Positions 1-64,000 of a DNA stretch of 64,000 nucleotides are shown here, piece after piece; position 1 is the first letter of the stretch, and every line of letters starts with the position of its first letter. The DNA lies in the NCBI RefSeq assembly GCF_002804105.1, contig NZ_CP024964.1:310001-374000 (forward strand), read 5' to 3'. The notes under the pieces are model-generated. The model ran no database searches. It saw only the letters and a program-made list of their open reading frames with translations, and was not told the origin of the DNA. Origin of the DNA: Mesoplasma melaleucae (GTDB lineage Bacteria; Bacillota_I; Bacilli_A; Mycoplasmatales; Mycoplasmataceae). Made by a program: the position numbers and the translations under genes.

Positions 1-683
1 CATGTAATAGAGGTCACTATATTATTTTCATGCACTAAAATTGAATAATTTAATATTGCAACTTTATTTTCTAATCTAACATTAGCAGCTTTTACTTCTT
101 TAACTTTCCCAAATAATTTAACTGCTAGTTCAACAGGGTAAACATTTAAATCAAAAGATGACCCTTTTCCCAATTCGAAATCAAAAACTGAATTATAAAT
201 TCCTTGTTTAACATTAGGCATTCTGATTGAATATTGGTTTAAATTAAATACGGCTGAATTAACATTTTCTTGTTTGATAAAATCTTCAATAATTTTTAAT
301 TCTTCAACATGAATTGATTTAGTTGCTTCTAATAAAATAACTTTATTTTGATTTGCAAGATTTTTAAGTTCTATAATTTCTTCTACTTTAAAAGTTGCTG
401 GCTTTTCTAAAATAACATTTTTAGAATTTTCTAATAATAATTTTGCATGTTGATAATGTAAGCCATTTGGTGAAGCTACATAAATAAAATCACAATCAGA
501 TTTTGCTAATTGTTCTAAATCTGTTATTACTGCTGTTTCAACATTATTCAATTCGTTTAAAAATTTTTGTGCTGTTTCTGTTTTTCTACTATAACAAACA
601 CTATATTCAAGTTCTTTAAAATTTTTTGCAGCATCTAAGAATTTTTTTACTATTCATCCTGTCCCAATTGTTCCAAATTTCAT
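1..683 (-). CDS. Gfo/Idh/MocA-family NAD(P)-dependent oxidoreductase, C-terminus outside the window
   Basis: The frame starts at the ATG at 683 and runs off the window edge, leaving 227 visible residues. The N-terminus is a Rossmann nucleotide-binding fold with G-T-I-G-T-G at residues 4-9. An S-P-N segment lies at 71-73 and the family's E-K-P signature, which carries the catalytic-region lysine, at 93-95. Trp10 is encoded by TGA. Members oxidise or reduce sugars, inositols or related substrates with NAD(P); the substrate cannot be read from the visible part. It is followed downstream of its start, on the same strand, by the rny terminator, so it is probably transcribed separately from rny. 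Confidence 0.85.
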
Positions 684-734
684 AATATTTACCTTTTGTT
701 CCTATTTAATTTAAAATTAAACTTTTAAGCAAAC

Positions 735-757
735 AAAAAAAAGGTTATTAAACCTTT
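735..757 (-). terminator. Rho-independent terminator after rny
   Basis: A poly-A/GGTT stem, an ATT loop and an AACC/poly-T stem lie directly after the rny stop codon. The hairpin is flanked by A and T runs on both sides, so it could act in both directions. Confidence 0.7.
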
Positions 758-2269
758 TTAATTAAATACTAAGATTTCTCTTTTTTCTCTTATTGCTGTA
801 ATTGTTATTTCACCTGGAATAATAACACTATTTTTTAAGTCATTTTTTAGAGTTTCTAATATTCTAACTAAATCATTGTCATCAGTTGTTACTGGATCAA
901 CAATAACTCTGATTTGTCTTCCTGCTTGGAATGCATAAGTTTTAGCTATACCTGGTATATTATTTCCAATTTTTTCAATTTCTTTCATTCTGACAATGAA
1001 ATCTTCAATTGAATTATTTCTAGCACCTGGTTTTGAAGCACTAATACCATCTGCTATTGCGACAATAACTGCTATTTCACTTTTTTTTGCTACATCTTCA
1101 TGATGGGCTTCAATAGAATTTATGATTACTTCGTCTTCACCATATTTTCTAGCAGCCTCAACTCCCAAGAAAACGTGACTACCAGTTTTTTCAAAATCAA
1201 GCGCTTTACCAATATCATGTAATAGACCAGCACGTAAAGCTTGTTTATCATTTAAACCAAGTTCTGATGCAATAGTTGAAGCAATTTTTGCGACTTCAAC
1301 AGAATGTAATAATACATTTTGACCATAACTTGTTCTGTATTTTAGTTTTCCAACTAATTTAACTAGTTCTTTATCCATATCATGAATTGCTAATTCATCC
1401 ATTACTTGATAACCAATTTCTAATATTGTTTCTTCAATTAAAGCTTCTTGATTCTTTAATTCTTTTTCAATTTTAATTGGTTGAATTCTTTTGTCAATCA
1501 AAAGTTTTTCTAAAGTTTTTGTAGCAATTTCTCTTCTAATTGGATTAAAAGATGAAATTGTAACAATTTCAGGCGTGTCATCAATAATTATTTCAACTCC
1601 AGCTAACTGTTCAAAAGTTTTAAGGTTTCTACCATCTTTACCAATAATTCAACCTTTAATTTCATCATTTGGAAGTTTAACAATATTAGTTGTTTTTTCA
1701 TTAACTATATCAGTTTTAAATCTTTCCATTGCAGATAAAATAATTGCATTTGATATTTCCTTTGCTCTTGAATGTGCTAGGTTTTCTGCTTGTTTAATTT
1801 GACTAACAATTTCATATTGAATTTTTGATTCAACATTTTTCATTAGTTCAGCTTTTGCTTCAAAACTTGTCATATTACTAATAACTTCTAATCGTTTAAT
1901 TAACTCTTCTCTTTTATTAGAATAAGCGCTAATTCTTTTATCTAAATCATTATTTTTAACATCAAGTGTTTCTTGTTGTTTTTGGATGATCATTTTTTCT
2001 TTTACAAGTAAGTTATTTTCATTTTCAATGTTTTGTTTTGAAACCTCTAATTTATTTTTTTCAAATTGAAGATTATCTTCAAATGACTTTTTTTGTTCAT
2101 TAATTTCTCTATATGTTTCTGAGAGAATTTTTTTTCTTTCAATTTTAGCTTCTTTAATCTTTTTTGCATTTAAGATTTTTTGAGATTTAGAAGTTAATAT
2201 ATAAACCAATGAGCATAGTGATATTACTAAGGCTACTGATACAATAATCAGTCCTATAATAATTCCCAT
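758..2269 (-). CDS. rny: Ribonuclease Y, membrane-anchored endoribonuclease
   Basis: The protein has 503 residues, read through one TGA (Trp207). Order of parts: an N-terminal membrane segment at about residues 3-25, a long charged coiled coil (about 35-180), a KH domain with G-K-D-G at about 211-214, and an HD domain with a first His near 322 and the H-D pair at about 351-352. RNase Y initiates mRNA decay from the inner face of the membrane, and the length and layout match the family. In most homologues the position before the KH I-I-G is Arg; here it is the TGA-coded Trp. The start at 2269 is followed directly by the hydrophobic anchor and is preceded by a GGAG ribosome-binding site. Confidence 0.95.
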
Positions 2270-2284
2270 TTAAACTCCTTATAT

Positions 2285-2317
2285 GTGTGTACTTTTTAAA
2301 TACACATGTTTATTATA
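2285..2317 (-). promoter_or_regulatory. Putative rny promoter and 5' leader hairpin
   Basis: On the minus strand a TATAAT-like -10 lies at about 2312-2317. Just downstream is an inverted repeat of ATGTGT and ACACAT, which would sit in the rny mRNA leader a few bases before the GGAG site. No good -35 is visible. A role in rny control is a guess. Confidence 0.35.
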
Positions 2318-2358
2318 CTTTAAAATTTAGAAATTATATAATGTTTGATCCGTATAGC

Positions 2359-3399
2359 TTATTCGCTCTTAATGTATTTAGCTAAATCGTTTTCTATTTG
2401 TGCAGCTTTTTCAAGATTATTAATCATTCATTCTTTAACTGCATTTTTACCTTGACCAATTTTTTCATTTTTATATGAATATGAAACACCTGATTTATCT
2501 AGGATATTGTAAAGTGTAGATAATTCAATAATTTCATTTATTCTTTCAATCCCTTTATCATAACCAATTGTAATTAGTGTTTGTTTGAAAGGTGCTGCAA
2601 CTTTGTTTTTAACTATTTTAACTTTTACTTTGTTAGCAACAACAATTCCACCATCAAGGATTGACTCACCTTTTCTAACTTCTATTCTAATAGTTGAAAA
2701 GAATTTTAATGCTCTTCCACCTGTTGTTGTTTCAGGATTTCCAAACATAACTCCAATTTTTTCTCTTAATTGATTAATAAAGATTACTGTTGTTTTTGAT
2801 TTTGAAATTGCACCATTTAATTTTCTTAATGCTTTTGACATCATACGCGCTTGTAAACCAATTGCTTGATCAGACATTTCACCTTTTAATTCAATTTTAG
2901 GTACTAATGCTGCAACAGAATCAATTACAACTATACTAACTGAGTTTGATTTAACTAGTGTTTCTAAAATATCTAAAGCCTCTTCACCATATGAAGGTTG
3001 GCTAACAAGTAAATTATTAATATCTACTCCAATTTTTCTAGCATAATTTAAATCAAGTGAATGTTCAGCATCAATAAAAGCAGCAATGCCTTCTTGCTTT
3101 TGTGCTTCTGCAATAGCATGCAATGCTAATGTTGTTTTACCTGATGATTCAGGTCCAAAAATTTCTATAACTCTTCCTTTAGGATATCCACCAATCCCAA
3201 TTGCTTGATCAATCAGAAAAGATCCTGATGAGATTACTTCATGCTCAATGTTTTCATTTTCATTGTAAACAGTTAAAGCTTCTTTACCATAATTTTTTTC
3301 AATTGTTTTTAAAGCAGATATTAAAGCTTCATTTTTTCAAATGTCATTTTTATTAGTCATTGTTTTTAAAGTACTCCCTTCTACTTTTGTATTATTCAT
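2359..3399 (-). CDS. recA: RecA recombinase
   Basis: 346 residues, read through two TGA codons. The Walker A motif G-P-E-S-S-G-K-T is at residues 82-89. The V-V-I-D-S-V-A-A-L Walker B region, the N-Q-L-R-E-K loop and the G-G-R-A-L segment follow in the expected order. RecA forms filaments on single-stranded DNA for strand exchange. Two in-frame ATGs lie close together (3405 and 3399) behind an AGGAGG site; the 3399 start has the better nine-base spacing. The gene sits 41 bases after the CinA-domain gene and before rny, the classic cinA-recA-rny order. It is intact although the Holliday-junction resolvase gene recU nearby is broken. Confidence 0.97.
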
Positions 3400-3440
3400 G
3401 TTCATTTACCTCCTATTAAATTATTAAGGTAAAATATTTT

Positions 3441-3908
3441 TTATTTTACAAAATCTAAAAAAAGATTTAATGCATTAACTAAACCTTCATTTTTAAATTG
3501 AATGCGATCAAGATTAGGTTTTTGAATTTTAATTGTTTGATAATTAGTTTTAGAACACACACAAATATAAGCTAATCCTACTTGTTTGTTTTCTAGTGCT
3601 AAAGGTCCTGCATTACCTGTAAAGCTAATTGCATAATCAGAATTAGTTAACTGCAATGTTTTTTGTGCCATTTCAATCGCACATTCTTCTGATACAACTC
3701 CATATTTTTTAATAATTTGTTCATCAACACCAACAATGTTTTGTTTAAATGAATTTTGATAACTTATAAAAGCGCCAACAAAAACAGTACTTGCTCCTGA
3801 AATGTTTGTTATTTCGTTTGCAAACATTCCACCAGTGTATGATTCACAAGTAGAAATAGTTTTATTATTTGTTTTTAAGTAATCTACAAGTTTTTTCATT
3901 GTTTCCAT
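3441..3908 (-). CDS. CinA C-terminal domain protein (nicotinamide-nucleotide amidase type)
   Basis: 155 residues with no TGA. This is a stand-alone CinA C-terminal (PncC) domain: the S-T-C-E-S-Y-T-G-G-M stretch at about residues 18-27 matches the family's conserved (S/A)ESCTGG motif, and F-T-G-N-A-G-P lies near 95. PncC enzymes deamidate nicotinamide mononucleotide in pyridine-nucleotide salvage; the activity here is inferred from the family. The N-terminal MoeA-like domain of full CinA is absent, as in many short homologues. A second ATG nine bases downstream (3899) is an alternative start. The gene is placed immediately upstream of recA, as in other Firmicutes. Confidence 0.85.
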   Translation of the reverse strand: METMKKLVDYLKTNNKTISTCESYTGGMFANEITNISGASTVFVGAFISYQNSFKQNIVGVDEQIIKKYGVVSEECAIEMAQKTLQLTNSDYAISFTGNAGPLALENKQVGLAYICVCSKTNYQTIKIQKPNLDRIQFKNEGLVNALNLFLDFVK

Positions 3909-3933
3909 AATTCACCACAAACTATTAAAAAAT

Positions 3934-4282
3934 ATGAGATTTTAATATAACCCACGTTTTGTACCTTTCGGTGTCAATCATCTATCTAGGACATAGTCCT
4001 CTTGATTTGCATTCATTTCTGCTCACCTAGTTCCTTTACCAAAATTTAAGTTTCTTACTTATGGGGTTTACCGCGTTCCATATCAAGGTTTCCCTATACT
4101 CGTCTCTGTGGCACTTCATAACATTACCATAGCAAAGCCTTAGGTTCGTTATGCCGTCAATACTTACGTATTGCCTAGACTTATTTTTTCGTCTAGCATA
4201 ATCACTACAACCATCGCAGATTGTGCAAGCGTGGAGTTTCCTCTACATTTTTCAATGCAGCGATTGACCTTAAAATCTCATA
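3934..4282 (-). ncRNA. rnpB: RNase P RNA, B-type
   Basis: The minus strand shows RNase P RNA hallmarks. The 5' end GAGATTTTAA pairs with the 3' end TTAAAATCTC. A GAGGAAACTCC segment lies near the 5' end, an ACAGAGACGAG segment in the middle, and a 3' portion ends in CACCGAAAGG and then ACGTGGGTTAT. This catalytic RNA trims tRNA 5' leaders. It sits between gpsB and the CinA-domain gene; gpsB next to rnpB is a conserved Firmicutes arrangement. The ends are set from the P1 pairing and may be off by a few bases. Confidence 0.93.
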
Positions 4283-4319
4283 TATTATTTTATCTTATAT
4301 TAATTTAATAAAAAGGTTT

Positions 4320-4685
4320 TTATTTATTTTCCAATTTTTCAAGTGTTTGTTTAATTTCTTTAAGTGATTTTTGAATTACGTCAATTCCTTTTGTTTGTTT
4401 AACAAAATCAGAATTTGATAATTGTTTTTTTTTAAATTCCATCAATTGTTTTTCTGCTTCTGCTGAACGAGATTGATAATGATTATTTTTTGACTCTAAC
4501 TCAGCTATTCTGATTTTATTTTCTTCAAGTATTCCATTTAAAATAATTACTTCTTCTTCATATGCTTTCATTTCAATATAAACTTTATCTAAAAAATTAT
4601 TAACACTTTCCATTTTGTAACCCGGAAATTCTGTAGGAAATTTTTCATGCAAAATTTGTTCTGCTAAAATATCTGGTTTTTTCAC
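4320..4685 (-). CDS. gpsB: GpsB/DivIVA-family coiled-coil protein
   Basis: 121 residues, without TGA. The N-terminal 45 residues carry the DivIVA-type membrane-binding domain pattern: I-L-H-E-K-F, then F-P-G-Y, then V-N-N-F-L-D-K-V. A heptad-rich coiled coil at about 45-80 and a second short helical part follow. In Firmicutes GpsB links division and elongation proteins. A wall-less mollicute has no peptidoglycan synthases, so the partner here is unknown. The position next to rnpB and recU matches the B. subtilis order and supports gpsB over divIVA. The start at 4685 has an upstream GGAG site. Confidence 0.8.
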   Translation of the reverse strand: MKKPDILAEQILHEKFPTEFPGYKMESVNNFLDKVYIEMKAYEEEVIILNGILEENKIRIAELESKNNHYQSRSAEAEKQLMEFKKKQLSNSDFVKQTKGIDVIQKSLKEIKQTLEKLENK

Positions 4686-4768
4686 AAAAATACCTCCATT
4701 GTTTTTTATTTATTTTATCATAATAATATAAATAAAAAAATCCTTAATTACTAATAAGAGGTGATTAA

Positions 4769-5267
4769 ATGAATCTAATTAAAAATCAAGAAATGTTTCT
4801 TGAAACACTATTAAAAATAACTCATCAAAAATATATTGATAATAATGAATGTGTTGTTTTCAAGATTCTTACAAATATTATTCCAATTAGTACAAAAAAT
4901 AATCAAATACAAATGCTAAATTTTATAACAGTATAAACTGTGATTACATTAGTATTTATAAAGGACTATATTTTGAATTTGAAGCAAAAGAAACATATAA
5001 GGAATACTTTTATTTTCACTTAATTAGAAAAAATCAGAATACAAAGTTAAAACTAGTTGCAGATTATAAAGGAATTGCTTTTTTAATTATTTATTTTGGC
5101 AACTATGAAGAATTCTTTTTGGTTGATTATCTAACACTACTTAATTGAGTAAACAAAAATAAAAAACCATTCCATACGAATGATTTTTAGACAATGCTTA
5201 TCAAATTTATTTGGATAATGAATTTAAATTAAACTACTTACCTAAACTTAATTTTCTAATCAATTAA
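4769..5267 (+). pseudogene. recU: recU Holliday-junction resolvase pseudogene
   Basis: A good AGAGGTG site precedes the ATG at 4769. The frame closes early at about 4936, but the matching sequence continues in another frame, where Y-K-G-L-Y-F-E-F-E-A-K-E-T is the RecU nuclease core. A second shift near 5185-5190 is needed to reach the natural end at 5267. At least two frameshifts therefore separate the three parts. RecU resolves Holliday junctions and modulates RecA. Its position divergent from gpsB and convergent with dnaD is the normal neighbourhood. The last 20 bases overlap the 3' end of dnaD on the other strand. Confidence 0.82.
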
Positions 5268-5787
5268 ATTTAAGTGATTTTTCAATTTTGTTTGAATACT
5301 TTCCAATTAATTTTAAAAAGTTATCATAATCTGCAATTTGATGTTTATATAAAATATCTAAAACTTGTTGTTTTGAAATTGAAGTTTGTAATAGATCTTT
5401 GATTTCTTCAATTTGAGGAACTGTAAATTTTCAGCCAATTTCTTTTTCGATTGTTTGAATGAAATATGTTTCACCCTTTTTAATTGAGTCATTTTCAATC
5501 ATTAAAACTATTTTTAAAAACAGCTGACTGAAATCAATTTCTTTTGGCTTAATTTTCACAAGTCTTTTATCTACTAAATCTTGTAACTCAACTTCAATAG
5601 TATCAATTGAAATATTCATAAATTTAGATAATTTTAAAGGCGTGATCATTTTCTTATTCTCATCACTAAACTGCATTGTTAGTAAAACTATCATTACTTG
5701 ATTTTCATTCATAGAAATCTTTTTATAGTTTTCTAATAATAATTTATGTTTTGAAAACAATCCCTTAGCTAATAATTCTATAAGCAT
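5248..5787 (-). CDS. dnaD: DnaD-like replication initiation protein
   Basis: 179 residues, read through two TGA codons (one near residue 119, one four codons before the stop). The first 100 residues form a winged-helix domain like the DnaD N-terminus, with a predicted helix-turn-helix around L-S-K-F-M-N-I-S-I-D-T-I. The C-terminal part is helical. DnaD helps load the replicative helicase at oriC in Firmicutes. It is shorter than B. subtilis DnaD (about 230 residues), as usual in mollicutes. The neighbourhood (recU, gpsB, rnpB) supports the call. The 3' end overlaps the recU pseudogene by 20 bases. Confidence 0.75.
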
Positions 5788-5834
5788 AACTACACATCCT
5801 TTTTAATATACTTATTTTATTGTAATTTAAAAAT

Positions 5835-5862
5835 AAAAAAAAGTAAGCATAAACTTACTTTT
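5835..5862 (-). terminator. Terminator after hup
   Basis: An AAAAGTAAG/CTTACTTTT hairpin with flanking A and T runs begins at the hup stop codon and would terminate leftward transcripts. Confidence 0.7.
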
Positions 5863-6133
5863 AGTTTAATTTTTCTTTTAATTGTTTAGCTGCTTTAAAT
5901 TTAGCTGATTTTGAAGCTGCAATGGTAATTTTATCACCTGTTGATGGGTTGATTCCTTCTCTTGCTGCTCTTTCGCTAATTGTGAATTTTCCAAATCCTG
6001 CGATTGAAACTTCTTTTCCTGAAGATAATTCTTCAATCATTAAATCGAATAATGAATTAACTACTGATTCACATTCAACTTTTGATATATTTTCATTAGC
6101 AATAATTTCATTGATTAAATCTTTTTTTGTCAT
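5861..6133 (-). CDS. hup: HU-family histone-like DNA-binding protein
   Basis: 90 residues, the standard HU length. The N-terminal helices start M-T-K-K-D-L-I-N-E-I. The beta-arm region begins at G-F-G-K-F (about 47-51), and the arm tip contains the R-E-G-I-N-P-S-T-G segment with the conserved Asn-Pro that intercalates in DNA. HU bends and compacts the chromosome and supports replication and repair. It follows gpsA on the same strand with about 18 bases between, the usual der-gpsA-hup order. Confidence 0.96.
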   Translation of the reverse strand: MTKKDLINEIIANENISKVECESVVNSLFDLMIEELSSGKEVSIAGFGKFTISERAAREGINPSTGDKITIAASKSAKFKAAKQLKEKLN

Positions 6134-6151
6134 ATTTTCTCCTTTAATATT

Positions 6152-7156
6152 TTAAACTAATTTCACGTCTCTAAAGACATTATTTAAAAGTGAAATAGGC
6201 TTAACATTATTATAAAGAATATTATATATTATTTCAAAAAAATTCATGTCTATTTGGTATTTTTTTCCAATTTCATATGCTATTCTAGCTGTTTCTACCC
6301 CTTCAACAGTTAAATTAAAGGCTTCAAGAGCTTTTTTAGCGTCATTATTTTCAACTATTTTCTCTCCAAGTCTAAAGTTTCTTGACTTTTTACTTGATGC
6401 TGTAAGGATTAAGTCACCCAACCCAGCAAAGTTTAAAAATGTCTCTAATTTAGCTCCAAAATGCTTACCAAATTCATACATTTCATTTAGTCCAAGTGTT
6501 AGTAAGGTAGCATGCGCATTATCTCCAGCATCATATGCTTTAAGAATCCCTCCACCAATTGCAATTGCATTTTTTAATGCAGCTGATATTTCACAACCAG
6601 CGATATCTGTTGTTGGGTACATATAGAAGTATTCATTTGAAAATACTTCACATAATTCTTTTGCTTTTTCGATTGTCTCAGATGCAATCATAATAGCTGT
6701 TGGTTGACGATCAACAACTTCAACTGCAATCGAAGGCCCATATAAAGCTGAGTAAGTTTTTATTACACTTGATCCCTCAAAATATTTTTTAATTTTAGTT
6801 GAAAGTAATCCTAAACTTTCTTCATCTAAACCTTTAGCTGTGTTAATAACATCCATTGGCTTTTTAGCATATTTGATAATATCATTAACCACATGCTTGA
6901 TTGCTACTGTTGGTACTCCTAAAATTAAAATATCAGTATTTTCTAAAGCAGCTGGCATTGAGTTTGTTGCTTTAATTTTTTTGTTAATTTTCTTGCTATC
7001 AAGGAAAACTGAGTTTTGATGATAAATATTAATGTCATCGATTTGTTGTTCTACAATCCCATACATGATAACGTTGTTATCATTATCTGCTAAAACATTT
7101 GCTAATGCTGTTCCATAAGCTCCTGTTCCAATAATTGTTATATTTTTTTTGTTCAT
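6152..7156 (-). CDS. gpsA: Glycerol-3-phosphate dehydrogenase [NAD(P)+]
   Basis: 334 residues. The start at 7156 follows an AAGGAAATAAG site and puts the NAD(P)-binding G-T-G-A-Y-G-T-A-L within the first 20 residues; a longer in-frame extension to 7210 lies inside der and is unlikely. The catalytic-region K of A-L-K-N-A-I-A and the G-L-G-D-L segment are present. GpsA converts dihydroxyacetone phosphate to sn-glycerol 3-phosphate for phospholipid synthesis. It begins only four bases after the der stop, so der-gpsA are cotranscribed. Confidence 0.95.
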   Translation of the reverse strand: MNKKNITIIGTGAYGTALANVLADNDNNVIMYGIVEQQIDDINIYHQNSVFLDSKKINKKIKATNSMPAALENTDILILGVPTVAIKHVVNDIIKYAKKPMDVINTAKGLDEESLGLLSTKIKKYFEGSSVIKTYSALYGPSIAVEVVDRQPTAIMIASETIEKAKELCEVFSNEYFYMYPTTDIAGCEISAALKNAIAIGGGILKAYDAGDNAHATLLTLGLNEMYEFGKHFGAKLETFLNFAGLGDLILTASSKKSRNFRLGEKIVENNDAKKALEAFNLTVEGVETARIAYEIGKKYQIDMNFFEIIYNILYNNVKPISLLNNVFRDVKLV

Positions 7157-7160
7157 ATGC

Positions 7161-8468
7161 TTATTTCCTTTCTCTGAAAATAATTGACATTGGTACGCCT
7201 TCAAAACCAAATTGAAGTCTTATTTGATTCTCTAAAAATCTTTTGTATGAAAAGTGAACATAATCAGGATTATTTACAAATAGTACAAATGTTGGTAAAT
7301 ATGCTTCAACTTGTGCACCATAATATATTTTTAATCTACCACCATTAAAGTTTGGTGCTGGATTAATTAATTGAGCTTTGTTTAAAACTTCATTAAATAC
7401 AGAAGTCTTAATTTTTTTATCAAGCGCTATTCCAATATCTTCAACTGTTGTAAAAATTTTAGTAATTCTTGTTTTATCATGTGCTGAAACAAATAGAATT
7501 TTTGCATAAGCTAGATATTTAAAGTAAGTTCTAATTTCTTCTTCTTTTCTTAATATTTCTTTTTCTTTGTTTTCAACTAAATCTCATTTATTTGCAATAA
7601 TGATAATTGGTTTTTTTTCTTCAAAAGCCAATCCACCAATATTTGTATCTAAATCTGTAATTGGTACTGATGCATCTAACATTAGCAATACAACATTACT
7701 ACCATTGATTGTTGATAAAGATCTTAAGTAACTATATTTTTCAACATTTTGAAAAATCTTTGATTTTTTTCTAATCCCTGCTGTATCAATTAATATATAT
7801 TCAATATTATTAACTTTAACGACTGAATCAACAGCATCTAGTGTTGTACCTGGAATATCACTAACAATCATTCTGTCTTCACCAATTAATGAGTTAACCA
7901 ATGAAGATTTACCAACATTTGGTCTTCCAATAATTGAAACTCTTGTTTTATCATCTTTATTAATTTCTTCATGTAAAGGCATTTGATGAATGATGCTATC
8001 TAATAAATCTCCAGTTCCAATTCCGTGTGTTGCACTAATAAGTACTGGTTCACCAAGTCCTAGACTCATATATTCATATTGATCAAAATCAGAAGTTTTT
8101 TTATCATATTTATTAACTGCTAAAATAATTGGTTTTCTTGTTTTATACAAAATTTTTGCAATCATTTTGTCTTCATCAGATAGCCCTTCTTGATGGTTTA
8201 ACAAGAATACAATTACATCTGCTTCTTCCATTGCTATTTCTGCTTGAACTTTTATTTCTTTTGCAAATGGCTGATCTTCTAAAGTAATTCCACCTGTATC
8301 AATTACAATGAATTCTCTAGTTAATCATTCTGCTGTTCCATAAATCCGGTCTCTTGTAACTCCTGAAGTATCTTCAACAATCGATTTCTTCTCTCTAATG
8401 ATTCGATTAAACAATGATGACTTACCAACGTTAGGTCTTCCAACAATTGCGACTATTCCTTTTTTCAT
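7161..8468 (-). CDS. der: GTPase Der (EngA), tandem-GTPase ribosome assembly factor
   Basis: 435 residues with several TGA-coded Trp. Two G domains each contain G-R-P-N-V-G-K-S (about residues 9-16 and 181-188), followed by D-T-A-G-I and N-K-x-D type motifs, and a C-terminal KH-like domain of about 85 residues. Der is essential for 50S subunit maturation. Length and double-GTPase layout match the family exactly. The ATG at 8468 lies one base after the cmk stop, indicating translational coupling. Confidence 0.97.
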
Positions 8469-8469
8469 A

Positions 8470-9129
8470 TTACTTACCTTCCAATTCTTTTATTTTATCA
8501 ATAACCATATTAACAACATCTTGAACTGGTATATTTGAATTATCAATTAATCAAGCATCATCTACTTTTCTTAATCCATTTTTAAAGTCTTGCTCATCTC
8601 TTTTAATTATCAAATCTTTTATTTCTTCTAGATTATTATTTTTAATCTTTAATTTTTCATTTTGTATAAATCTTCTTTGTGCTCTAGCTTCAACACTTGA
8701 ATCTAAATAAATCTTTAAATCAGCATCTGGTAATACAACAGTTGTGATATCTCTTCCAATTTCAATATAACCTCCGCCTTTTACCATTACACGTTGTGCA
8801 CTTACCATGTATTTTCTTACTTCGGGAATTGGAGTTACATAATTAATAAATTTAACAATGTCATTTTCTTGAATTCTTTTTGAAACTTCTTTTTTATTTA
8901 AATGAGGTTTACTATTTTTGACTGAAAAATTAAATTTGTTCAATGCTTCAATAATCTCTGCTTTATCATTAAAATTAATTTTTAATTCAATACATAATAA
9001 AGTAAATGCTCGATACATTAAACCTGTATCAATAAAATGATAGCCAATTTTTTTAGCAACTTTATTAAAAGTAACAGTTTTTCCACTTCCTGCTGTTCCA
9101 TCAACAGCTACAACAATTTTCTTTCTCAT
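8470..9129 (-). CDS. cmk: Cytidylate kinase
   Basis: 219 residues; one TGA gives a Trp in the C-terminal W-L-I-N-N segment. The P-loop G-T-A-G-S-G-K-T lies at residues 11-18. The [10 protein letters not shown] segment, the conserved R-D-I-T-T-V region of CMP kinases, is near 123-132, and the C-terminus contains the R-D-x-x-D lid motif. The enzyme phosphorylates CMP and dCMP. cmk-der pairing is common in Firmicutes. Confidence 0.95.
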
Positions 9130-9141
9130 TTTAACCTCCTT

Positions 9142-9849
9142 TTAAATTACAAATATAATAATTAATCCAATTATTCCTAAAACCATAAATGTTATAAATG
9201 CAATTGAAAATAATTTTGTGTTTATTTTAAATCGTTTTTTACTTTGAGAAAGATCATGCATTTTTTCTCTTTGTTTTGCTTTGATTTTAAAAGACAATTC
9301 ATTAAATTTATATTTTTTTGTTTCATTATGAATTGCAATTTTTTCATCTTTACTTAAAAAACTTTTAGCTAATGTTTCACCATGTTCACCTGCATAATCA
9401 GTTTTGTATGCTTCGCTATTATTAACCTTATTTAAGTAGTTACGATTTTTTTCTACCAATTCATTTAATAAATCTTCTAATTCTTTTCGGTAATATTCTT
9501 TTTCATTAAAGACAATTTCATTATTTTTATTTTGTTGACCATTATTAGTTAGTTCATAATCTTGAATTTTTTTCAATTCTAATAGTGAATCATTTAACTG
9601 ACTTAGAATTTCATAATTAAAGTGTCTTATTTCAGGATCATGTTCTAAGTGAAAATTAACATTATCATTTTCTTGATTTAATATTTTTTCAACTTTTGAA
9701 AAAAAATCATTATCAATTCTTTTTAATGATTCTAAAGATGAAATAACAAAAGCATTTAGAGATAAATTTGCTTTATTATTAGAAAACTTTTTATTTATTT
9801 CTTCAACGTGTTCTTTATGTATTTCACTACGTGATAACTGTTTATCCAT
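9142..9849 (-). CDS. Hypothetical C-tail-anchored coiled-coil protein
   Basis: 235 residues, no TGA, no recognised family. About residues 1-205 are strongly charged and helical with long Lys/Glu runs. One hydrophobic segment at the very C-terminus (about 212-234) would anchor it in the membrane with the bulk in the cytoplasm. It has a GGAG site before the ATG at 9849. The 12-base gap to cmk suggests it shares the cmk-der-gpsA-hup transcript. No function can be assigned. Confidence 0.7.
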   Translation of the reverse strand: MDKQLSRSEIHKEHVEEINKKFSNNKANLSLNAFVISSLESLKRIDNDFFSKVEKILNQENDNVNFHLEHDPEIRHFNYEILSQLNDSLLELKKIQDYELTNNGQQNKNNEIVFNEKEYYRKELEDLLNELVEKNRNYLNKVNNSEAYKTDYAGEHGETLAKSFLSKDEKIAIHNETKKYKFNELSFKIKAKQREKMHDLSQSKKRFKINTKLFSIAFITFMVLGIIGLIIIFVI

Positions 9850-9931
9850 GTTAAACTCCTCCTTTTTATATATATTTTATAACAAATACATGTTTTTAAC
9901 TTAAACAACAAAAAATAAAAGGGTATACCTT

Positions 9932-11209
9932 CTATTTTTTCATCATTTTACAAATGTAAAATCCATCTGTGTTCATTTCATAACCAAATAACTGATTTTC
10001 TTCAACTATTTCGATGTTTTTATATTTTGATATAAACTTCTTAATTTGATTTTGATTTTCATCTGGATTAATTGTACAAGTTGAATAAACGATAGTACCG
10101 TTTGTTTTAAGATTAAAATAAGCAGTATCTAATAGTTTTTCTTGAATATCAACAATTGCTTTAATGCTATTAACTTCAATATTATTAATTTTAATTTCAG
10201 GTTTTCTTTTTAAAACACCAAACCCTGAACAAGGAGCATCTAAAAGAATATGATCAAAGAATTCTTTTTGATTGATTAAAGTAGCATCACCGCATTTTAA
10301 ATCAATATTTGTACAACCTAATCTTTCAATATTTTCTTTTATAAGCTTTATTTTATTTTCACTTATTTCATAAGCAGTAATGTGACCAGTATTTTCCATT
10401 AGCATACTTAAATGAGTTAACTTTCCACCTGGAGCACTACACATATCTAAAACATTAGTATCTTTTGATGGATTTAAAACATTACTTACTAGAATTGACG
10501 CTGGATCTTGAATTGTTATTTCACCGTTTACATAACTTGGGCTTTTAACAATTGCTTTTTTTGAAATTAAGCAATCTTTAATTGTAGTTTTTTCTAATTC
10601 ATAAGTTTCTTGATTATTTATATAAAAATCTTCTGCGTTAGTTTTTAGAGTATTTACTCTAAAACTGATAACTGGCTTTTCATTTGAATCAATAGCAACT
10701 TTTTTTGCTATTCCAATTCCGTATCCTTTTTTAATTAAATTAAATAAACTTTTTGGAAATGAGTTTTCAATACAAATTCTTCTTTCTTCATCAAACATAG
10801 AAAAATCAAATAGCTCTTCTTCGCTATTAATTACTTTTTTTAAACATGCATTCATTAGTCCAGAAAATTTATGATTGATTGATTTAGCAATTATAACTGA
10901 TTCATTAACAATTGCATATTGAGGAATTGTTTTTAAAAAACGAATTTGATAAATACTCATTCATAATAAAATTTGTACATTGATATTTGTTTTTTTAACA
11001 TCAATTAATTTTCTTGAAACTTGATCAAGTAAGATTTGATTTGTAATAGTACCATGTACTATTGCAAAAATTAAGTTCTTAAATTTTTCAGTGATTTGCA
11101 TTTTTGAAACATCATTTAAAAGAATATTTGAAAAAGATTTATTTTTAAAAACTTTTTTCAATATTTCAAATGCAATTTTTCTTGAGTTATTAGTCTCCAC
11201 TAAAATCAC
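9932..11209 (-). CDS. rsmB: 16S rRNA m5C methyltransferase RsmB (Sun)
   Basis: 425 residues, read through one TGA at residue 83. Residues 1-130 are the NusB-like RNA-binding domain. The methyltransferase domain carries D-M-C-S-A-P-G-G-K (SAM binding), D-A-P-C-S-G (first catalytic-region Cys) and S-T-C-T (second Cys). It methylates a cytosine of 16S rRNA. The start is a GTG, at 11209 or nine bases downstream, and overlaps the 3' end of gmk by up to 20 bases, so translation is probably coupled. Confidence 0.92.
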
Positions 11210-12083
11210 TTCTTTGTTGAATACTAAAAAAGTTAATTTTGAACATTAATTTTTGAATTTTAAAGTCTACATATTCTTTTTCATTTATCTTAGCAAAATC
11301 TCCATGAGCTAAAGTTTTTCTGTAAACTTCTGATGATAATATTTTGATTAATTGATCTCTTGCAACAAAGTTTTTAGCTTTTTCTTTATCTTCACGATTG
11401 TTAGCTAATAATTTAACGTTTGCTTCTCAGTTATTAACAAAATAAATATATTTTTCATCAACAATTTCTTCTACAATTTTAACTAGTTTTTTAAATTTAG
11501 ATTCTGTATTTTTTGCAGCACATTTTTCTCTAATTAAAATGTCTGTTATTTTTGCTACAGCATTTTGAACTGAATCGTTTTCAACAATATAGTCATAGTT
11601 ATGCTTTAATGGAATTTCTAATAAAGCTTTATCTAATCTTGATTTAATTTTGTCATCAGATTCAGTTGCTCTACCTTTAATTCTTGCTTCTAATTCATTT
11701 AAAGTTGGTGGCATTAAAAAAATAGATAAAACATTTTCTTCATTTCTAAGCACTTGTGTTGCTCCATCAACTTCAATTTCTAAAATTACATTTTTGCCTT
11801 CGTTTAATTTTTCTTCAACATATTTTCTTGGAGTTCCATATGAATTACCAACAAAATTTGCATACTCGATTAATTCATTGTTAACAATTGCTTTAACAAA
11901 TTCTTCTTTTGTAACAAAGAAGTAGTTAACACCATCAACTTCACCTTCACGTGGTGCTCTTGTTGTCATTGATACTGAGTATTCTAATTTTAAGTCTTTA
12001 TTAGTAAGAAGTTGACCATTAACACTTCCCTTACCAACTCCACTTGGTCCTGATATAATAATCATTTTTCCTTTATTCTTCAT
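11190..12083 (-). CDS. gmk: Guanylate kinase with C-terminal extension
   Basis: 297 residues. Residues 1-205 are a standard guanylate kinase: P-loop G-P-S-G-V-G-K-G at 12-19, T-T-R-A-P-R-E-G-E near 41-49, and the E-V-D-G-A segment. A TGA-coded Trp at about 219 leads into an extra 80-odd residues of mainly helical, charged sequence that ends at 11190. The enzyme phosphorylates GMP to GDP. The extension is not part of the usual family length (about 200-210) and its role is unknown. The 5' end overlaps rsmD by 11 bases and the 3' end overlaps rsmB. Confidence 0.93.
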
Positions 12084-12642
12084 CTTTGTTTTCCAATCTT
12101 ATAATGTATAAATGTTTCTTATTGTAATCTTTATGTTTTAATAGTTTAAATTTTGAAATAACTGCTTTATTTAATGGTAGTTCTGATTCAATCATTAGTA
12201 TTGATCAATTATTTAATAAGTTTAATTCAAATAGTTTTTTAAAAACTTTATTATATGATTCAATTTTTGCAAATGGTGGATCCATGTAAATCAAATCAAA
12301 TTTTTCTTTTTTAAATCCTAAATATTCAAGCAATTCCAAATAGTCTTTATTGTAAATTTCTCAGTTTGAAGATTTTGTTTTAGCTAAATTACTTTTTATT
12401 ACATTTAAAGCATTTCTAGAGAAATCATTTGTAACTGCAAAATCAATCCCACGACTTAATCCTTCAATTGACAAAGCACCGCTGCCTCCAAAAATGTCAA
12501 GACTTCTTTTACCATCAAAAATAAAGTAATTATCAATGATATTAAATGCATCTTCTTTAATTCTTGTTAAGGTTGGTCTTGTATTCATACCTTCAAGAGT
12601 ATTTAATTTTAATCCTTTATATTTGCCTGAAATTACATTCAT
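12073..12642 (-). CDS. rsmD: 16S rRNA m2G methyltransferase RsmD
   Basis: 189 residues, read through TGA codons at about residue 94 and once more near 146. The start segment M-N-V-I-S-G-K-Y-K-G matches the RsmD N-terminus. SAM-binding D-I-F-G-G-S-G-A-L lies near 49-57 and the catalytic Y-M-D-P-P-F near 119-124. It methylates a guanine in 16S rRNA. The last 11 bases overlap the gmk start, so the order rsmD-gmk-rsmB forms one coupled operon. Confidence 0.92.
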
Positions 12643-12702
12643 ATAACTCCTTGTTTAATTTCATATATTATATAGTAATACACCTTTAATTACATTAAAA
12701 AT

Positions 12703-13482
12703 TTACTTGTAGGGTTTATTTGTTGTAAAAATATAATTTAATAGTTTAGTCTTAGTTAACTTTTCACTATTTTTAGAAATTAACTTAACATTCTTTTTGC
12801 TTAGTTGAATTTTTATAGTATTGTTCGGTGGTAATTGACATCTTCGACTATCAACAATGATTTCGACATCGTTAATTTTTTTAATTAAAACTTCTACTTT
12901 ATGTTTTCTTGAAAAAATAATTGGTGCATTTAATGTTGTAAAATTTTTATTTGAAACAGGCGCTATTTCTAACATTTGAAAAATATTATTTTCATCAATG
13001 ATAACTGCGCCATTATGTGATTTTGAAAATCCTGTACTTCCACCTGAAGTTGTAAATACTAATCCCGTTCCTTTAAACGTTTCTAGTAATTCTCCATCAA
13101 TTAAAACATCTGCTTCTAATGGTCTCAAATTATTTATAATTTTAATTTCGTTAATTACTTTGTATTTATTCGCTTCAAGGACTGAAATTTCAATTGGTGT
13201 TTGTTCTTCAATATTATTTAAAATTTCTTTAATATCAGAAATTCGATTATGGTTTGTGTAAAACCCAATTCCTCCAGATTTAATTGGAACAAAAATTACA
13301 TCACTTAAAATATTATTAAATATTTCAGCAGCCTTTAAAAATGTTCCATCTCCTCCAATTACAAAAATATAATTTGAATTTTGTTCATCTTCAACCCATT
13401 CTTTTTCAGTTAAAATTTTTAAAAGATCTTCTGCAACTTTTTTTGATTCATCATAATCATTTTTTACAATACTATATTTCAT
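12703..13482 (-). CDS. nadK: NAD kinase
   Basis: 259 residues. The NAD kinase motif G-G-D-G-T is at residues 43-47, and T-S-G-G-S-T-G-F-S (the second conserved motif) is near 149-157. It makes NADP from NAD. The start at 13482 is chosen because a GAGGTG site lies seven bases before it; an in-frame ATG twelve bases upstream would hide that site. It is divergent from trpS. Confidence 0.93.
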   Translation of the reverse strand: MKYSIVKNDYDESKKVAEDLLKILTEKEWVEDEQNSNYIFVIGGDGTFLKAAEIFNNILSDVIFVPIKSGGIGFYTNHNRISDIKEILNNIEEQTPIEISVLEANKYKVINEIKIINNLRPLEADVLIDGELLETFKGTGLVFTTSGGSTGFSKSHNGAVIIDENNIFQMLEIAPVSNKNFTTLNAPIIFSRKHKVEVLIKKINDVEIIVDSRRCQLPPNNTIKIQLSKKNVKLISKNSEKLTKTKLLNYIFTTNKPYK

Positions 13483-13540
13483 TTTGCACCTCAAGTTAAT
13501 GTAAAATAATTATATCAATTATTAGGTTGTATATGTTTGA

Positions 13541-13546
13541 TATAAT
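13541..13546 (+). promoter_or_regulatory. Extended -10 element of the trpS promoter
   Basis: TATAAT preceded by TGA (TGn extension) lies 29 bases before the trpS ATG in the divergent nadK/trpS gap. No consensus -35 is clear, which is common for extended -10 promoters. There is no T-box in this gap. Confidence 0.55.
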
Positions 13547-13574
13547 ATTATAAGTAAAGTGAGGAATATAAGAA

Positions 13575-14585
13575 ATGCAAAAAGATAGAATGATTACTGG
13601 GATTACACCTAGTGGTTCAATGAGTTTAGGAAATTATTTAGGAGTTGTAAAAAATTTAATTGAATATCAAGATCAATATGATTTATTTGTTTTTGTTGCC
13701 AATTTACATGCAATTACAATTCCACAAGATCCTACAATGTTAAAAGCTAAAACAAAAGAAATGACAGCATTATATATAGCTTGTGGTTTAGATCCAGAAA
13801 AAATGACTCTTTTCTTACAATCAGATGTTGTTGAACATTCTCAACTAGGTTGAATCCTTACTACTCAATCAACAATGGGTGAATTATCAAGAATGACCCA
13901 ATTTAAAGATAAATCTGCAAAACAAGGTGAAAGTGAAAATATTTCTATTCCTACTGGTTTATTTACTTATCCTTGTTTAATGGCTGCTGACATTTTATTA
14001 TACGATCCAAAATATGTACCTGTTGGAGTTGATCAAAAACAACACTTAGAATTATCAAGAGATATTGCAATCAGAATGAATAATAAATATGGTGAAATGC
14101 ATATCGTTCCTGAACCAATCTTAACAAAGGGTAATATTAAAATTATGGACTTACAAGATCCAACTAAAAAAATGAGTAAATCTAGTAATAATCCAAAAGC
14201 AGTTATCAAAATGTTAGATACTCCTGCTGAAATAACTAATAAAATCAAATCTGCTATAACAGATAGTGAAAATTTAATTAAATATGATCCTGTTAATAAA
14301 CCAGGTGTTTCAAACTTGATGAACATATATGCAATTATCAAAAATTTCTCAATCGATGATTGCCATAAAAGATGAGCAGGAAAAAATTATAAAGATTTAA
14401 AAGATGATGTTACTGAAGCATTATTAGAATTAATTATTCCTATTCACGAAAAATATAATGAAATCATTAAAGGTGACTATTTAAAAGATGTGCTTGAAAA
14501 TGGTGCTTTAAAAGCTAAAAAAATAGCAATTAAAAAAGTTAATAAAGTTCAAAATAAATTAGGAATTAACTGATATCGAAAATAA
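13575..14585 (+). CDS. trpS: Tryptophanyl-tRNA synthetase
   Basis: 336 residues, itself containing UGA-coded Trp in three places. The class I signatures are present: P-S-G-S-M-S-L-G-N-Y (the HIGH-equivalent region, about 12-21) and K-M-S-K-S near 197-201. It charges tRNA-Trp; in this organism the product decodes UGA as well as UGG. The start has a GTGAGG site. It is the only plus-strand housekeeping gene in the first 31 kb and is followed by its own terminator. Confidence 0.96.
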
Positions 14586-14606
14586 ACTTTTGGTTTATTT
14601 TTTTTA
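14581..14606 (+). terminator. trpS terminator
   Basis: An AATAAAC/GTTTATT-type hairpin with a TTTTG loop and a long T run overlaps the trpS stop codon. Confidence 0.75.
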
Positions 14607-14611
14607 TGCAA

Positions 14612-14636
14612 TAAAAAAAGATGCATATGCATCTTA
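14612..14636 (-). terminator. Terminator of the infC-rpmI-rplT operon
   Basis: A perfect palindrome AAGATGCATATGCATCTT is followed on the minus strand by a T run, seven bases beyond the last gene of the operon. Confidence 0.7.
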
Positions 14637-14642
14637 ATTAAT

Positions 14643-14975
14643 TTATTCAGGTGCCATTCAACCAACCATTTTAATTCGCTTGATTAGTTTTGTAGCATCT
14701 CTTTTAGTTCTGTTTTTAACACAATTAGCATGCACACCAATATAGTTTTGGATTTCTAAAACTGGTTTTTTGGTGTTAATTAAATCAATTACTCAAGCAC
14801 TTTCATCTTCACTGTTGTTTTCGTTAAGTTTAAATTCCATTGGATACTTACATATATAACAAAGTCTAAAGTCTTTACGATCACGATTTTGAATAATCGG
14901 ACAATTTTCTCAAGTCTTTGCATATTCTTCATTAGTGAAAATTGCTTTATTTGATTTTTTATCTATTTTTGCCAT
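14643..14975 (-). CDS. Conserved hypothetical protein with a CxxC pair, in the rplT operon
   Basis: 110 residues with TGA-coded Trp at three places. One L-C-Y-I-C-K motif lies at about residues 38-43, and a single further Cys near 83 is preceded by His (H-A-N-C), so a C-x-x-C plus H/C zinc site is possible. The C-terminal third is basic (K-N-R-T-K-R). It starts eight bases after the rplT stop, so it is probably translated from the same mRNA as the ribosomal proteins. The basic tail and operon suggest an RNA- or ribosome-linked role, which is only an inference. Confidence 0.7.
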
Positions 14976-14982
14976 GAGCTTA

Positions 14983-15345
14983 TTAGTTTGCAGTTAATGC
15001 TTTATTTGCTGCATCAACTAACAATTTAAATTGTTCTGGATTTGAAATAGCTAATTCTGATAACATTTTACGGTTAACATCAATATTTGCTAATTTTAAT
15101 CCATTCATAAATCTTGAGTATGATAAACCATAAGGTCTAACAGCTGCATTGATACGTACGATTCATAATTTTCTAAAATCACGTTTCTTTTGTTTACGCC
15201 CGATAAAAGCGTAAGCCATTGAACGAACTACTTGTTCGTGTGCTTTTTTGTATGAAGAATGTTTAGTTCCATAGTAACCTTTTGCACGTTTGATTCAACG
15301 TTTTCTTCTTGCTCTAGTTACTTTTCCAAATTTAACTCTTGCCAT
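14983..15345 (-). CDS. rplT: Ribosomal protein L20
   Basis: 120 residues; start M-A-R-V-K-F-G-K-V, then R-A-R-R-K-R and the Y-Y-G-T-K-H segment typical of L20. It binds 23S rRNA early in 50S assembly and, in Firmicutes, represses its own operon by binding the infC leader. It sits directly after rpmI. Confidence 0.97.
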
Positions 15346-15368
15346 AACTTATTTACCTTTTACCTTTC

Positions 15369-15563
15369 TTATTTTTGTAATAAACCTTTAATACGTTTCA
15401 TGTCTGTTACATGAACGATTGTTGATTTTTCTAAGTGACGTTTTTGTTTTGTAGTTTTACCTGTAGCACGGTGAGATCTGTAAGCTTTACCTCTTTTTAA
15501 AGTACCGTTTTTTTTAGCAATAACTCTTTTTGCTAATGATTTTTTTGATTTCATTTTTGGCAT
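15369..15563 (-). CDS. rpmI: Ribosomal protein L35
   Basis: 64 residues, basic throughout, starting M-P-K-M-K-S-K-K-S and containing the K-R-G-K-A-Y-R-S-H segment typical of L35. It is located between infC and rplT as in most bacteria, with an AAGGAA ribosome-binding site. Confidence 0.96.
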
Positions 15564-15594
15564 AATACATAATTTCCTTTCAATACTTTTCTAA

Positions 15595-16137
15595 TTATTT
15601 CTTTGGCACAACGTACATGTCTAAGAATCTTGAATTTAATTTAGCTTCTTTTTCAATTTTAGCTACATCTTCAATTTCTTTGTAGAATCTGTTCATTGTC
15701 TCTTTACCTAAATCCATGTATGCGATTTCTCTACCTTTAAATTTCAAAGAAATTTTAACTCTATCACCAGCTTCTAAAAACTCTCTAGCTTTTTTAGCTT
15801 TTGTTACTAAATCATGTTGACCAATATTTACTGTTAATCTAATTTCTTTGTTTTCAACCTTCACTTGGTTCTTCTTAGCTTCTTTGTTTTTCTTTTGTTG
15901 TTGGTATTTAAATTTACCATAATCTAAGATTTTACAAATTGCTAAACCATCAGGTTGTTGACCTACTTGCATTAAATCTAAACCTTTTTCTTCTGCTAAT
16001 TTAATAGCATCGTTTCTTTTTAAAGGTCCTAGTTTTTCTCCATTGTTTCCAATGATTAAAACTTCTCTAGCTTTAATGAAAGTGTTTATTGGGTCTTGAT
16101 TTTTAATAGGTTTTGAATTGTTTCTTTTTTGATCCAT
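15595..16137 (-). CDS. infC: Translation initiation factor IF-3
   Basis: 180 residues. The N-terminal domain has I-G-N-N-G-E-K-L-G and the linker is lysine-rich (Q-Q-K-K-N-K-E-A-K-K). The C-terminal domain contains V-K-I-S-L-K-F-K-G-R-E, the IF-3 signature region. IF-3 checks start codons on the 30S subunit. Here the start is ATG behind GAAGGAG, not the rare AUU used by some bacteria. First gene of the infC-rpmI-rplT operon. Confidence 0.96.
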   Translation of the reverse strand: MDQKRNNSKPIKNQDPINTFIKAREVLIIGNNGEKLGPLKRNDAIKLAEEKGLDLMQVGQQPDGLAICKILDYGKFKYQQQKKNKEAKKNQVKVENKEIRLTVNIGQHDLVTKAKKAREFLEAGDRVKISLKFKGREIAYMDLGKETMNRFYKEIEDVAKIEKEAKLNSRFLDMYVVPKK

Positions 16138-16270
16138 CTAATACTCCTTCGGATAAATAAAATGTGCGCCGTCAAAAATTAGATAGCACACATTATAATA
16201 TTTATTTATATTATTTATTCAACCACTTCACTTTAGTTGGTGGTGAGCTTGTGCTTCTTTTTCTTTAACA
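16138..16270 (-). promoter_or_regulatory. infC leader, probably the L20-dependent attenuator
   Basis: The mRNA leader is about 130 bases. An upstream part contains CTCACCACC facing GTGGTTG. A strong hairpin at about 16162-16194 (ATGTGTGC pairing with GCGCACAT) is followed by TTTTATTTAT just before the infC ribosome-binding site, which looks like a terminator in front of the gene. In B. subtilis L20 represses this operon by premature termination in such a leader. Assigning the same mechanism here is an inference from position and structure. Confidence 0.55.
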
Positions 16271-16275
16271 TTTAA

Positions 16276-16305
16276 ATTATAACAAATATATTACTAATTT
16301 GTAAA
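16276..16305 (-). promoter_or_regulatory. infC operon promoter
   Basis: On the minus strand TTTACA (16300-16305) and TATAAT (16276-16281) are separated by 18 bases, directly after the EIIA-Glc stop codon and upstream of the leader. Confidence 0.65.
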
Positions 16306-16309
16306 GTAA

Positions 16310-16783
16310 TTAATCAACAGTTGCGATTAATTCACCTTTTTTAACTTTTCCCATTTTTACAATTTTAATTTCTTTACCATTTGGGTTAGTTACGATGATT
16401 GGTGTTGTAATTGAAGGTACTTTTGGTTTAACGAATTTTAAATCAACATTAACCATTGGATCTCCTTGACTTACTTTATCTCCTTGTTTAACAAAAGATT
16501 CAAATCCTTCTCCATCAAGGTTAACAGTATCTAATCCAATGTGAACTAAAACTTCAACTCCTGATTTTTCTCTGAATCCGTAGGCATGTTTTGTTGGGAA
16601 TACACTTGCTAATTCACCTGTAATTGGTGAAACAAATTCACCATTTGCAGGAACAATTGCTAAACCGTCTCCCATCATTTTACCATTGAAAACTTCGTCT
16701 TCAACTTTGTCTAATCCTACAACTTCTCCATCAACTGGTGCATAGATTTCAACAAGTTTGCTTTTTTTTCTAAATAATCCCAT
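16310..16783 (-). CDS. crr: PTS glucose-type EIIA component
   Basis: 157 residues of a stand-alone EIIA-Glc domain. The conserved P-V-D-G-E-V lies at about 16-21, and the active His is in V-L-V-H-I-G-L-D-T-V near residue 81. A second conserved His in the T-K-H-A-Y-G segment near 66 is also present. It accepts phosphate from HPr and passes it to a sugar-specific EIIB/C, which is not encoded nearby. The start follows GGAG and the gene stands alone upstream of the infC promoter. Confidence 0.93.
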   Translation of the reverse strand: MGLFRKKSKLVEIYAPVDGEVVGLDKVEDEVFNGKMMGDGLAIVPANGEFVSPITGELASVFPTKHAYGFREKSGVEVLVHIGLDTVNLDGEGFESFVKQGDKVSQGDPMVNVDLKFVKPKVPSITTPIIVTNPNGKEIKIVKMGKVKKGELIATVD

Positions 16784-16965
16784 GTTTATATTTCTCCTTT
16801 TTTAAACTAAATAGGTTAATAAAATTATATCACTTAAAGTAATAAATGATAAATATCAATATTCAAAATATTTGGAAAAGAAAAAATAATACTAATATAT
16901 ACTTCAATAATTTATTATTAAGGTAGAAATATAATAAAATTATAGGAGAAATTGGCATATGAGAA

Positions 16966-18020
16966 ATGGAAAAAAGTGTCCATTTAACTAATGAACAAAA
17001 AATTGAAAACTATAAAGAAGAAATAAGTAAATTAGAAGAAATTGATTATTTTCCTCTTTATAGTCAAGACGTTGCATATCACAACTATGGATATATACAT
17101 ACTTTTAGAGTTATATCTGATGGTTTAAGATTATCGAATATGAAACAGTTTATGGCTGGGGTTTTAGCTGGTATTTGAATTAGTTTAGTTTATGTTGCTG
17201 TTGCAATGGTTACATATTCTTTTGCAGGAAAACCAGGGTTAGAATAACTTGTAAAAATATTAACAGAAACAATTTTTGCTAGTGTTATTTTATTGATTTC
17301 TTTTCTTGGTGGTAGTTTTGTTACAGCACACATGTGATACAACAGAACTATGTTTAGAAAAGTTGAGCGATGATCAGTATTTTTAAAAGCATGTGGTTTA
17401 GTATACGCAAGAAATATTATAGGAATTATGATATTTGATATTATCTTTTAATTATCTGGAGTCTTAAATCATAATGATGTTTTAGCAAGTCACATTTATA
17501 ATGCGTTTGGTAAAAGAAAACTTTATGAAGTTGTAACAGCTATTGATGCTGGTAATCCGTTAACTGCTGGAGCAATTTTTAAACAATTGGTTATATCTTG
17601 AAATGCTGTATTATGTAACTTCTTAATCCGTTTAGCTACTCAAGGGTCTAAATCAGCAAAGGGAATACTGTTGCTGCAATGATAATGTATGTTCTAGTAT
17701 TATTCTACTTTGCAATTGGTGGATACCAACACTGTGTTGCTAACTGATTTGGAGCATGAATGTTAATCTTAAGAGCAATAGCTAATTCAAATATTAAACA
17801 TGCAAATATGGCATGAGCATTTGTTGTTTTCAACATTATTCTATCATTAATAGGTAACTTTATTGGTGCTCTAATTATTGGAACATTTATGGGTTTATTT
17901 AATAAAGAGTTTGATGTTTTACTAGTTCAAGAAGCAAGAATGAAATTCTTAACTGAAGAAATTGAAAGAATTGAAAATAAAAAAATAATCTCATTCGAGA
18001 TTATTTTTTTGGCCTCTTAA
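16966..18020 (+). pseudogene. Formate/nitrite transporter (FNT) family pseudogene
   Basis: The ATG at 16966 has a TAGGAG site, but a TAA at 17245 and another at 17449 interrupt the frame. A one-base shift near 17660 is then needed to continue. Across the three parts about six membrane segments can be read. A G-Y-Q-H-C-V-A-N-W segment matches the FNT family's conserved H-x-x-A-N region, and a later I-G-N-F-I-G-A matches its N-x-x-G-N region. FNT pentamers export formate or lactate-like monocarboxylates. All three lesions are away from TGA codons, which are read as Trp here. The natural stop probably lay close to 18020, overlapping the terminator. Confidence 0.78.
17983..18010 (+). terminator. 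Terminator after the FNT pseudogene
   Basis: A ten-base-pair AAATAATCTC/GAGATTATTT stem with an ATTC loop and a T run. It is probably active in both directions, and so also serves the ABC operon on the minus strand. Confidence 0.75.
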
Positions 18021-18184
18021 GTTAGCTAATACGTCTTGAATGCAATCATGACAATAGTATAAAGTTATTCTTTTATAAACAGGTTTGTAGTTAATCATTT
18101 ATTTTGTGTTGAGTTTACATCTAAAACTTTTTCTGCAAATGATAAGCTTCCATCATTTTTACAATTTGTACTATAACATTTCAT
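18010..18184 (-). pseudogene. Small Cys-containing protein at the end of the ABC operon, frameshifted
   Basis: The start M-K-C-Y-S-T-N-C-K-N lies four bases after the permease stop, so it belongs to the ABC operon. After about 33 codons the frame shifts, and the continuation contains Y-Y-C-H-D-C-I-Q-D. Together the two parts give four cysteines in two pairs, as in a small zinc-binding protein. A single-base lesion in the AACCTGTTT region separates them. No family is recognised. The true 3' end may lie in the terminator. Confidence 0.45.
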
Positions 18185-18188
18185 TGAC

Positions 18189-19136
18189 TTAGTCCTTTTG
18201 CCTTCTATCTTCTCTTAGTCGATTTAAAAACTCTATATCATTTGTTTCAATAATGGCTTTGATATATTGTTTTGACTCTGCACGTAATCTTTTAATTTTA
18301 TTTTTTGATTTGTATTTATAGTTTCAATCAACAACTCTTTTTAATACTAAACAAATTATATACCCAATTGTTGTTAATGTTGCTAATAAGTAAGCTAATC
18401 AGCCCTTTCCACCATATCCAAAGTCAACGCTCAGTTTAGTTCCTTCGCTTGTATCGATAAAATTAAAGTCAGGAGCATTAACAAAACCAGCTTGAACAAT
18501 GTTAATTGAATATCTCATTGGATGTGCATATAATAAGTAGTTTAATCATTTTTGTTGAACAATTCTTGCAAATGGAAATCCCAATCCTAAAAAGTACATT
18601 GTTGAAAAATAAATTAATAAACCAATCATTACAGCTCATTTTGAGTTTGAGATAAATGTATATAAGAATAATGCAATTACATAACATGTAATTCAACAAA
18701 TTGCCAAACCAAATAACATCATTAATCCATTCATATTATCTAAATATGATCATTGCGCTGGAAATAATGCCATTGATATTGAGAATAATAATAAACATAT
18801 TAAAAATGTTGATACTAAATTAAATGCTAATAATGATAAGTGTTTTGTCTTATTATTAATATCAGTCATATTAATTTTGTCAGTAAAGTTTTTATTTCTT
18901 CAATCAATAATAGTTCTTAAGTAAATATACATAGAATTTCTAGTCATCGCTACACATATTCCTGAAACCAATAAGAAAGGATCATTATTTTTAAAAGCTA
19001 ATCAACAAAGCATTGTATATAACGAAATAAATACACCCAAGAATATATTTAAAGGGTTTTTAAATCAATGTTTTGTTTGAATAACAAACAACATACTAAA
19101 AACGCGGTATTCTTTTTTTAACTTACTTAGTTTCAT
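18189..19136 (-). CDS. ABC-2 type transporter permease (second subunit)
   Basis: 315 residues with about six hydrophobic segments and a charged C-terminal tail of about 40 residues. The N-terminal Q-T-K-H-W-F-K-N-P-L-N-I and the later Y-L-L-Y-A-H-P-M-R-Y-S pattern parallel the neighbouring permease (Y-L-A-P-H-R-Y-T), so the two are diverged duplicates. It starts inside the end of the upstream permease gene with a GAGGTG site. With that permease and the ATPase it would form an exporter. The substrate is unknown. Confidence 0.8.
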
Positions 19137-20169
19137 TATTGTTCACCTCGTTTTTTGCTAGGTTTTTTTGTTTTAGTCTTTTTTTTACCTTTTGTTTAGC
19201 TTTTTTATGGTCTAAGTTTGCAAATTCTACGACTGCTTTTAATTCATCAATTGAAACTGCTTTTTTAATTAATTCAATATTGTTAATATTTTTTTGAATA
19301 CCTTTGAATTTTGAATATTTTCTTGTTCCGAATTGATAATTATTTTTTAAACGGTAGTAAAACGCTAATGCAAAAATAATAATAAAGCCACAAGAAACTA
19401 ATGCTGGCAATCATCAACCATTTCCACCATATCCAAATCCATGTACGTCTAATCATGTCCCTGGATCCACACCTGGGAAACTCATATTTGATACATTTCC
19501 TACTCATGCGGCTTGCATTAAGTGAAGTGTATATCTATGTGGTGCAAGATAAGTAGCAATATTAATTGCAGGAATTTGTCCTACAACATTTCAAGGAATA
19601 CCTAAACCTAATAAGTACATTGGTCCAAAGTATGATAAAGCTGAAACAATAAATACATATTCTTTGTTTTTAAAAGTTGTTGATAAAAATAAAGCCATTA
19701 CATTTGATAATAAAATATTTAAAATAAATCCTATTAAGAATGGTCCTCATTCAACATTTGTAATAACTTTTCTTTGTGATTCAAATAACATCGCTAAAAC
19801 AATCAATATTAATGTAACAATAATATTTATAATTCAGTTAAAACATAAAATTGAACCATATAACACTTTTTTTGAAACGGGTGTTGTTAGTAAATTTCTT
19901 ACAAGTCTTGTTTCTCTTCAATCTGCTAGTGTTAAATTTAAATTATATTGTGAATTTCTAATAGATGAAATACCAATTGCAGAAGCTAAAACAAAACTAT
20001 CAGCTAAAAGCCCTGATTCAGCATCGTGTGGTTTAAAAGCAACTCAACATAACATTGTAACTGTTGTTAAAACAATTCCTAAAATAATATTAATAGGATC
20101 AGTTATATAGTTAAAAGTTTGTGCTTTTATTAATCTAATAAAAATTCTTACATTCTTATTAGATTTCAT
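19123..20169 (-). CDS. ABC-2 type transporter permease (first subunit)
   Basis: 348 residues. Membrane segments alternate through about 280 residues, followed by a basic cytoplasmic tail rich in Lys (K-K-A-K-Q-K-V-K-K-R). The segments G-P-M-Y-L-L-G-L-G-I-P and G-F-G-Y-G-G-N-G-W have near-copies in the neighbouring permease. It overlaps the ATPase gene by 11 bases at its start and the next permease by 14 at its end, so the three are translationally coupled. Confidence 0.8.
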
Positions 20170-21451
20170 CGTGAATTTCCTCATTTGCAGAAGTTTGATT
20201 TACAGCAGTTTTTAATTTAACTTCATTTTGTTTTTTGAATTGTTGTTTTAAGATTTTTCTTCTAATATTTTTTTGCTCTTCTTTAATGTATTTTTCTTTA
20301 AGTTTTTCTAATTGTTTTTTTTCTGATTCAGACATTGTAATGCTTAAAACATCACCATTTACAATAACTTTATCATTTGCAAAAGTTCTTTTTAATTCTT
20401 TAGTCAAGAACTTTTCAATAGTATTTAATAACTTGTGATACTTTTTGTATCGATAATTAATAGTTAATTTATTAATAATTTTAATTGTAGTTTTAATTTT
20501 TTTAGAAATGATTTTAATTGATGTTTTATTAATGTAAGAAATTGAAAGGTTATCAATGCTTGTTTTTAAATCAAGAATACTGAAATAAACTTCTTTTAAT
20601 CTGTTTAATACTTTTTCATTATAATTTTCTTGATTTTCTAGCTCTTCGATAATTGTTTGTAAATTATTACAATATGCTTCTGTTTTTGTATTCATTGTTG
20701 AAAAAAATTTAGATTTGTTTTTTAATTTCTTTTCAACAATAAGTTCTTCTTTAAAGATTGATTTTGTATATTCCATTACTGATTTATATTCTTTTTTAAC
20801 TTCTTTAATTGAAAGATCATCAAAAATTTCACCATCGTTAAGGTAAACTACTCTATCTGTTAAATTCTCTAAGAAATAATAACTTGGGTGGTTTAAAATA
20901 ATAGTGTTTCCTGCAGCTAAATATTCTTTAAAAAAGTTTGTAATTTTTTCTTCATATTTAAAATCAATATCTGATGATAATTCGTCAATTAAAACTAATT
21001 CAGGTTTTGAAATAAAAGATAAAAAGATTGCATAAACTTGTAATTTTACGATTGATAATTTTGAAAGATATTTTTCTTCAATCTCATTTACGCCAAAAAC
21101 ATCTTTAAGTTTATTAATTCATTCTAAGTCAGCCATTTCATAAATTCTGATTCATAAATCATTAATATCTTTTACTTTAAAACCATTTGGTCAAGCTTGT
21201 TCTCTTTTTTGAATACTAATCGCTTTTAAAATGTTTTCTTCTTCAAAGTTATAATTAATTGTTCCAGTTGTGTTTTTTAAATTGTTTGCAATGATTCTTA
21301 ATAAAGTTGTTTTACCACTACCATTTGATCCAAGTAAAGATACACATTCACCACGGTATAGTTTCAAGTCGATTTTCTTTAATGCTCAAACTTCTTTGTT
21401 ATAAATTTTTGAGACATTAGATAATTCAACTATTGGTGTATTTTCTTTCAT
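20159..21451 (-). CDS. ABC transporter ATP-binding protein with long C-terminal coiled region
   Basis: 430 residues. Residues 1-225 are an ABC ATPase: Walker A G-S-N-G-S-G-K-T near 40-47, and Walker B L-V-L-I-D-E near 161. The signature position reads L-S-K-L-S instead of LSGGQ, and the switch His is in L-N-H-P-S. About 200 further residues are helical and lysine-rich, with no recognised domain. It powers the two permeases that follow. The substitution in the signature motif is unusual for an active ATPase, although D and E of Walker B are intact. Confidence 0.82.
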
Positions 21452-21530
21452 TACTAAATTACCTTATCTTTCTATTTTTTCGATTTATTATTTATTGTAC
21501 TCTTTCAAAAAAAATATGTAAGATTTTGCA

Positions 21531-21570
21531 ATAACAAAACCTTAAATAAATAAGGTTTTGTTATATTTTT
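21531..21570 (-). terminator. Terminator of the fru operon
   Basis: A twelve-base-pair stem AACAAAACCTTA/TAAGGTTTTGTT with a short AT loop lies just downstream of the fruA stop. Confidence 0.75.
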
Positions 21571-21579
21571 GGTTAATTA

Positions 21580-23637
21580 TTAATTAGCAATTACAAATTT
21601 TCCTTTTTTAATGTCATGTGTTTTTCAGAATCCTAAGATTAATACCATAGTAGTAACACCAACAATAATTGATAAGATGTATAGTCCTACTCCTAAACCA
21701 ATTGCTGCTCCAGAAGTTAAATCAACTAATCCTGATTTAAGTAATGGGAATACTGCAATTCCTCCATGAGGAGCTCCTAATGTGATTTTAAATCCACCAA
21801 CCATTAAACCAGTTATTGTTCCACCAACCATTGCTGATGTTGCAATTCTTTTTGGATCAGTAACCATGAATGGAATAGCTCCTTCTGAAATGAAGAATGC
21901 ACCCATTAATCAGTTAGCTTTTGCTGAATCTTTTTCTTTTGTTGTTCATGCATTTCTAAATAATAATGTACATAGCGCAATTCCAATTGGTGGCACCATT
22001 CCTGCTGCCATTGCTGCTGCCATTGTAACTGTAATTAATGGATTATCTCCTAATCCTCCAGATACTGAAAGTGTACCTGTTACGTATGCAATTTTGTTAA
22101 TTGGTCCACCCATATCAGCACACATCATTAGTCCTAGAATTGCTCCTAATAATATTAATAAGTTATGTTCTGCTAATAATTTTAAGAATTGTTGAATACC
22201 GTACATTGCATATCCTAATGGGATATTTAATACGAACATTGTTAATGAAATTCCTAATAATGATAATACTGGAATTAAAACGATATCTCTAATTCCGTGG
22301 AATGATTTTTTGAATCTTCTAAATGCTAATGTTAATCCAAAAACGATTAACGCAGCAGCATAAGCTCCAACCATAGCACCAATAAATCCTGATTGCATTG
22401 GTATAATAGTTTCACCTTTGTCATTTAAAGGGAAAAGTATTGATCACATTCCTGATCAACCTCCAGGTTTGCTTGAGTAAGCGAATCCACCTAGACCATC
22501 AGCGTATACCCCAGCAATAAATCCTGGCATAAGTCCTTGAGGACCAACAATTGTATAAGCAATATATCCAGCAAGAATAGGAACCATTAACATTATTCCT
22601 GTTTTACCAATTGCTGAGAATCAACCAGCAACTGGTGAAATAGTTCCAAAATCTCCTCCGGCATTACCATTACCAGCTGCAAAGTCAATTAAGAATCCAA
22701 TTCCTAAAATAATCCCCCCTGCAACAACGAATGGTAACATTCTTGAAACACCGGCAAGTAAGTTTCCTTTAACTTGAGCAAATTTTTTCAATGAGAAATC
22801 ATCTGATCCTTCATCGTCATTTGATTTATATGCTTTAGCTATAATAGTTTTATCTGTTTTACCAAATTCTTCAATTAATTTTTTACCATTAAAGATTGCA
22901 TCTTTTGTTGTAGTATCAATAATTTGTTTTCCACCAAATCTACTCATACCTTGTATGTTTTTGTCATGTGCTAAAATAACTACTTTAGCACTATCAACTT
23001 CCTCTTGGGTTAATCTGTTTTCTGTTCCTCTACGTCCTTGAGTTTCAATTTTTACACTTAATCCTAATTCTGTAGAGTACTCAATTAATTTTTCTTCTGC
23101 TAAATAAGTATGAGCAATTCCTGTTGGACAAGCTGTAATACCAACAACGTCGTATTTGCCTTGTTTTACTTCAATTTTTTTAATTTCAACTTTATTTTCA
23201 AAAGCACTTTGTAAAGCTTTAAATGATTTTGCTTTTCTTAATGCTGTTTGAATTTCAGGTTTCATCAAGTATTTTGACAAATCAGCTAATGCTGCTAAGT
23301 GAGCTTCACCTTTTTCATCATTTGTAGCTATCATAAAGATTAAGTCTACTGGTTTATTGTCTAAACTTTGTCAGTCTATTGGTGATTTTAAACTTACAAA
23401 AGCGATACATGGTTCTTTAACTACATTGTTAATTGCGTGTGGAATCCCAATTTGATCACCCATCCCTGTTGATGCTTCACTTTCTCTTTTTAAAATCGCA
23501 TCTTTAAAAGTTTTTTTGTTAGTAATCATTTTTTCAACTGATAATTTATCAACTAAAAAATTAATTACTTCTTCTTTTGTTTTTAAATCTGCTTGAAAGA
23601 CTGAAACTTTAGATTGAAATAAATCTTTTAATTCCAT
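21580..23637 (-). CDS. fruA: PTS fructose-specific EIIABC
   Basis: 685 residues in three domains. EIIA (1-150) has its active His at about 67 in G-I-P-H-A-I-N. EIIB (about 160-260) has its active Cys at about 170 in A-C-P-T-G-I-A-H-T. EIIC (about 300-685) is a multi-pass membrane channel with several glycine-rich loops. It imports fructose as fructose 1-phosphate. Four TGA-coded Trp are present. The start has a GGAGAC site and overlaps the end of fruK by 10 bases. Confidence 0.95.
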
Positions 23638-24581
23638 ATTTGTCTCCTATTTATTTTTTTTACTGATATTTGATTTTTTAAATTTAAAATATCATTTTTT
23701 AATCCTAGTCATTCTGTAAATGCAGTCGCTCCACCTGCTGCTGCACCATATTGTAAACATTCTTCAACAGCTAAATTTTTATATAATCCATAAGTGAATC
23801 CTGCAATCATACTATCACCAGATCCAACTGAATTAACTAATTTACCTTTAGCTATTCCGGCTTCATATATTGAGCCATTTTCAGCAAAGAAATAACTTCC
23901 TTTGCTTCCGCTACTTAATAAAATGTTTTGTGCTCCTAATGCTTTTAATTGTTTTACCATTTCACATATTTCATTAAATGAATATTTTTTAAATGGTAAG
24001 TTTAATATTTCACATATTTCTTGAACATTTGGTTTTATTAAATAAGGTTTTGATTTTAATCCTTTTAACATACTTACTTTTGAAGTATCTAAAATAAAGA
24101 TTACATTTTTTTCATTTGCAATATTACCAATTTCTTCATAGATGTTGTTTTCAACACCTGCGGGAATACTTCCTGCAGCAACTAAAATGTCACCGCTTTG
24201 TAAATTTTCTTTTAAAAAGTTTTTTAATTCATTTATTATTTCTAAACTAACAGCAGAACCTAAACCATTTAATTCAGTTTCTTCTAGTTTAGCTAAGTTT
24301 TTAATTTTCAAATTTGTTCTCGTGGCACCTTTATTAATAAAGAATTTATTTTTTAAATTATTTTCGTCAAATTTTTCTAAAAATGAATCTTTATTGTTTG
24401 AGCCTAAGATACCAGTAGATAACACTTCTGCCTCTAAATTATTTAAAACAATAGAAACATTGATACCTTTTCCACCAATTACAACATATTCATTCTTATA
24501 GTAATTAGTTTCTCCAATGTTAAATCCATCAGTTTCAATAATATGATCAAGTGCAGGATTTAATGTCACTGTATATATCAT
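23628..24581 (-). CDS. fruK: 1-phosphofructokinase
   Basis: 317 residues, read through one TGA at about 291. The PfkB-family start V-T-L-N-P-A-L-D-H is present, with G-G-K-G-I-N-V-S near 36-43 and the C-terminal V-G-S-G-D-S-M-I-A-G anion-hole motif with catalytic Asp near 255. It converts fructose 1-phosphate to the 1,6-bisphosphate. Middle gene of fruR-fruK-fruA, and it overlaps fruA by 10 bases. It is intact although the regulator gene upstream is broken. Confidence 0.95.
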
Positions 24582-24594
24582 TTTATTTCCTCTT

Positions 24595-25304
24595 TTATAT
24601 TAGTTTTATTAATTCTTTATCAGCAAATTTATAAAAAGATTTTCGATCCAATTTACTTGAATCAGCTAATCCATAACTTTCTCTTGAATTTTTAATAACT
24701 TCAATATTAACTTGAGCATGTTCTGGGCTGGTTGTTTACATATTTCCATCATGATCAACAGCATTAATACCTAGAAATGCTTTTTCAAAGTTATATTTTT
24801 TTAAAGCTTCAATAGCCTCAAATCCTAAAATAGCTCCTGTTACGTTTGTAAATTTACCACCTAGTAAATAAACATCTTCATGACCTTGTTTTACAAGTTC
24901 TATAACATTATAAATTGAGTTAGTAACAATTTGAGTTAGTAACAATTTGTAAATTAAGATCTGCTTTTAAGTGTTTAGCAATAAAATAACCATTTGATCC
25001 AGAATCGATAAAGATTGATTCATTTTTTTCAATTAATTTAATTGCTCTTTTAGCAATTTGCTTCTTTTTCCTTAACATTATCTTGAATTTTCTTTTCAAA
25101 AAAATCTTCATAGATAAATGCCGGTTCTTTATATTCAACTCCACCATGCAATTTGATAATTTTATTTAATTCTTCAAGTTCTGTTAAATCTCTTCGCAAT
25201 GTTGTAAAGGGAATATTTAATACACTTGAAAGGGTATCTATTGCAACAATTTTTTTGCTCTTTAAAAAATTTAGAATTATTGTTTGTCTTTCTTTTTTAA
25301 TCAT
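24595..25304 (-). pseudogene. fruR: DeoR-family regulator pseudogene (FruR)
   Basis: The N-terminus M-I-K-K-E-R-Q-T-I-I and a T-T-L-R-R-D-L helix-turn-helix are typical of DeoR repressors, and the middle part has the sugar-phosphate-sensing fold (I-F-I-D-S-G-S-N, Y-L-L-G-G-K-F). Three lesions were read: a frameshift near 25060, a 16-base tandem duplication at 24915-24946 that also shifts the frame, and an in-frame TAA at 24736-24738 shortly before the end. It would have repressed fruKA until fructose 1-phosphate was present. Thirteen bases separate its old stop from fruK. Confidence 0.87.
24915..24946. repeat. 16-base tandem duplication inside fruR
   Basis: TTGAGTTAGTAACAAT occurs twice back to back (24915-24930 and 24931-24946). 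Sixteen bases is not a multiple of three, so one copy alone would restore the frame across this site. Confidence 0.9.
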
Positions 25305-25330
25305 ACATACTCTTTCTAACTTCATAATAC

Positions 25331-25376
25331 CAAAATAAACCAAAATAAACCAAAATAAACCAAAATAAACCAAAAT
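25331..25376. repeat. Ten-base tandem repeats upstream of fruR
   Basis: Four perfect head-to-tail copies of CAAAATAAAC are followed by a partial copy, 27 bases before the fruR start. The ten-base period is close to one DNA turn. In-frame translation through the repeats is possible but gives low-complexity sequence, so they are more likely regulatory: either repressor sites or a slipped tract in the promoter. Confidence 0.8.
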
Positions 25377-25398
25377 TTGAAAATTTTTTTCCAAAATA

Positions 25399-25424
25399 AA
25401 AAAGGCAAGTGCCTTTTTGTTATA
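25399..25424 (-). terminator. trxA terminator
   Basis: An AAAAAGGCA/TGCCTTTTT stem with an AG loop, ten bases beyond the trxA stop. Confidence 0.75.
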
Positions 25425-25434
25425 TATTTTTAAA

Positions 25435-25743
25435 TTATTTAATGAAATTATCTAACTTAGTTGGATCCATAAATCCAACATTTTTCTTTAATTCTTTTCC
25501 TTCTTCAAATAACATTAAAGTTGGGATTGACATAATTTGGTATTGTTGTGCAACTTCTGGAACTAAATCTACATCTAAGTCAATAAATTTAACTCCTTCT
25601 GTTTTTTGAGATAGCATATGCACTAAAGGCATTTGCATTTTACAAGGTCCACATCATGTAGCGTTAAAATCTACAAATGTTTTTCCTTCGCTTATTAATT
25701 TATCAAATTCTGCTTTTGTTGAAACTTTAATCATTTCTGCCAT
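25435..25743 (-). CDS. trxA: Thioredoxin
   Basis: 102 residues. The active site W-C-G-P-C is at 30-34, with the Trp coded by TGA. The cis-proline region I-P-T-L-M-L-F is near 73-79, and the length is standard. It reduces disulfides in cytoplasmic proteins. The ATG at 25743 is nine bases after AAGGAG; an in-frame ATG six bases upstream is too close to that site. Confidence 0.95.
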
Positions 25744-25780
25744 AATCATTATCTCCTTATTTCTTATTCTTTATATTAAA

Positions 25781-27715
25781 CTATTTTTTGTTAAAAACTA
25801 AATTAACTATCATATTTTTAAATTCTTCTAATTTAACTGTAACTTGTTCTTCACTACCATATTGACGATAAGTTACTGTATTTTCTTTTCTTTCTTGATC
25901 ACCAATAACTAATTGGTATGGTATTTTGCTTGTTTGAGCATCACGGATCTTATAACTTAATCTTTCATCTCTTAAATCAACATGCACTCTAATGAAATCT
26001 TTTTTCAAGTAGTTTCTGATTGTTTGTGCATATTCAATATTTTCTTCACTACCAACTGGAATAATTTGAATTTGGTTTGGTGCTAGTCATAATGGAAGTA
26101 CACCTTTTGTTTGTTCTAATAAAGTTGCAATGAATCTTTCATATGTTCCAATTAATCCTCTATGAATCATAATTGGTGCTTTAAATTCTTGATTTTGATC
26201 AATGTATGTTACATCAAATTTCTTAGGTAATAAGAAGTCTAATTGAATTGTTGAAACTGTAATTTCGTGGTTTTGTGCAGTTTTAATTTGAATATCTAAT
26301 TTAGGTCCATAGAAAGCTGCTTCACCAATACATTTTTTGTAATCAATATTTAAATCTTGTAACACTTTTTCTAATGCTGCTTCTGCTTCATCTCACATTT
26401 TGTCATCTTGATAATATTTAACTTTATCTTCAGGATTTCTTAAACTTAAACTTAAGTAATCAATTTTAATATTAAATGTTTGTAAAACTTCATTAATCAT
26501 TTTATAAATTGATTTAAATTCCTCTTCAACTTGGTCTGGTCTAACAAAAATGTGACTATCTGTTAATTCCATCGCTCTAACACGTTCTAAACCAGTTAAA
26601 CTACCGCTTGATTCATATCGATGTTGTAAAGCATGTTCTGCGATTCTTAATGGTAAATCACGATAGCTTCTTTGTTCTTGTTTATAAACAGCCAAGTGGT
26701 GAGGACAGTTCATTGGTCTTAAGATAAATTGTTCATCACTACCACTTCCACCATTAAATGGTTGAAACATATCTTCTCCATAGTGATCTCAGTGCCCTGA
26801 TTTTTTATATAAATCAACTGTTCCAATAACTGAAGTTGTTACATTAATAAAATCGTATTCTCATTCTTTTTCTTTAAGATACTTTTTAATTTCTTCTTTA
26901 ACTATTGTTCCATTTGGCATTCATAGTGGTAAACCAGGACCAACTAAATGATCAAATCCAAAGATTTTTAAAGTTTTATTAATGATTCTGTGATCTCTGC
27001 TTCTTCTATCTTCAAGAATTGCTTTTTTAGCATCTAAAGTTTCAATACTTTCAGCTGCCATACCATGTACTTTTTGTAACATAATATTGTCTGAATCATT
27101 TAATCAGTATTCACCAGTTAATTGTTGAACTTCAATTACCTTAATTAGTTTTAAATTTAAAGCTATTGCATGTTTTAAAATAATTGTTGTGTTATTTAAT
27201 GTGTAAATTGTAACTTCTCCATATGTTTCAAACATTTCTTTTGCTAAGTGTTTTTGATATTCATTATTTTTAAATAATTCTTCAGCTTCTTTTAAATCAA
27301 TTGTTCTTGAAATTACAGCATCATTCTTAATAATTTGATTTACTTTATTTTGAATGTTTTGTATTTCTTCTAATCCAATTCTTGGTTCTACTTCAAATGT
27401 TATTCCATATTCTAATTCATCTTCTTTATATAAAACTTTTGCTAATTTAACATCTTTATATAATTCTGAAATAGCAGCTCCTGTTACAAAGGCAGCAGTA
27501 TAATTTAATACTTTGTAAAAATCAGAATGTTTGTTTGTAATTAATTCTAAAGTAGAATCTTTTTCAACAACATGATCAACAGACACATATCTTCCGTTAA
27601 CTTTAGCTGCTACTGTAGCTTTCTTTAAACTTATTGCTATTGCTTCTGCAATTGATCTAATATTCATTGCTTGGTCAAATTCTTTAACTGAACCGTCTAA
27701 TAATTTAATTTTCAT
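25781..27715 (-). CDS. thrS: Threonyl-tRNA synthetase
   Basis: 644 residues, several TGA-coded Trp. An N-terminal TGS domain (about 1-60) is followed by the editing domain (about 65-220). The class II catalytic core has the zinc-site R-P-M-N-C-P-H-H, and a C-terminal anticodon-binding domain ends the protein. It charges tRNA-Thr. Expression is controlled by the T-box leader directly upstream. The start follows GGAGGAAT. Confidence 0.96.
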
Positions 27716-27729
27716 AAATTCCTCCTTAA

Positions 27730-27953
27730 AAACAAAAACGCCCCTAAAACTTAGGAGCGTTTATAACGCGGTACCATCCTAATTCGTATTTAGCTGACTA
27801 AATACCTTAATTATAGGTTTATCGCACCTAACGTAACATTATTTTATTTGGTAGTAATAACTATTTAGCTTTATTGTTTTGCAGCACCAACAATTCTCTT
27901 TAAAAGCATCAATAGGATTGTGTCCAAAATGTTAATTAATATTCATTTTTTCA
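27730..27953 (-). promoter_or_regulatory. T-box riboswitch leader of thrS
   Basis: On the minus strand the leader has the near-invariant T-box segment containing GGTACCGCG (27765-27780), which binds uncharged tRNA ends. It is followed by a strong terminator stem AACGCTCCTAA/TTAGGGGCGTT and a T run (27733-27762). Upstream is a long Stem I region whose 3' strand contains ACTACC, giving Thr codons (ACT or ACC) as the likely specifier. Uncharged tRNA-Thr would stabilise the antiterminator and allow thrS transcription. Confidence 0.93.
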
Positions 27954-27959
27954 AAAATA

Positions 27960-27965
27960 ATTATA
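27960..27965 (-). promoter_or_regulatory. -10 element of the thrS T-box transcript
   Basis: TATAAT preceded by TTG on the minus strand lies about ten bases before the expected start of the T-box leader. No clear -35 is seen. Confidence 0.45.
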
Positions 27966-28014
27966 CAATATTATTTTAAAAAATGATAAGCATTAATATA
28001 AAATACTGTTTATA

Positions 28015-29990
28015 TTATTTTTGTTTACTAACTTTACTTTTACTCTTTTTTAAAGATTTTTTAATATTTTCAAGTTCACGTTTATTTGCTAGTACGAAAT
28101 GATCTTTTGATACTTCAACAAAATCAGGTGTATCAAAAATGTAATCATAGTGTTCTTCATCTGGTTTATATTCAATTAAGCTTTCACCAAAATTGTATTT
28201 TGGATCTGGTACTGGAATTGCTGATAGTAAATTTTTTTTATATGCATGAAGTGAATTTTTAAATAATTCTTCTGCTTCAGCCATTTCAACAATGTTTCCA
28301 TGATAAATAACAGCAATTCGATCTGCAATAAATTTAACAACAGATAAGTCATGAGTAACAAATAAGTATGTTAAATCATATTTTTCTTTAAACTGTTGAA
28401 ATAGATTTAAAAATTGAGCCCTAATAGAAACATTAAGTGCTGAAATTGGTTCATCAGCAATAATAATTTTTGGTTTAATTGCTAAACTTCTAGCAATTTC
28501 AATACGTTGTTTTTGTCCACCAGAGAATTCATAGGATAACGAGATAAATGTTCAGGAAGTAATCCAGCTGATCTAATTAATTTTAAAATAATGTATTTTT
28601 TAACATCATTAATATTTTCAATTTGATCAATAGTAATCTGATTATCTGGATAGTGTCATTATGTGCTTTTACATAATCCATTTTTGCTTCTTCTAATTTA
28701 TATAATTGGGGGAAGTTGTCAATTCCTTCAGAAATGACTTCTTCGACAGACATTCTTTTATTTAATGATGACCCTTGATCTTGGAAGATCATTTGAACAT
28801 TTTTTTATTTTCTCATTTTTGTGTTTTACTTGGTGTATCAAATAAATATGAATTATTAGCAAGTTCGTCAATTGATGGTAATTTTAAAGATTCAATTAAT
28901 ACTTTAATAGCTTCAACTTCTCTATCAGTAAGTGCAAACTCTTTGTTTTGTCATTTATATCATTCTAAAATTAAAGTTTGATCAGTTATATATTTATCAA
29001 TAATTTCTTTTGCGTCTTTAACATTTGAAAGTTCTTTTGCTATTTTATTAACTTCTTTTGATGTCTGAATATTGTTCTTTTTAGCATTTTCATATGCTTT
29101 TGCAAATGTTGCTTTTGATACATAGATTAAATCATTATATTTTTTAATATTTTATCTTTATGTTTATGTGGAGCAGATAAGTCAAGATTTTGTTTTGCTA
29201 ATTTATCTGCAATTTTAATTCTTCGAATAATTCTATCTTCATTAGTTTTAATTAATTCTAGTTTTTTAAAGCTCATTTCAATAACTTTTAAAAAGTTACT
29301 TGTATCTTTGATTTAATTAAACCTCTAACTGCTTTTTTAATTTTAGCAATATCGAAAAAGTCTAAACTGATTTTGTCTTTTAATTTTTCAACAATGTTTT
29401 TTGTATCTTCACTTTTAAGAATACTTGCTTTTCAAGTTTTGTAGAAATTTCTGGGACAAATTCATGAATACCATATGTAAATTGATTGATTGGATTAAAT
29501 CCTTTAATGATATCATTAATAAATTTAAGGTTTTCTCTTGTTAATTCACGTCTTAGTGATATTGAAGAATAACCAAATTCTTTAGCTAAATTTACTTCTT
29601 TTAATGCTTCTGGATTATCTTTAAATTTTTCATAAACTGCTTTTAAATTTAAGATAGTTTTATTTACATAGTTAGATAAAATTAAGTATTTTAAATCTAA
29701 TAATTAAAATTTTTTATTAATTTCTTTATTAATTGTATAAATAGAAGTTGGTTTCCCAGCAATGATTTCATCATTTAAGTAAGTTGACCCATCTTTAAGT
29801 GGTTGTACACCAGCAATAGCTCTACCAATTGTTGTTTTTTCTGATCCAGATTCAACAACAAGCCCAAAAATTTCTTTTCTGTAAATGTCAAAATAAACAC
29901 TTTTAACAGCTTAAATTTTTTACCTTTATTTCTAAATTCGATAATTAAGTCTCGAATATTAATTAATGCATTTTTATTATCTTTTAACAT
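28015..29990 (-). pseudogene. oppF: Oligopeptide ABC transporter ATPase OppF, pseudogene
   Basis: The start M-L-K-D-N-K is good, but the frame is broken within the first 30 codons and at least four more times. In the continuing frame the P-loop reads E-S-G-S-E-K-T-T, so a conserved Gly is lost. The signature F-S-G-G-Q-K-Q-R, Walker B and the switch His (V-T-H-D-L) appear later, before an intact final 89-codon tail. About 450 residues of Lys-rich helical sequence separate the P-loop from the signature, as in the enlarged mollicute OppF. It would have powered peptide uptake. Not functional as read. Confidence 0.85.
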
Positions 29991-29993
29991 TAG

Positions 29994-31698
29994 TTATCCT
30001 TTTTTTGGGTTAATATCTTTATCTGCGTATTCATTTAATAATCAAGTTTTTGCATAATGTGTTTCAGTAACTTTGAACATTCGTGGTTCATACATATAAT
30101 CAATTTTTAATGCATATTTATTTCTTAGTGCAAATGCATCACCTTTAATTTCATTAAATAAGTTTGGTGGAGTTTCAGGAATAGAATATAATTTTTTACC
30201 TTTAACACCAAGTTGTGGAAGTGATAGTAAAAACGCTCATGTATATGGATGTTTAGCATCTTCAAAGATTTCTTCTGTTGTTCCAATTTCAATGATTTGA
30301 CCAGCATACATAACAGCGACTGTATCAGCAATATTTGCAATAACTCTTAAGTCGTGAGTAATAAAAATAACAAAGAAATTATATTCTTTTTGTAACCTTT
30401 TAATCAGTTTTAAGATTTGTGCTTGAATAGTAACATCAAGTGCTGTTGTTGGCTCATCACAAATTAAGATTTTAGTTCTATAAGCTAAAGCAATTGCAAC
30501 AACAACCCTTTGTCTCATCCCTCTTGAATATTTACCAGTAATATCTTTAAATCTTTGTTCCGCATTTGGAATCCCAACTTGTTCTAATAACTTAATTGCT
30601 TCTTTTTTAGATTCTTCTTTACTTAATTTTAATTATCTTTTAAGGACTTCAGTTAATTGGAAACCAACAGTTAATAATGAGTTTAAAGAAATCATAGGAT
30701 CTTGAAAAATTGTAGCAATAGTTTTTTCTCTAACTTCATGAATGCTTTATTACCAACGTTTTTTGTTTTTATAACAGGAGCTTAAACAATTCTTCAATCT
30801 TCTATTAAATTTGAAAAGTGTTCTTCATTTTTAGCACTAATTTTTTTGTCTTTTGCAATTTGATCAAAAATTACTTTTAATTCTTTTTCAAATCTTAAAG
30901 TATATATTTTTTCAGCAAAATTAGTGTTAATTTCTTCTATAAGTTCAGAAGAAAAAGTAGTTTAATTTTGAATATTGCTTTCAATAACTGGAATTATTTT
31001 TTTAATAATAGCTAACTCTGACATAGACAATGCTTTAACTTTTTTTGTTTCAATATTAATTTGTAATATTACTTTTTCTAATTTTTTTATTCCTTCATTT
31101 CTTAAATCATCTTCAAGAATTATGCGTTTTTTAAAGCTTAAATTGTTTAACTCTTTTTCTAATTTAGATAATTTTTGTGCATCTTTTCTTTTTGTAAATT
31201 CAATAGATTTTGGTTTTGCAATCTCAATTTTTTTCTACTACCTTATTAATTTTTAAATCAATTTGTTCTAAATTTTGTTTAATAATATCATCAGTTTTTT
31301 CTAAAGGATTTAATTTTAAAATTTTTTTTATATCTTTATTTAATTTTTTGATTTTATTTGAATTAGTCTTAGTAATAAACTTAATAACGCTTTTTTCAAT
31401 AACAGAATTTTAGATTTCAACAATATTAATTGGTTTTTTAAAGAAGGCTTGTGCATCATCCTTTGTTTTTTTGATTTGGTTTATAAATAATTGAACCATC
31501 ACTAATTTAACCATTACTTTTAATCATTCCAGTAAAAGTCTTAGTAATTACAGATTTACCTAATCCAGATTCACCTACTAAAGCTAAAATCTCACCATCG
31601 TATAAATCAAAAGAAACATTTCTAATTGCTGTTAAAACACGACTTCTAACTCTAAATTTAACTTCTAAATTTCTTACTGATAAAATTTTGTTTTTTAT
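29994..31698 (-). pseudogene. oppD: Oligopeptide ABC transporter ATPase OppD, pseudogene
   Basis: A GGAG site is followed six bases later by ATA where ATG is expected (31696-31698), so the start codon is lost. N-I-L-S-V-R type residues and a P-loop G-E-S-G-L-G-K-S follow, then several stops and shifts. The C-terminal part is open and conserved: R-Q-R-V-V-V-A-I-A, C-D-E-P-T-T-A-L-D and I-T-H-D-L-R. It lies four bases before oppF. The permease and binding-protein genes (oppB, oppC, oppA) that normally accompany oppDF are not in the window; their expected place is taken by the accessory island. Confidence 0.85.
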
Positions 31699-31820
31699 AA
31701 TTTTCTCCTTTTTTTATAGATTTGATAAAATGATTAAATATATTTAGTATGAAACTAACATCGAGGTAGAACATGGATAAAAATAAAAATTTGGGAGTAA
31801 AACAAAGTTGGGGGGTCTAT

Positions 31821-31846
31821 AAAAAGTGGGCATTCCCCACTTTTTT
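31821..31846. terminator. Strong hairpin terminator at the island's left end
   Basis: AAAAAGTGGG and CCCACTTTTTT pair around a short loop with T and A runs on both flanks, so it can stop transcription in either direction and would isolate oppDF from the island. Confidence 0.75.
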
Positions 31847-31912
31847 ATTTGTTAATTGACATAGATAATTAGTGTCCTCTATTTTTGTATACATGCAAAA
31901 TACTCTTGAGAG

Positions 31913-31945
31913 CCTGATTTAATATTTCTGTTAAATTAGGTTTTT
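31913..31945 (+). terminator. Second terminator-like hairpin
   Basis: CCTGATTTAA pairs with TTAAATTAGG with one mismatch, followed by five T. Confidence 0.6.
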
Positions 31946-31948
31946 ACT

Positions 31949-31995
31949 ATATATATCTATATATCTATATATATCTCTATATCTTATATATTTAT
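31949..31995. repeat. AT-only TATATC repeat tract
   Basis: About 45 bases of imperfect TATATC/TATATATC repeats lie upstream of the first island gene. Such tracts melt easily; an origin-related or promoter role is possible but unproven. Confidence 0.5.
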
Positions 31996-32053
31996 ATAAA
32001 TTTATTATCTATGTTAACTAAATTAAGTTTAAGAAAGGATATTTAAATAATTT

Positions 32054-32374
32054 ATGAATATAGATTCAACAATATTTCTTACAAATATTAAGATTGAAGA
32101 AATAATATTTTCAGATTCTACATTTAATAAAAATAGTAAGTGAATAAAAATTAAATTTAGAAAGAAAGAAGTAAATACAAAAATGGACTACTTCTGAAGT
32201 TTTACAAAAGATAAAGAAACAATAGATAAGGCTTGAAAGCTATGAAATGATGGAAAAAGAGATAATATATCTATTTCAATAAATTTTTGACCAAATAAAA
32301 AAAACAAATATTTACAAGAATCGGATATATCCTATAAATTTTACTTGGTTGATATAAAGGATGCTGATGAGTAA
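32054..32374 (+). CDS. Island hypothetical protein, 106 residues
   Basis: The start is M-N-I-D-S-T, and five TGA codons give Trp at positions consistent with a soluble alpha/beta protein (K-W-I-K-I-K-F-R-K-K; D-Y-F-W-S-F-T-K). No membrane segment and no recognised family. The next frame begins before its stop, so the two are probably coupled. First gene of the island. Confidence 0.6.
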
Positions 32375-32702
32375 AAAATATTTATATCCTTTAAGTACAA
32401 AAGATTATCATAGCCTAGAAACTTTAATTAGAAAATATACTTTTGAAACTATTTATAGAATTTGTGATCAATTGAATAAGGAAATTATTAGTTCAAGTAT
32501 TTACTATAAAAAATATAATATTGAAAAACCCATAAAAAATTTAACTGTTCTTGAACATGATCACTACTGAATTTTAAAACAAATTATTTCTGCAAATGGT
32601 AACGATGAAACTAAATTTGTTCTTCGTTATATTAAAAATAAAAATGTCAAAACTAAAGAAAGGAAAAGTAATGAAATCAATAAAAGGCAATTTGATAGTT
32701 AA
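32367..32702 (+). CDS. Island hypothetical protein, 111 residues
   Basis: The start M-S-K-K-Y-L overlaps the upstream gene by eight bases; an alternative ATG lies six bases earlier. The N-terminal half is helical (Y-H-S-L-E-T-L-I-R-K-Y) and one TGA gives Trp at about 68. The C-terminus is basic. Its 3' end overlaps the next gene by 32 bases. No family recognised. Confidence 0.55.
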
Positions 32703-33060
32703 AAATAAACTATTTAAAAATGCTTATTTACACGACAAGAAAATATATAATTCTATTTTTATAAATTGTGTATTTAGAAATATTACTTTTTCTGCTGAAT
32801 TTTCAAAAGTCAAATTTAAAAATTGTAAATTTCAAAGTTGCATATTTGAGTTTGATTCTGAATGAAGAAAGATAAGATTTATTGAATGCTCATTTACAAA
32901 AAATTTATTCTTTCCCAAAACTTTTAAACATATTTATTTCAAGTCAAATATATTTTACAAAAATTTAACAAGTGGAAATATATTAGAAAATAATAAGTTT
33001 GTATATAAAGTTAAAGGTATTAAGGATATTTCCCAAATCACGTGAGGTGATCATTATTAA
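32671..33060 (+). CDS. Pentapeptide-repeat-like protein
   Basis: 129 residues. From about 25 to 100 the sequence repeats an aromatic or Ile/Leu residue every five positions, with N-C or K-F pairs (F-I-N-C-V-F, F-K-N-C-K-F, F-I-E-C-S-F). This fits a right-handed beta-helix of pentapeptide type. Similar folds mimic DNA and inhibit gyrase or nucleases. It has an AAGGAAAAG site and overlaps the previous gene. The function here is not known. Confidence 0.6.
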
Positions 33061-34568
33061 AAATTATCCTACGTTAGTTGATATAAAATATGTTTCAAAT
33101 GGAATACCAAAAATAAGTAAAAAAGCAAATTGATATAAGTCAGGTGAATATTTAAATTATATTTCCAGAGACGAAGCTGTAATGAAAATTGATTTCACAA
33201 AAGAAGAAATTGCTTTGTTAAGTGAAAAAAAGAAACAAGCTGAAATTAAATTCAAAGAAGAAATTAATGAATTAAACAGTTTATTGGGTACTCTAGATTT
33301 AGATGATAAAAAAGATTTAATTAAAACAACAAGGAAAAAAAGTTTTAAAGATTATTATTTAGCATTAAGTGAAATTACTGCACAAAAGAAATATAAAACT
33401 GGTCTTTATGATCTAAACGGTGAAATAAGTAAGAAAGCTTTATATTGAAAAAAACAGGCGTTTAAAAAAATTGATGCTGATAACCAAATTGTTTGATCAG
33501 GTGTTATTTCTTTTTCTAATGATTTCATGGAGAAGCAACAAATTTACAATGGACATGAATTTCATAAAATTGTTTCAAATAACTTAAAAGAATTTTTTTA
33601 AAATTTAATGATTTTAACATTAAACAAATGGAAACTGTTTTGGCTTTTCATAAAAATACAGACAATACACATTTTCATTTTTCTTTCTTTGAAAAAGTTC
33701 CAACAAAATGAAATGGAAATGAAAAAGAATTTAGAAAAATGGGAAAACTGGACAAAAATTCAATAAGAGATTTAGAACTAAATATAACTCATTCTATAAA
33801 AACAACAAAACAAACATTTGATGATTTATTTAAAAGTAAAGACAATGTCAGAGAACAATATAATTTAAATTTACTTGATTACAAAAAAGTTTTTGATGAT
33901 TTAGTAAATTCTACTCAATTACCTAATAAAGTGATTAATAAACTGAGTAATAAAATTAAAAAAATTTCTTCAGAGAATTTTAATTTAACTTTTGGTTCTA
34001 AAAAACTTAGTCATAAAACAAGAAAAGAAATAGTTAATTTAACTTATACATTTATTGATTCAGTACCAGAATTAAAATCATCGTTTGATGAATTTCAAAA
34101 AGAAAATACAGTTTATGCTAAACAAGAGTTTAAGCGTTTTTTGAAAACTTATAAAAATGAGTATAGTGAAATTGATAATATTAAGAATTTTGATTTAACA
34201 AATGAAGAAAAAGGTTGAGATTATAATTTCAATTTAGATGACGAAAAGGAATTTTTAAAATTTAAAAAAATCAGTTTTTTAATAAAAATATTTTAAGCAA
34301 AGATGAAAATAATAATTTTCAAGGAATAATACCTAATTTAGCAAACATATTAATTCAAGAATTGAAAGAATACGATAATGCAAAAGCAAAACAAAGGAAT
34401 TTCAATAATATAAAAAATAAACTTGATTTTACTAAAAAAGATTATTCTGAGGAAAAGTGAAAGCAAAACAAAATAAATTATCAAGTTAATAATGTAATTA
34501 ATAAATATTATTTACAGGCAAAAAAAACGCAAATTTATTACAAAGAACAATTGATTACAATAAATTAA
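33047..34568 (+). pseudogene. MobL-type relaxase (mobilization protein), frameshifted
   Basis: Three parts read in sequence. Part 1 has the MobL N-terminus (Y-I-S-R-D-E-A-V) and a V-I-S-F-S-N-D-F segment. Part 2 has the HUH metal site in N-T-D-N-T-H-F-H-F followed by F-F-E-K-V-P. Part 3 is a basic helical tail. The parts are split by one missing base in a T run near 33594 and one in an A run near 34264. The start is the GTG at 33047 or the ATT at 33056, which is better spaced from GAGGTG. Relaxases nick plasmid or element DNA at oriT for transfer. Product truncated at about residue 184 as read. Confidence 0.8.
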
Positions 34569-34599
34569 CAAATAACAAACTTTTTAATTAAGGAGATCT

Positions 34600-35012
34600 A
34601 TGGCATTTATTAAAACTAACGGTCAAGTGATATTAAACATCAAAACAGTGCATTTAAAAAACACTTTTAAAATTACAAAAACATTTGATAATGAAACAGG
34701 TAAGGAAAAAAAATTAAAGTTTTTTCAGTTAAAATCCCTTCATCATTAATACCCATGTCTGAAAATTTTTGTTGAATAAATGTTAGTGAGTATTATTGTC
34801 AAATGCAAGAACTTGAATGAGAAGCTAAGACAAATAATAAATCATGAAAATTAACTATTGATCCACTTAAAAAATATAGTGTATATAAAAATATTCAAGG
34901 CGACGTTAAAGAAATATATCAGTTAAGTGGCGAATCAATCATTAAATATTTTATTGAACAAGAACAAGAAAGAAAAATTTATACGTCAAAATTTTATATA
35001 AAAAATGATTAA
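34600..35012 (+). pseudogene. Island hypothetical protein, frameshifted
   Basis: An AAGGAG site precedes the start M-A-F-I-K-T-N-G. After about 35 codons an A run at about 34708-34715 is one base short for the frame. The continuation (K-V-F-S-V-K-I-P-S, later W-I-N-V-S-E-Y-Y) runs cleanly to 35012. The whole would be about 137 residues of mixed beta/alpha, without membrane segments. No family recognised. It lies between the relaxase and a membrane protein, and could be an accessory DNA-binding or mobilization factor. Confidence 0.5.
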
Positions 35013-35027
35013 TGAAAGGAGAAAAGA

Positions 35028-35294
35028 ATGAGCGGATCAATGACGATATCAATAATTTGTTTAATTGTTCTTTCGATTGTGTTTTCAATAATTCTTGGAA
35101 TATTAGCTATCAATAAATATAGATTTTTTAAAAAAGAGTCAAAAGAAAAAGATTTTTCAACAGATAGGAATGACATCAAAACTAAAAATAAAAAAGAGTT
35201 TAAAAAACTCTTCGAAATATATTTAATTATATTTTCTGCAAACGTTCTTCTGGTTAATGTCTTAGTTATGATTGGTTTTTTAACTCAGATTTAA
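35028..35294 (+). CDS. Small membrane protein of the island
   Basis: 88 residues; two hydrophobic segments (about 5-28 and 65-86) with a charged middle rich in Lys, Glu and Asp. AAAGGAG lies well placed before the ATG. The last 29 bases overlap the end of a minus-strand gene. No family recognised. Confidence 0.6.
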   Translation: MSGSMTISIICLIVLSIVFSIILGILAINKYRFFKKESKEKDFSTDRNDIKTKNKKEFKKLFEIYLIIFSANVLLVNVLVMIGFLTQI

Positions 35295-35670
35295 TTTTGA
35301 AAGATAAATACATATTTCAACCACCAAAAACATTTAGTTGAATATATCCAATTGCAATTATTATTGTGGTCATAACTTCGGTTAAAAGTTTTAATGAAAA
35401 ATTATAAAGCTTAACAAGGAAATCATCATTTCAAGCAAGGGTATATAAACCTAAGAAACCGATTGCTAAAATAATGAAAATATTTATTCCTCAAACAGTG
35501 AAAAATACTATAATTTGTTTTTTAAATAATTCCAAAGATCAGGTCTCTATTGGTCAATCATATTTATTACTTAGCCAGTAAATCAATCCTATTAAAATAA
35601 TGAAACCAATAGATATAAGAATTGGTATGTACATCATTGAAAGTATTTTCTCTAAAAAAATTCAATACAT
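35266..35670 (-). CDS. Membrane protein on the minus strand of the island
   Basis: 134 residues with six TGA-coded and one TGG-coded Trp. Three hydrophobic segments can be seen (about 12-33, 52-75 and 92-112). It is the only minus-strand frame in the island and is convergent with the gene before it. A further ATG pair lies 36 bases into the frame. The start context is GGAAAAGAG. No family recognised; it could be an independent regulatory or immunity gene. Confidence 0.5.
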
Positions 35671-35716
35671 AATAATATTCTCTTTTCCATAATCATTATA
35701 CCAATACAAATAGGAG

Positions 35717-35992
35717 ATGATGTTTATCACAAAATTAACCAAAACAGAATATATAAAAGACTTTGCAACTAAACACAATATAAGCCAACGCAAAGCTAAA
35801 GGCTTAATAAATACAGTGTACGCACACTTATTAAAATCCATGAATGAATATGATTGTGTATTTACACCACTAGGTAAAACTATGGTGGTTAAAAAAGAAG
35901 AATGCTCAACGTATCAGAACATTACAAAAATAGAAATCAAAATGATCGAACAAAAGGAGGAAGTTGATGTCAAAAGAAATCAAAAAAGATAA
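35717..35992 (+). CDS. HU-like DNA-binding protein of the island
   Basis: 91 residues. T-K-T-E-Y-I-K-D-F-A and I-S-Q-R-K-A-K-G-L-I resemble the two N-terminal HU helices, and F-T-P-L-G-K-T-M matches the beta-sheet entry (G-F-G-K-F in HU). The arm is short and lacks the Asn-Pro tip. It is clearly different from the chromosomal hup product. It may compact element DNA or act as an architectural factor at oriT. It begins behind AGGAG and overlaps the next gene. Confidence 0.6.
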   Translation: MMFITKLTKTEYIKDFATKHNISQRKAKGLINTVYAHLLKSMNEYDCVFTPLGKTMVVKKEECSTYQNITKIEIKMIEQKEEVDVKRNQKR

Positions 35993-36155
35993 AACAATAG
36001 ACAATGTAAAAATTGATTTTTTCGATGTTAAAAAACAAGAATCAATTTTAAATCATACAAATAAAATAGATAAAAAATTATTAGAAAAAGAAGTTATTAA
36101 AATAGTTTCTTGTAAATCTTATAAGAGTGCTGAAATAACTTTAATGGTGAAATAA
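35967..36155 (+). CDS. Small charged island protein, 62 residues
   Basis: Starts at the ATG after AGGAGGAAGTTG and overlaps the HU-like gene by 26 bases. Lys-rich (K-E-I-K-K-D-K), soluble, with one Cys. No family recognised. The very good ribosome-binding site supports translation. Confidence 0.5.
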   Translation: MSKEIKKDKTIDNVKIDFFDVKKQESILNHTNKIDKKLLEKEVIKIVSCKSYKSAEITLMVK

Positions 36156-36178
36156 AATGGAAAATATAAAACCACTGT

Positions 36179-36727
36179 ATGTCTTATCTAAAAAAATACA
36201 TAAGTCATATCGATAATTTAGTAAAACAACTTAAAAAGGATAAAACAAATCCACACTTTACAAAAATTGTTAAAAACGGCAGAGAGTACGAAGTAGCTAT
36301 ACAAAATGGTTATAAAAACTTAAAAACAATGCCAAACTTTTATGTTTATGAAAATGTTGGAGCTGGAAAAACATTTAATTCAAGAAAACTTGAAGAACTA
36401 GGAATGTTTGTTAAATGATCATATTTTTGAAGACAATTTAATGAACAAACTTTTATGTTTGAAAAAAGTAAAACAATTTTAACTCAACTTTTGATTATTG
36501 ATGATATAGGTTCAAGTGCTCTAACTCTAATACAATTAGAAATATTGTTGGAAATAATTGATATGCGAATGGATAAAAAATTAAAAACAATTATAACTAC
36601 AAATTTATCATTAAATGATTTACAAAATAAAATGAAAAAAATTGATTTAACTCAAAATCAAAGAATTGCTGATAGGCTAAAAACCTTTACACATGTTAAT
36701 TTTGACAATGAAAGTTTAAGAGTCTAA
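36179..36727 (+). CDS. DnaC/IstB-like AAA+ ATPase (helicase-loader type)
   Basis: 182 residues as read. The P-loop E-N-V-G-A-G-K-T lies near 59-66, Walker B L-L-I-I-D-D-I-G near 103-110, a sensor T-T-N-L-S, and the arginine-finger region R-I-A-D-R-L near 163-168. These are the landmarks of DnaC-type loaders. A better start (ATG at 36157 behind GGTGAAAT) opens another frame that meets this one if one A is removed from the A7 run at about 36190, so a frameshift near the N-terminus is likely. It could load a host replicative helicase on element DNA. Confidence 0.62.
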
Positions 36728-36751
36728 TAAAAAAGAATAGGAGAATAAGAA

Positions 36752-37192
36752 ATGAATATATTACATTTTCTACTAGGCTGAATATCAGGGAAACCATTTT
36801 CTAGGGATAAAAAATTAGAAATTACACCAGTAGCATTTGTACTTACAATTTTAACAATTTTGTATTGTGGAATTACTAGTGTGCCAATTTATTTTATTAC
36901 TATTTATCTCTTAGACCAACCTTTAGCAGAAGAAGCCAACAACATTATTATAATTAAATATTTTATGTTATTAATTTGAGTACTTTTGGGAATAGTTTTA
37001 CTTTTCTCTTACTTTAAGTTTTTAATGAGTTTATTAAAACTATATGCATCTGAAGATAAAAATGCAAAAAAATGAAAAGACTTAATTAAATCAAGTGGTA
37101 TTACTTTATTCTGAATATTGTTTTATTTGCTACTTGCATTTCTTTTAAAACAAGTGCAAATACAATTAGTCAATATTAATTCAAATTTTTAA
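36752..37192 (+). CDS. Multi-pass membrane protein of the island
   Basis: 146 residues with four TGA-coded Trp. Three long hydrophobic segments at about 26-52, 72-97 and 118-138, with a Lys-rich cytoplasmic loop (E-D-K-N-A-K-K-W-K). The site AGGAGAATAAG precedes the ATG. No family recognised. The gene is intact. Confidence 0.6.
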
Positions 37193-37209
37193 AAACAGAG
37201 GTAAAAAAT

Positions 37210-37455
37210 ATGAATATACCAACTTATAAAATTGTTTGAATGGGAAATAAACCTTTATACGTAATGCAATGTTTAGAATGCAAAGAAATAATTGAATTAG
37301 AAATGAAATCATGTCCTTTATGTAAATTTAAAGAACATTGTTGTCCTGGATATTTTACAACTGCAGATGTTAAGCATTGTGAATTCCATGAAGCAGTAAT
37401 TTATATGCCTATGATTTTAAAAATAAAAGACAAATATATAGAAAAAAAGGAATAA
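37210..37455 (+). CDS. Zinc-ribbon-like small protein
   Basis: 81 residues. Two CxxC pairs (C-L-E-C and C-P-L-C, about residues 21-38) and further Cys and His (H-C-C-P, K-H-C-E-F-H) suggest two small zinc sites. The start is behind GAGGTAAA. One TGA-coded Trp at 10. No family recognised; such ribbons often bind nucleic acid. Confidence 0.55.
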
Positions 37456-37459
37456 CCCA

Positions 37460-37890
37460 ATGCAAAAGAAACAAATTAAAATACTACAAGAGTTTTTTGA
37501 TTTAGTAGAAAGTGGAATTAAAACTTTTGAATTAAGAAAAGACCCAAATCTTGAAGGAATAAATGAATTAGTAGTTATAGAGCATATATGCTCAAATGAT
37601 ATTACAAATAGAGATATTGTGATTATGCAAATTGTCCTATAATCACTGATGACTGCATAAGTGATAGATTAACAGTTAAAATGACTAAAAAAGATTTAAG
37701 TGTTTATGAGATAGTAAGAAAAATAAACCAAAGATTAAATTGAATTTTAAATCTTGGAGGTTATGCTAAACTTTCTATTGAAGAAAATAAAGAAATGTTA
37801 ATGTTAATTAATGTTGATAAGTTCTTAATAGAATATACAAAAGATAATAAACCTTTTTATTGATATGATGTTGAAATTATAAAGGAGTAA
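37460..37890 (+). pseudogene. ASCH/DUF3850-like protein, frameshifted
   Basis: The N-terminus (I-L-Q-E-F-F-D-L-V-E-S-G, then K-T-F-E-L-R-K) matches the start of DUF3850/ASCH-like domains, where the loop binds RNA or nucleotides. The frame stops at 37642, but the neighbouring frame continues from about 37615 to a natural end at 37890 with two TGA-coded Trp. One base appears to be missing near 37615-37625. The gene starts four bases after the zinc-ribbon gene. Confidence 0.55.
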
Positions 37891-37891
37891 T

Positions 37892-38119
37892 ACGAAAGAA
37901 TTTGAAGCAATTATAACTGAATGTGACAGCGGACATACAACCTTATGAAGCGAGTATGGTTTAGGTAAAAGTGAAGGATGAGAACAGATAGATACAACTC
38001 ATATTGACACTTGTAAATTATGTGGTAATCAGATATGTCCACAATGCGAAAATAATGCAGATAAAAATGAAGAATATTGTTCAAAACAATGTGAACATGA
38101 TTCAAAAGATTATAGCTAA
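37892..38119 (+). CDS. Cys-rich small protein with ACG in place of the start codon
   Basis: 75 residues if read from the ACG at 37892, which stands seven bases after AAAGGAG where ATG is expected. T-E-C-D-S-G-H-T-T-L-W-S-E-Y-G-L-G is followed by C-K-L-C, C-P-Q-C and a C-terminal C-S-K-Q-C. It is a diverged copy of the gene at 38588, which has the same E-C-D-S-G-H and Cys pattern and a normal ATG. Either the start was lost by one T-to-C change or ACG is used weakly. Confidence 0.55.
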
Positions 38120-38133
38120 AGAAGGAAAAAGAA

Positions 38134-38332
38134 ATGAAAGAACAAATTAAAGAATTTAACAAATTAGTAGAGGAAAATAACTTGGATCTACAATTAGTAG
38201 GAAGTAATCCTTTATTATATACAAAGAAAAGATGGATTTACTATAACATTCATAAAAGATGGAAATGTAACAGAGTTATTTAATTTTATACAAGGTTTAA
38301 AATTTGAATTAAATTTATTAACACATGATTAA
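38134..38332 (+). pseudogene. Small island protein, frameshifted
   Basis: The start M-K-E-Q-I-K-E-F-N-K has a GAAGGAA site. After about 32 codons one base seems to be extra in AAAGAAAAGATGG. The shifted frame D-G-F-T-I-T-F-I-K-D-G-N-V runs to a stop at 38332. The repaired length is about 65 residues. No family recognised. The 98 bases after it contain only a short C-R-E-C remnant. Confidence 0.45.
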
Positions 38333-38429
38333 TCGAATTAATGGTTTAAATAGTAAAGAAGTCAAACAATGTAGAGAGTGCAAGTTTTAGAAGCAATATT
38401 TAAAGAATTATTAAAAGGAGAATAGAATA

Positions 38430-38582
38430 ATGGCGACAAGAATTTTATACATAATAAATGAAAGCAAAGATGAAAATATTACAACTTATGAAATTGAAGA
38501 AGAAAGTTTCAGTGATGAACTTTTTATTGGTAGCACTGTTTCACAAGATGAAATATTAAAAATATATGTAAAAGGAGAATAG
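38430..38582 (+). CDS. Short acidic island protein, 50 residues
   Basis: Behind AAGGAGAATAGAATA, with many Glu and Asp (E-I-E-E-E-S-F-S-D-E). The size and charge suggest a small regulatory or DNA-mimic-like peptide, but no family is recognised. Its end nearly abuts the ribosome-binding site of the next gene. Confidence 0.45.
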   Translation: MATRILYIINESKDENITTYEIEEESFSDELFIGSTVSQDEILKIYVKGE

Positions 38583-38587
38583 GGAAT

Positions 38588-38809
38588 ATGGCGATAAAAA
38601 CTTATGATGCAACTATTATGGAATGTGATAGTGGGCATATTACTTTATGTAGTGAATATGGACTGGGTAATGGTGGAGATTATCAACAAGAATATAGTTC
38701 AACACCAGATGAATGCAGATATTGTGGAGAAATTATTTGTAAACAATGTTATGATGATGAACAATATTGTAATGAAGAGTGTGAATATGAGGACAACAAA
38801 AATGACTAA
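38588..38809 (+). CDS. Cys-rich small protein, intact copy
   Basis: 73 residues. M-E-C-D-S-G-H-I-T-L-C-S-E-Y-G-L-G is followed by C-R-Y-C, C-K-Q-C and a C-N-E-E-C pair, giving at least eight Cys in pairs that can hold two zinc ions. The tail is acidic. A paralogue lies at 37892. An AAAGGAG site is well placed. Its end overlaps the next gene by eight bases. No family recognised. Confidence 0.6.
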   Translation: MAIKTYDATIMECDSGHITLCSEYGLGNGGDYQQEYSSTPDECRYCGEIICKQCYDDEQYCNEECEYEDNKND

Positions 38810-39428
38810 AAAAGAAATCAAATTATCGAACAAAGAGCTGAACCTAAAATTAAATTATGCAGAAAATTTTAAGCCAGCAGCTGGGAGCGTTGGAGAGTTT
38901 CAAAGAAATTACATTAGACATTTAATTAATTTATATAATAAAGGTTTATCAAGACCTGCGCAATACCAAAACTTACATTTTAAAATTGAACAACATAAAC
39001 TAGAATTAGAGCTTAAAAAAAATAATATTTTAGAAGAACAAAATAAAAATCAATTTTATTATGATGAAGAATTTAATGAAAAGCAATTTAAAAATTTTGA
39101 TTTTTCAAATATTGATATAAAGGATTTAGATCTTAATTCATCTTTCACCAATTGTAATTTTAGTGGATGTTTTTCTAGCTTACAAACTATAAATGTTAAT
39201 GATGCTTATTTTGAAAATTGTGATTTTTCAAATTCAAAACTTATCGGTTTAGATACATCAAGTGGAGATAAGTTTGGTGTTGGATTTAAGAATTGCAAAT
39301 TTATAAATACTGATTTTAGTTTTGCAAAATTAGAAGATAGTACTTTTGAAAAATGTGTTTTTGAAAATATAAATTTAAACAATGCTGATATATGGCGTAA
39401 AAAATTATGAAACATATGATTTGTTTAA
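38802..39428 (+). CDS. Pentapeptide-repeat protein
   Basis: 208 residues as read. The N-terminal 90 residues are helical and Lys-rich. From about 90 on there are pentapeptide repeats (F-D-F-S-N, L-D-L-N-S, F-T-N-C-N-F-S-G-C-F, F-K-N-C-K-F-I-N-T-D-F). The last codons look wrong: at about 39393 a neighbouring frame continues for 32 more residues to 39492, where its stop overlaps the next ATG. A C-terminal frameshift is therefore likely. The protein is related in style to the 32671 gene. Pentapeptide proteins can mimic DNA. Confidence 0.65.
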
Positions 39429-39491
39429 ACAAATTCAAAATGAATTTAAAGTTAATGAAGATATTGAACTTGAAGAAGGTCAGGTTTTATA

Positions 39492-39716
39492 ATGCAATGC
39501 GAAATATGTAAAAAAGTATTACCTTTAGCTAGAGAAAATAGCAAATGAGTATGCATTCAATATTGCTTATCTGAAAAAATTAAAAAGAAATTTTTTAAAA
39601 CTAATATTGTTCGTAACATAACACTTCTAGAAAAAGAAGAATGAGTTCAACATAGTGATCATAGAGCTCACAAAGAATTAAAATGTTTAACTTGTGTAGG
39701 TATACAAAATGAGTAA
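39492..39716 (+). CDS. Small Cys-rich protein before the methyltransferase
   Basis: 74 residues. C-E-I-C at residues 3-6, C-I-Q-Y-C near 21-25 and C-L-T-C near 66-69, with two TGA-coded Trp, indicate a small zinc protein. The start codon overlaps the end of the frameshifted pentapeptide reading frame by one base and its own end overlaps the methyltransferase start by eight, so all three are coupled. No family recognised. Confidence 0.55.
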
Positions 39717-40492
39717 ATTTATAAGCCCATTAACTTGACCTGGTGGAAAATCTAAACAATGAAATTTAATTAAAGAACTATTCCCAAAAGAAACAAAACA
39801 TCTACAATATGTTGAGCCATTTTTTGGAGGTGGTTCTGTTGGATTAAATGCTTTAAGAGAAAAATTTATTTAGTAACTATATTTTTAATGACATAGATCA
39901 AGATTTAATAGCATTTTGAATACATTTAACTCAATTGGATATTAAAAGCTTTAAACATTGATTTTATCCTAATGTTAAGGAAATAGGTATATTAAACAAT
40001 GTTATAGTTCAAGACGGAACTATGAATTATTTGATGAATAATAATTTAACTTTTAATGGTCAAGCAAAAGGAACTTGAACGCAATTAAGATTAGAGCAAA
40101 ATTGAAATATTAATAAATGAGAAAGAATTTTAAAATGTAAAGAATTATTACTAAAAAATAAAGATAAAGTTAAGTTTAATAATCAAAATTATTGAATGCA
40201 ATGTTTTATTTATGAATCATTTTATTATTTTGATCCGCCGTATTTTGCTAATAAAGGCAAACCACATAAACATAAATTTACTCACAATGATTGAACATCA
40301 TTTAAGTTCTTTATTGATTATTTAAATGACAGAGGACAATTATTTTTAATTAGTTTAGATAATTGCTCAGAAATAAAGGAAATGTTCAAAGATTATATTA
40401 TTGTTGAAAAAGAATGAAAATATACAAGTTCAAATACAAAAGGCAATAAAATTTGTAAAACTGGAAAAGAATTATTTATTAAAAATTATTAG
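39709..40492 (+). pseudogene. D12-class (Dam-like) adenine-N6 DNA methyltransferase, frameshifted
   Basis: The N-terminus P-L-T-W-P-G-G-K and the SAM motif P-F-F-G-G-G-S lie in order near residues 7-48, and the catalytic motif D-P-P-Y is at about 175, as in the D12 family that methylates adenine (GATC for Dam). The frame is closed by a TAG at about 39871, but removing one A from the A5 run at about 39859 restores a frame to 40492. Many TGA-coded Trp occur in the second part. No restriction gene is adjacent. Confidence 0.78.
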
Positions 40493-40902
40493 AAATTAGG
40501 GATTGTATTAGGCGCATTCTTCGTTATTATTGTTATAATTACAGCATCATTATTAATTATGTTAATCGGAGATATATACATAGCTTCACTTGAAAGGTTT
40601 ATGATATTAATGAAGTCATTTGGATATTCAAACTGAAAAATTCAGAAATATTCATTTGGAGTTATTAGTGTATTATCAATTGTTGCATGGATTATATCTA
40701 CATTACTAGCAACAGCTGCAATGTCATCAGTTTCTTATGTTCTGGCATTTTATGGTTTAGCTATTCCGATGGCAATTACATGATGACCATTTATTGTTTC
40801 AGCAATTATTATTGAACTGCCTTCTTTGGTAGTTTATTAGTTATTACAAAAAAGATTAGAAACGGTGATCCAGCAGGATTATTAAATGAAACAAACGATT
40901 AA
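40493..40902 (+). pseudogene. Truncated FtsX-type ABC permease, 3' remnant
   Basis: No start and no 5' part. The open frame begins next to the methyltransferase stop and encodes a long hydrophobic segment, a loop with I-A-S-L-E-R-F-M-I-L-M-K-S-F-G-Y-S, and further membrane helices. This is the C-terminal part of an FtsX/MacB-type permease. A shift near 40815 is needed to reach the usual basic end (I-T-K-K-I-R-N-G-D-P-A-G-L-L) at 40902. The 5' part is not found elsewhere in the window, so it was deleted when the island or a later rearrangement arrived. Confidence 0.72.
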
Positions 40903-40913
40903 AAGGAGTTATT

Positions 40914-41459
40914 ATGAAAAGAGTAGCAATTATTTTACATAAAAATTTTGAGGAATCAGAAGCAATTGTAACAATTGATGTTTTAAGAAGATCAGATATT
41001 AAAGTTGATATTTATAGTATTGATGATGCTGATTTTCAAGAGGGTTCTCATCAAATAATTATAAAAACAGAATACAAATTAGCACAATTAAATGTTGATG
41101 AGTATGATGGAATTATTATTCCTGGTGGACCTGGAGTAAATGATTTATTTGGTAATGAAAAATTATTAAACATTGTGAAAGCATTTAATGCTAAACAAAA
41201 AATGGTTAGTGCAATTTGTGCAGCACCACAAATCTTAGGCCAAGCTGGTATTGTTGATGGAATTAAAGTTGTTAAATTTCCTTCAACAAATCATTTTTTA
41301 GATAAAGCAATAATTCAAGAAACAAGCAGTATCATTGATCAAAATATTGTAACTGGAACAAGTATTGGAACAGTAGTTCCATTTGCACTTAATATTATTG
41401 AATATCTACAAGGAACAGAACAAAAAGCAAAAATTAAAGCACAACTTGTAATTATTTAA
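40914..41459 (+). CDS. DJ-1/PfpI-family protein
   Basis: 181 residues with no TGA. The fold is the glutamine-amidotransferase-like DJ-1 type: E-E-S-E-A near 14-18, I-I-I-P-G-G-P-G near 64-71 and the nucleophile-elbow Cys in A-I-C-A-A-P near 100. Family members act in stress response, as glyoxalase or deglycase-like enzymes or chaperones; the activity here is not known. It has an AAGGAG site eleven bases after the permease remnant and its own terminator. Confidence 0.88.
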   Translation: MKRVAIILHKNFEESEAIVTIDVLRRSDIKVDIYSIDDADFQEGSHQIIIKTEYKLAQLNVDEYDGIIIPGGPGVNDLFGNEKLLNIVKAFNAKQKMVSAICAAPQILGQAGIVDGIKVVKFPSTNHFLDKAIIQETSSIIDQNIVTGTSIGTVVPFALNIIEYLQGTEQKAKIKAQLVII

Positions 41460-41465
41460 GAAAAA

Positions 41466-41499
41466 CACCTTACTAACATATAGTGAGGTAATTTTTTTT
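41466..41499 (+). terminator. Terminator after the DJ-1 gene
   Basis: ACCTTACTA/TAGTGAGGT stem followed by eight T. Confidence 0.7.
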
Positions 41500-43312
41500 G
41501 AAACTTATTAAATAAACTTCATATCAAGATTGTAGTGTTGCTTGTTTGGCAATGTTAATTAATCACTTTTACAATTATCAAATTGATTTACAACAAATAA
41601 AATTCTACTTATCAATTGATAATGATAAATTAAGCTTTTATGACTTAATTGATTACCTATAAATTTCTATTTAAAAGGTGAAGCATTTAGAGTTGATCAA
41701 GATTTTGATGAACTAAAAAACAAAACACCATTTTTAGCACAAGTTATTAACGAAGAAGGTATGTTACACTTTGTTGTTGTTAAACAAATAGAAAAAGATC
41801 AAATTATTGTTTATGACCCAAGTAAAAATAAAAAGCAAACTACAATTATTAAAAACTTTTTGCTTACTTTTAATGGTAATGTGTTGTTGTTTAAACCAAA
41901 TTTCAAAAAGTTTAAACAAAGTTTTAATTTTAAACTGACTAAACTCAAAAGTCTTGTTAATTTTAGTTTTGTTTACTTTATCTTATTAAATTTAATTTTA
42001 ATATTATTATTTATTATTGATACTCAATTTTTAAAAATGTTTTTTAATTTATTAGTAAATGAAAAGCAGCAAGAATTGTTGTACTTATTCTTGATTATTA
42101 TTTTAGTCCTCAGCATCTTATGCAAGACATTATCAAACAGTGTTTTAAATTAAAGTTATAAAAAAGAAAAGCAAAACTATTGAATGATTTTTTATCTTTA
42201 ATTGAAAAGAAAAATAGTTCTGATTTTTTAATTTTTATCAAGAAATAATTTCGGTTTAAAAGTTTAAAAACTATCGATTAATTAGTAGTGTTGCTACTCT
42301 GGTAGCTGAACTAGTAAGTTTAGTTTTTATATATTTTATTTTAAAACAGCTATTCTTAATCATTCTAATTGCTGATTTACTTTATATATTTATTAGTTTT
42401 AGTTTAAATACATTCATTAAACATGATTTTGAGAATAAAGATAAAGATTGATTTATATTTTTAAACACAATTGAGCAAATTAAAAATGAAGGTACAGAAT
42501 TACAAAATTATGAAAGAATGCTAAAATTAGCAGATGAGCAAGTAGGGTATGATTTTAATTGGAATGTGATTAAAATTTGAGATAGGTTATCATTAATTGT
42601 GATTTACATAATTTCTTGATCACTTTTAAAAACTGGTAGTTTTGATTTTTCTATGTTTTTTTATTTTATTATTAAAGAACTTTAGTAAAGTTAATGTATT
42701 TAATCTTGCTCAAACAATAACATGATTTGGTAAGTATAAAACAATCTTAATTAAATTTGATAAGATGTTTTTTAAGTTAAATGAATAAACTTAAATGAAG
42801 AAATTAAAGAAATTAAAATTTGCTTAGCAGACAGTGAAGAGTTAATTATGCATCAAGGAGTTAACTTAATTGATTCTAAAATAGATTTAGGCAATATAAA
42901 AAAAAACAAAACAAGATGTGGAGATTAACGTTTATGTTAACAATAAAAATATTAGTAAATTAAAAGATTCAAATATAAGACAACAGATATATTATTTAAA
43001 TGATTTTAAAATTAAGTTTGAACAATCTATCAAAACATCGCAATATCAAACTTTTCAAGTGTAAACATCTTTAATTTAAATGAAGTTAAAAATATGTTGG
43101 AAAAATACAATATAAATATCACAAAGTTAATAAAACCTGAATCAAATACACAAATAGAAAAAGAAATTATTAAACTTTTATGAATCTTTTTTATTAATAA
43201 AAAAGTAATCATGATTAAAAATAATTTTCAAATCTTAAATATTAATGAAATTACTTCTATTTTAAACATTTTTGCAAAATTAAATAATGATAAATTTGTA
43301 ATTTTATCTTAA
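41499..43312 (+). pseudogene. C39-peptidase ABC exporter pseudogene (bacteriocin/peptide processing type)
   Basis: The N-terminus has Y-Q-D-C-S-V-A-C-L-A-M, the Cys-protease motif of C39 peptidases, and the partner His in M-L-H-F-V-V-V with V-Y-D-P-S follows. Then come hydrophobic segments of an exporter membrane domain, and a final part (F-V-I-L-S end) fits the ATPase C-terminus. At least six stops or shifts interrupt it, including a TAA at codon 6. Its P-loop and signature cannot be recognised. Such proteins cleave double-glycine leaders and export the peptide. No peptide gene was seen nearby. Confidence 0.72.
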
Positions 43313-43345
43313 AATTAATATATTAAAGTAAATAAAGGAACAAGC

Positions 43346-43861
43346 ATGGTAAATATTGATTTTGTAAATGAAACTAAACTTAAAACAAAGCAATGAGAAA
43401 CGTTAGCGCAAGAAATTATTACTTCTGCTGCTAAATATTTAAAATTGAAAAATCAATTTAATTTATCAATTACTTTTTTAGATAGTGAACGAGCTAAACA
43501 AATTAACATAGAATACACAAACCATTCATATATTCCAGATGTGACATCATTTCCAATTGAAATGTCATCTCAAGAAATAAAGGCATTAGGATATCAAGAA
43601 ATTGGTGATATATTTGTATGTATAGAAGAAGCTGAACGAAAAAGCATTAAATATGAACATACACTAAAAGAAGAAATGGGATTTTTATTTACACATGGCT
43701 TTTTACATTTATTAGGATATGATCATGAAACAAATGAAAAAGATGAAGCAGAAATGTTTTTAATTCAAGATGATATTCTTAAACTAAACAACATTAACTA
43801 CACAATTAAATTTACAGAAGAAGATTACAATGAAATAGAGGAACACAATGAGCAAAATTAA
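43346..43861 (+). CDS. ybeY: Endoribonuclease YbeY (rRNA maturation factor)
   Basis: 171 residues. The zinc-site H-G-F-L-H-L-L-G-Y-D-H, the H-x3-H-x5-H motif of the family, is at about 114-124. One TGA-coded Trp is at 17. YbeY acts in 16S rRNA 3' processing and quality control. The start has a AAAGGAAC site. The stop overlaps the era start by about 14 bases. Confidence 0.94.
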
Positions 43862-44753
43862 ATCAGGTTTTATATCAATAGTTGGTAGACCAAATGTAGG
43901 TAAATCAACTTTATTAAATAGAATTATTGGACATAAAATATCAATCGTTACAAATAAGGCACAAACAACAAGAAATAACATTAGAGGAATTTTAACAAAG
44001 GAAGACTATCAATTAATTTTTGTTGATACTCCAGGAATTCATACTTCAAAAAATCAAATAGACAGATTTATGAATTCAAGTGCAATGCGAAGCATGAAAG
44101 ATGTTGATGTTATTTTATTTATGGCACCAGCTGATGAAACAATTGGTAAAAATGATTTATTTATACTAAATCAATTATCTAAAAAAACAGATGTTAAAAA
44201 AATTCTTGTAATTTCAAAAGCTGATACTCTAAGTAAAGAAAAGTTATTTTTAAAAGCTACTGAATGAAATACATATGAACAAATCTTTGATGAAATAATT
44301 ATCACTTCATCAACTGAAAATATAAACATTGAAAAATTAATTGAAACAATTGTTGAATTCTTACCTGAAACAGGTCACTACTTTTATGATGAAGAATCAA
44401 TTACTGATCAACCTAACCGTTTTGCTATTCGTGAAATTATTCGTGAAAGCGTATTGTTAAAAGCAGGACAAGAAGTTCCACACTCAGTAGCTATATTAGT
44501 TGATGAATTAGAAGAAACGGAAGATGAAATTAGTATTGTAGCTTCAATTATTGTTGAAAGAAAATCTCAAAAAGGAATTATTATTGGTCATCAAGGTAAA
44601 AAGATTAGTGATATTAAATATAAATCACGTAAACAAATAAAAGAGCTTTTTGATAAAGATGTAAATCTTGAATTATTTGTAAAAGTTCAAGAAAACTGAA
44701 GAAATTCACCAAGTTTAATTAAAAAGATGGGATATGACAAGGACAAATATTAA
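43848..44753 (+). CDS. era: GTPase Era
   Basis: 301 residues. The G1 motif G-R-P-N-V-G-K-S-T is at 13-21, D-T-P-G-I follows near 61, and S-K-A-D near 125. The C-terminal KH domain has the G-H-Q-G-K-K-I-S-D-I loop near 245. Two TGA-coded Trp. Era binds the 3' end of 16S rRNA during 30S assembly. It overlaps ybeY and its stop overlaps the recO ATG by one base. Confidence 0.96.
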
Positions 44754-45562
44754 TGAATGAAGTTAAAATTAAGGCAATTGTTTTAGATTCTTTAAATTAT
44801 GAAGAAAACGATAAGATAATAACAGTTTACTCAGATAAATACGGTAAGCTAAGTTTTATTGCGCTTGGAGCTAATAAACCATCAAGTAAAAATAACTATT
44901 CATTAAACTTATTTTCAGAATCAGATTTTGAAATTTTTAAATCACGAACAGCAAAATCAATTTCAAAATTAAAAACTGGAAATTTAATTAGAGATAATTT
45001 CAAAATTACTAAATCTTATAATAATTATTTATTTGCAAGTATTATTGCTTCAATCATTTTACAAGAAGATTTATTTTATGAAAAAGATACTAAATTTTTT
45101 AACATGCTAGAAGTAGCTATCAAAAATATTAATGATGAAATTAATCCATTTTCAAATATGGTTTGATTCTTATTCTACTCACTAAACAAATTTGGTGGTA
45201 GTTGAGAATTAAAGAAATGTTACAGATGTAATAAATCAAGCAAAGTATATCGAAAATTTGATTTAAATGATTTTGGTTTTCTTTGTCCTAATTGCGTTCA
45301 TGAAGATGAAGAAGAACATGAAATTGAGTTCATTAGATACTTACAAAGAATGGATAATAATACATTTTTAACTATTCAAAAATTTCCTATTAATGTTTCA
45401 TATGAAATCATTATTTCAAAACTTATTTTAAAATATTATGTTGATGAATTAGGGTTATATTCATATCCAATAAATGAAATTTTAAAGAAAGAAGTGTATA
45501 AAGAAGACAGCTTTTGAGAATACACTCATAAAGTGTTGACAAATCATAGTATTAAAAGTTAA
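44753..45562 (+). CDS. recO: DNA repair protein RecO
   Basis: 269 residues. The N-terminal OB-fold part (K-A-I-V-L-D-S, then Y-G-K-L-S-F-I-A-L-G-A) is followed by helices. The zinc site C-Y-R-C / C-P-N-C lies near 160-184. RecO helps load RecA at gaps. Translationally coupled to era. It is intact, so the RecA loading path persists although recU is broken. Confidence 0.92.
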
Positions 45563-45588
45563 AATAACTTATAATTAAATAGATTTAT

Positions 45589-45619
45589 GTCAGCCAAATG
45601 CTGACTTTTGTTATTTTTT
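45589..45619 (+). terminator. recO terminator
   Basis: A GTCAGC/GCTGAC hairpin with a CAAAT loop and T-rich tail. Confidence 0.65.
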
Positions 45620-45644
45620 ATATATAAGAAAATGGAGAAAAAAT

Positions 45645-47000
45645 ATGGAAAAATTAATTGCTCATTTGAAATCTCAAGGGTTTATTTTTCAAGGATCAGA
45701 AATCTATGGAGGATTAGCTAATTCTTGAGATTCTGGACCATTAGGTGTAGAAGTTAAGAATAAATTAAAACAAGCGTGATGAAATCATTTTGTTAAAAAA
45801 AATCCTTACAACATCGGTTTAGATAGTTCAATTATTTTAAATTCAAGCGTTTGAAAAGCAAGTGGGCACATTGATGGATTCAATGATCCATTAATTGATT
45901 GCAAAAAATGTAATAGTAGATGAAGAGCAGATAAATTAATTGAAGAGTTTGATTATGAAAGTAATGCAGGTGTTATGACTGATGCTCAAATGGAAGAGTT
46001 TATTAAAGCAAAAGACATTAAATGTCCTAAGTGTCAAGCATGTGATTTTACACAAATTAGAAAATTTGCCTTAATGTTTAAAACTAACCAAGGAGTTTTA
46101 GAAGACGAATCATCAAGTGTATACTTAAGACCAGAAACAGCTCAAGGTATTTTTATTAACTTTAAAAATGCACAAAGATCTTTAAGAAAAAAACTACCTT
46201 TTGGAATTGGGCAAATTGGTAAATCATTTAGAAATGAAATTACACCAGGTAACTTTATTTTTAGAACACGTGAATTTGAACAAATGGAATTAGAGTTTTT
46301 CTTTAATCCATCAGATGAACAAGATTGATTTTCATACTGATTAAATGAGGTTGAAACTTTTTTACAAGATAAAGTTAAAATATCTAAAGAAAATTATAGA
46401 GTTAGAAATCATGAAAAAGATGAATTAGCACACTATTCAACTGCAACAAGTGATATTGAATTTAAATTCCCATTTGGATGAGGTGAATTATGAGGTGTTG
46501 CTCATAGAGGAAACTTTGATTTAAATGCACATCAAGAAGCTTCTAAGCAAGATTTAACTTATTTAGATCCAACAACTAATCAAAAAGTTTTACCACATGT
46601 TATTGAGCCAAGTGTTGGTGTTGAAAGAATGATGTTAGCAATTTTATGACAAGCTTATCATGAAGAAGATTTGGGTGAAGGCAATTCTCGTATTGTTATG
46701 AAATTACCATATAACTTAGCTCCATACCAAGTTGCAGTTATGCCATTACAAAAACAACAAAATGATGAAGCACAAGCTTTATATACAAAATTGTTAGAAA
46801 ACTTTGACGTAATTTATGATGAAACTGGTAATGTTGGAAAACGATACAGAAGACAAGATGCAATTGGAACTCCATTTGTGATTACTGTTGACTTTGATAC
46901 ACCAGAAACAAATTCTGTAACAGTTCGTGAAAGAGATTCAATGGAACAAGTTCGTGTTAATCTAGATGAACTTGAAGTCTTTTTAACAGCTAAATTTTAA
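45645..47000 (+). CDS. glyS: Glycyl-tRNA synthetase (single-chain type)
   Basis: 451 residues, many TGA-coded Trp. The N-terminus has [14 protein letters not shown] with G-P-L-G. Class II motif 2 lies in G-K-S-F-R-N-E and [11 protein letters not shown] zinc-ribbon-like C-x2-C pair is near 88-91 and a second near 126-132. The C-terminal anticodon-binding domain ends at F. This is the alpha2 type found in Gram-positives and eukaryotes. No T-box is visible in the short gap upstream. Confidence 0.95.
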
Positions 47001-47030
47001 TTACTAATTTTAGAAAAGGGAGTGATGCTT

Positions 47031-48908
47031 ATGTTAATACCAAAAGAAGTTATTGAAGATATAATTCAAAAGTCAGATATAGTTTCTATAATTAGCGAAA
47101 GAGTCACTCTTTCTAAAAAAGGAAGAAACTATTGAGGTTTATGTCCATTTCATCAAGACTCAAATGCTTCAATGTCAGTTTCACCTGAAAAAAAATTCTT
47201 TAAATGTTTTTCTTGTCAGGTATCAGGAACAGCATTAGATTTTATTAAAGACTTTGATAATATTAGTTTTCAAGATGCAATTAAAAAACTATCAAGTCTA
47301 ATAAACTACGATTTAACAAAATATCAAAGTAATATTCCTCAGCAACAAAATAAAGATGCTATCTTATACAAATTAAATGAAGAAGCACTTGCTTTCTTTA
47401 AATTGAATTTAAGATCCAATGAAGCAAAACCAGCTGTTAAATATTTACATTCAAGAGACATAACAAATGAAGATATCCAATTTTTTGAAATTGGTTACTT
47501 ATCAAAAACTAATAGTCTAGTTGATCATCTTTTAAACAAGGGATTTAATATTTCTGATATTGTTGATGCTGGATTAGGTTCTTATAATGAAGAGCGAAAT
47601 AAATTGTATGATATTTTTCAAGATCGTATCTTATTCCCAATCAGAAATGAAAATAAGGAATTAATTGGATTTAGCGGAAGAATCATAGAAACTGGTTCTG
47701 ATCGGCCTAAATATTTAAATACTAAAGAAACAAAAGTCTTTTCAAAAAGAAAGATTGCATATAACTTTAGTGAAGCAATTAAATCAGCAAGAATTAAAAA
47801 AGAAATAATTATTTTAGAAGGTTACATGGATGTTATAAGTATGCATAAAAATGGAATTAATAACACAATAGCATTGATGGGAACCGCGCTATCGCAATAT
47901 CATGTTAATTTATTTAAAACAATTAAGGGAACTGTCAAAATGTTTTTAGACGGTGATGAACCTGGAATAAAAGGAAACATTGAAGCAGCGCAAACTTTAA
48001 TTTCAAGTAATCAAAAAGTTTTAATCGTAAATAACCCAACTAATAATGACCCAGATGAATTAATAAAACAAGGACGTAAAGCAGAAGTTGAACAAATGAT
48101 CACTAATGCAACTAACCCACTTGAATATATTATTTATAAACGATGAAATAAAGTTGATCCAAAAGATTTTAATTCAGTTGAAGAGTTTATGAAAGAAGTT
48201 TGTACTTTTGTAATTAATTGTAATAATCAAATACTTTATGAAACTTCAATTGATAAACTAGAAAAAGTAACTAATTTATCAAAAGAGTCAATTATTGATT
48301 TTTATAAAAAACATACAAGAAGTAGAACAATGACTTTTACAAATTCAAATCAAGAAGTAAAAGAAAAGGTTATTGAACCTAAACCAAAACAAGAAAAAGA
48401 AAATAATCAAAACTTTAATGTTTTATCATCACTAAAAGCTTATGAGCTAGCAGGAAAGACAATTCTTTTTGATTTAATTAAATCTAATAAAAACCTAGAA
48501 CTCATAAAAGAAAAAATTCGTGAAGTTAATTTTCCACATAAGAAATTTGGTAAACTAATTAGTCAAATCATTAATTCTTATGATGAAAATATTAACTGCA
48601 GTGAAGTTGAAATAAAGGAAATGTTGGCGAAACATTCAACACCTGAAAATCTTGAAGAGATTGCATGATATGAAAATGATCCATTGATGGTTCACAAAAA
48701 AACAAATGTCGATTCAACTAAACTAATTGAAAATTCATTTGAAAAATTAAAAATGTATTCAAATGAGAAAAAGATAATTGAAATAAACGAAATGTTAAAA
48801 GCTAAAAACTTAAGCAAAGCAGATCGGGAAAACTTAATGAATATTTTGTCAGATAGAATTAAAAAAAGAGAAGAATGATTAAGTATTTTTAATGATAAGA
48901 ATAACTAA
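47031..48908 (+). CDS. dnaG: DNA primase
   Basis: 625 residues. The N-terminal zinc finger has C-P-F-H and C-F-S-C (about 39-64). The Toprim catalytic core contains E-G-Y-M-D-V and F-L-D-G-D-E (metal-binding acids). A helical C-terminal part would bind the DnaB helicase. TGA-coded Trp occur in several places. The start at 47031 is eight bases from GGGAG; an ATG six bases upstream is too close. dnaG-rpoD is the conserved pair. Confidence 0.95.
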
Positions 48909-48924
48909 ATGAAAGAGGTAAAAT

Positions 48925-50346
48925 ATGAAAAAATACATGGATAAAAAAGAAATTGCAAAAATTAAAACAATTGAAGACTTTTATGATGCAACTGTTAATT
49001 ATGCAAAAAGTAATAATAACGAAATAACATCAGAAGAAGTTCAAATGAGTTTTAGTAAAATCTTTGCAAATGCAACTGATAATGAATATGAAAAATTATT
49101 AGAAGATTTACAATCAAAAGGAATTCAATTTACTGATCTTGATGATATTGATATTCATGAAGACATTGACCTTGATGAAGAAATTGAAACTGACGATGAT
49201 GTTGAATTATCAGATGATGACGCTTATGCTGATGAATTAATTGGTGAAAGAAAAGGACCAGGCAGACGACCAAAAGACGCCGGTACAACTAAATACCGTG
49301 TTGGTTCTATTTCAAATGAAACAAAAATTCAAGATTTAATTAAAACATACTTTTCAACTATTGGGCAAACTAAAATTTTAACTAAAGACCAAGAAATTGT
49401 TTATGCAAAATTAGCAAATTCAGAAGACCTTGAAGAAAGAAAAGAAGGAAGAGATATGTTAATCACTTCTAACTTAAAATTAGTTATTTCAGTAGCAAGA
49501 AAACACTTAAACAGAGGATTAGACTTTGCTGATTTAATTGAAGAAGGAAATATTGGATTAATTAAGGCTGTTGATAAATTTGATTATGAAAAAGGATTTA
49601 AATTCTCAACTTATGCTACATGATGAATTCGTCAAGCAATTACAAGAGCAATTGCTGATCAAGCTAGAACTATTAGAATTCCAGTTCACATGGTAGAAAC
49701 AATTAACAAACTATCTAGAATTGAAAGACAATTAACTCAAGAATTAGGAAGAGAACCATCATCTCAAGAAGTAGCTGAGAGAATGGGTGGAGATATGATA
49801 GCTGAAAAAGTTGTTGAAATCAAAAAAATAGCTGTAGAACCTGTTAGTTTAGAAAAACCATTTGGTGATGAAGATGATACTCACTTTGGAGATTTCGTTG
49901 AAGATAAAGATATGATTTCTCCAACAGACTTTACTGAAAAAGAAATTTTAAGAGAAGTAATTGATAAAGTATTTGAAGATATGCCAGCTAGAGAAGAAAA
50001 AGTTATTCGTATGAGATATGGAATTGTTCCAACAAAAGTTAGAACACTAATTAGATTAGCTGAAGAATGTAATGATGAAACTGCTGAAGAATTAGCTAAA
50101 GCAATTAAAAAATTAGATATTCACTTAGAAACACCAGTTGAAAAAATTAGAACTGTTGATAGCAAAATCATTCAACAACACTTATTAAAATATGAAGATT
50201 CAAAAACTTTAGAAGAAGTTGGAAAAGAACTAAATGTTACAAGAGAAAGAATTAGACAAATTGAAGCTAAAACTATAAGAAAATTAAAACAGCCTACTAA
50301 TACAAATAAATCAGGTAAAGTTTTAAAAGAATTCTATAAAGGATAA
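48925..50346 (+). CDS. rpoD: RNA polymerase major sigma factor
   Basis: 473 residues with a two-Trp TGATGA pair near 234-235. An acidic N-terminal part (about 60-110, D-D-I-D-I-H-E-D) is followed by region 1.2, region 2 ([17 protein letters not shown]) and region 3. Region 4 ends with [10 protein letters not shown]. Between R-M-R-Y-G-I and T-L-E-E-V-G about 60 residues stand where most sigma factors have about 7, so an insertion of some 50 residues lies inside region 4. It directs transcription from -10/-35 promoters. Confidence 0.96.
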
Positions 50347-50347
50347 A

Positions 50348-51028
50348 ATGCTTTCAAAAAGATTACGAACAATTGCAGATTTAATTGATTCTTGCAAAGT
50401 TGTTGCTGATATTGGAACAGATCATGCGTATTTACCAATTACATTAATTAAAGAACATAAAGCTGAATTTGCATATGCAGTTGATATTAATGAAGAACCA
50501 TTAAATTGAGCAAAAAAAAATATAAATCAAAATGATTGTAATGATAAAATACAAACTATTTTAAGTAATGGTTTGGATTTTGTTTTAAATGAAGAGATTC
50601 AATCAATTGATGTACTTACAATTTGTGGTTTAGGAAGTACAACTATTTTAGATATTATTCAAAATGATTCACCTAAAATTAACAAATACATTATTTGTTC
50701 AAACACAGAAATTCTTAACATTAGAGAATGAGTTTATGCAAATAAATATTCTGTTAGTTTTGAAAACTATATTATTGATAGTCAAAAAGGTTATTGAGTA
50801 ATTGTGATTGAAAAAAATGAAAACCATTTATTAAAGAAAACAGAAATCTTATTTGGTAGTCAAAAATTTTATCAAAATAATATTGATGTAATTAAATATT
50901 ATGAAAATGAGATATTAAAATTTGAAAAAATTCTAAAGAAAATTGATCAAGAAAAACATTATGAATCTTATAATGAAATAACAAATAAAATTATAGAAAT
51001 TAGAGGACACTTAAATGAAATTAAATAA
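50348..51028 (+). CDS. trmK: tRNA m1A22 methyltransferase TrmK
   Basis: 226 residues. The SAM-binding motif V-A-D-I-G-T-D-H-A-Y lies near 19-28, with a second I-C-G-L-G-S-T-T near 106. Three TGA-coded Trp. It methylates adenine 22 of some tRNAs. It begins one base after the rpoD stop and overlaps the next gene by 14 bases, the usual rpoD-trmK-nif3 order. Confidence 0.92.
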
Positions 51029-51797
51029 GATAGTTAAATATTTAGAAAAAAAGTTTCCAACTAATAAAGCGTATGATTGAGATTCTGTTGGTTTTCAGCA
51101 ATTTAATAAAAAGGTTATAGATTTTGATAAAGAAATTTCAAATGTCTTAATCACAATGGATTTAACTAAATTAGCTTTAGATGAAATTAAAAAAAATAAC
51201 ATTGAATTAATAATCACTAGACATCCTTTTATCTTTAATGAATTAACAAAAGAATTAGAAAATCCATTTAAAAAAGATTTAATTAAGTTCTTAACAAAAG
51301 AAAATATTCTTGTTTATTCAATTCATACAAACTATGATATCTGTGCTTATCAAAGTTTTATTGATCAGTTAAATACAGCATTAAATATTAAAAAGGCAAA
51401 GTTCCCGTTAATGCATAAAGAATATCTTGATGTAACATTAGCTAAAGAACTTTCAATTAATGATTTAATTAATAAATTAAAAGTTATGTTTAATACAAAA
51501 ACAATTGAAATCAATTCAGAATTAATAAATCAAAATAAAATTTCAAATTTTTTAATTAATCAAGGTAGCGGAGCTAGTGCTATGTTTTCAAAACAATTAA
51601 GCAATATTGTTTTTATAACAGGTGAAGCTAAGTGAAGTGATTGAATTTATGCAAATGATAATAATGTTACATTAATTGTGGTTGGACATTACATGGAGAA
51701 TTATTTTATTAATGATTTAGCAAGTAGTTTATCAAATAATTTTAAAGATTTAAAAATAGAAAAAGTAGATATAAAGGAACAATACTATGTTAAATAA
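51015..51797 (+). CDS. Nif3-like dinuclear metal center protein
   Basis: 260 residues with four TGA-coded Trp. Family landmarks are present: D-S-V-G-F-Q near 23-28, an I-T-R-H-P-F-I-F segment near 69, H-T-N-Y-D near 107 and a C-terminal V-G-H-Y-M-E near 228. Nif3 homologues have two adjacent His at the T-x-H-P site; here the first is Arg. The Glu after the last His is one residue closer than usual, so the metal site may be altered. Function of the family is not established. Overlaps trmK and the helicase gene. Confidence 0.88.
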
Positions 51798-53169
51798 TAA
51801 TGAAAGAAAGTTTAGTGATTTTGGTTTTAAAAAATACATTAATGATACTTTAAAAGAAATTAATTTTGAAACACCAACAAAAATTCAAACTGAAATAATT
51901 CCTTTAATCAAAAAACATCAAAATGTTATTGCCTTGTCACACACAGGAACAGGAAAAACACATGCATTTTTATTACCTATTTTAAATAACTTAAAATTTG
52001 ATAAAGATAAACAAAATGTTCAAGCATTAATAATTGCTCCAACCAGAGAATTAGCCAAACAAATTTATGATAATGTTCGACAATTTACAAAAAATGAATC
52101 GCAATTAAAAGTTGATTTATTTATTGGTGGAGAAGATATTAATAAACAAATTGATGCATTAGGGAAAAGACAACCAACAATTGCTGTTGGAACTCCAACA
52201 AGAATTAAAGAATTATATGAACAAAATCATCTTAAAGCAACTACAGCAGATTACATCATTATTGATGAATGTGATATGATATTTGATTTAGGATTTATTG
52301 AAGATGTTGATTTTGTTGTATCCAAAGCAAAACAAAATGTGAATCTATCAATGTTTAGTGCAACAATTCCTGAACAATTAAAAGGATTTGTAACTAAATA
52401 TGCACGAAATGCTCATTTCATTGATGTAACAGAAAAAAATGTTTCAAATAAAAACATTAAACATGTATTGATTGATACAAAAAATAAAGAAATTGAATTA
52501 GTACTAACAAACATTCTAAAATCAATTAATCCTTATTTATGTTTAATCTTTACAAATCATAAAGATGATATTTCAAAATATGTGAAACTAGTTAGAGAAA
52601 TAACAGGTCAAAATGTTAGTGAACTACATGGTGATCTTCAACCAAGAACTAGAATGAATATGCTTAAAAAAATTAAAAATAATGAATTTAAGTTTGTTGT
52701 GGCAACAGATGTTGCTGCAAGAGGTGTTGATATAATTGGAGTTAGTCATGTTATATCAATTGATTTACCAACTGATTTATCTTATTACATTCACCGAAGT
52801 GGAAGAACTGGAAGAAGTAAATTAACTGGAGAAAGCTACGTTCTATTTAATATCAAAAATCAAGAAAAAATTGAAGCCTTACAAAAAATTGGAATTGAGT
52901 TTATGCAGTTAAAGTTAGATAACAATCAATTGATTGAAGTAAGAAGCAAAAACAAGAAGAAAGCTAAACATTATGAAGACTTAGATACTGACTCTAAAAA
53001 AGTAATTGCTAAGTACAATAATCAAAAAGTTAAGCCTGGGTATAAGAAAAAAAGAAAACGTGAGCTTGATGAAATAACTAGAAAAAAACGTCGTGAACAT
53101 ATTAAAAAAAGTATTGATAAAATTAAAAAAGAAAAATATAAAAAACGTCGTAAAGAATTATTTGATTAA
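51787..53169 (+). CDS. DEAD-box family RNA helicase with a DECD box
   Basis: 460 residues, no TGA. The helicase motifs are all present: Q motif near 28-33, A-H/S-H-T-G-T-G-K-T (51-58), P-T-R-E-L-A (about 85-90), D-E-C-D (160-163), S-A-T, and H-R-S-G-R-T-G-R. The third DEAD residue is Cys instead of Ala. The C-terminal 100 residues are very basic (K-K-K-R-K-R), fitting RNA binding. It probably acts in ribosome assembly or mRNA turnover. The start lies inside the end of the Nif3 gene. Confidence 0.9.
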   Translation: MLNNNERKFSDFGFKKYINDTLKEINFETPTKIQTEIIPLIKKHQNVIALSHTGTGKTHAFLLPILNNLKFDKDKQNVQALIIAPTRELAKQIYDNVRQFTKNESQLKVDLFIGGEDINKQIDALGKRQPTIAVGTPTRIKELYEQNHLKATTADYIIIDECDMIFDLGFIEDVDFVVSKAKQNVNLSMFSATIPEQLKGFVTKYARNAHFIDVTEKNVSNKNIKHVLIDTKNKEIELVLTNILKSINPYLCLIFTNHKDDISKYVKLVREITGQNVSELHGDLQPRTRMNMLKKIKNNEFKFVVATDVAARGVDIIGVSHVISIDLPTDLSYYIHRSGRTGRSKLTGESYVLFNIKNQEKIEALQKIGIEFMQLKLDNNQLIEVRSKNKKKAKHYEDLDTDSKKVIAKYNNQKVKPGYKKKRKRELDEITRKKRREHIKKSIDKIKKEKYKKRRKELFD

Positions 53170-53178
53170 TATTTTAAC

Positions 53179-53208
53179 AAAGTGTAGTTAATACACTTTT
53201 TATTTTTC
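53179..53208 (+). terminator. Terminator after the helicase gene
   Basis: An AAAGTGTA/TACACTTT stem with a GTTAA loop and T-rich tail. Confidence 0.7.
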
Positions 53209-53261
53209 TAATTTTTAGTATTATTAAAAATAGATTTAAGCACCAAGTTAGGAAAAAAGAA

Positions 53262-54803
53262 ATGGCAAGAAAAAGAAGAGTCAAAATTTATTCGTCTAAT
53301 GGTAAAAAAGTATTATTACTATCAGCGGATGAAATTAATTTAATAAAAAGTGACACTAGTTATGAAAAAAACTATGAATTGGAATTTAATAAAGGTAAGC
53401 ATGCATTTGAAGTTAGAAACTACTATGCATCTGGCTTTTGAAAAGATATAGTTTATGTTTTAATTGGTGCCTTTCTTTCAACAATTGCAATTGATTACTT
53501 TATTTCTATTACAGGTAATGCTGGTTTATTTCCTGGTGGATTAGGTGCTATCGCTCGTTTCTTCTCAATAATTGGTGAAAATAATATTAAGGTTTCAGCA
53601 AGTACACTTTATTTTATAATTTATTTTATTATGAATATTCCTTTAGTTTTCTTTGGATTTAAAAAGATCGGTTGAAAATTTTCTACATTAACATTAATTT
53701 ATTCAGTTGTATCAATTTTCTTTGACCTTATTTTACAAAATATTCCTTATATTAGTCCAAACGATTTAAGTTTATTAATTGACTACAATCTAATTAGTAA
53801 TGTTCCTGGAGCATGAGGAGCAATTATCTGAATATTTGCTTTTGCAATATTTGGAGGAGTCATGAATGGTTTTAGTTATTCAATAACTTATAAAGCTAAT
53901 TCATCAACTGGTGGTAGTGATTGAATAACTTATTACTACTCAAAAAAGTTAAATAAAGATATAGGTTCATTAAACATTAAAATTAATATTTTCATTTTAA
54001 TTATTGTTATTTGTTTAAACACTATTATTTTAAAAACAGAACATATAGATCAAACTATTAAACTAAGTGCAGTTTACAATGGGTTTCATAATTGAGATAC
54101 ATTAAATGCATCAGATTTAGGAAAAAAACTTAGTGAAATATTTACTCCTGATTCAGGTTTAATTGACTTAAAAACTAGTTGAGAAAATCTTAGAGATAAT
54201 GGTTGAAACAATGAAGATTGATTTAATATAGCTAAATATGTTTCATCAAATAATGAATTTGATTCAACTTATTCTACAGGGATGGTTATTGCAATGAAAT
54301 TCAAATGAATAATCGGACCAAGTTTATTTGCATCTTTAACATTAATAATTATCCAAGGGATCACAATTAATAGACTTTACCCTAAAAATAAAATCCTTAA
54401 CTTATTTATTTCAGCAACTAAAATTAATGAAATTGAACAATACTTATTTAGCGTTGGTTATACAAACAATATTTTTATTTGAAGAACAGTTGCTTCAAAG
54501 AAAAATGCTTGAAATGATCATGAGCAAAATTTAATTATGATTTCAATGCCGTTACTATACTTTAAAAAAATTGAAGAGTACTTATTGAAAATTGATGAAG
54601 ATATGATGATTAACATTATTGGAAGTAATTCAGTTAAAGGTAAAAACTTTAGTTATACTTTTGATAACGAATTGCGTGATAAAGCATTGACCGAAGAATT
54701 CATGAATAATGGTAAATTAATGAAAAAAATTGAAAATAACTCAATCATTAAGACACATAAAAAAATGAAAAAAATTAGTGATAATATAGAAAATGAGGTA
54801 TAA
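53262..54803 (+). CDS. YitT-like membrane protein (DUF161/DUF2179 type), enlarged
   Basis: 513 residues with many TGA-coded Trp. About residues 64-260 hold four to five membrane segments with the family's G-x-L-G-A-I-A-R and N-I-P-L-V-F-F-G-F-K-K-I-G motifs. A further extracytoplasmic-type region (about 270-340) is followed by another membrane segment near 345, and the C-terminus (about 370-480) resembles the DUF2179 cytoplasmic domain. Typical YitT proteins are about 280 residues, so this is about 230 longer. Substrate and role unknown. Confidence 0.8.
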
Positions 54804-54830
54804 TCTTTTATAGATTATACTTTTCGTTTT
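54799..54830 (+). terminator. Terminator before secDF
   Basis: A nine-base-pair hairpin GTATAATCT/AGATTATAC starts at the stop codon of the YitT gene and is followed by TTTTCGTTTT. Confidence 0.55.
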
Positions 54831-54865
54831 AAGTATTAACTTTTGAGATAAGGAGGACAAATCAA

Positions 54866-57800
54866 ATGAATAATAAAAAATCTTCATTTAAAAGGGTTAC
54901 ACAAGTTCTTTGTTTATGTTTAATAATAGCTTCATTAGTTGTATCAATTGTTTTTTCTTCGCTAAAAATTGCTAATAAAACTAACTTAAATACTAGATAT
55001 TCAGGTGGGTATGATGCACTTGTTGAAATTTATGATAAAAAACAAAATTCAACTGAAGATAATTCTGACTCTACACCTAATGGAAATGCTTCAGCTGCTT
55101 CTGATTCTTTACAAAAGAAATTATCACCATTTTCAGATAATACAATTGATGTTAAAGTTGTAGGAAAACACAGGGTTTCAATTAGAGCAACTAAAGAACA
55201 ATATCAAAATAATCCAAAATTATTCATTAATGCAATTGAACAAGATGGTGGATTAATGGCGTTCACTCAAGCAAACAATGCTTATTCAGATATTTTATTT
55301 GATGATGCCTCTATTAAAAAAACAACAGCTTCTGAAAATGGAGTTTATAATGATAAAGGAAACATTACAAATAAATTAGCAATTTCTGAAATTTTTGGTT
55401 CTGTTAAATATACACCTGATAAATCTCAAAGTAATTCAGGTCAACAAAACTCACCATTTTTAACTTTTGAAGAAGGATCAAAAGGAAGTTATTTAAAAAA
55501 CCTAACAGCTGCTACAACAACTGAAGGTACATCAACAACAACACCTGCTTCTTTAACTGTTGTTTCATCATTTGAGACAATCTTAAATAACATAAGAGAG
55601 TACTTCTTACAAACTCCTAGTGAAAAAGAATTAGATACTTACTTAGAAAACTATTACTGAGGAATTTTAGCACCAATTTCAAGTTACTATACTAGTTCAA
55701 CTGCAACAGCAGCTGAAAAAGCAGCAATAGATGACTTTTTTGCTATTTCTTATAAAAATGAAGATGGAACTTCAACTTCACCTGTTTCATTAATATCAGG
55801 TAACGTAAAAAAATGATGAGTTGAAAATACACCAGATGAATCAATCTTTAAAAATGCTGGTAACATGGAATTAATGGTTAAAGACTTAAAAGCTTTATTC
55901 TACGGTGTTTATGATGACAAAACAAGTTCAAATTGCAGCTACAGTTTTACAAATAATGTTAGCAAATATGTAATTGATCCAAACTCTACAACAAACGATT
56001 TTAAAACTACTGATGATGGAAAAATAGGAAAATATGCTAAAAATTTCACTTTTACATCATTGACTAATTCAACATCTCCAACTCCACCTGCTGATTTAAA
56101 AATTGATAAAGTTTCTAATGCTATTAATAACATTATGTTAACTCAAGTATTGTTTAATCAAAAATCATCAACTTCTACATTCTCACAATATTTAGAAGAA
56201 TCTGTTTTTGATAAAAACTTTATTATGATTAATGATTCTATTACACAAACTGGTGTTTCAACAGCAAGCACAATGGCTTCAAGAGCAAGCTTTGTTCCTA
56301 GTGCAGTTTATAATGGAGATACAAGTCAATTAAAAGTTAAAACAAGATCAGCAACAATTGCAAAAACAATTGAAGCATCGATTTCACAAACAACTTCAGG
56401 ATTTACTTTTAGAGTTGTTAAATTAACAGAATTTAGTCCAGAAATAACATTATACATGTTATTAGCTTCAATTATTTTCTTAATTATATTAGCTATAATA
56501 ACAATGGTGTTCTTGATTATTGCATATAGATTATTAGGACTATACACTTTAATTATTGCGGTAACTTCTGTGGCGGTAACTTTATTCGCTCCAACCTTAT
56601 TTGGAATTGCAATTGGAATTGAATTGTACACATTAATCTTTGTAATGTTGGGATTAGTTCTAGAATCATGTATTCTCACAATCGAATCGTTTAAAAAGCA
56701 TTTAAACAAAGAAAAACGTTCAATTACTGAATCATTTAAATTATCAAATAGAGAAAATTTAGGAATTATTATTGACTCAGTTATTTTAATCTTAATTCCA
56801 AACTTAATTATCTTTTGAGTTGGAACAGGATCATTGAAAAACTTTGCTACTGTATCTACAGTTTCAACAGCAATTATCTTAATCTTAATTATTGTTGTAT
56901 TTAGATTAATAATTTACATAACTGTTAAATTAGAAATTTTCAAAAAGCATCCTTTATGACTTCCAATTGATACAAAAGATATTAAATCTGGAGTTGCTAT
57001 TCGTGAAAAAATTAAATTATCTAAATTAGAATATCAATTAAATGTTTTAACAAATAAAGACAAAGTTAGTTCAAAAGAATTATTAAAAATTAAAAAAATT
57101 AATGATGAAATTGAATCGTTAAAACAAAAAATTGAAAAATTAGAAAATGAATATCAATTAAAACAAGTTAATAAAAATAAAGCAAAAGCAATTAAGTTAA
57201 ATGAAAAAATTGAAAAATTAGAAAAAACTGATAAAAAAATTCGTTGATACAAAAAAGATTGAATTGCATTCTTAAAAGTTAACCGTGATGTTGCAAAAGC
57301 AATTTCAACAAAAGAAGAAACTGTTGTTATTGAAGAAGCAAAAACAAAACGTAGTCAAAATTGAATATTTAACATTAATAGAATAATTATTGTTTTATTA
57401 CTTGTTTTCTCAGTAATTGGTGGAATTGTTGCTGCAACTGTTGGACCAAACTACTCAAACTTATTTGGAAAAGATAATACATATATTGTTTATGGTGATT
57501 ATTTATATGAATTCCCAGGAACTCATTTAGATGATGTTGAAACAAAAATTGCTGAAAATGTTTCTGAAGCAAAAGCTGCTGAATTCAAAGCTGAAACATT
57601 AGCAATAGCAGAAAGAAATGGCCATACTGATGTTGAATCTGGTTCAGATGATAAAAAATTTGTTGCTGAGTTAAGTAAATACACTGTTGAATATGTATTT
57701 AACAATAATTTAGTTAAAATCTTCTATTCAGGATATAGTTCATCAACTAGATTAAATTCAGTTATTATTGGTGAAGATTATGGTTACAATGATGAATCAA

Positions 57801-58903
57801 GTTCAGAACAAGAATTAATGCCATATATTCAAATTGAATTATCAAGTCAAACAAATATTACAAAAACAAAAAGATTATTAAATAGTATATTTACTGGAAA
57901 AACTCGTTTAGGAAGTAATTATACAAATGAGACAAGAGGAATTCTTGGAATGTATCAAATTCCATTTACTGCTTATGGTCAAATTACACAAATCATTATT
58001 GCATTTGGAATATTATTGTTAATTCTAATCATTTACATTCTAATTAGATACAAATGAACTTATTATGTTGCATTAGCACTAGCCCTTGTTGTTGTGGTTT
58101 TTATCACAGGATCACTTGTTATTATGTTCAGAGTGCCATTAAGTACAGAAATTTTAGTAACTATGGTTTCAATCGTAGCCTTTACAATCATGTCTGTCAT
58201 ATTCATTCTTGGTAAAACTAAATCATTGATTTCAATTAAAACTAAAAATGAATTAAGAGTAGAATTTGATAAAGAAGCAAATGCTCAAATGGTACTTAAA
58301 CATAAAGTACTTGAAGCAATTGGAAATAAGAAAAAATTAGCTAAAACTAATAAAGACAAAATTAAAGCTATTAAGAAAAAAATCGTTGATCTTAAATTAA
58401 CTAAAAAATCAAGATTCTACATGTGAGATGCATTTAAAGCTTGCTTTAAATCAAATAAAAATCCAGAAATTGCTGATTTAAGAAAAGAAATTAAAGCAAT
58501 TAGAAAACAAAATAAAGTTGATTTAAAACTGTTAAAAAAAGAAATCTGATCAATTAAAAAGGCGGGAAGAAAAGAAATTACATTAATCCTAAAAGAAAAC
58601 AAATTTGTTAAATCATTATTTGTTGATTCATTAAGATTTGGTGTAAATAGATTAATTTATATTTCTGGATTCTACTTATTATTTGCAATTATTTTAGCAG
58701 TTACAATTCCATCAATTGCTGGAGTTGGAATTACATTATTAATTGGAGTATTTGTGGCTAATATTGTTATTTTAACTATGTTACTACCATTATTAATCTG
58801 ATTAGAAAAACGTAGAATAGTTTCAAACTATGGTAGAAAAGAATTCATTTCTCAAACTAATGTTTCACAAGAAGAACAAATAGTCAAAGATATTAATGAT
58901 TAA
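54866..58903 (+). CDS. secDF: Fused protein-export membrane protein SecDF
   Basis: 1345 residues, no frame lesion. The SecD half begins with a membrane segment (about 17-38) and a large external domain rich in Ser/Thr/Asn (about 40-520), then a group of membrane segments (about 530-700). A Lys/Glu coiled linker (about 710-815) leads into the SecF half with its own first membrane segment near 835 and a second Lys-rich linker before the last membrane segments near 1255-1310. SecDF pulls proteins through SecYEG by proton motive force. Followed by apt and relA as in B. subtilis. Confidence 0.92.
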
Positions 58904-58927
58904 TATAATTTTATAAAGGAGCATAAT

Positions 58928-59440
58928 ATGGATTTAAAAAAATATATCCTAAATGTAAAAGACTTTCCAATTAAAGATGTCTATTTTAAAGATGTGACCC
59001 CCTTATTAAATGATGCAGACGCATTTGCTTATGTAGTTGATCAAATGGCTAAATTTGTTGTTGACTGTAAAGCAAACGTTGTAGTAGCACCAGAAGCAAG
59101 AGGATTCTTGTTTGCAAGTGCTGTAGCTTATAAATCACACACAAGATTTGTTTTAGTTAGAAAACCAGGTAAATTGCCACGTGAAGTAATTGATATTGAA
59201 TACACATTAGAATATGGTACAAATCACCAACAAATGCATAAAGGTGATATTAAACCTGGTGATAAAGTTGTAATCATTGATGATGTACTAGCGACTGGTG
59301 GAACAATTGAAGCAATTGTTAAATTAGTTGAAATGCAAGATGGTAAAGTTGAAGGAGTTTCATTCTTAATCGATTTACCATTCTTACATAGTGAAGATTT
59401 ACTACAGGAATACAAAGTTCAAAAACTTGTTAAATATTAA
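58928..59440 (+). CDS. apt: Adenine phosphoribosyltransferase
   Basis: 170 residues, no TGA. The PRPP-binding motif V-V-I-I-D-D-V-L-A-T-G-G-T is near 114-126, and the flexible-loop region E-A-R-G-F-L-F near 56-62. It salvages adenine to AMP, important in an organism without purine synthesis. AAGGAG lies before the start. It has its own terminator before the tag pseudogene. Confidence 0.96.
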   Translation: MDLKKYILNVKDFPIKDVYFKDVTPLLNDADAFAYVVDQMAKFVVDCKANVVVAPEARGFLFASAVAYKSHTRFVLVRKPGKLPREVIDIEYTLEYGTNHQQMHKGDIKPGDKVVIIDDVLATGGTIEAIVKLVEMQDGKVEGVSFLIDLPFLHSEDLLQEYKVQKLVKY

Positions 59441-59443
59441 CAT

Positions 59444-59478
59444 AAAACACTTATCTTTAAGATAGGTGTTTTTTTTTA
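59444..59478 (+). terminator. apt terminator
   Basis: AAAACACTTATCTT/GATAGGTGTTTT hairpin with a long T run. Confidence 0.75.
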
Positions 59479-59504
59479 TTAAAAAAAACAATTGAAAGAA
59501 AACA

Positions 59505-60070
59505 ATGGAAAATATAAAAAGATGTGATTGATCAGTTATAAAAGAAGAAAAGAACTATCATAATAATGAATGAGGTTTTGAAAATCATAGTGATGAATAT
59601 ATGTTTGAATTACTAATTCTTGAAAATATGCAAGCAGGGCTAAGCTGAAGAACTATTCTAGTAAAAGGAGAAGGGTATCAAAAAGCATTTGATAATTTTA
59701 ATTATAATAAACTGATTAACTATGATGAAAATAAAGTTAATGAATTAATGCAAAACCCAAATATCATTCGTAATAAGTTAAAAATTAAAGCAGCAATATC
59801 TAATGCTAAATACTTTATTGAAATTCAAAAAGAATTTAGTTCATTTGATAATTATATTTGAGGATTTGTAGATCATAAGCAAATTGTTAATCTTTGAAAA
59901 ACAATTAAAGATTTGCCAGCTGAAACTGATTTATCAATTACAATATCAAAAGATTTGAAAAGCGTGGTTTTAAATTTGTTGGGTCTGTTATTGTGTATTC
60001 ATTTTTACAAGCAATTCGAATTATTAATGACCATCTTGATGATTGTTTTGCAAAATCACACAAATCATAA
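59505..60070 (+). pseudogene. tag: DNA-3-methyladenine glycosylase I (Tag), frameshifted near the C-terminus
   Basis: The start M-E-N-I-K-R-C-D-W carries the family's first zinc-binding Cys, and E-N-H-S-D-E-Y-M-F-E-L-L and N-M-Q-A-G-L-S-W are the catalytic-side motifs. The frame is intact for about 150 codons. Near 59957, AAAA instead of AAAAA shifts it; the neighbouring frame carries the expected R-G-F-K-F-V-G and the second zinc site (H-L-D-D-C-F) to a stop at 60070. As read, the zinc ligands His and Cys would be lost. It repairs alkylated adenine. Confidence 0.82.
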
Positions 60071-60140
60071 CATAAGCGTTTTATAGTCTTATTTTAGTCT
60101 TTTTTTTGTTATAATTTTAAAAATAGAATGGGTGATTTGA

Positions 60141-62438
60141 ATGGCTGGGATAATGTTACCTAGAAGAACTAGTAAGAGAGCATCAACAAACTTGAATATT
60201 GTTGAAATCAAAGAATATGCTACTTTAGAAAATGAATTAAAAAAATATATTAAAGATCGTAAAGCGTTAAATAAAATTAGGGAAGCCTATTTATTTGCTG
60301 AAAAGATGCATAGTGAACAAAAACGCAGAAATGGCGATCCTTATATTTATCACCCACTTTCAACAGCTTATTATTTAGCACAACTTCAAATGGGACCAAA
60401 AACAATTAAAGCTGGTCTATTACATGATGTTGTTGAAGACACACCTGTTACAGTTGAAGAGATTGAACAAAAATTTGGTAAAGAAATCGCTTCACTTGTA
60501 GAATCTGTTACAAAAGTAAGTTATTTTGCTGAAGAAAATCGTGAACAAATTAAATCTGAATACTTAAGAAAACTTTATATATCAATGGCTAAAGATATTA
60601 GGGTTATTATTATTAAAATTGCTGATAGACTTCATAATATGTTAACAATTGAAAACTTACCAGAAGATAAACAAAGAGTTATAGCAAAAGAAACTTTGAC
60701 TATTTATGCAGCAATTGCTCATCGTATTGGAATGAAAAATGCAAAATCTAAATTAGAAGATATGGCGTTTAAAGTATTAAATCCAAAAGACTTTGAACAT
60801 ATTGAACACTTAATTGAAAAAGGCCGTGAATCAAGGGATGTAAATATTGCTAAAACAATTGATGACATTTCAGTTTTCTTACGAAAAGAAAAACATATTA
60901 AAATTGTTGATATTTTTGGACGTGAAAAAACAATATATTCAATTTACCGAAAAATGAATGTTAAAGGTAAACAATTTGAAGAACTACATGACTTAGTGGC
61001 AATTAGAATCATTGCAAGATCAGCTGATGATTGTTACAAAATTTTAGGATATTTACACCAAAAATATTTACCATTATCTGGTAGATTTAAAGATCATATC
61101 GCAATACCTAAAAATAATGTTTATCAATCATTACATACAACTTTAAGTGACAATAAAGGAATGTTTTTTGAAGTTCAAATTAGGACTCAACAAATGGATG
61201 ACGTTGCTGAAGCTGGAGCAGCTGCTCACTGAAGATATAAAGAAGGTGAAGTTGTAGATATTGTTAAACGTCAAAAACAAATTGATGAACAAATTGATAT
61301 ATTCAGTAGAATTTTAGATTTAACTGATCAAATTAATGAAGAAGAAAATTCATCAGAAAAAGAATTAGAAAATCAATTACAAAAAGATGTATTTGGTTCA
61401 ATGATTTATGTTTTAACACCAACTCAAAATGTGATAACTTTACCATATGGAGCAACTGTATTAGATTTTGCTTACAGAATACATACAGAAATTGGTGAAA
61501 AAACAACTGGAGCTAAAATTGATGGCTTATTTTCACCAATTAATACAGTTTTAGAATCAGGTCAAGTTGTTGAAATTAAAACTTCATCAAAACAGCAACC
61601 AACGCATGAATGATTAAAAATAGCTACTACTTCAAACGCTAAGAATAGAATTAGAAAATACTTAGCACATAAATTAAAAGAAGATAATTCTTTTGAAGAA
61701 GATCGTAAAGAGTTAGCTAAAAAAACTGAAAACTTAATTAATTCATATATTAATCAAAAAGAATTAAAATGAAAAAGAATGTCACCAGCTGAAATTTTAG
61801 AAAATGTTAAAAAAGCAGGTTATGCAAACTTAGAAGAATTTTTAATTAGTGTTGGTAAAGGTGAACTGTCAATTGTTGATGCTACTGATAAATTCTTTAT
61901 CAATCATAATTTCTCAAAAGATGAAGAAGCTTTAAGAAGTATTAAATCAAAAACAATTAATGATCAAACTTTAAAAAATGATATTGTAATTGATGGGATA
62001 ACAAATATTAAAACTTCAATTGCAAGTTGTTGTATGCCAATTCCTTATGAAGATGTAATTGGATATGTTGGTAAGTCAGGAAATGGGATTAAAGTCCATT
62101 TAAAAGAATGTTATAACTTATATACAAATGAAGAAAATAAACGATTAGTTCAAGTTCAATGAAACTCAGCGGTTGCTGAAAATAGTTTATACACAACTAA
62201 ACTAAAATATTTCGCAACAGACCGTCCAAATCTTTTATATGACATCTCAAGAGCATTGACAAATTTAAAAGCTACAACAATAAATGTTAAACTAGGACTT
62301 GATCCTAAAACCTTATTGGTTAATGGTGAATTAACAATTAAAGTAAAAAGTTCAGCACAATTAAATCAAATCATTTTAACAATTAAATCAATTGCAAATA
62401 TTATAGATTGTGAAAGAGCTGTAAAAAGTATTAAATAG
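60141..62438 (+). CDS. relA: RelA/SpoT (Rel) bifunctional (p)ppGpp synthetase/hydrolase
   Basis: 765 residues. The hydrolase domain has H71 in Y-H-P-L-S-T and the H-D-V-V-E-D motif at 95-100, so the hydrolase residues are present. The synthetase domain has G-R-E-K-T-I-Y-S-I-Y-R-K-M near 260 and Y-Q-S-L-H-T near 329. A TGS domain (about 420-485), a helical region with C-C-M-P and a C-terminal ACT domain follow. It controls the stringent response. The gene begins with a GGGTGATTTGA site. Confidence 0.95.
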
Positions 62439-62460
62439 GTTTTTCCTATTTTTTTTATTT
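62434..62460 (+). terminator. relA terminator
   Basis: An AATAGG/CCTATT hairpin with a T loop and a T-rich tail beginning at the relA stop codon. Confidence 0.65.
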
Positions 62461-62536
62461 TTTTGAAATTTGTTTAAAAATTTTCAAAAACTTTTTTCTT
62501 AATAATATAATGACCTTGAAAGAAATTAAAATTACA

Positions 62537-63127
62537 ATGAAAAAACGAAAAAAAAGATAAACTAACACTTGAAGAAAATATAAAATTTTTGAATCTTATA
62601 AGCCTAGAAACTATTTTGCGATTAATAAAGCTTATATAAATTTGATTATATACCTTTGGAATTGGAAGATTTCGAATTTTATGCTTGAGAAGCATATTTA
62701 GATATTTTAGATAAATATTATGATAGAAGTATGAAAAAAAAGTTTTGAAAGCTGCTTATTTGATACTGTATATTGAAAGGCAATGAATGTATGTGCAAAA
62801 TATGTAACAAATAAATAAAAAATTGTTAATCAATGTATGAGAACAAGCAGCTATATGAATGAAAATTATAAATCTATTTTAGAAAACAGACATATGAAAA
62901 ATGAATCACCATATAATGAAATTGGATAATCACAACTATTTGAACAATATTTTGCTAAAAAAACTAACAGATTACAAAAAAAAATTTTTACACTCTATAT
63001 TTATGTTATGAATTTTGCAGAAATTGCAGATGAATTAAAAATATCAGCTGCTAAAGCCAGAAATACATTTTATAAAGTTTTACCAGAAATAAGACAAGTA
63101 GTTTCCAATCAAGCTTTTTTAGATTAA
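62537..63127 (+). pseudogene. Decayed sigma-factor-like gene
   Basis: Fragments in different frames line up as one protein: L-E-L-E-D-F-E-F-Y-A-W-E-A-Y-L-D-I-L-D near the front and, at the end, K-K-I-F-T-L-Y-I-Y-V-M-N-F-A-E-I-A-D-E-L, then a C-terminal helix like region 4 of a small sigma factor (I-A-D-E-L-K-I-S-A-A-K-A-R). At least five stops or shifts are present. The length, about 190 codons, fits the minor sigma-like factors of mollicutes. The link to any named factor is an inference. Confidence 0.5.
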
Positions 63128-63154
63128 AATATAATTGTATAGGAGAGTGATCAG

Positions 63155-63433
63155 ATGAGTTATTATTATAAACCTAGTATGGGTTATTCTGTTCACGCTT
63201 TGCAGAGAGCTAAGGAAAGATTAAAACTTCAAGATAAACAAGATTGAGAAATAAAGGAAGTTATTAAGAACCATATTTTTAACTCAACAAAAACTTTTAA
63301 AATTGACGGTATGTTATATGTTTCAGCGTCTAACACAAACATTTTCTTTGTTATTAACGAAAATAGTAACACACTTGTGACCGTAACTCTTGTTTCTGCA
63401 GAAAAACAATTAAGATTGATGGGCGGTTGATAA
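63155..63433 (+). CDS. Conserved small hypothetical protein upstream of coaE
   Basis: 92 residues. The N-terminus S-Y-Y-Y-K-P-S-M-G-Y-S-V-H-A-L-Q-R-A-K-E-R is followed by an alternating beta pattern with T-K-T-F-K-I-D-G-M-L-Y-V-S. Two TGA-coded Trp. AGGAGAGTG lies before the start. It ends one base before coaE, so the two are coupled. No family name recognised. Confidence 0.7.
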
Positions 63434-63434
63434 T

Positions 63435-63995
63435 ATGATAATTGGAGTATATGGTACTATTGGTGCTGGTAAGACAACTATTTCTAATAAAATAAAGAAA
63501 TTAAAATTTAAGGTAATTAACGCTGATTTAATTGCCAAGGAAGTAATTAACTACAGAGATATTCAATCTCAGTTAAAAAAAACATTTCCTGAAGCTTTTG
63601 TTAATGACAATTTTGATCGAAGAAGATTAAGAAAAGCTATTTCAAATAATGAAACTAAAATGAATAAATTAAATTCAATTGTTTGACCTGAAATTAAAAA
63701 TCAAATTAGCCTTTTAATTCAAACAAACTCAGGAAATATTGTAATAGATGCAGCATTGCTTCCAGAACTTGAATTACCTGTTGATAAATATATCAGAGTT
63801 AAATCTAATCTTTTAACAACTTTATTTAGAGTTAAAAAAAGGGATAAAATACCGTTTAAAGAAACATTTTCAATTTATAAACAGCAAAAACAAAGAATTA
63901 AATACTATAATTTAGACAATGAAATAATCATTGTTAATGACTTTTGAACAAAAAAAATTTCATATAAACAATTACATAAGAAAATTTTTAAATAA
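63435..63995 (+). CDS. coaE: Dephospho-CoA kinase
   Basis: 186 residues. The P-loop G-T-I-G-A-G-K-T is at 7-14, the D-L-I-A-K-E segment near 31-36, and the V-I-D-A-A-L-L-P-E-L-E segment near 104-114. Two TGA-coded Trp. It performs the last step of coenzyme A synthesis. The stop at 63993-63995 lies five bases before the window edge, so the gene is complete. Confidence 0.92.
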
Positions 63996-64000
63996 GATTA

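Follow-up and report, generated by a model that had tools for sequence, protein, structure and literature searches.

The window examined here is a stretch of 64,000 nucleotides from Mesoplasma melaleucae (contig NZ_CP024964.1, positions 310,001 to 374,000 of the forward strand), and positions within it are counted from its first letter. Reading frames were taken with genetic code 4 (TGA as Trp), and the sequence reads well in this way. Part of the window is occupied by a mycoplasma-type ICE (integrative conjugative element) in truncated form, at whose right-hand edge genes for Cys-rich proteins, a pentapeptide-repeat protein and an adenine DNA methyltransferase follow one another; a fuller ICE copy is present in the same genome at about 220-252 kb (stretches L003 and L004). 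The relevant features of the window are as follows:

31790-40492, plus strand: truncated, decayed mycoplasma-type ICE copy, with its left end at about 31790 and its transfer genes missing
32671-33060, plus strand: gene of a second, basic pentapeptide protein of about 129 aa, just 5' of the relaxase gene
32999-34588, plus strand: MobL/MobP-type relaxase gene, in several frames here and a single 530-aa ORF in the ICE copy
36179-36727, plus strand: gene of an IstB/DnaC-like ATPase (the ICE-copy homologue matches Pfam IstB_IS21 at 32.8 bits, cut-off 24.1)
38588-38809, plus strand: gene of a Cys-rich 73-aa protein, an open frame that overlaps the start of the pentapeptide gene by 8 bases
38802-39492, plus strand: gene of a pentapeptide-repeat protein, its frame broken near the 3' end
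39492-39716, plus strand: gene of a Cys-rich 74-aa protein, intact
39709-40492, plus strand: gene of a D12-class adenine DNA methyltransferase (D12), in two frames
40493-40904, plus strand: tail of an FtsX-like permease gene (named by eye), forming the host-side junction right after the D12 stop

The first-pass annotation had described the last three genes of the element as one overlapping block, in which a repaired pentapeptide frame ends on the start of the Cys-rich gene and the latter runs into the methyltransferase. These coordinates hold. The pentapeptide frame that starts at 38802 meets a stop at 39426-39428, the remainder lies one frame over, and this continuation ends at a TAA (39490-39492) whose final A also begins the Cys-rich ATG, a one-base overlap. 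The D12 start at 39709 overlaps the 3' end of the Cys-rich gene by 8 bases; the first D12 frame encodes 54 residues up to a stop at 39873, and the next frame carries the rest to 40492. The genes and their overlaps are thus real, but two of the three genes are not open frames in the window copy: in the region of the block only the two Cys-rich genes are open, while the pentapeptide gene and the D12 gene are both broken into two frames. Nor are the start/stop overlaps special, since short or negative gaps separate many genes along both copies of the element.

The fuller copy is an ICE of the known mycoplasma kind (Mbov_0396/0397/0399/0401, as in ICEA). It passes the NCBIfam cut-offs for four Mbov families, with a VirB4 matching NF045975 (the Mbov_0397 family) at 860 bits (cut-off 590), and with Mbov_0396 at 142 bits (cut-off 70), Mbov_0399 at 183 (cut-off 170) and Mbov_0401 at 247 (cut-off 162). 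It further encodes a CD1115-type VirD4 (253 bits, cut-off 250) and a MobL relaxase (48.9 bits, cut-off 28.5). In comparison with the mycoplasma ICEs, the window copy is truncated and the relaxase identified here is MobL.

A DNA search of the whole genome, covering 845,295 bases, gave a second site for the Cys-rich/D12 part at 244,996-246,013, with a 73% match, and the fuller copy surrounds this site. The left part of the window element (31790-36758) is 98.8% identical to the fuller copy over 4,978 aligned bases. Beyond 36758 the two copies are mosaic: the window stretch 37474-38161 matches the fuller copy at 97%, and the region that carries the 73-aa gene together with the pentapeptide gene is without a DNA match there. 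In the Cys-rich/D12 part, the Cys-rich gene has about 96% DNA identity between the copies, and D12 drops to 37%-85% per 60-column step. Hairpins were considered as oriT candidates: both copies have one at the left end; the strongest hairpins of two stretches from elsewhere (L066 and L060) looked different. Phage and plasmid records contained no DNA relatives that we could find.

When ten proteins of the ICE copy were compared with the window by tblastn, only MobL (in pieces), D12 and the Cys-rich protein matched; the search found no VirB4, VirD4/TraG, Mbov_0396, Mbov_0399 or transposase-like protein there. The element is physically cut off at 40492/40493, and the permease tail that begins there is 56-63% identical to a 733-aa permease adjoining the fuller ICE copy. 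The near identity of the left part, the permease junction directly after D12 and the losses seen with tblastn identify the window element as a truncated, decaying ICE copy, and the block is the surviving edge of a mycoplasma-type ICE cargo region. With the element cut short and its genes for the pentapeptide protein, the relaxase and the methyltransferase interrupted, the block probably has no function in the window at present. To the left of the element, on the minus strand (28000-31400), an ABC-transporter ATPase region (OppD-like by eye) seems fragmented.

The Cys-rich and D12 genes stand in the same order in both copies, with the same 8-base overlap in the ICE copy, where D12 is intact. 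The 74-aa Cys-rich protein has three Cys pairs, is 93% identical to its counterpart in the ICE copy and, judging from its sequence, is probably a zinc binder. Its gene differs between the copies at eight codons, five of them with amino-acid changes, which are too few to judge purifying selection. The 73-aa protein encoded at 38588-38809 shares 46% identity with a protein of 75 aa from the ICE copy. Beyond the two own copies, no Cys-rich relatives were found in 60 genomes of the family, nor among PDB chains, and of the pattern matches obtained in genome_contigs (34) and viral_contigs (14) none was confirmed.

The intact D12 protein of the ICE copy (269 aa) matches Pfam MethyltransfD12 at 78.8 bits (cut-off 22) and carries the motifs WPGGK, FFGGGS and DPPYY. 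We aligned it with the two pieces from the window and with relatives from eight other genomes, of which that of G013 lacks the N-terminal part. In the ICE copy motifs I and IV stand together in one unbroken frame; this is not so in the window copy, whose C-terminal piece has the motif DPPYF and scores 30.8 bits against MethyltransfD12 (cut-off 22). As for Dam and DpnM, membership of the MethyltransfD12 family is above cut-off, but the ICE-copy protein falls below the TIGR00571 dam cut-off (87 versus 114.85 bits). Its nearest solved chains are 7m6b (E 9.9e-19), DpnM (2dpm) and EcoDam. Counts of 16 four-base palindromes, GATC among them, in four stretches showed no clear element-specific depletion, and site depletion thus pointed to none of them as the D12 target.

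In the window, D12 has the Cys-rich gene and the permease tail as its neighbours, with no adjoining cognate endonuclease. In the ICE copy a 169-aa methyltransferase homologue (PHROG 799, 97.5 bits) comes next, and then a 777-aa N6 methylase. Neither immediately next to D12 in the ICE copy nor among the annotated neighbours of its relatives could an endonuclease be recognised, and in both the window and the ICE copy D12 is an orphan methyltransferase in the sense that no endonuclease gene directly adjoins it. One gene beyond its immediate neighbour, however, the 777-aa methylase contains an HSDR_N-type domain (34.2 bits, cut-off 25), so that part of the methylase cluster of the ICE copy may be restriction rather than anti-restriction. 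The 777-aa protein (HSDR_N plus N6-methylase; L003:6045-8378) and a 477-aa OLD/AriA-like ATPase of the same ICE (L004:13678-15111) show similarity, below cut-off, to proteins 2 and 3 of the MADS system.

Relatives of D12 occur in 13 of the 60 family genomes, the own genome included (E<=1e-8), and in eight genomes besides the own the best match reaches 40% identity (40-54%; G034, G042, G057, G040, G004, G005, G023 and G013). Homologues of ICE proteins are present in the stretches fetched from five of these eight (G034, G042, G057, G004 and G013). A C5 methyltransferase is found near D12 in G042, G004 and G013, and both G004 and G013 have a homologue of the 169-aa methyltransferase that comes after D12 in the own ICE. 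These neighbour counts are lower bounds, since Pfam annotation covered 10 selected neighbour proteins. The large neighbours in the D12 regions of G034 and G042 have no accepted Pfam family and could be anything. Downstream of D12 in the conjugative elements of two genomes, proteins of 584 and 548 aa (L058:6801-8555 and L059:8210-9856) are similar to each other by eye and likewise have no accepted Pfam family.

By sequence comparison, then, D12 is a solitary methyltransferase on a conjugative element, with relatives that recur on such elements, and these two properties make protection from restriction a reasonable role for it. The earlier proposal that a solitary methyltransferase shields the element survives to this extent: its genetic setting is confirmed, and its protective function is plausible. 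In PMC11541004, orphan methyltransferases are enriched in plasmid leading regions; they are likewise solitary methyltransferase genes on conjugative elements, whereas the carrier here is a mollicute ICE and the likeness concerns the kind of gene. The ICEA of M. agalactiae also bears a putative orphan methyltransferase, CDSH (PMC9465063, in excerpt), whose likeness to D12 is at the level of being an orphan methyltransferase. According to the same source, CDSH from the native ICE had no effect on the methylome, and mating fell when the gene was expressed by force (PMC9465063), which tempers the claim of protection for D12.

We lean, with reasonable though not strong confidence, towards the view that the block is a remnant of ICE cargo in which D12 served self-protection and the pentapeptide protein was interchangeable, and that it is inactive in the window. 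In intact elements, the solitary D12 enzyme, in some cases accompanied by other methyltransferases, would methylate the DNA of the element and so let it escape the recipient's restriction enzymes. The small Cys-rich protein, translated immediately before D12, would probably be a zinc-binding accessory or regulator, and the pentapeptide protein, as cargo of the window copy, would be dispensable for the methyltransferase. The three other D12 genomes without an ICE-protein match in the fetched stretch (G040, G005 and G023, of eight) count against this explanation, as do the lack of a clear palindrome depletion, the score under the dam cut-off, the HSDR_N-type domain of the neighbouring methylase and the behaviour of CDSH.

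A lesser possibility, which we regard as doubtful, is that the methyltransferase regulates the element (for example, through methylation-dependent expression or excision) or is a leftover of a restriction-modification system. The behaviour of CDSH on ICEA described above would be in line with this, as would the nearby protein of the ICE copy that joins HSDR_N to an N6 methylase. The same can be said of the two D12 alleles, 44% identical over the C-terminal part, which stand behind nearly identical Cys-rich genes; however, allele exchange at one position fits a changing specificity of protection at least as well, and the flanks of D12 described above, in the ICE copy and in the annotated relatives, also speak against a restriction-modification origin. 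The apparent exchange point lies near the Cys-rich/D12 gene junction (window 39709-39900 versus L003 9600-9794).

The second pentapeptide protein, encoded at 32671, scores 25.6 bits against Pfam Pentapeptide_4, under the cut-off of 38. It is basic (net +14, pI 9.8; other readings and relatives net +9 to +22), and its structure model is poor (mean pLDDT 39). Proteins of this type occur in four of 298 genomes of the order (E<=1e-4). MobL at 40% identity or more was found in exactly three genomes (G000, G057 and G058), and in all three the 32671-type protein is encoded 5' of MobL on the same strand, a placement that ties the basic protein to the transfer region and not to the methyltransferase. 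In G057, the D12 gene is followed within 0.3 kb by the basic pentapeptide gene and then by the gene of a 133-aa pentapeptide protein with 12 Cys; in G058, D12 was seen only as a fragment (29 residues at 76%). In the 133-aa protein (L060:10207-10608), encoded in the same ICE region, a pentapeptide stretch is combined with a part rich in Cys that probably binds zinc, and no homology was found between this protein and those of the block.

It is tempting to suggest that the basic protein is a transfer protein, such as a DNA- or relaxase-binding accessory, rather than an anti-restriction factor. Its constant position relative to MobL and the basic charge of all copies point in this direction, as does the fact that the 298 genomes contain one other match only, a weak one in G202. 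Yet only three elements are concerned, the structure model is poor, and in G057 and G058 between 1.7 and 2.5 kb of small genes separate the protein from MobL, so that on balance we consider the suggestion rather unlikely. Less likely again is that this lineage of mollicute ICEs conserves the protein as a factor for transfer or establishment that binds DNA or the relaxosome and does not mimic DNA, in which case the 133-aa pentapeptide-plus-Cys-rich protein of G057 would be another such accessory. Pentapeptide proteins are a family best known for gyrase protection, and transfer would be a new role for them.

The preferred reading of the block as an inactive remnant takes its broken frames at face value. 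They could alternatively be sequencing or assembly errors, with the block intact and working in the cell. Consensus errors are common at homopolymer runs, and the breaks of the block, together with several of those in the relaxase, lie at or near short runs of this kind. However, large housekeeping ORFs of the window are uninterrupted (e.g., 45645-47000, 47022-48908, 51787-53169 and 54866-58903), the relaxase is intact in the near-identical ICE copy, and the element ends in a physical truncation at 40492/40493. We therefore think it quite improbable that the breaks are artefacts.

The pentapeptide protein of the block matches Pfam Pentapeptide_4 at 44.8 bits (cut-off 38) and Pentapeptide at 33.6 bits (cut-off 20.2). 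Its repeats are genuine, beyond chance: residues 91-200 contain a run of eight hydrophobic residues at 5-residue spacing that was reached in 3 of 5000 shuffles, and the best-phase hydrophobic fraction of the same residues was reached in 52 of 5000. The first-pass annotation had looked to a beta-helix with an acidic surface. A right-handed quadrilateral beta-helix is predicted in the C-terminal half (pLDDT 54-86 per 10-residue block over residues 131-200), in a model that is poor as a whole (pLDDT 54) and has a helical N-terminal half, but the acidic charge is not there, the protein having a net charge of -1 and its repeat half of -4. Foldseek matched the model to QnrB1, AlbG and MfpA among many repeat proteins. 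Sequence matches to MfpA and QnrB1 are weak, and the scores are far below the family cut-offs (Qnr 24.6 versus 240 bits, MfpA 18.1 versus 360). The protein shares the pentapeptide repeats with MfpA and Qnr, and its predicted fold is similar by Foldseek; it differs from them in the helical N-terminal half and in not being strongly acidic, and the 32671 protein differs in being basic. Most likely, the block protein would act as a scaffold that binds other proteins.

Relatives of the block protein outside the own genome amount, among the 60 family genomes, to two weak matches in G031. We discounted these as true relatives: they lie in an island that also encodes a PAPS-reductase protein and a Z1/DUF4420-like pair, and probably reflect the repeats only. 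Besides a 456-aa pentapeptide protein and the protein with the PAPS-reductase domain, the genes of this island (L082:1822-8855) specify a GHKL-type ATPase, a protein with a Z1 domain and one that is DUF4420-like.

That the pentapeptide proteins are DNA mimics which block restriction enzymes and form one anti-restriction module with the methyltransferase, as first proposed, is the least likely reading of the locus: the overlapping co-location, the predicted C-terminal beta-helix with its Foldseek matches and the gene order in G057 agree with it, but the charges argue against mimicry for the 32671-type protein (basic in all copies) and lend no support to it for the near-neutral block protein, the Qnr and MfpA models score far under their cut-offs, the pentapeptide gene of the block is absent from the fuller ICE copy even though Cys-rich and D12 genes are there, with only the weak G031 matches elsewhere, and McbG and QnrB were without effect on BREX exclusion in the section of PMC7261183 consulted, where no anti-restriction activity is shown for pentapeptide proteins. 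What had been proposed as an anti-restriction module is better seen as the remnant of a known class of element, and its plausible anti-restriction part narrows, apart from the pentapeptide proteins, to a single methyltransferase, of which the genome has an intact relative elsewhere.

The genome holds further traces of the ICE and of possible restriction genes. At a third site, at 422 kb, about 0.95 kb of the ICE left end is preserved at about 91%. Within L088:1046-4713 (about 422-426 kb), this third scar is followed by the gene of a 905-aa protein that has ResIII/helicase domains and a PLD domain (NgoFVII-type), and this gene is a candidate for restriction or defence. ResIII matches are present in the genome, and a Methylase_S match was obtained below cut-off only and with many stops. 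Some 9-11 kb away from this scar, pieces of the transposase-like gene of the ICE and of a Mbov_0396-type gene lie in several frames (L087:9637-12530).
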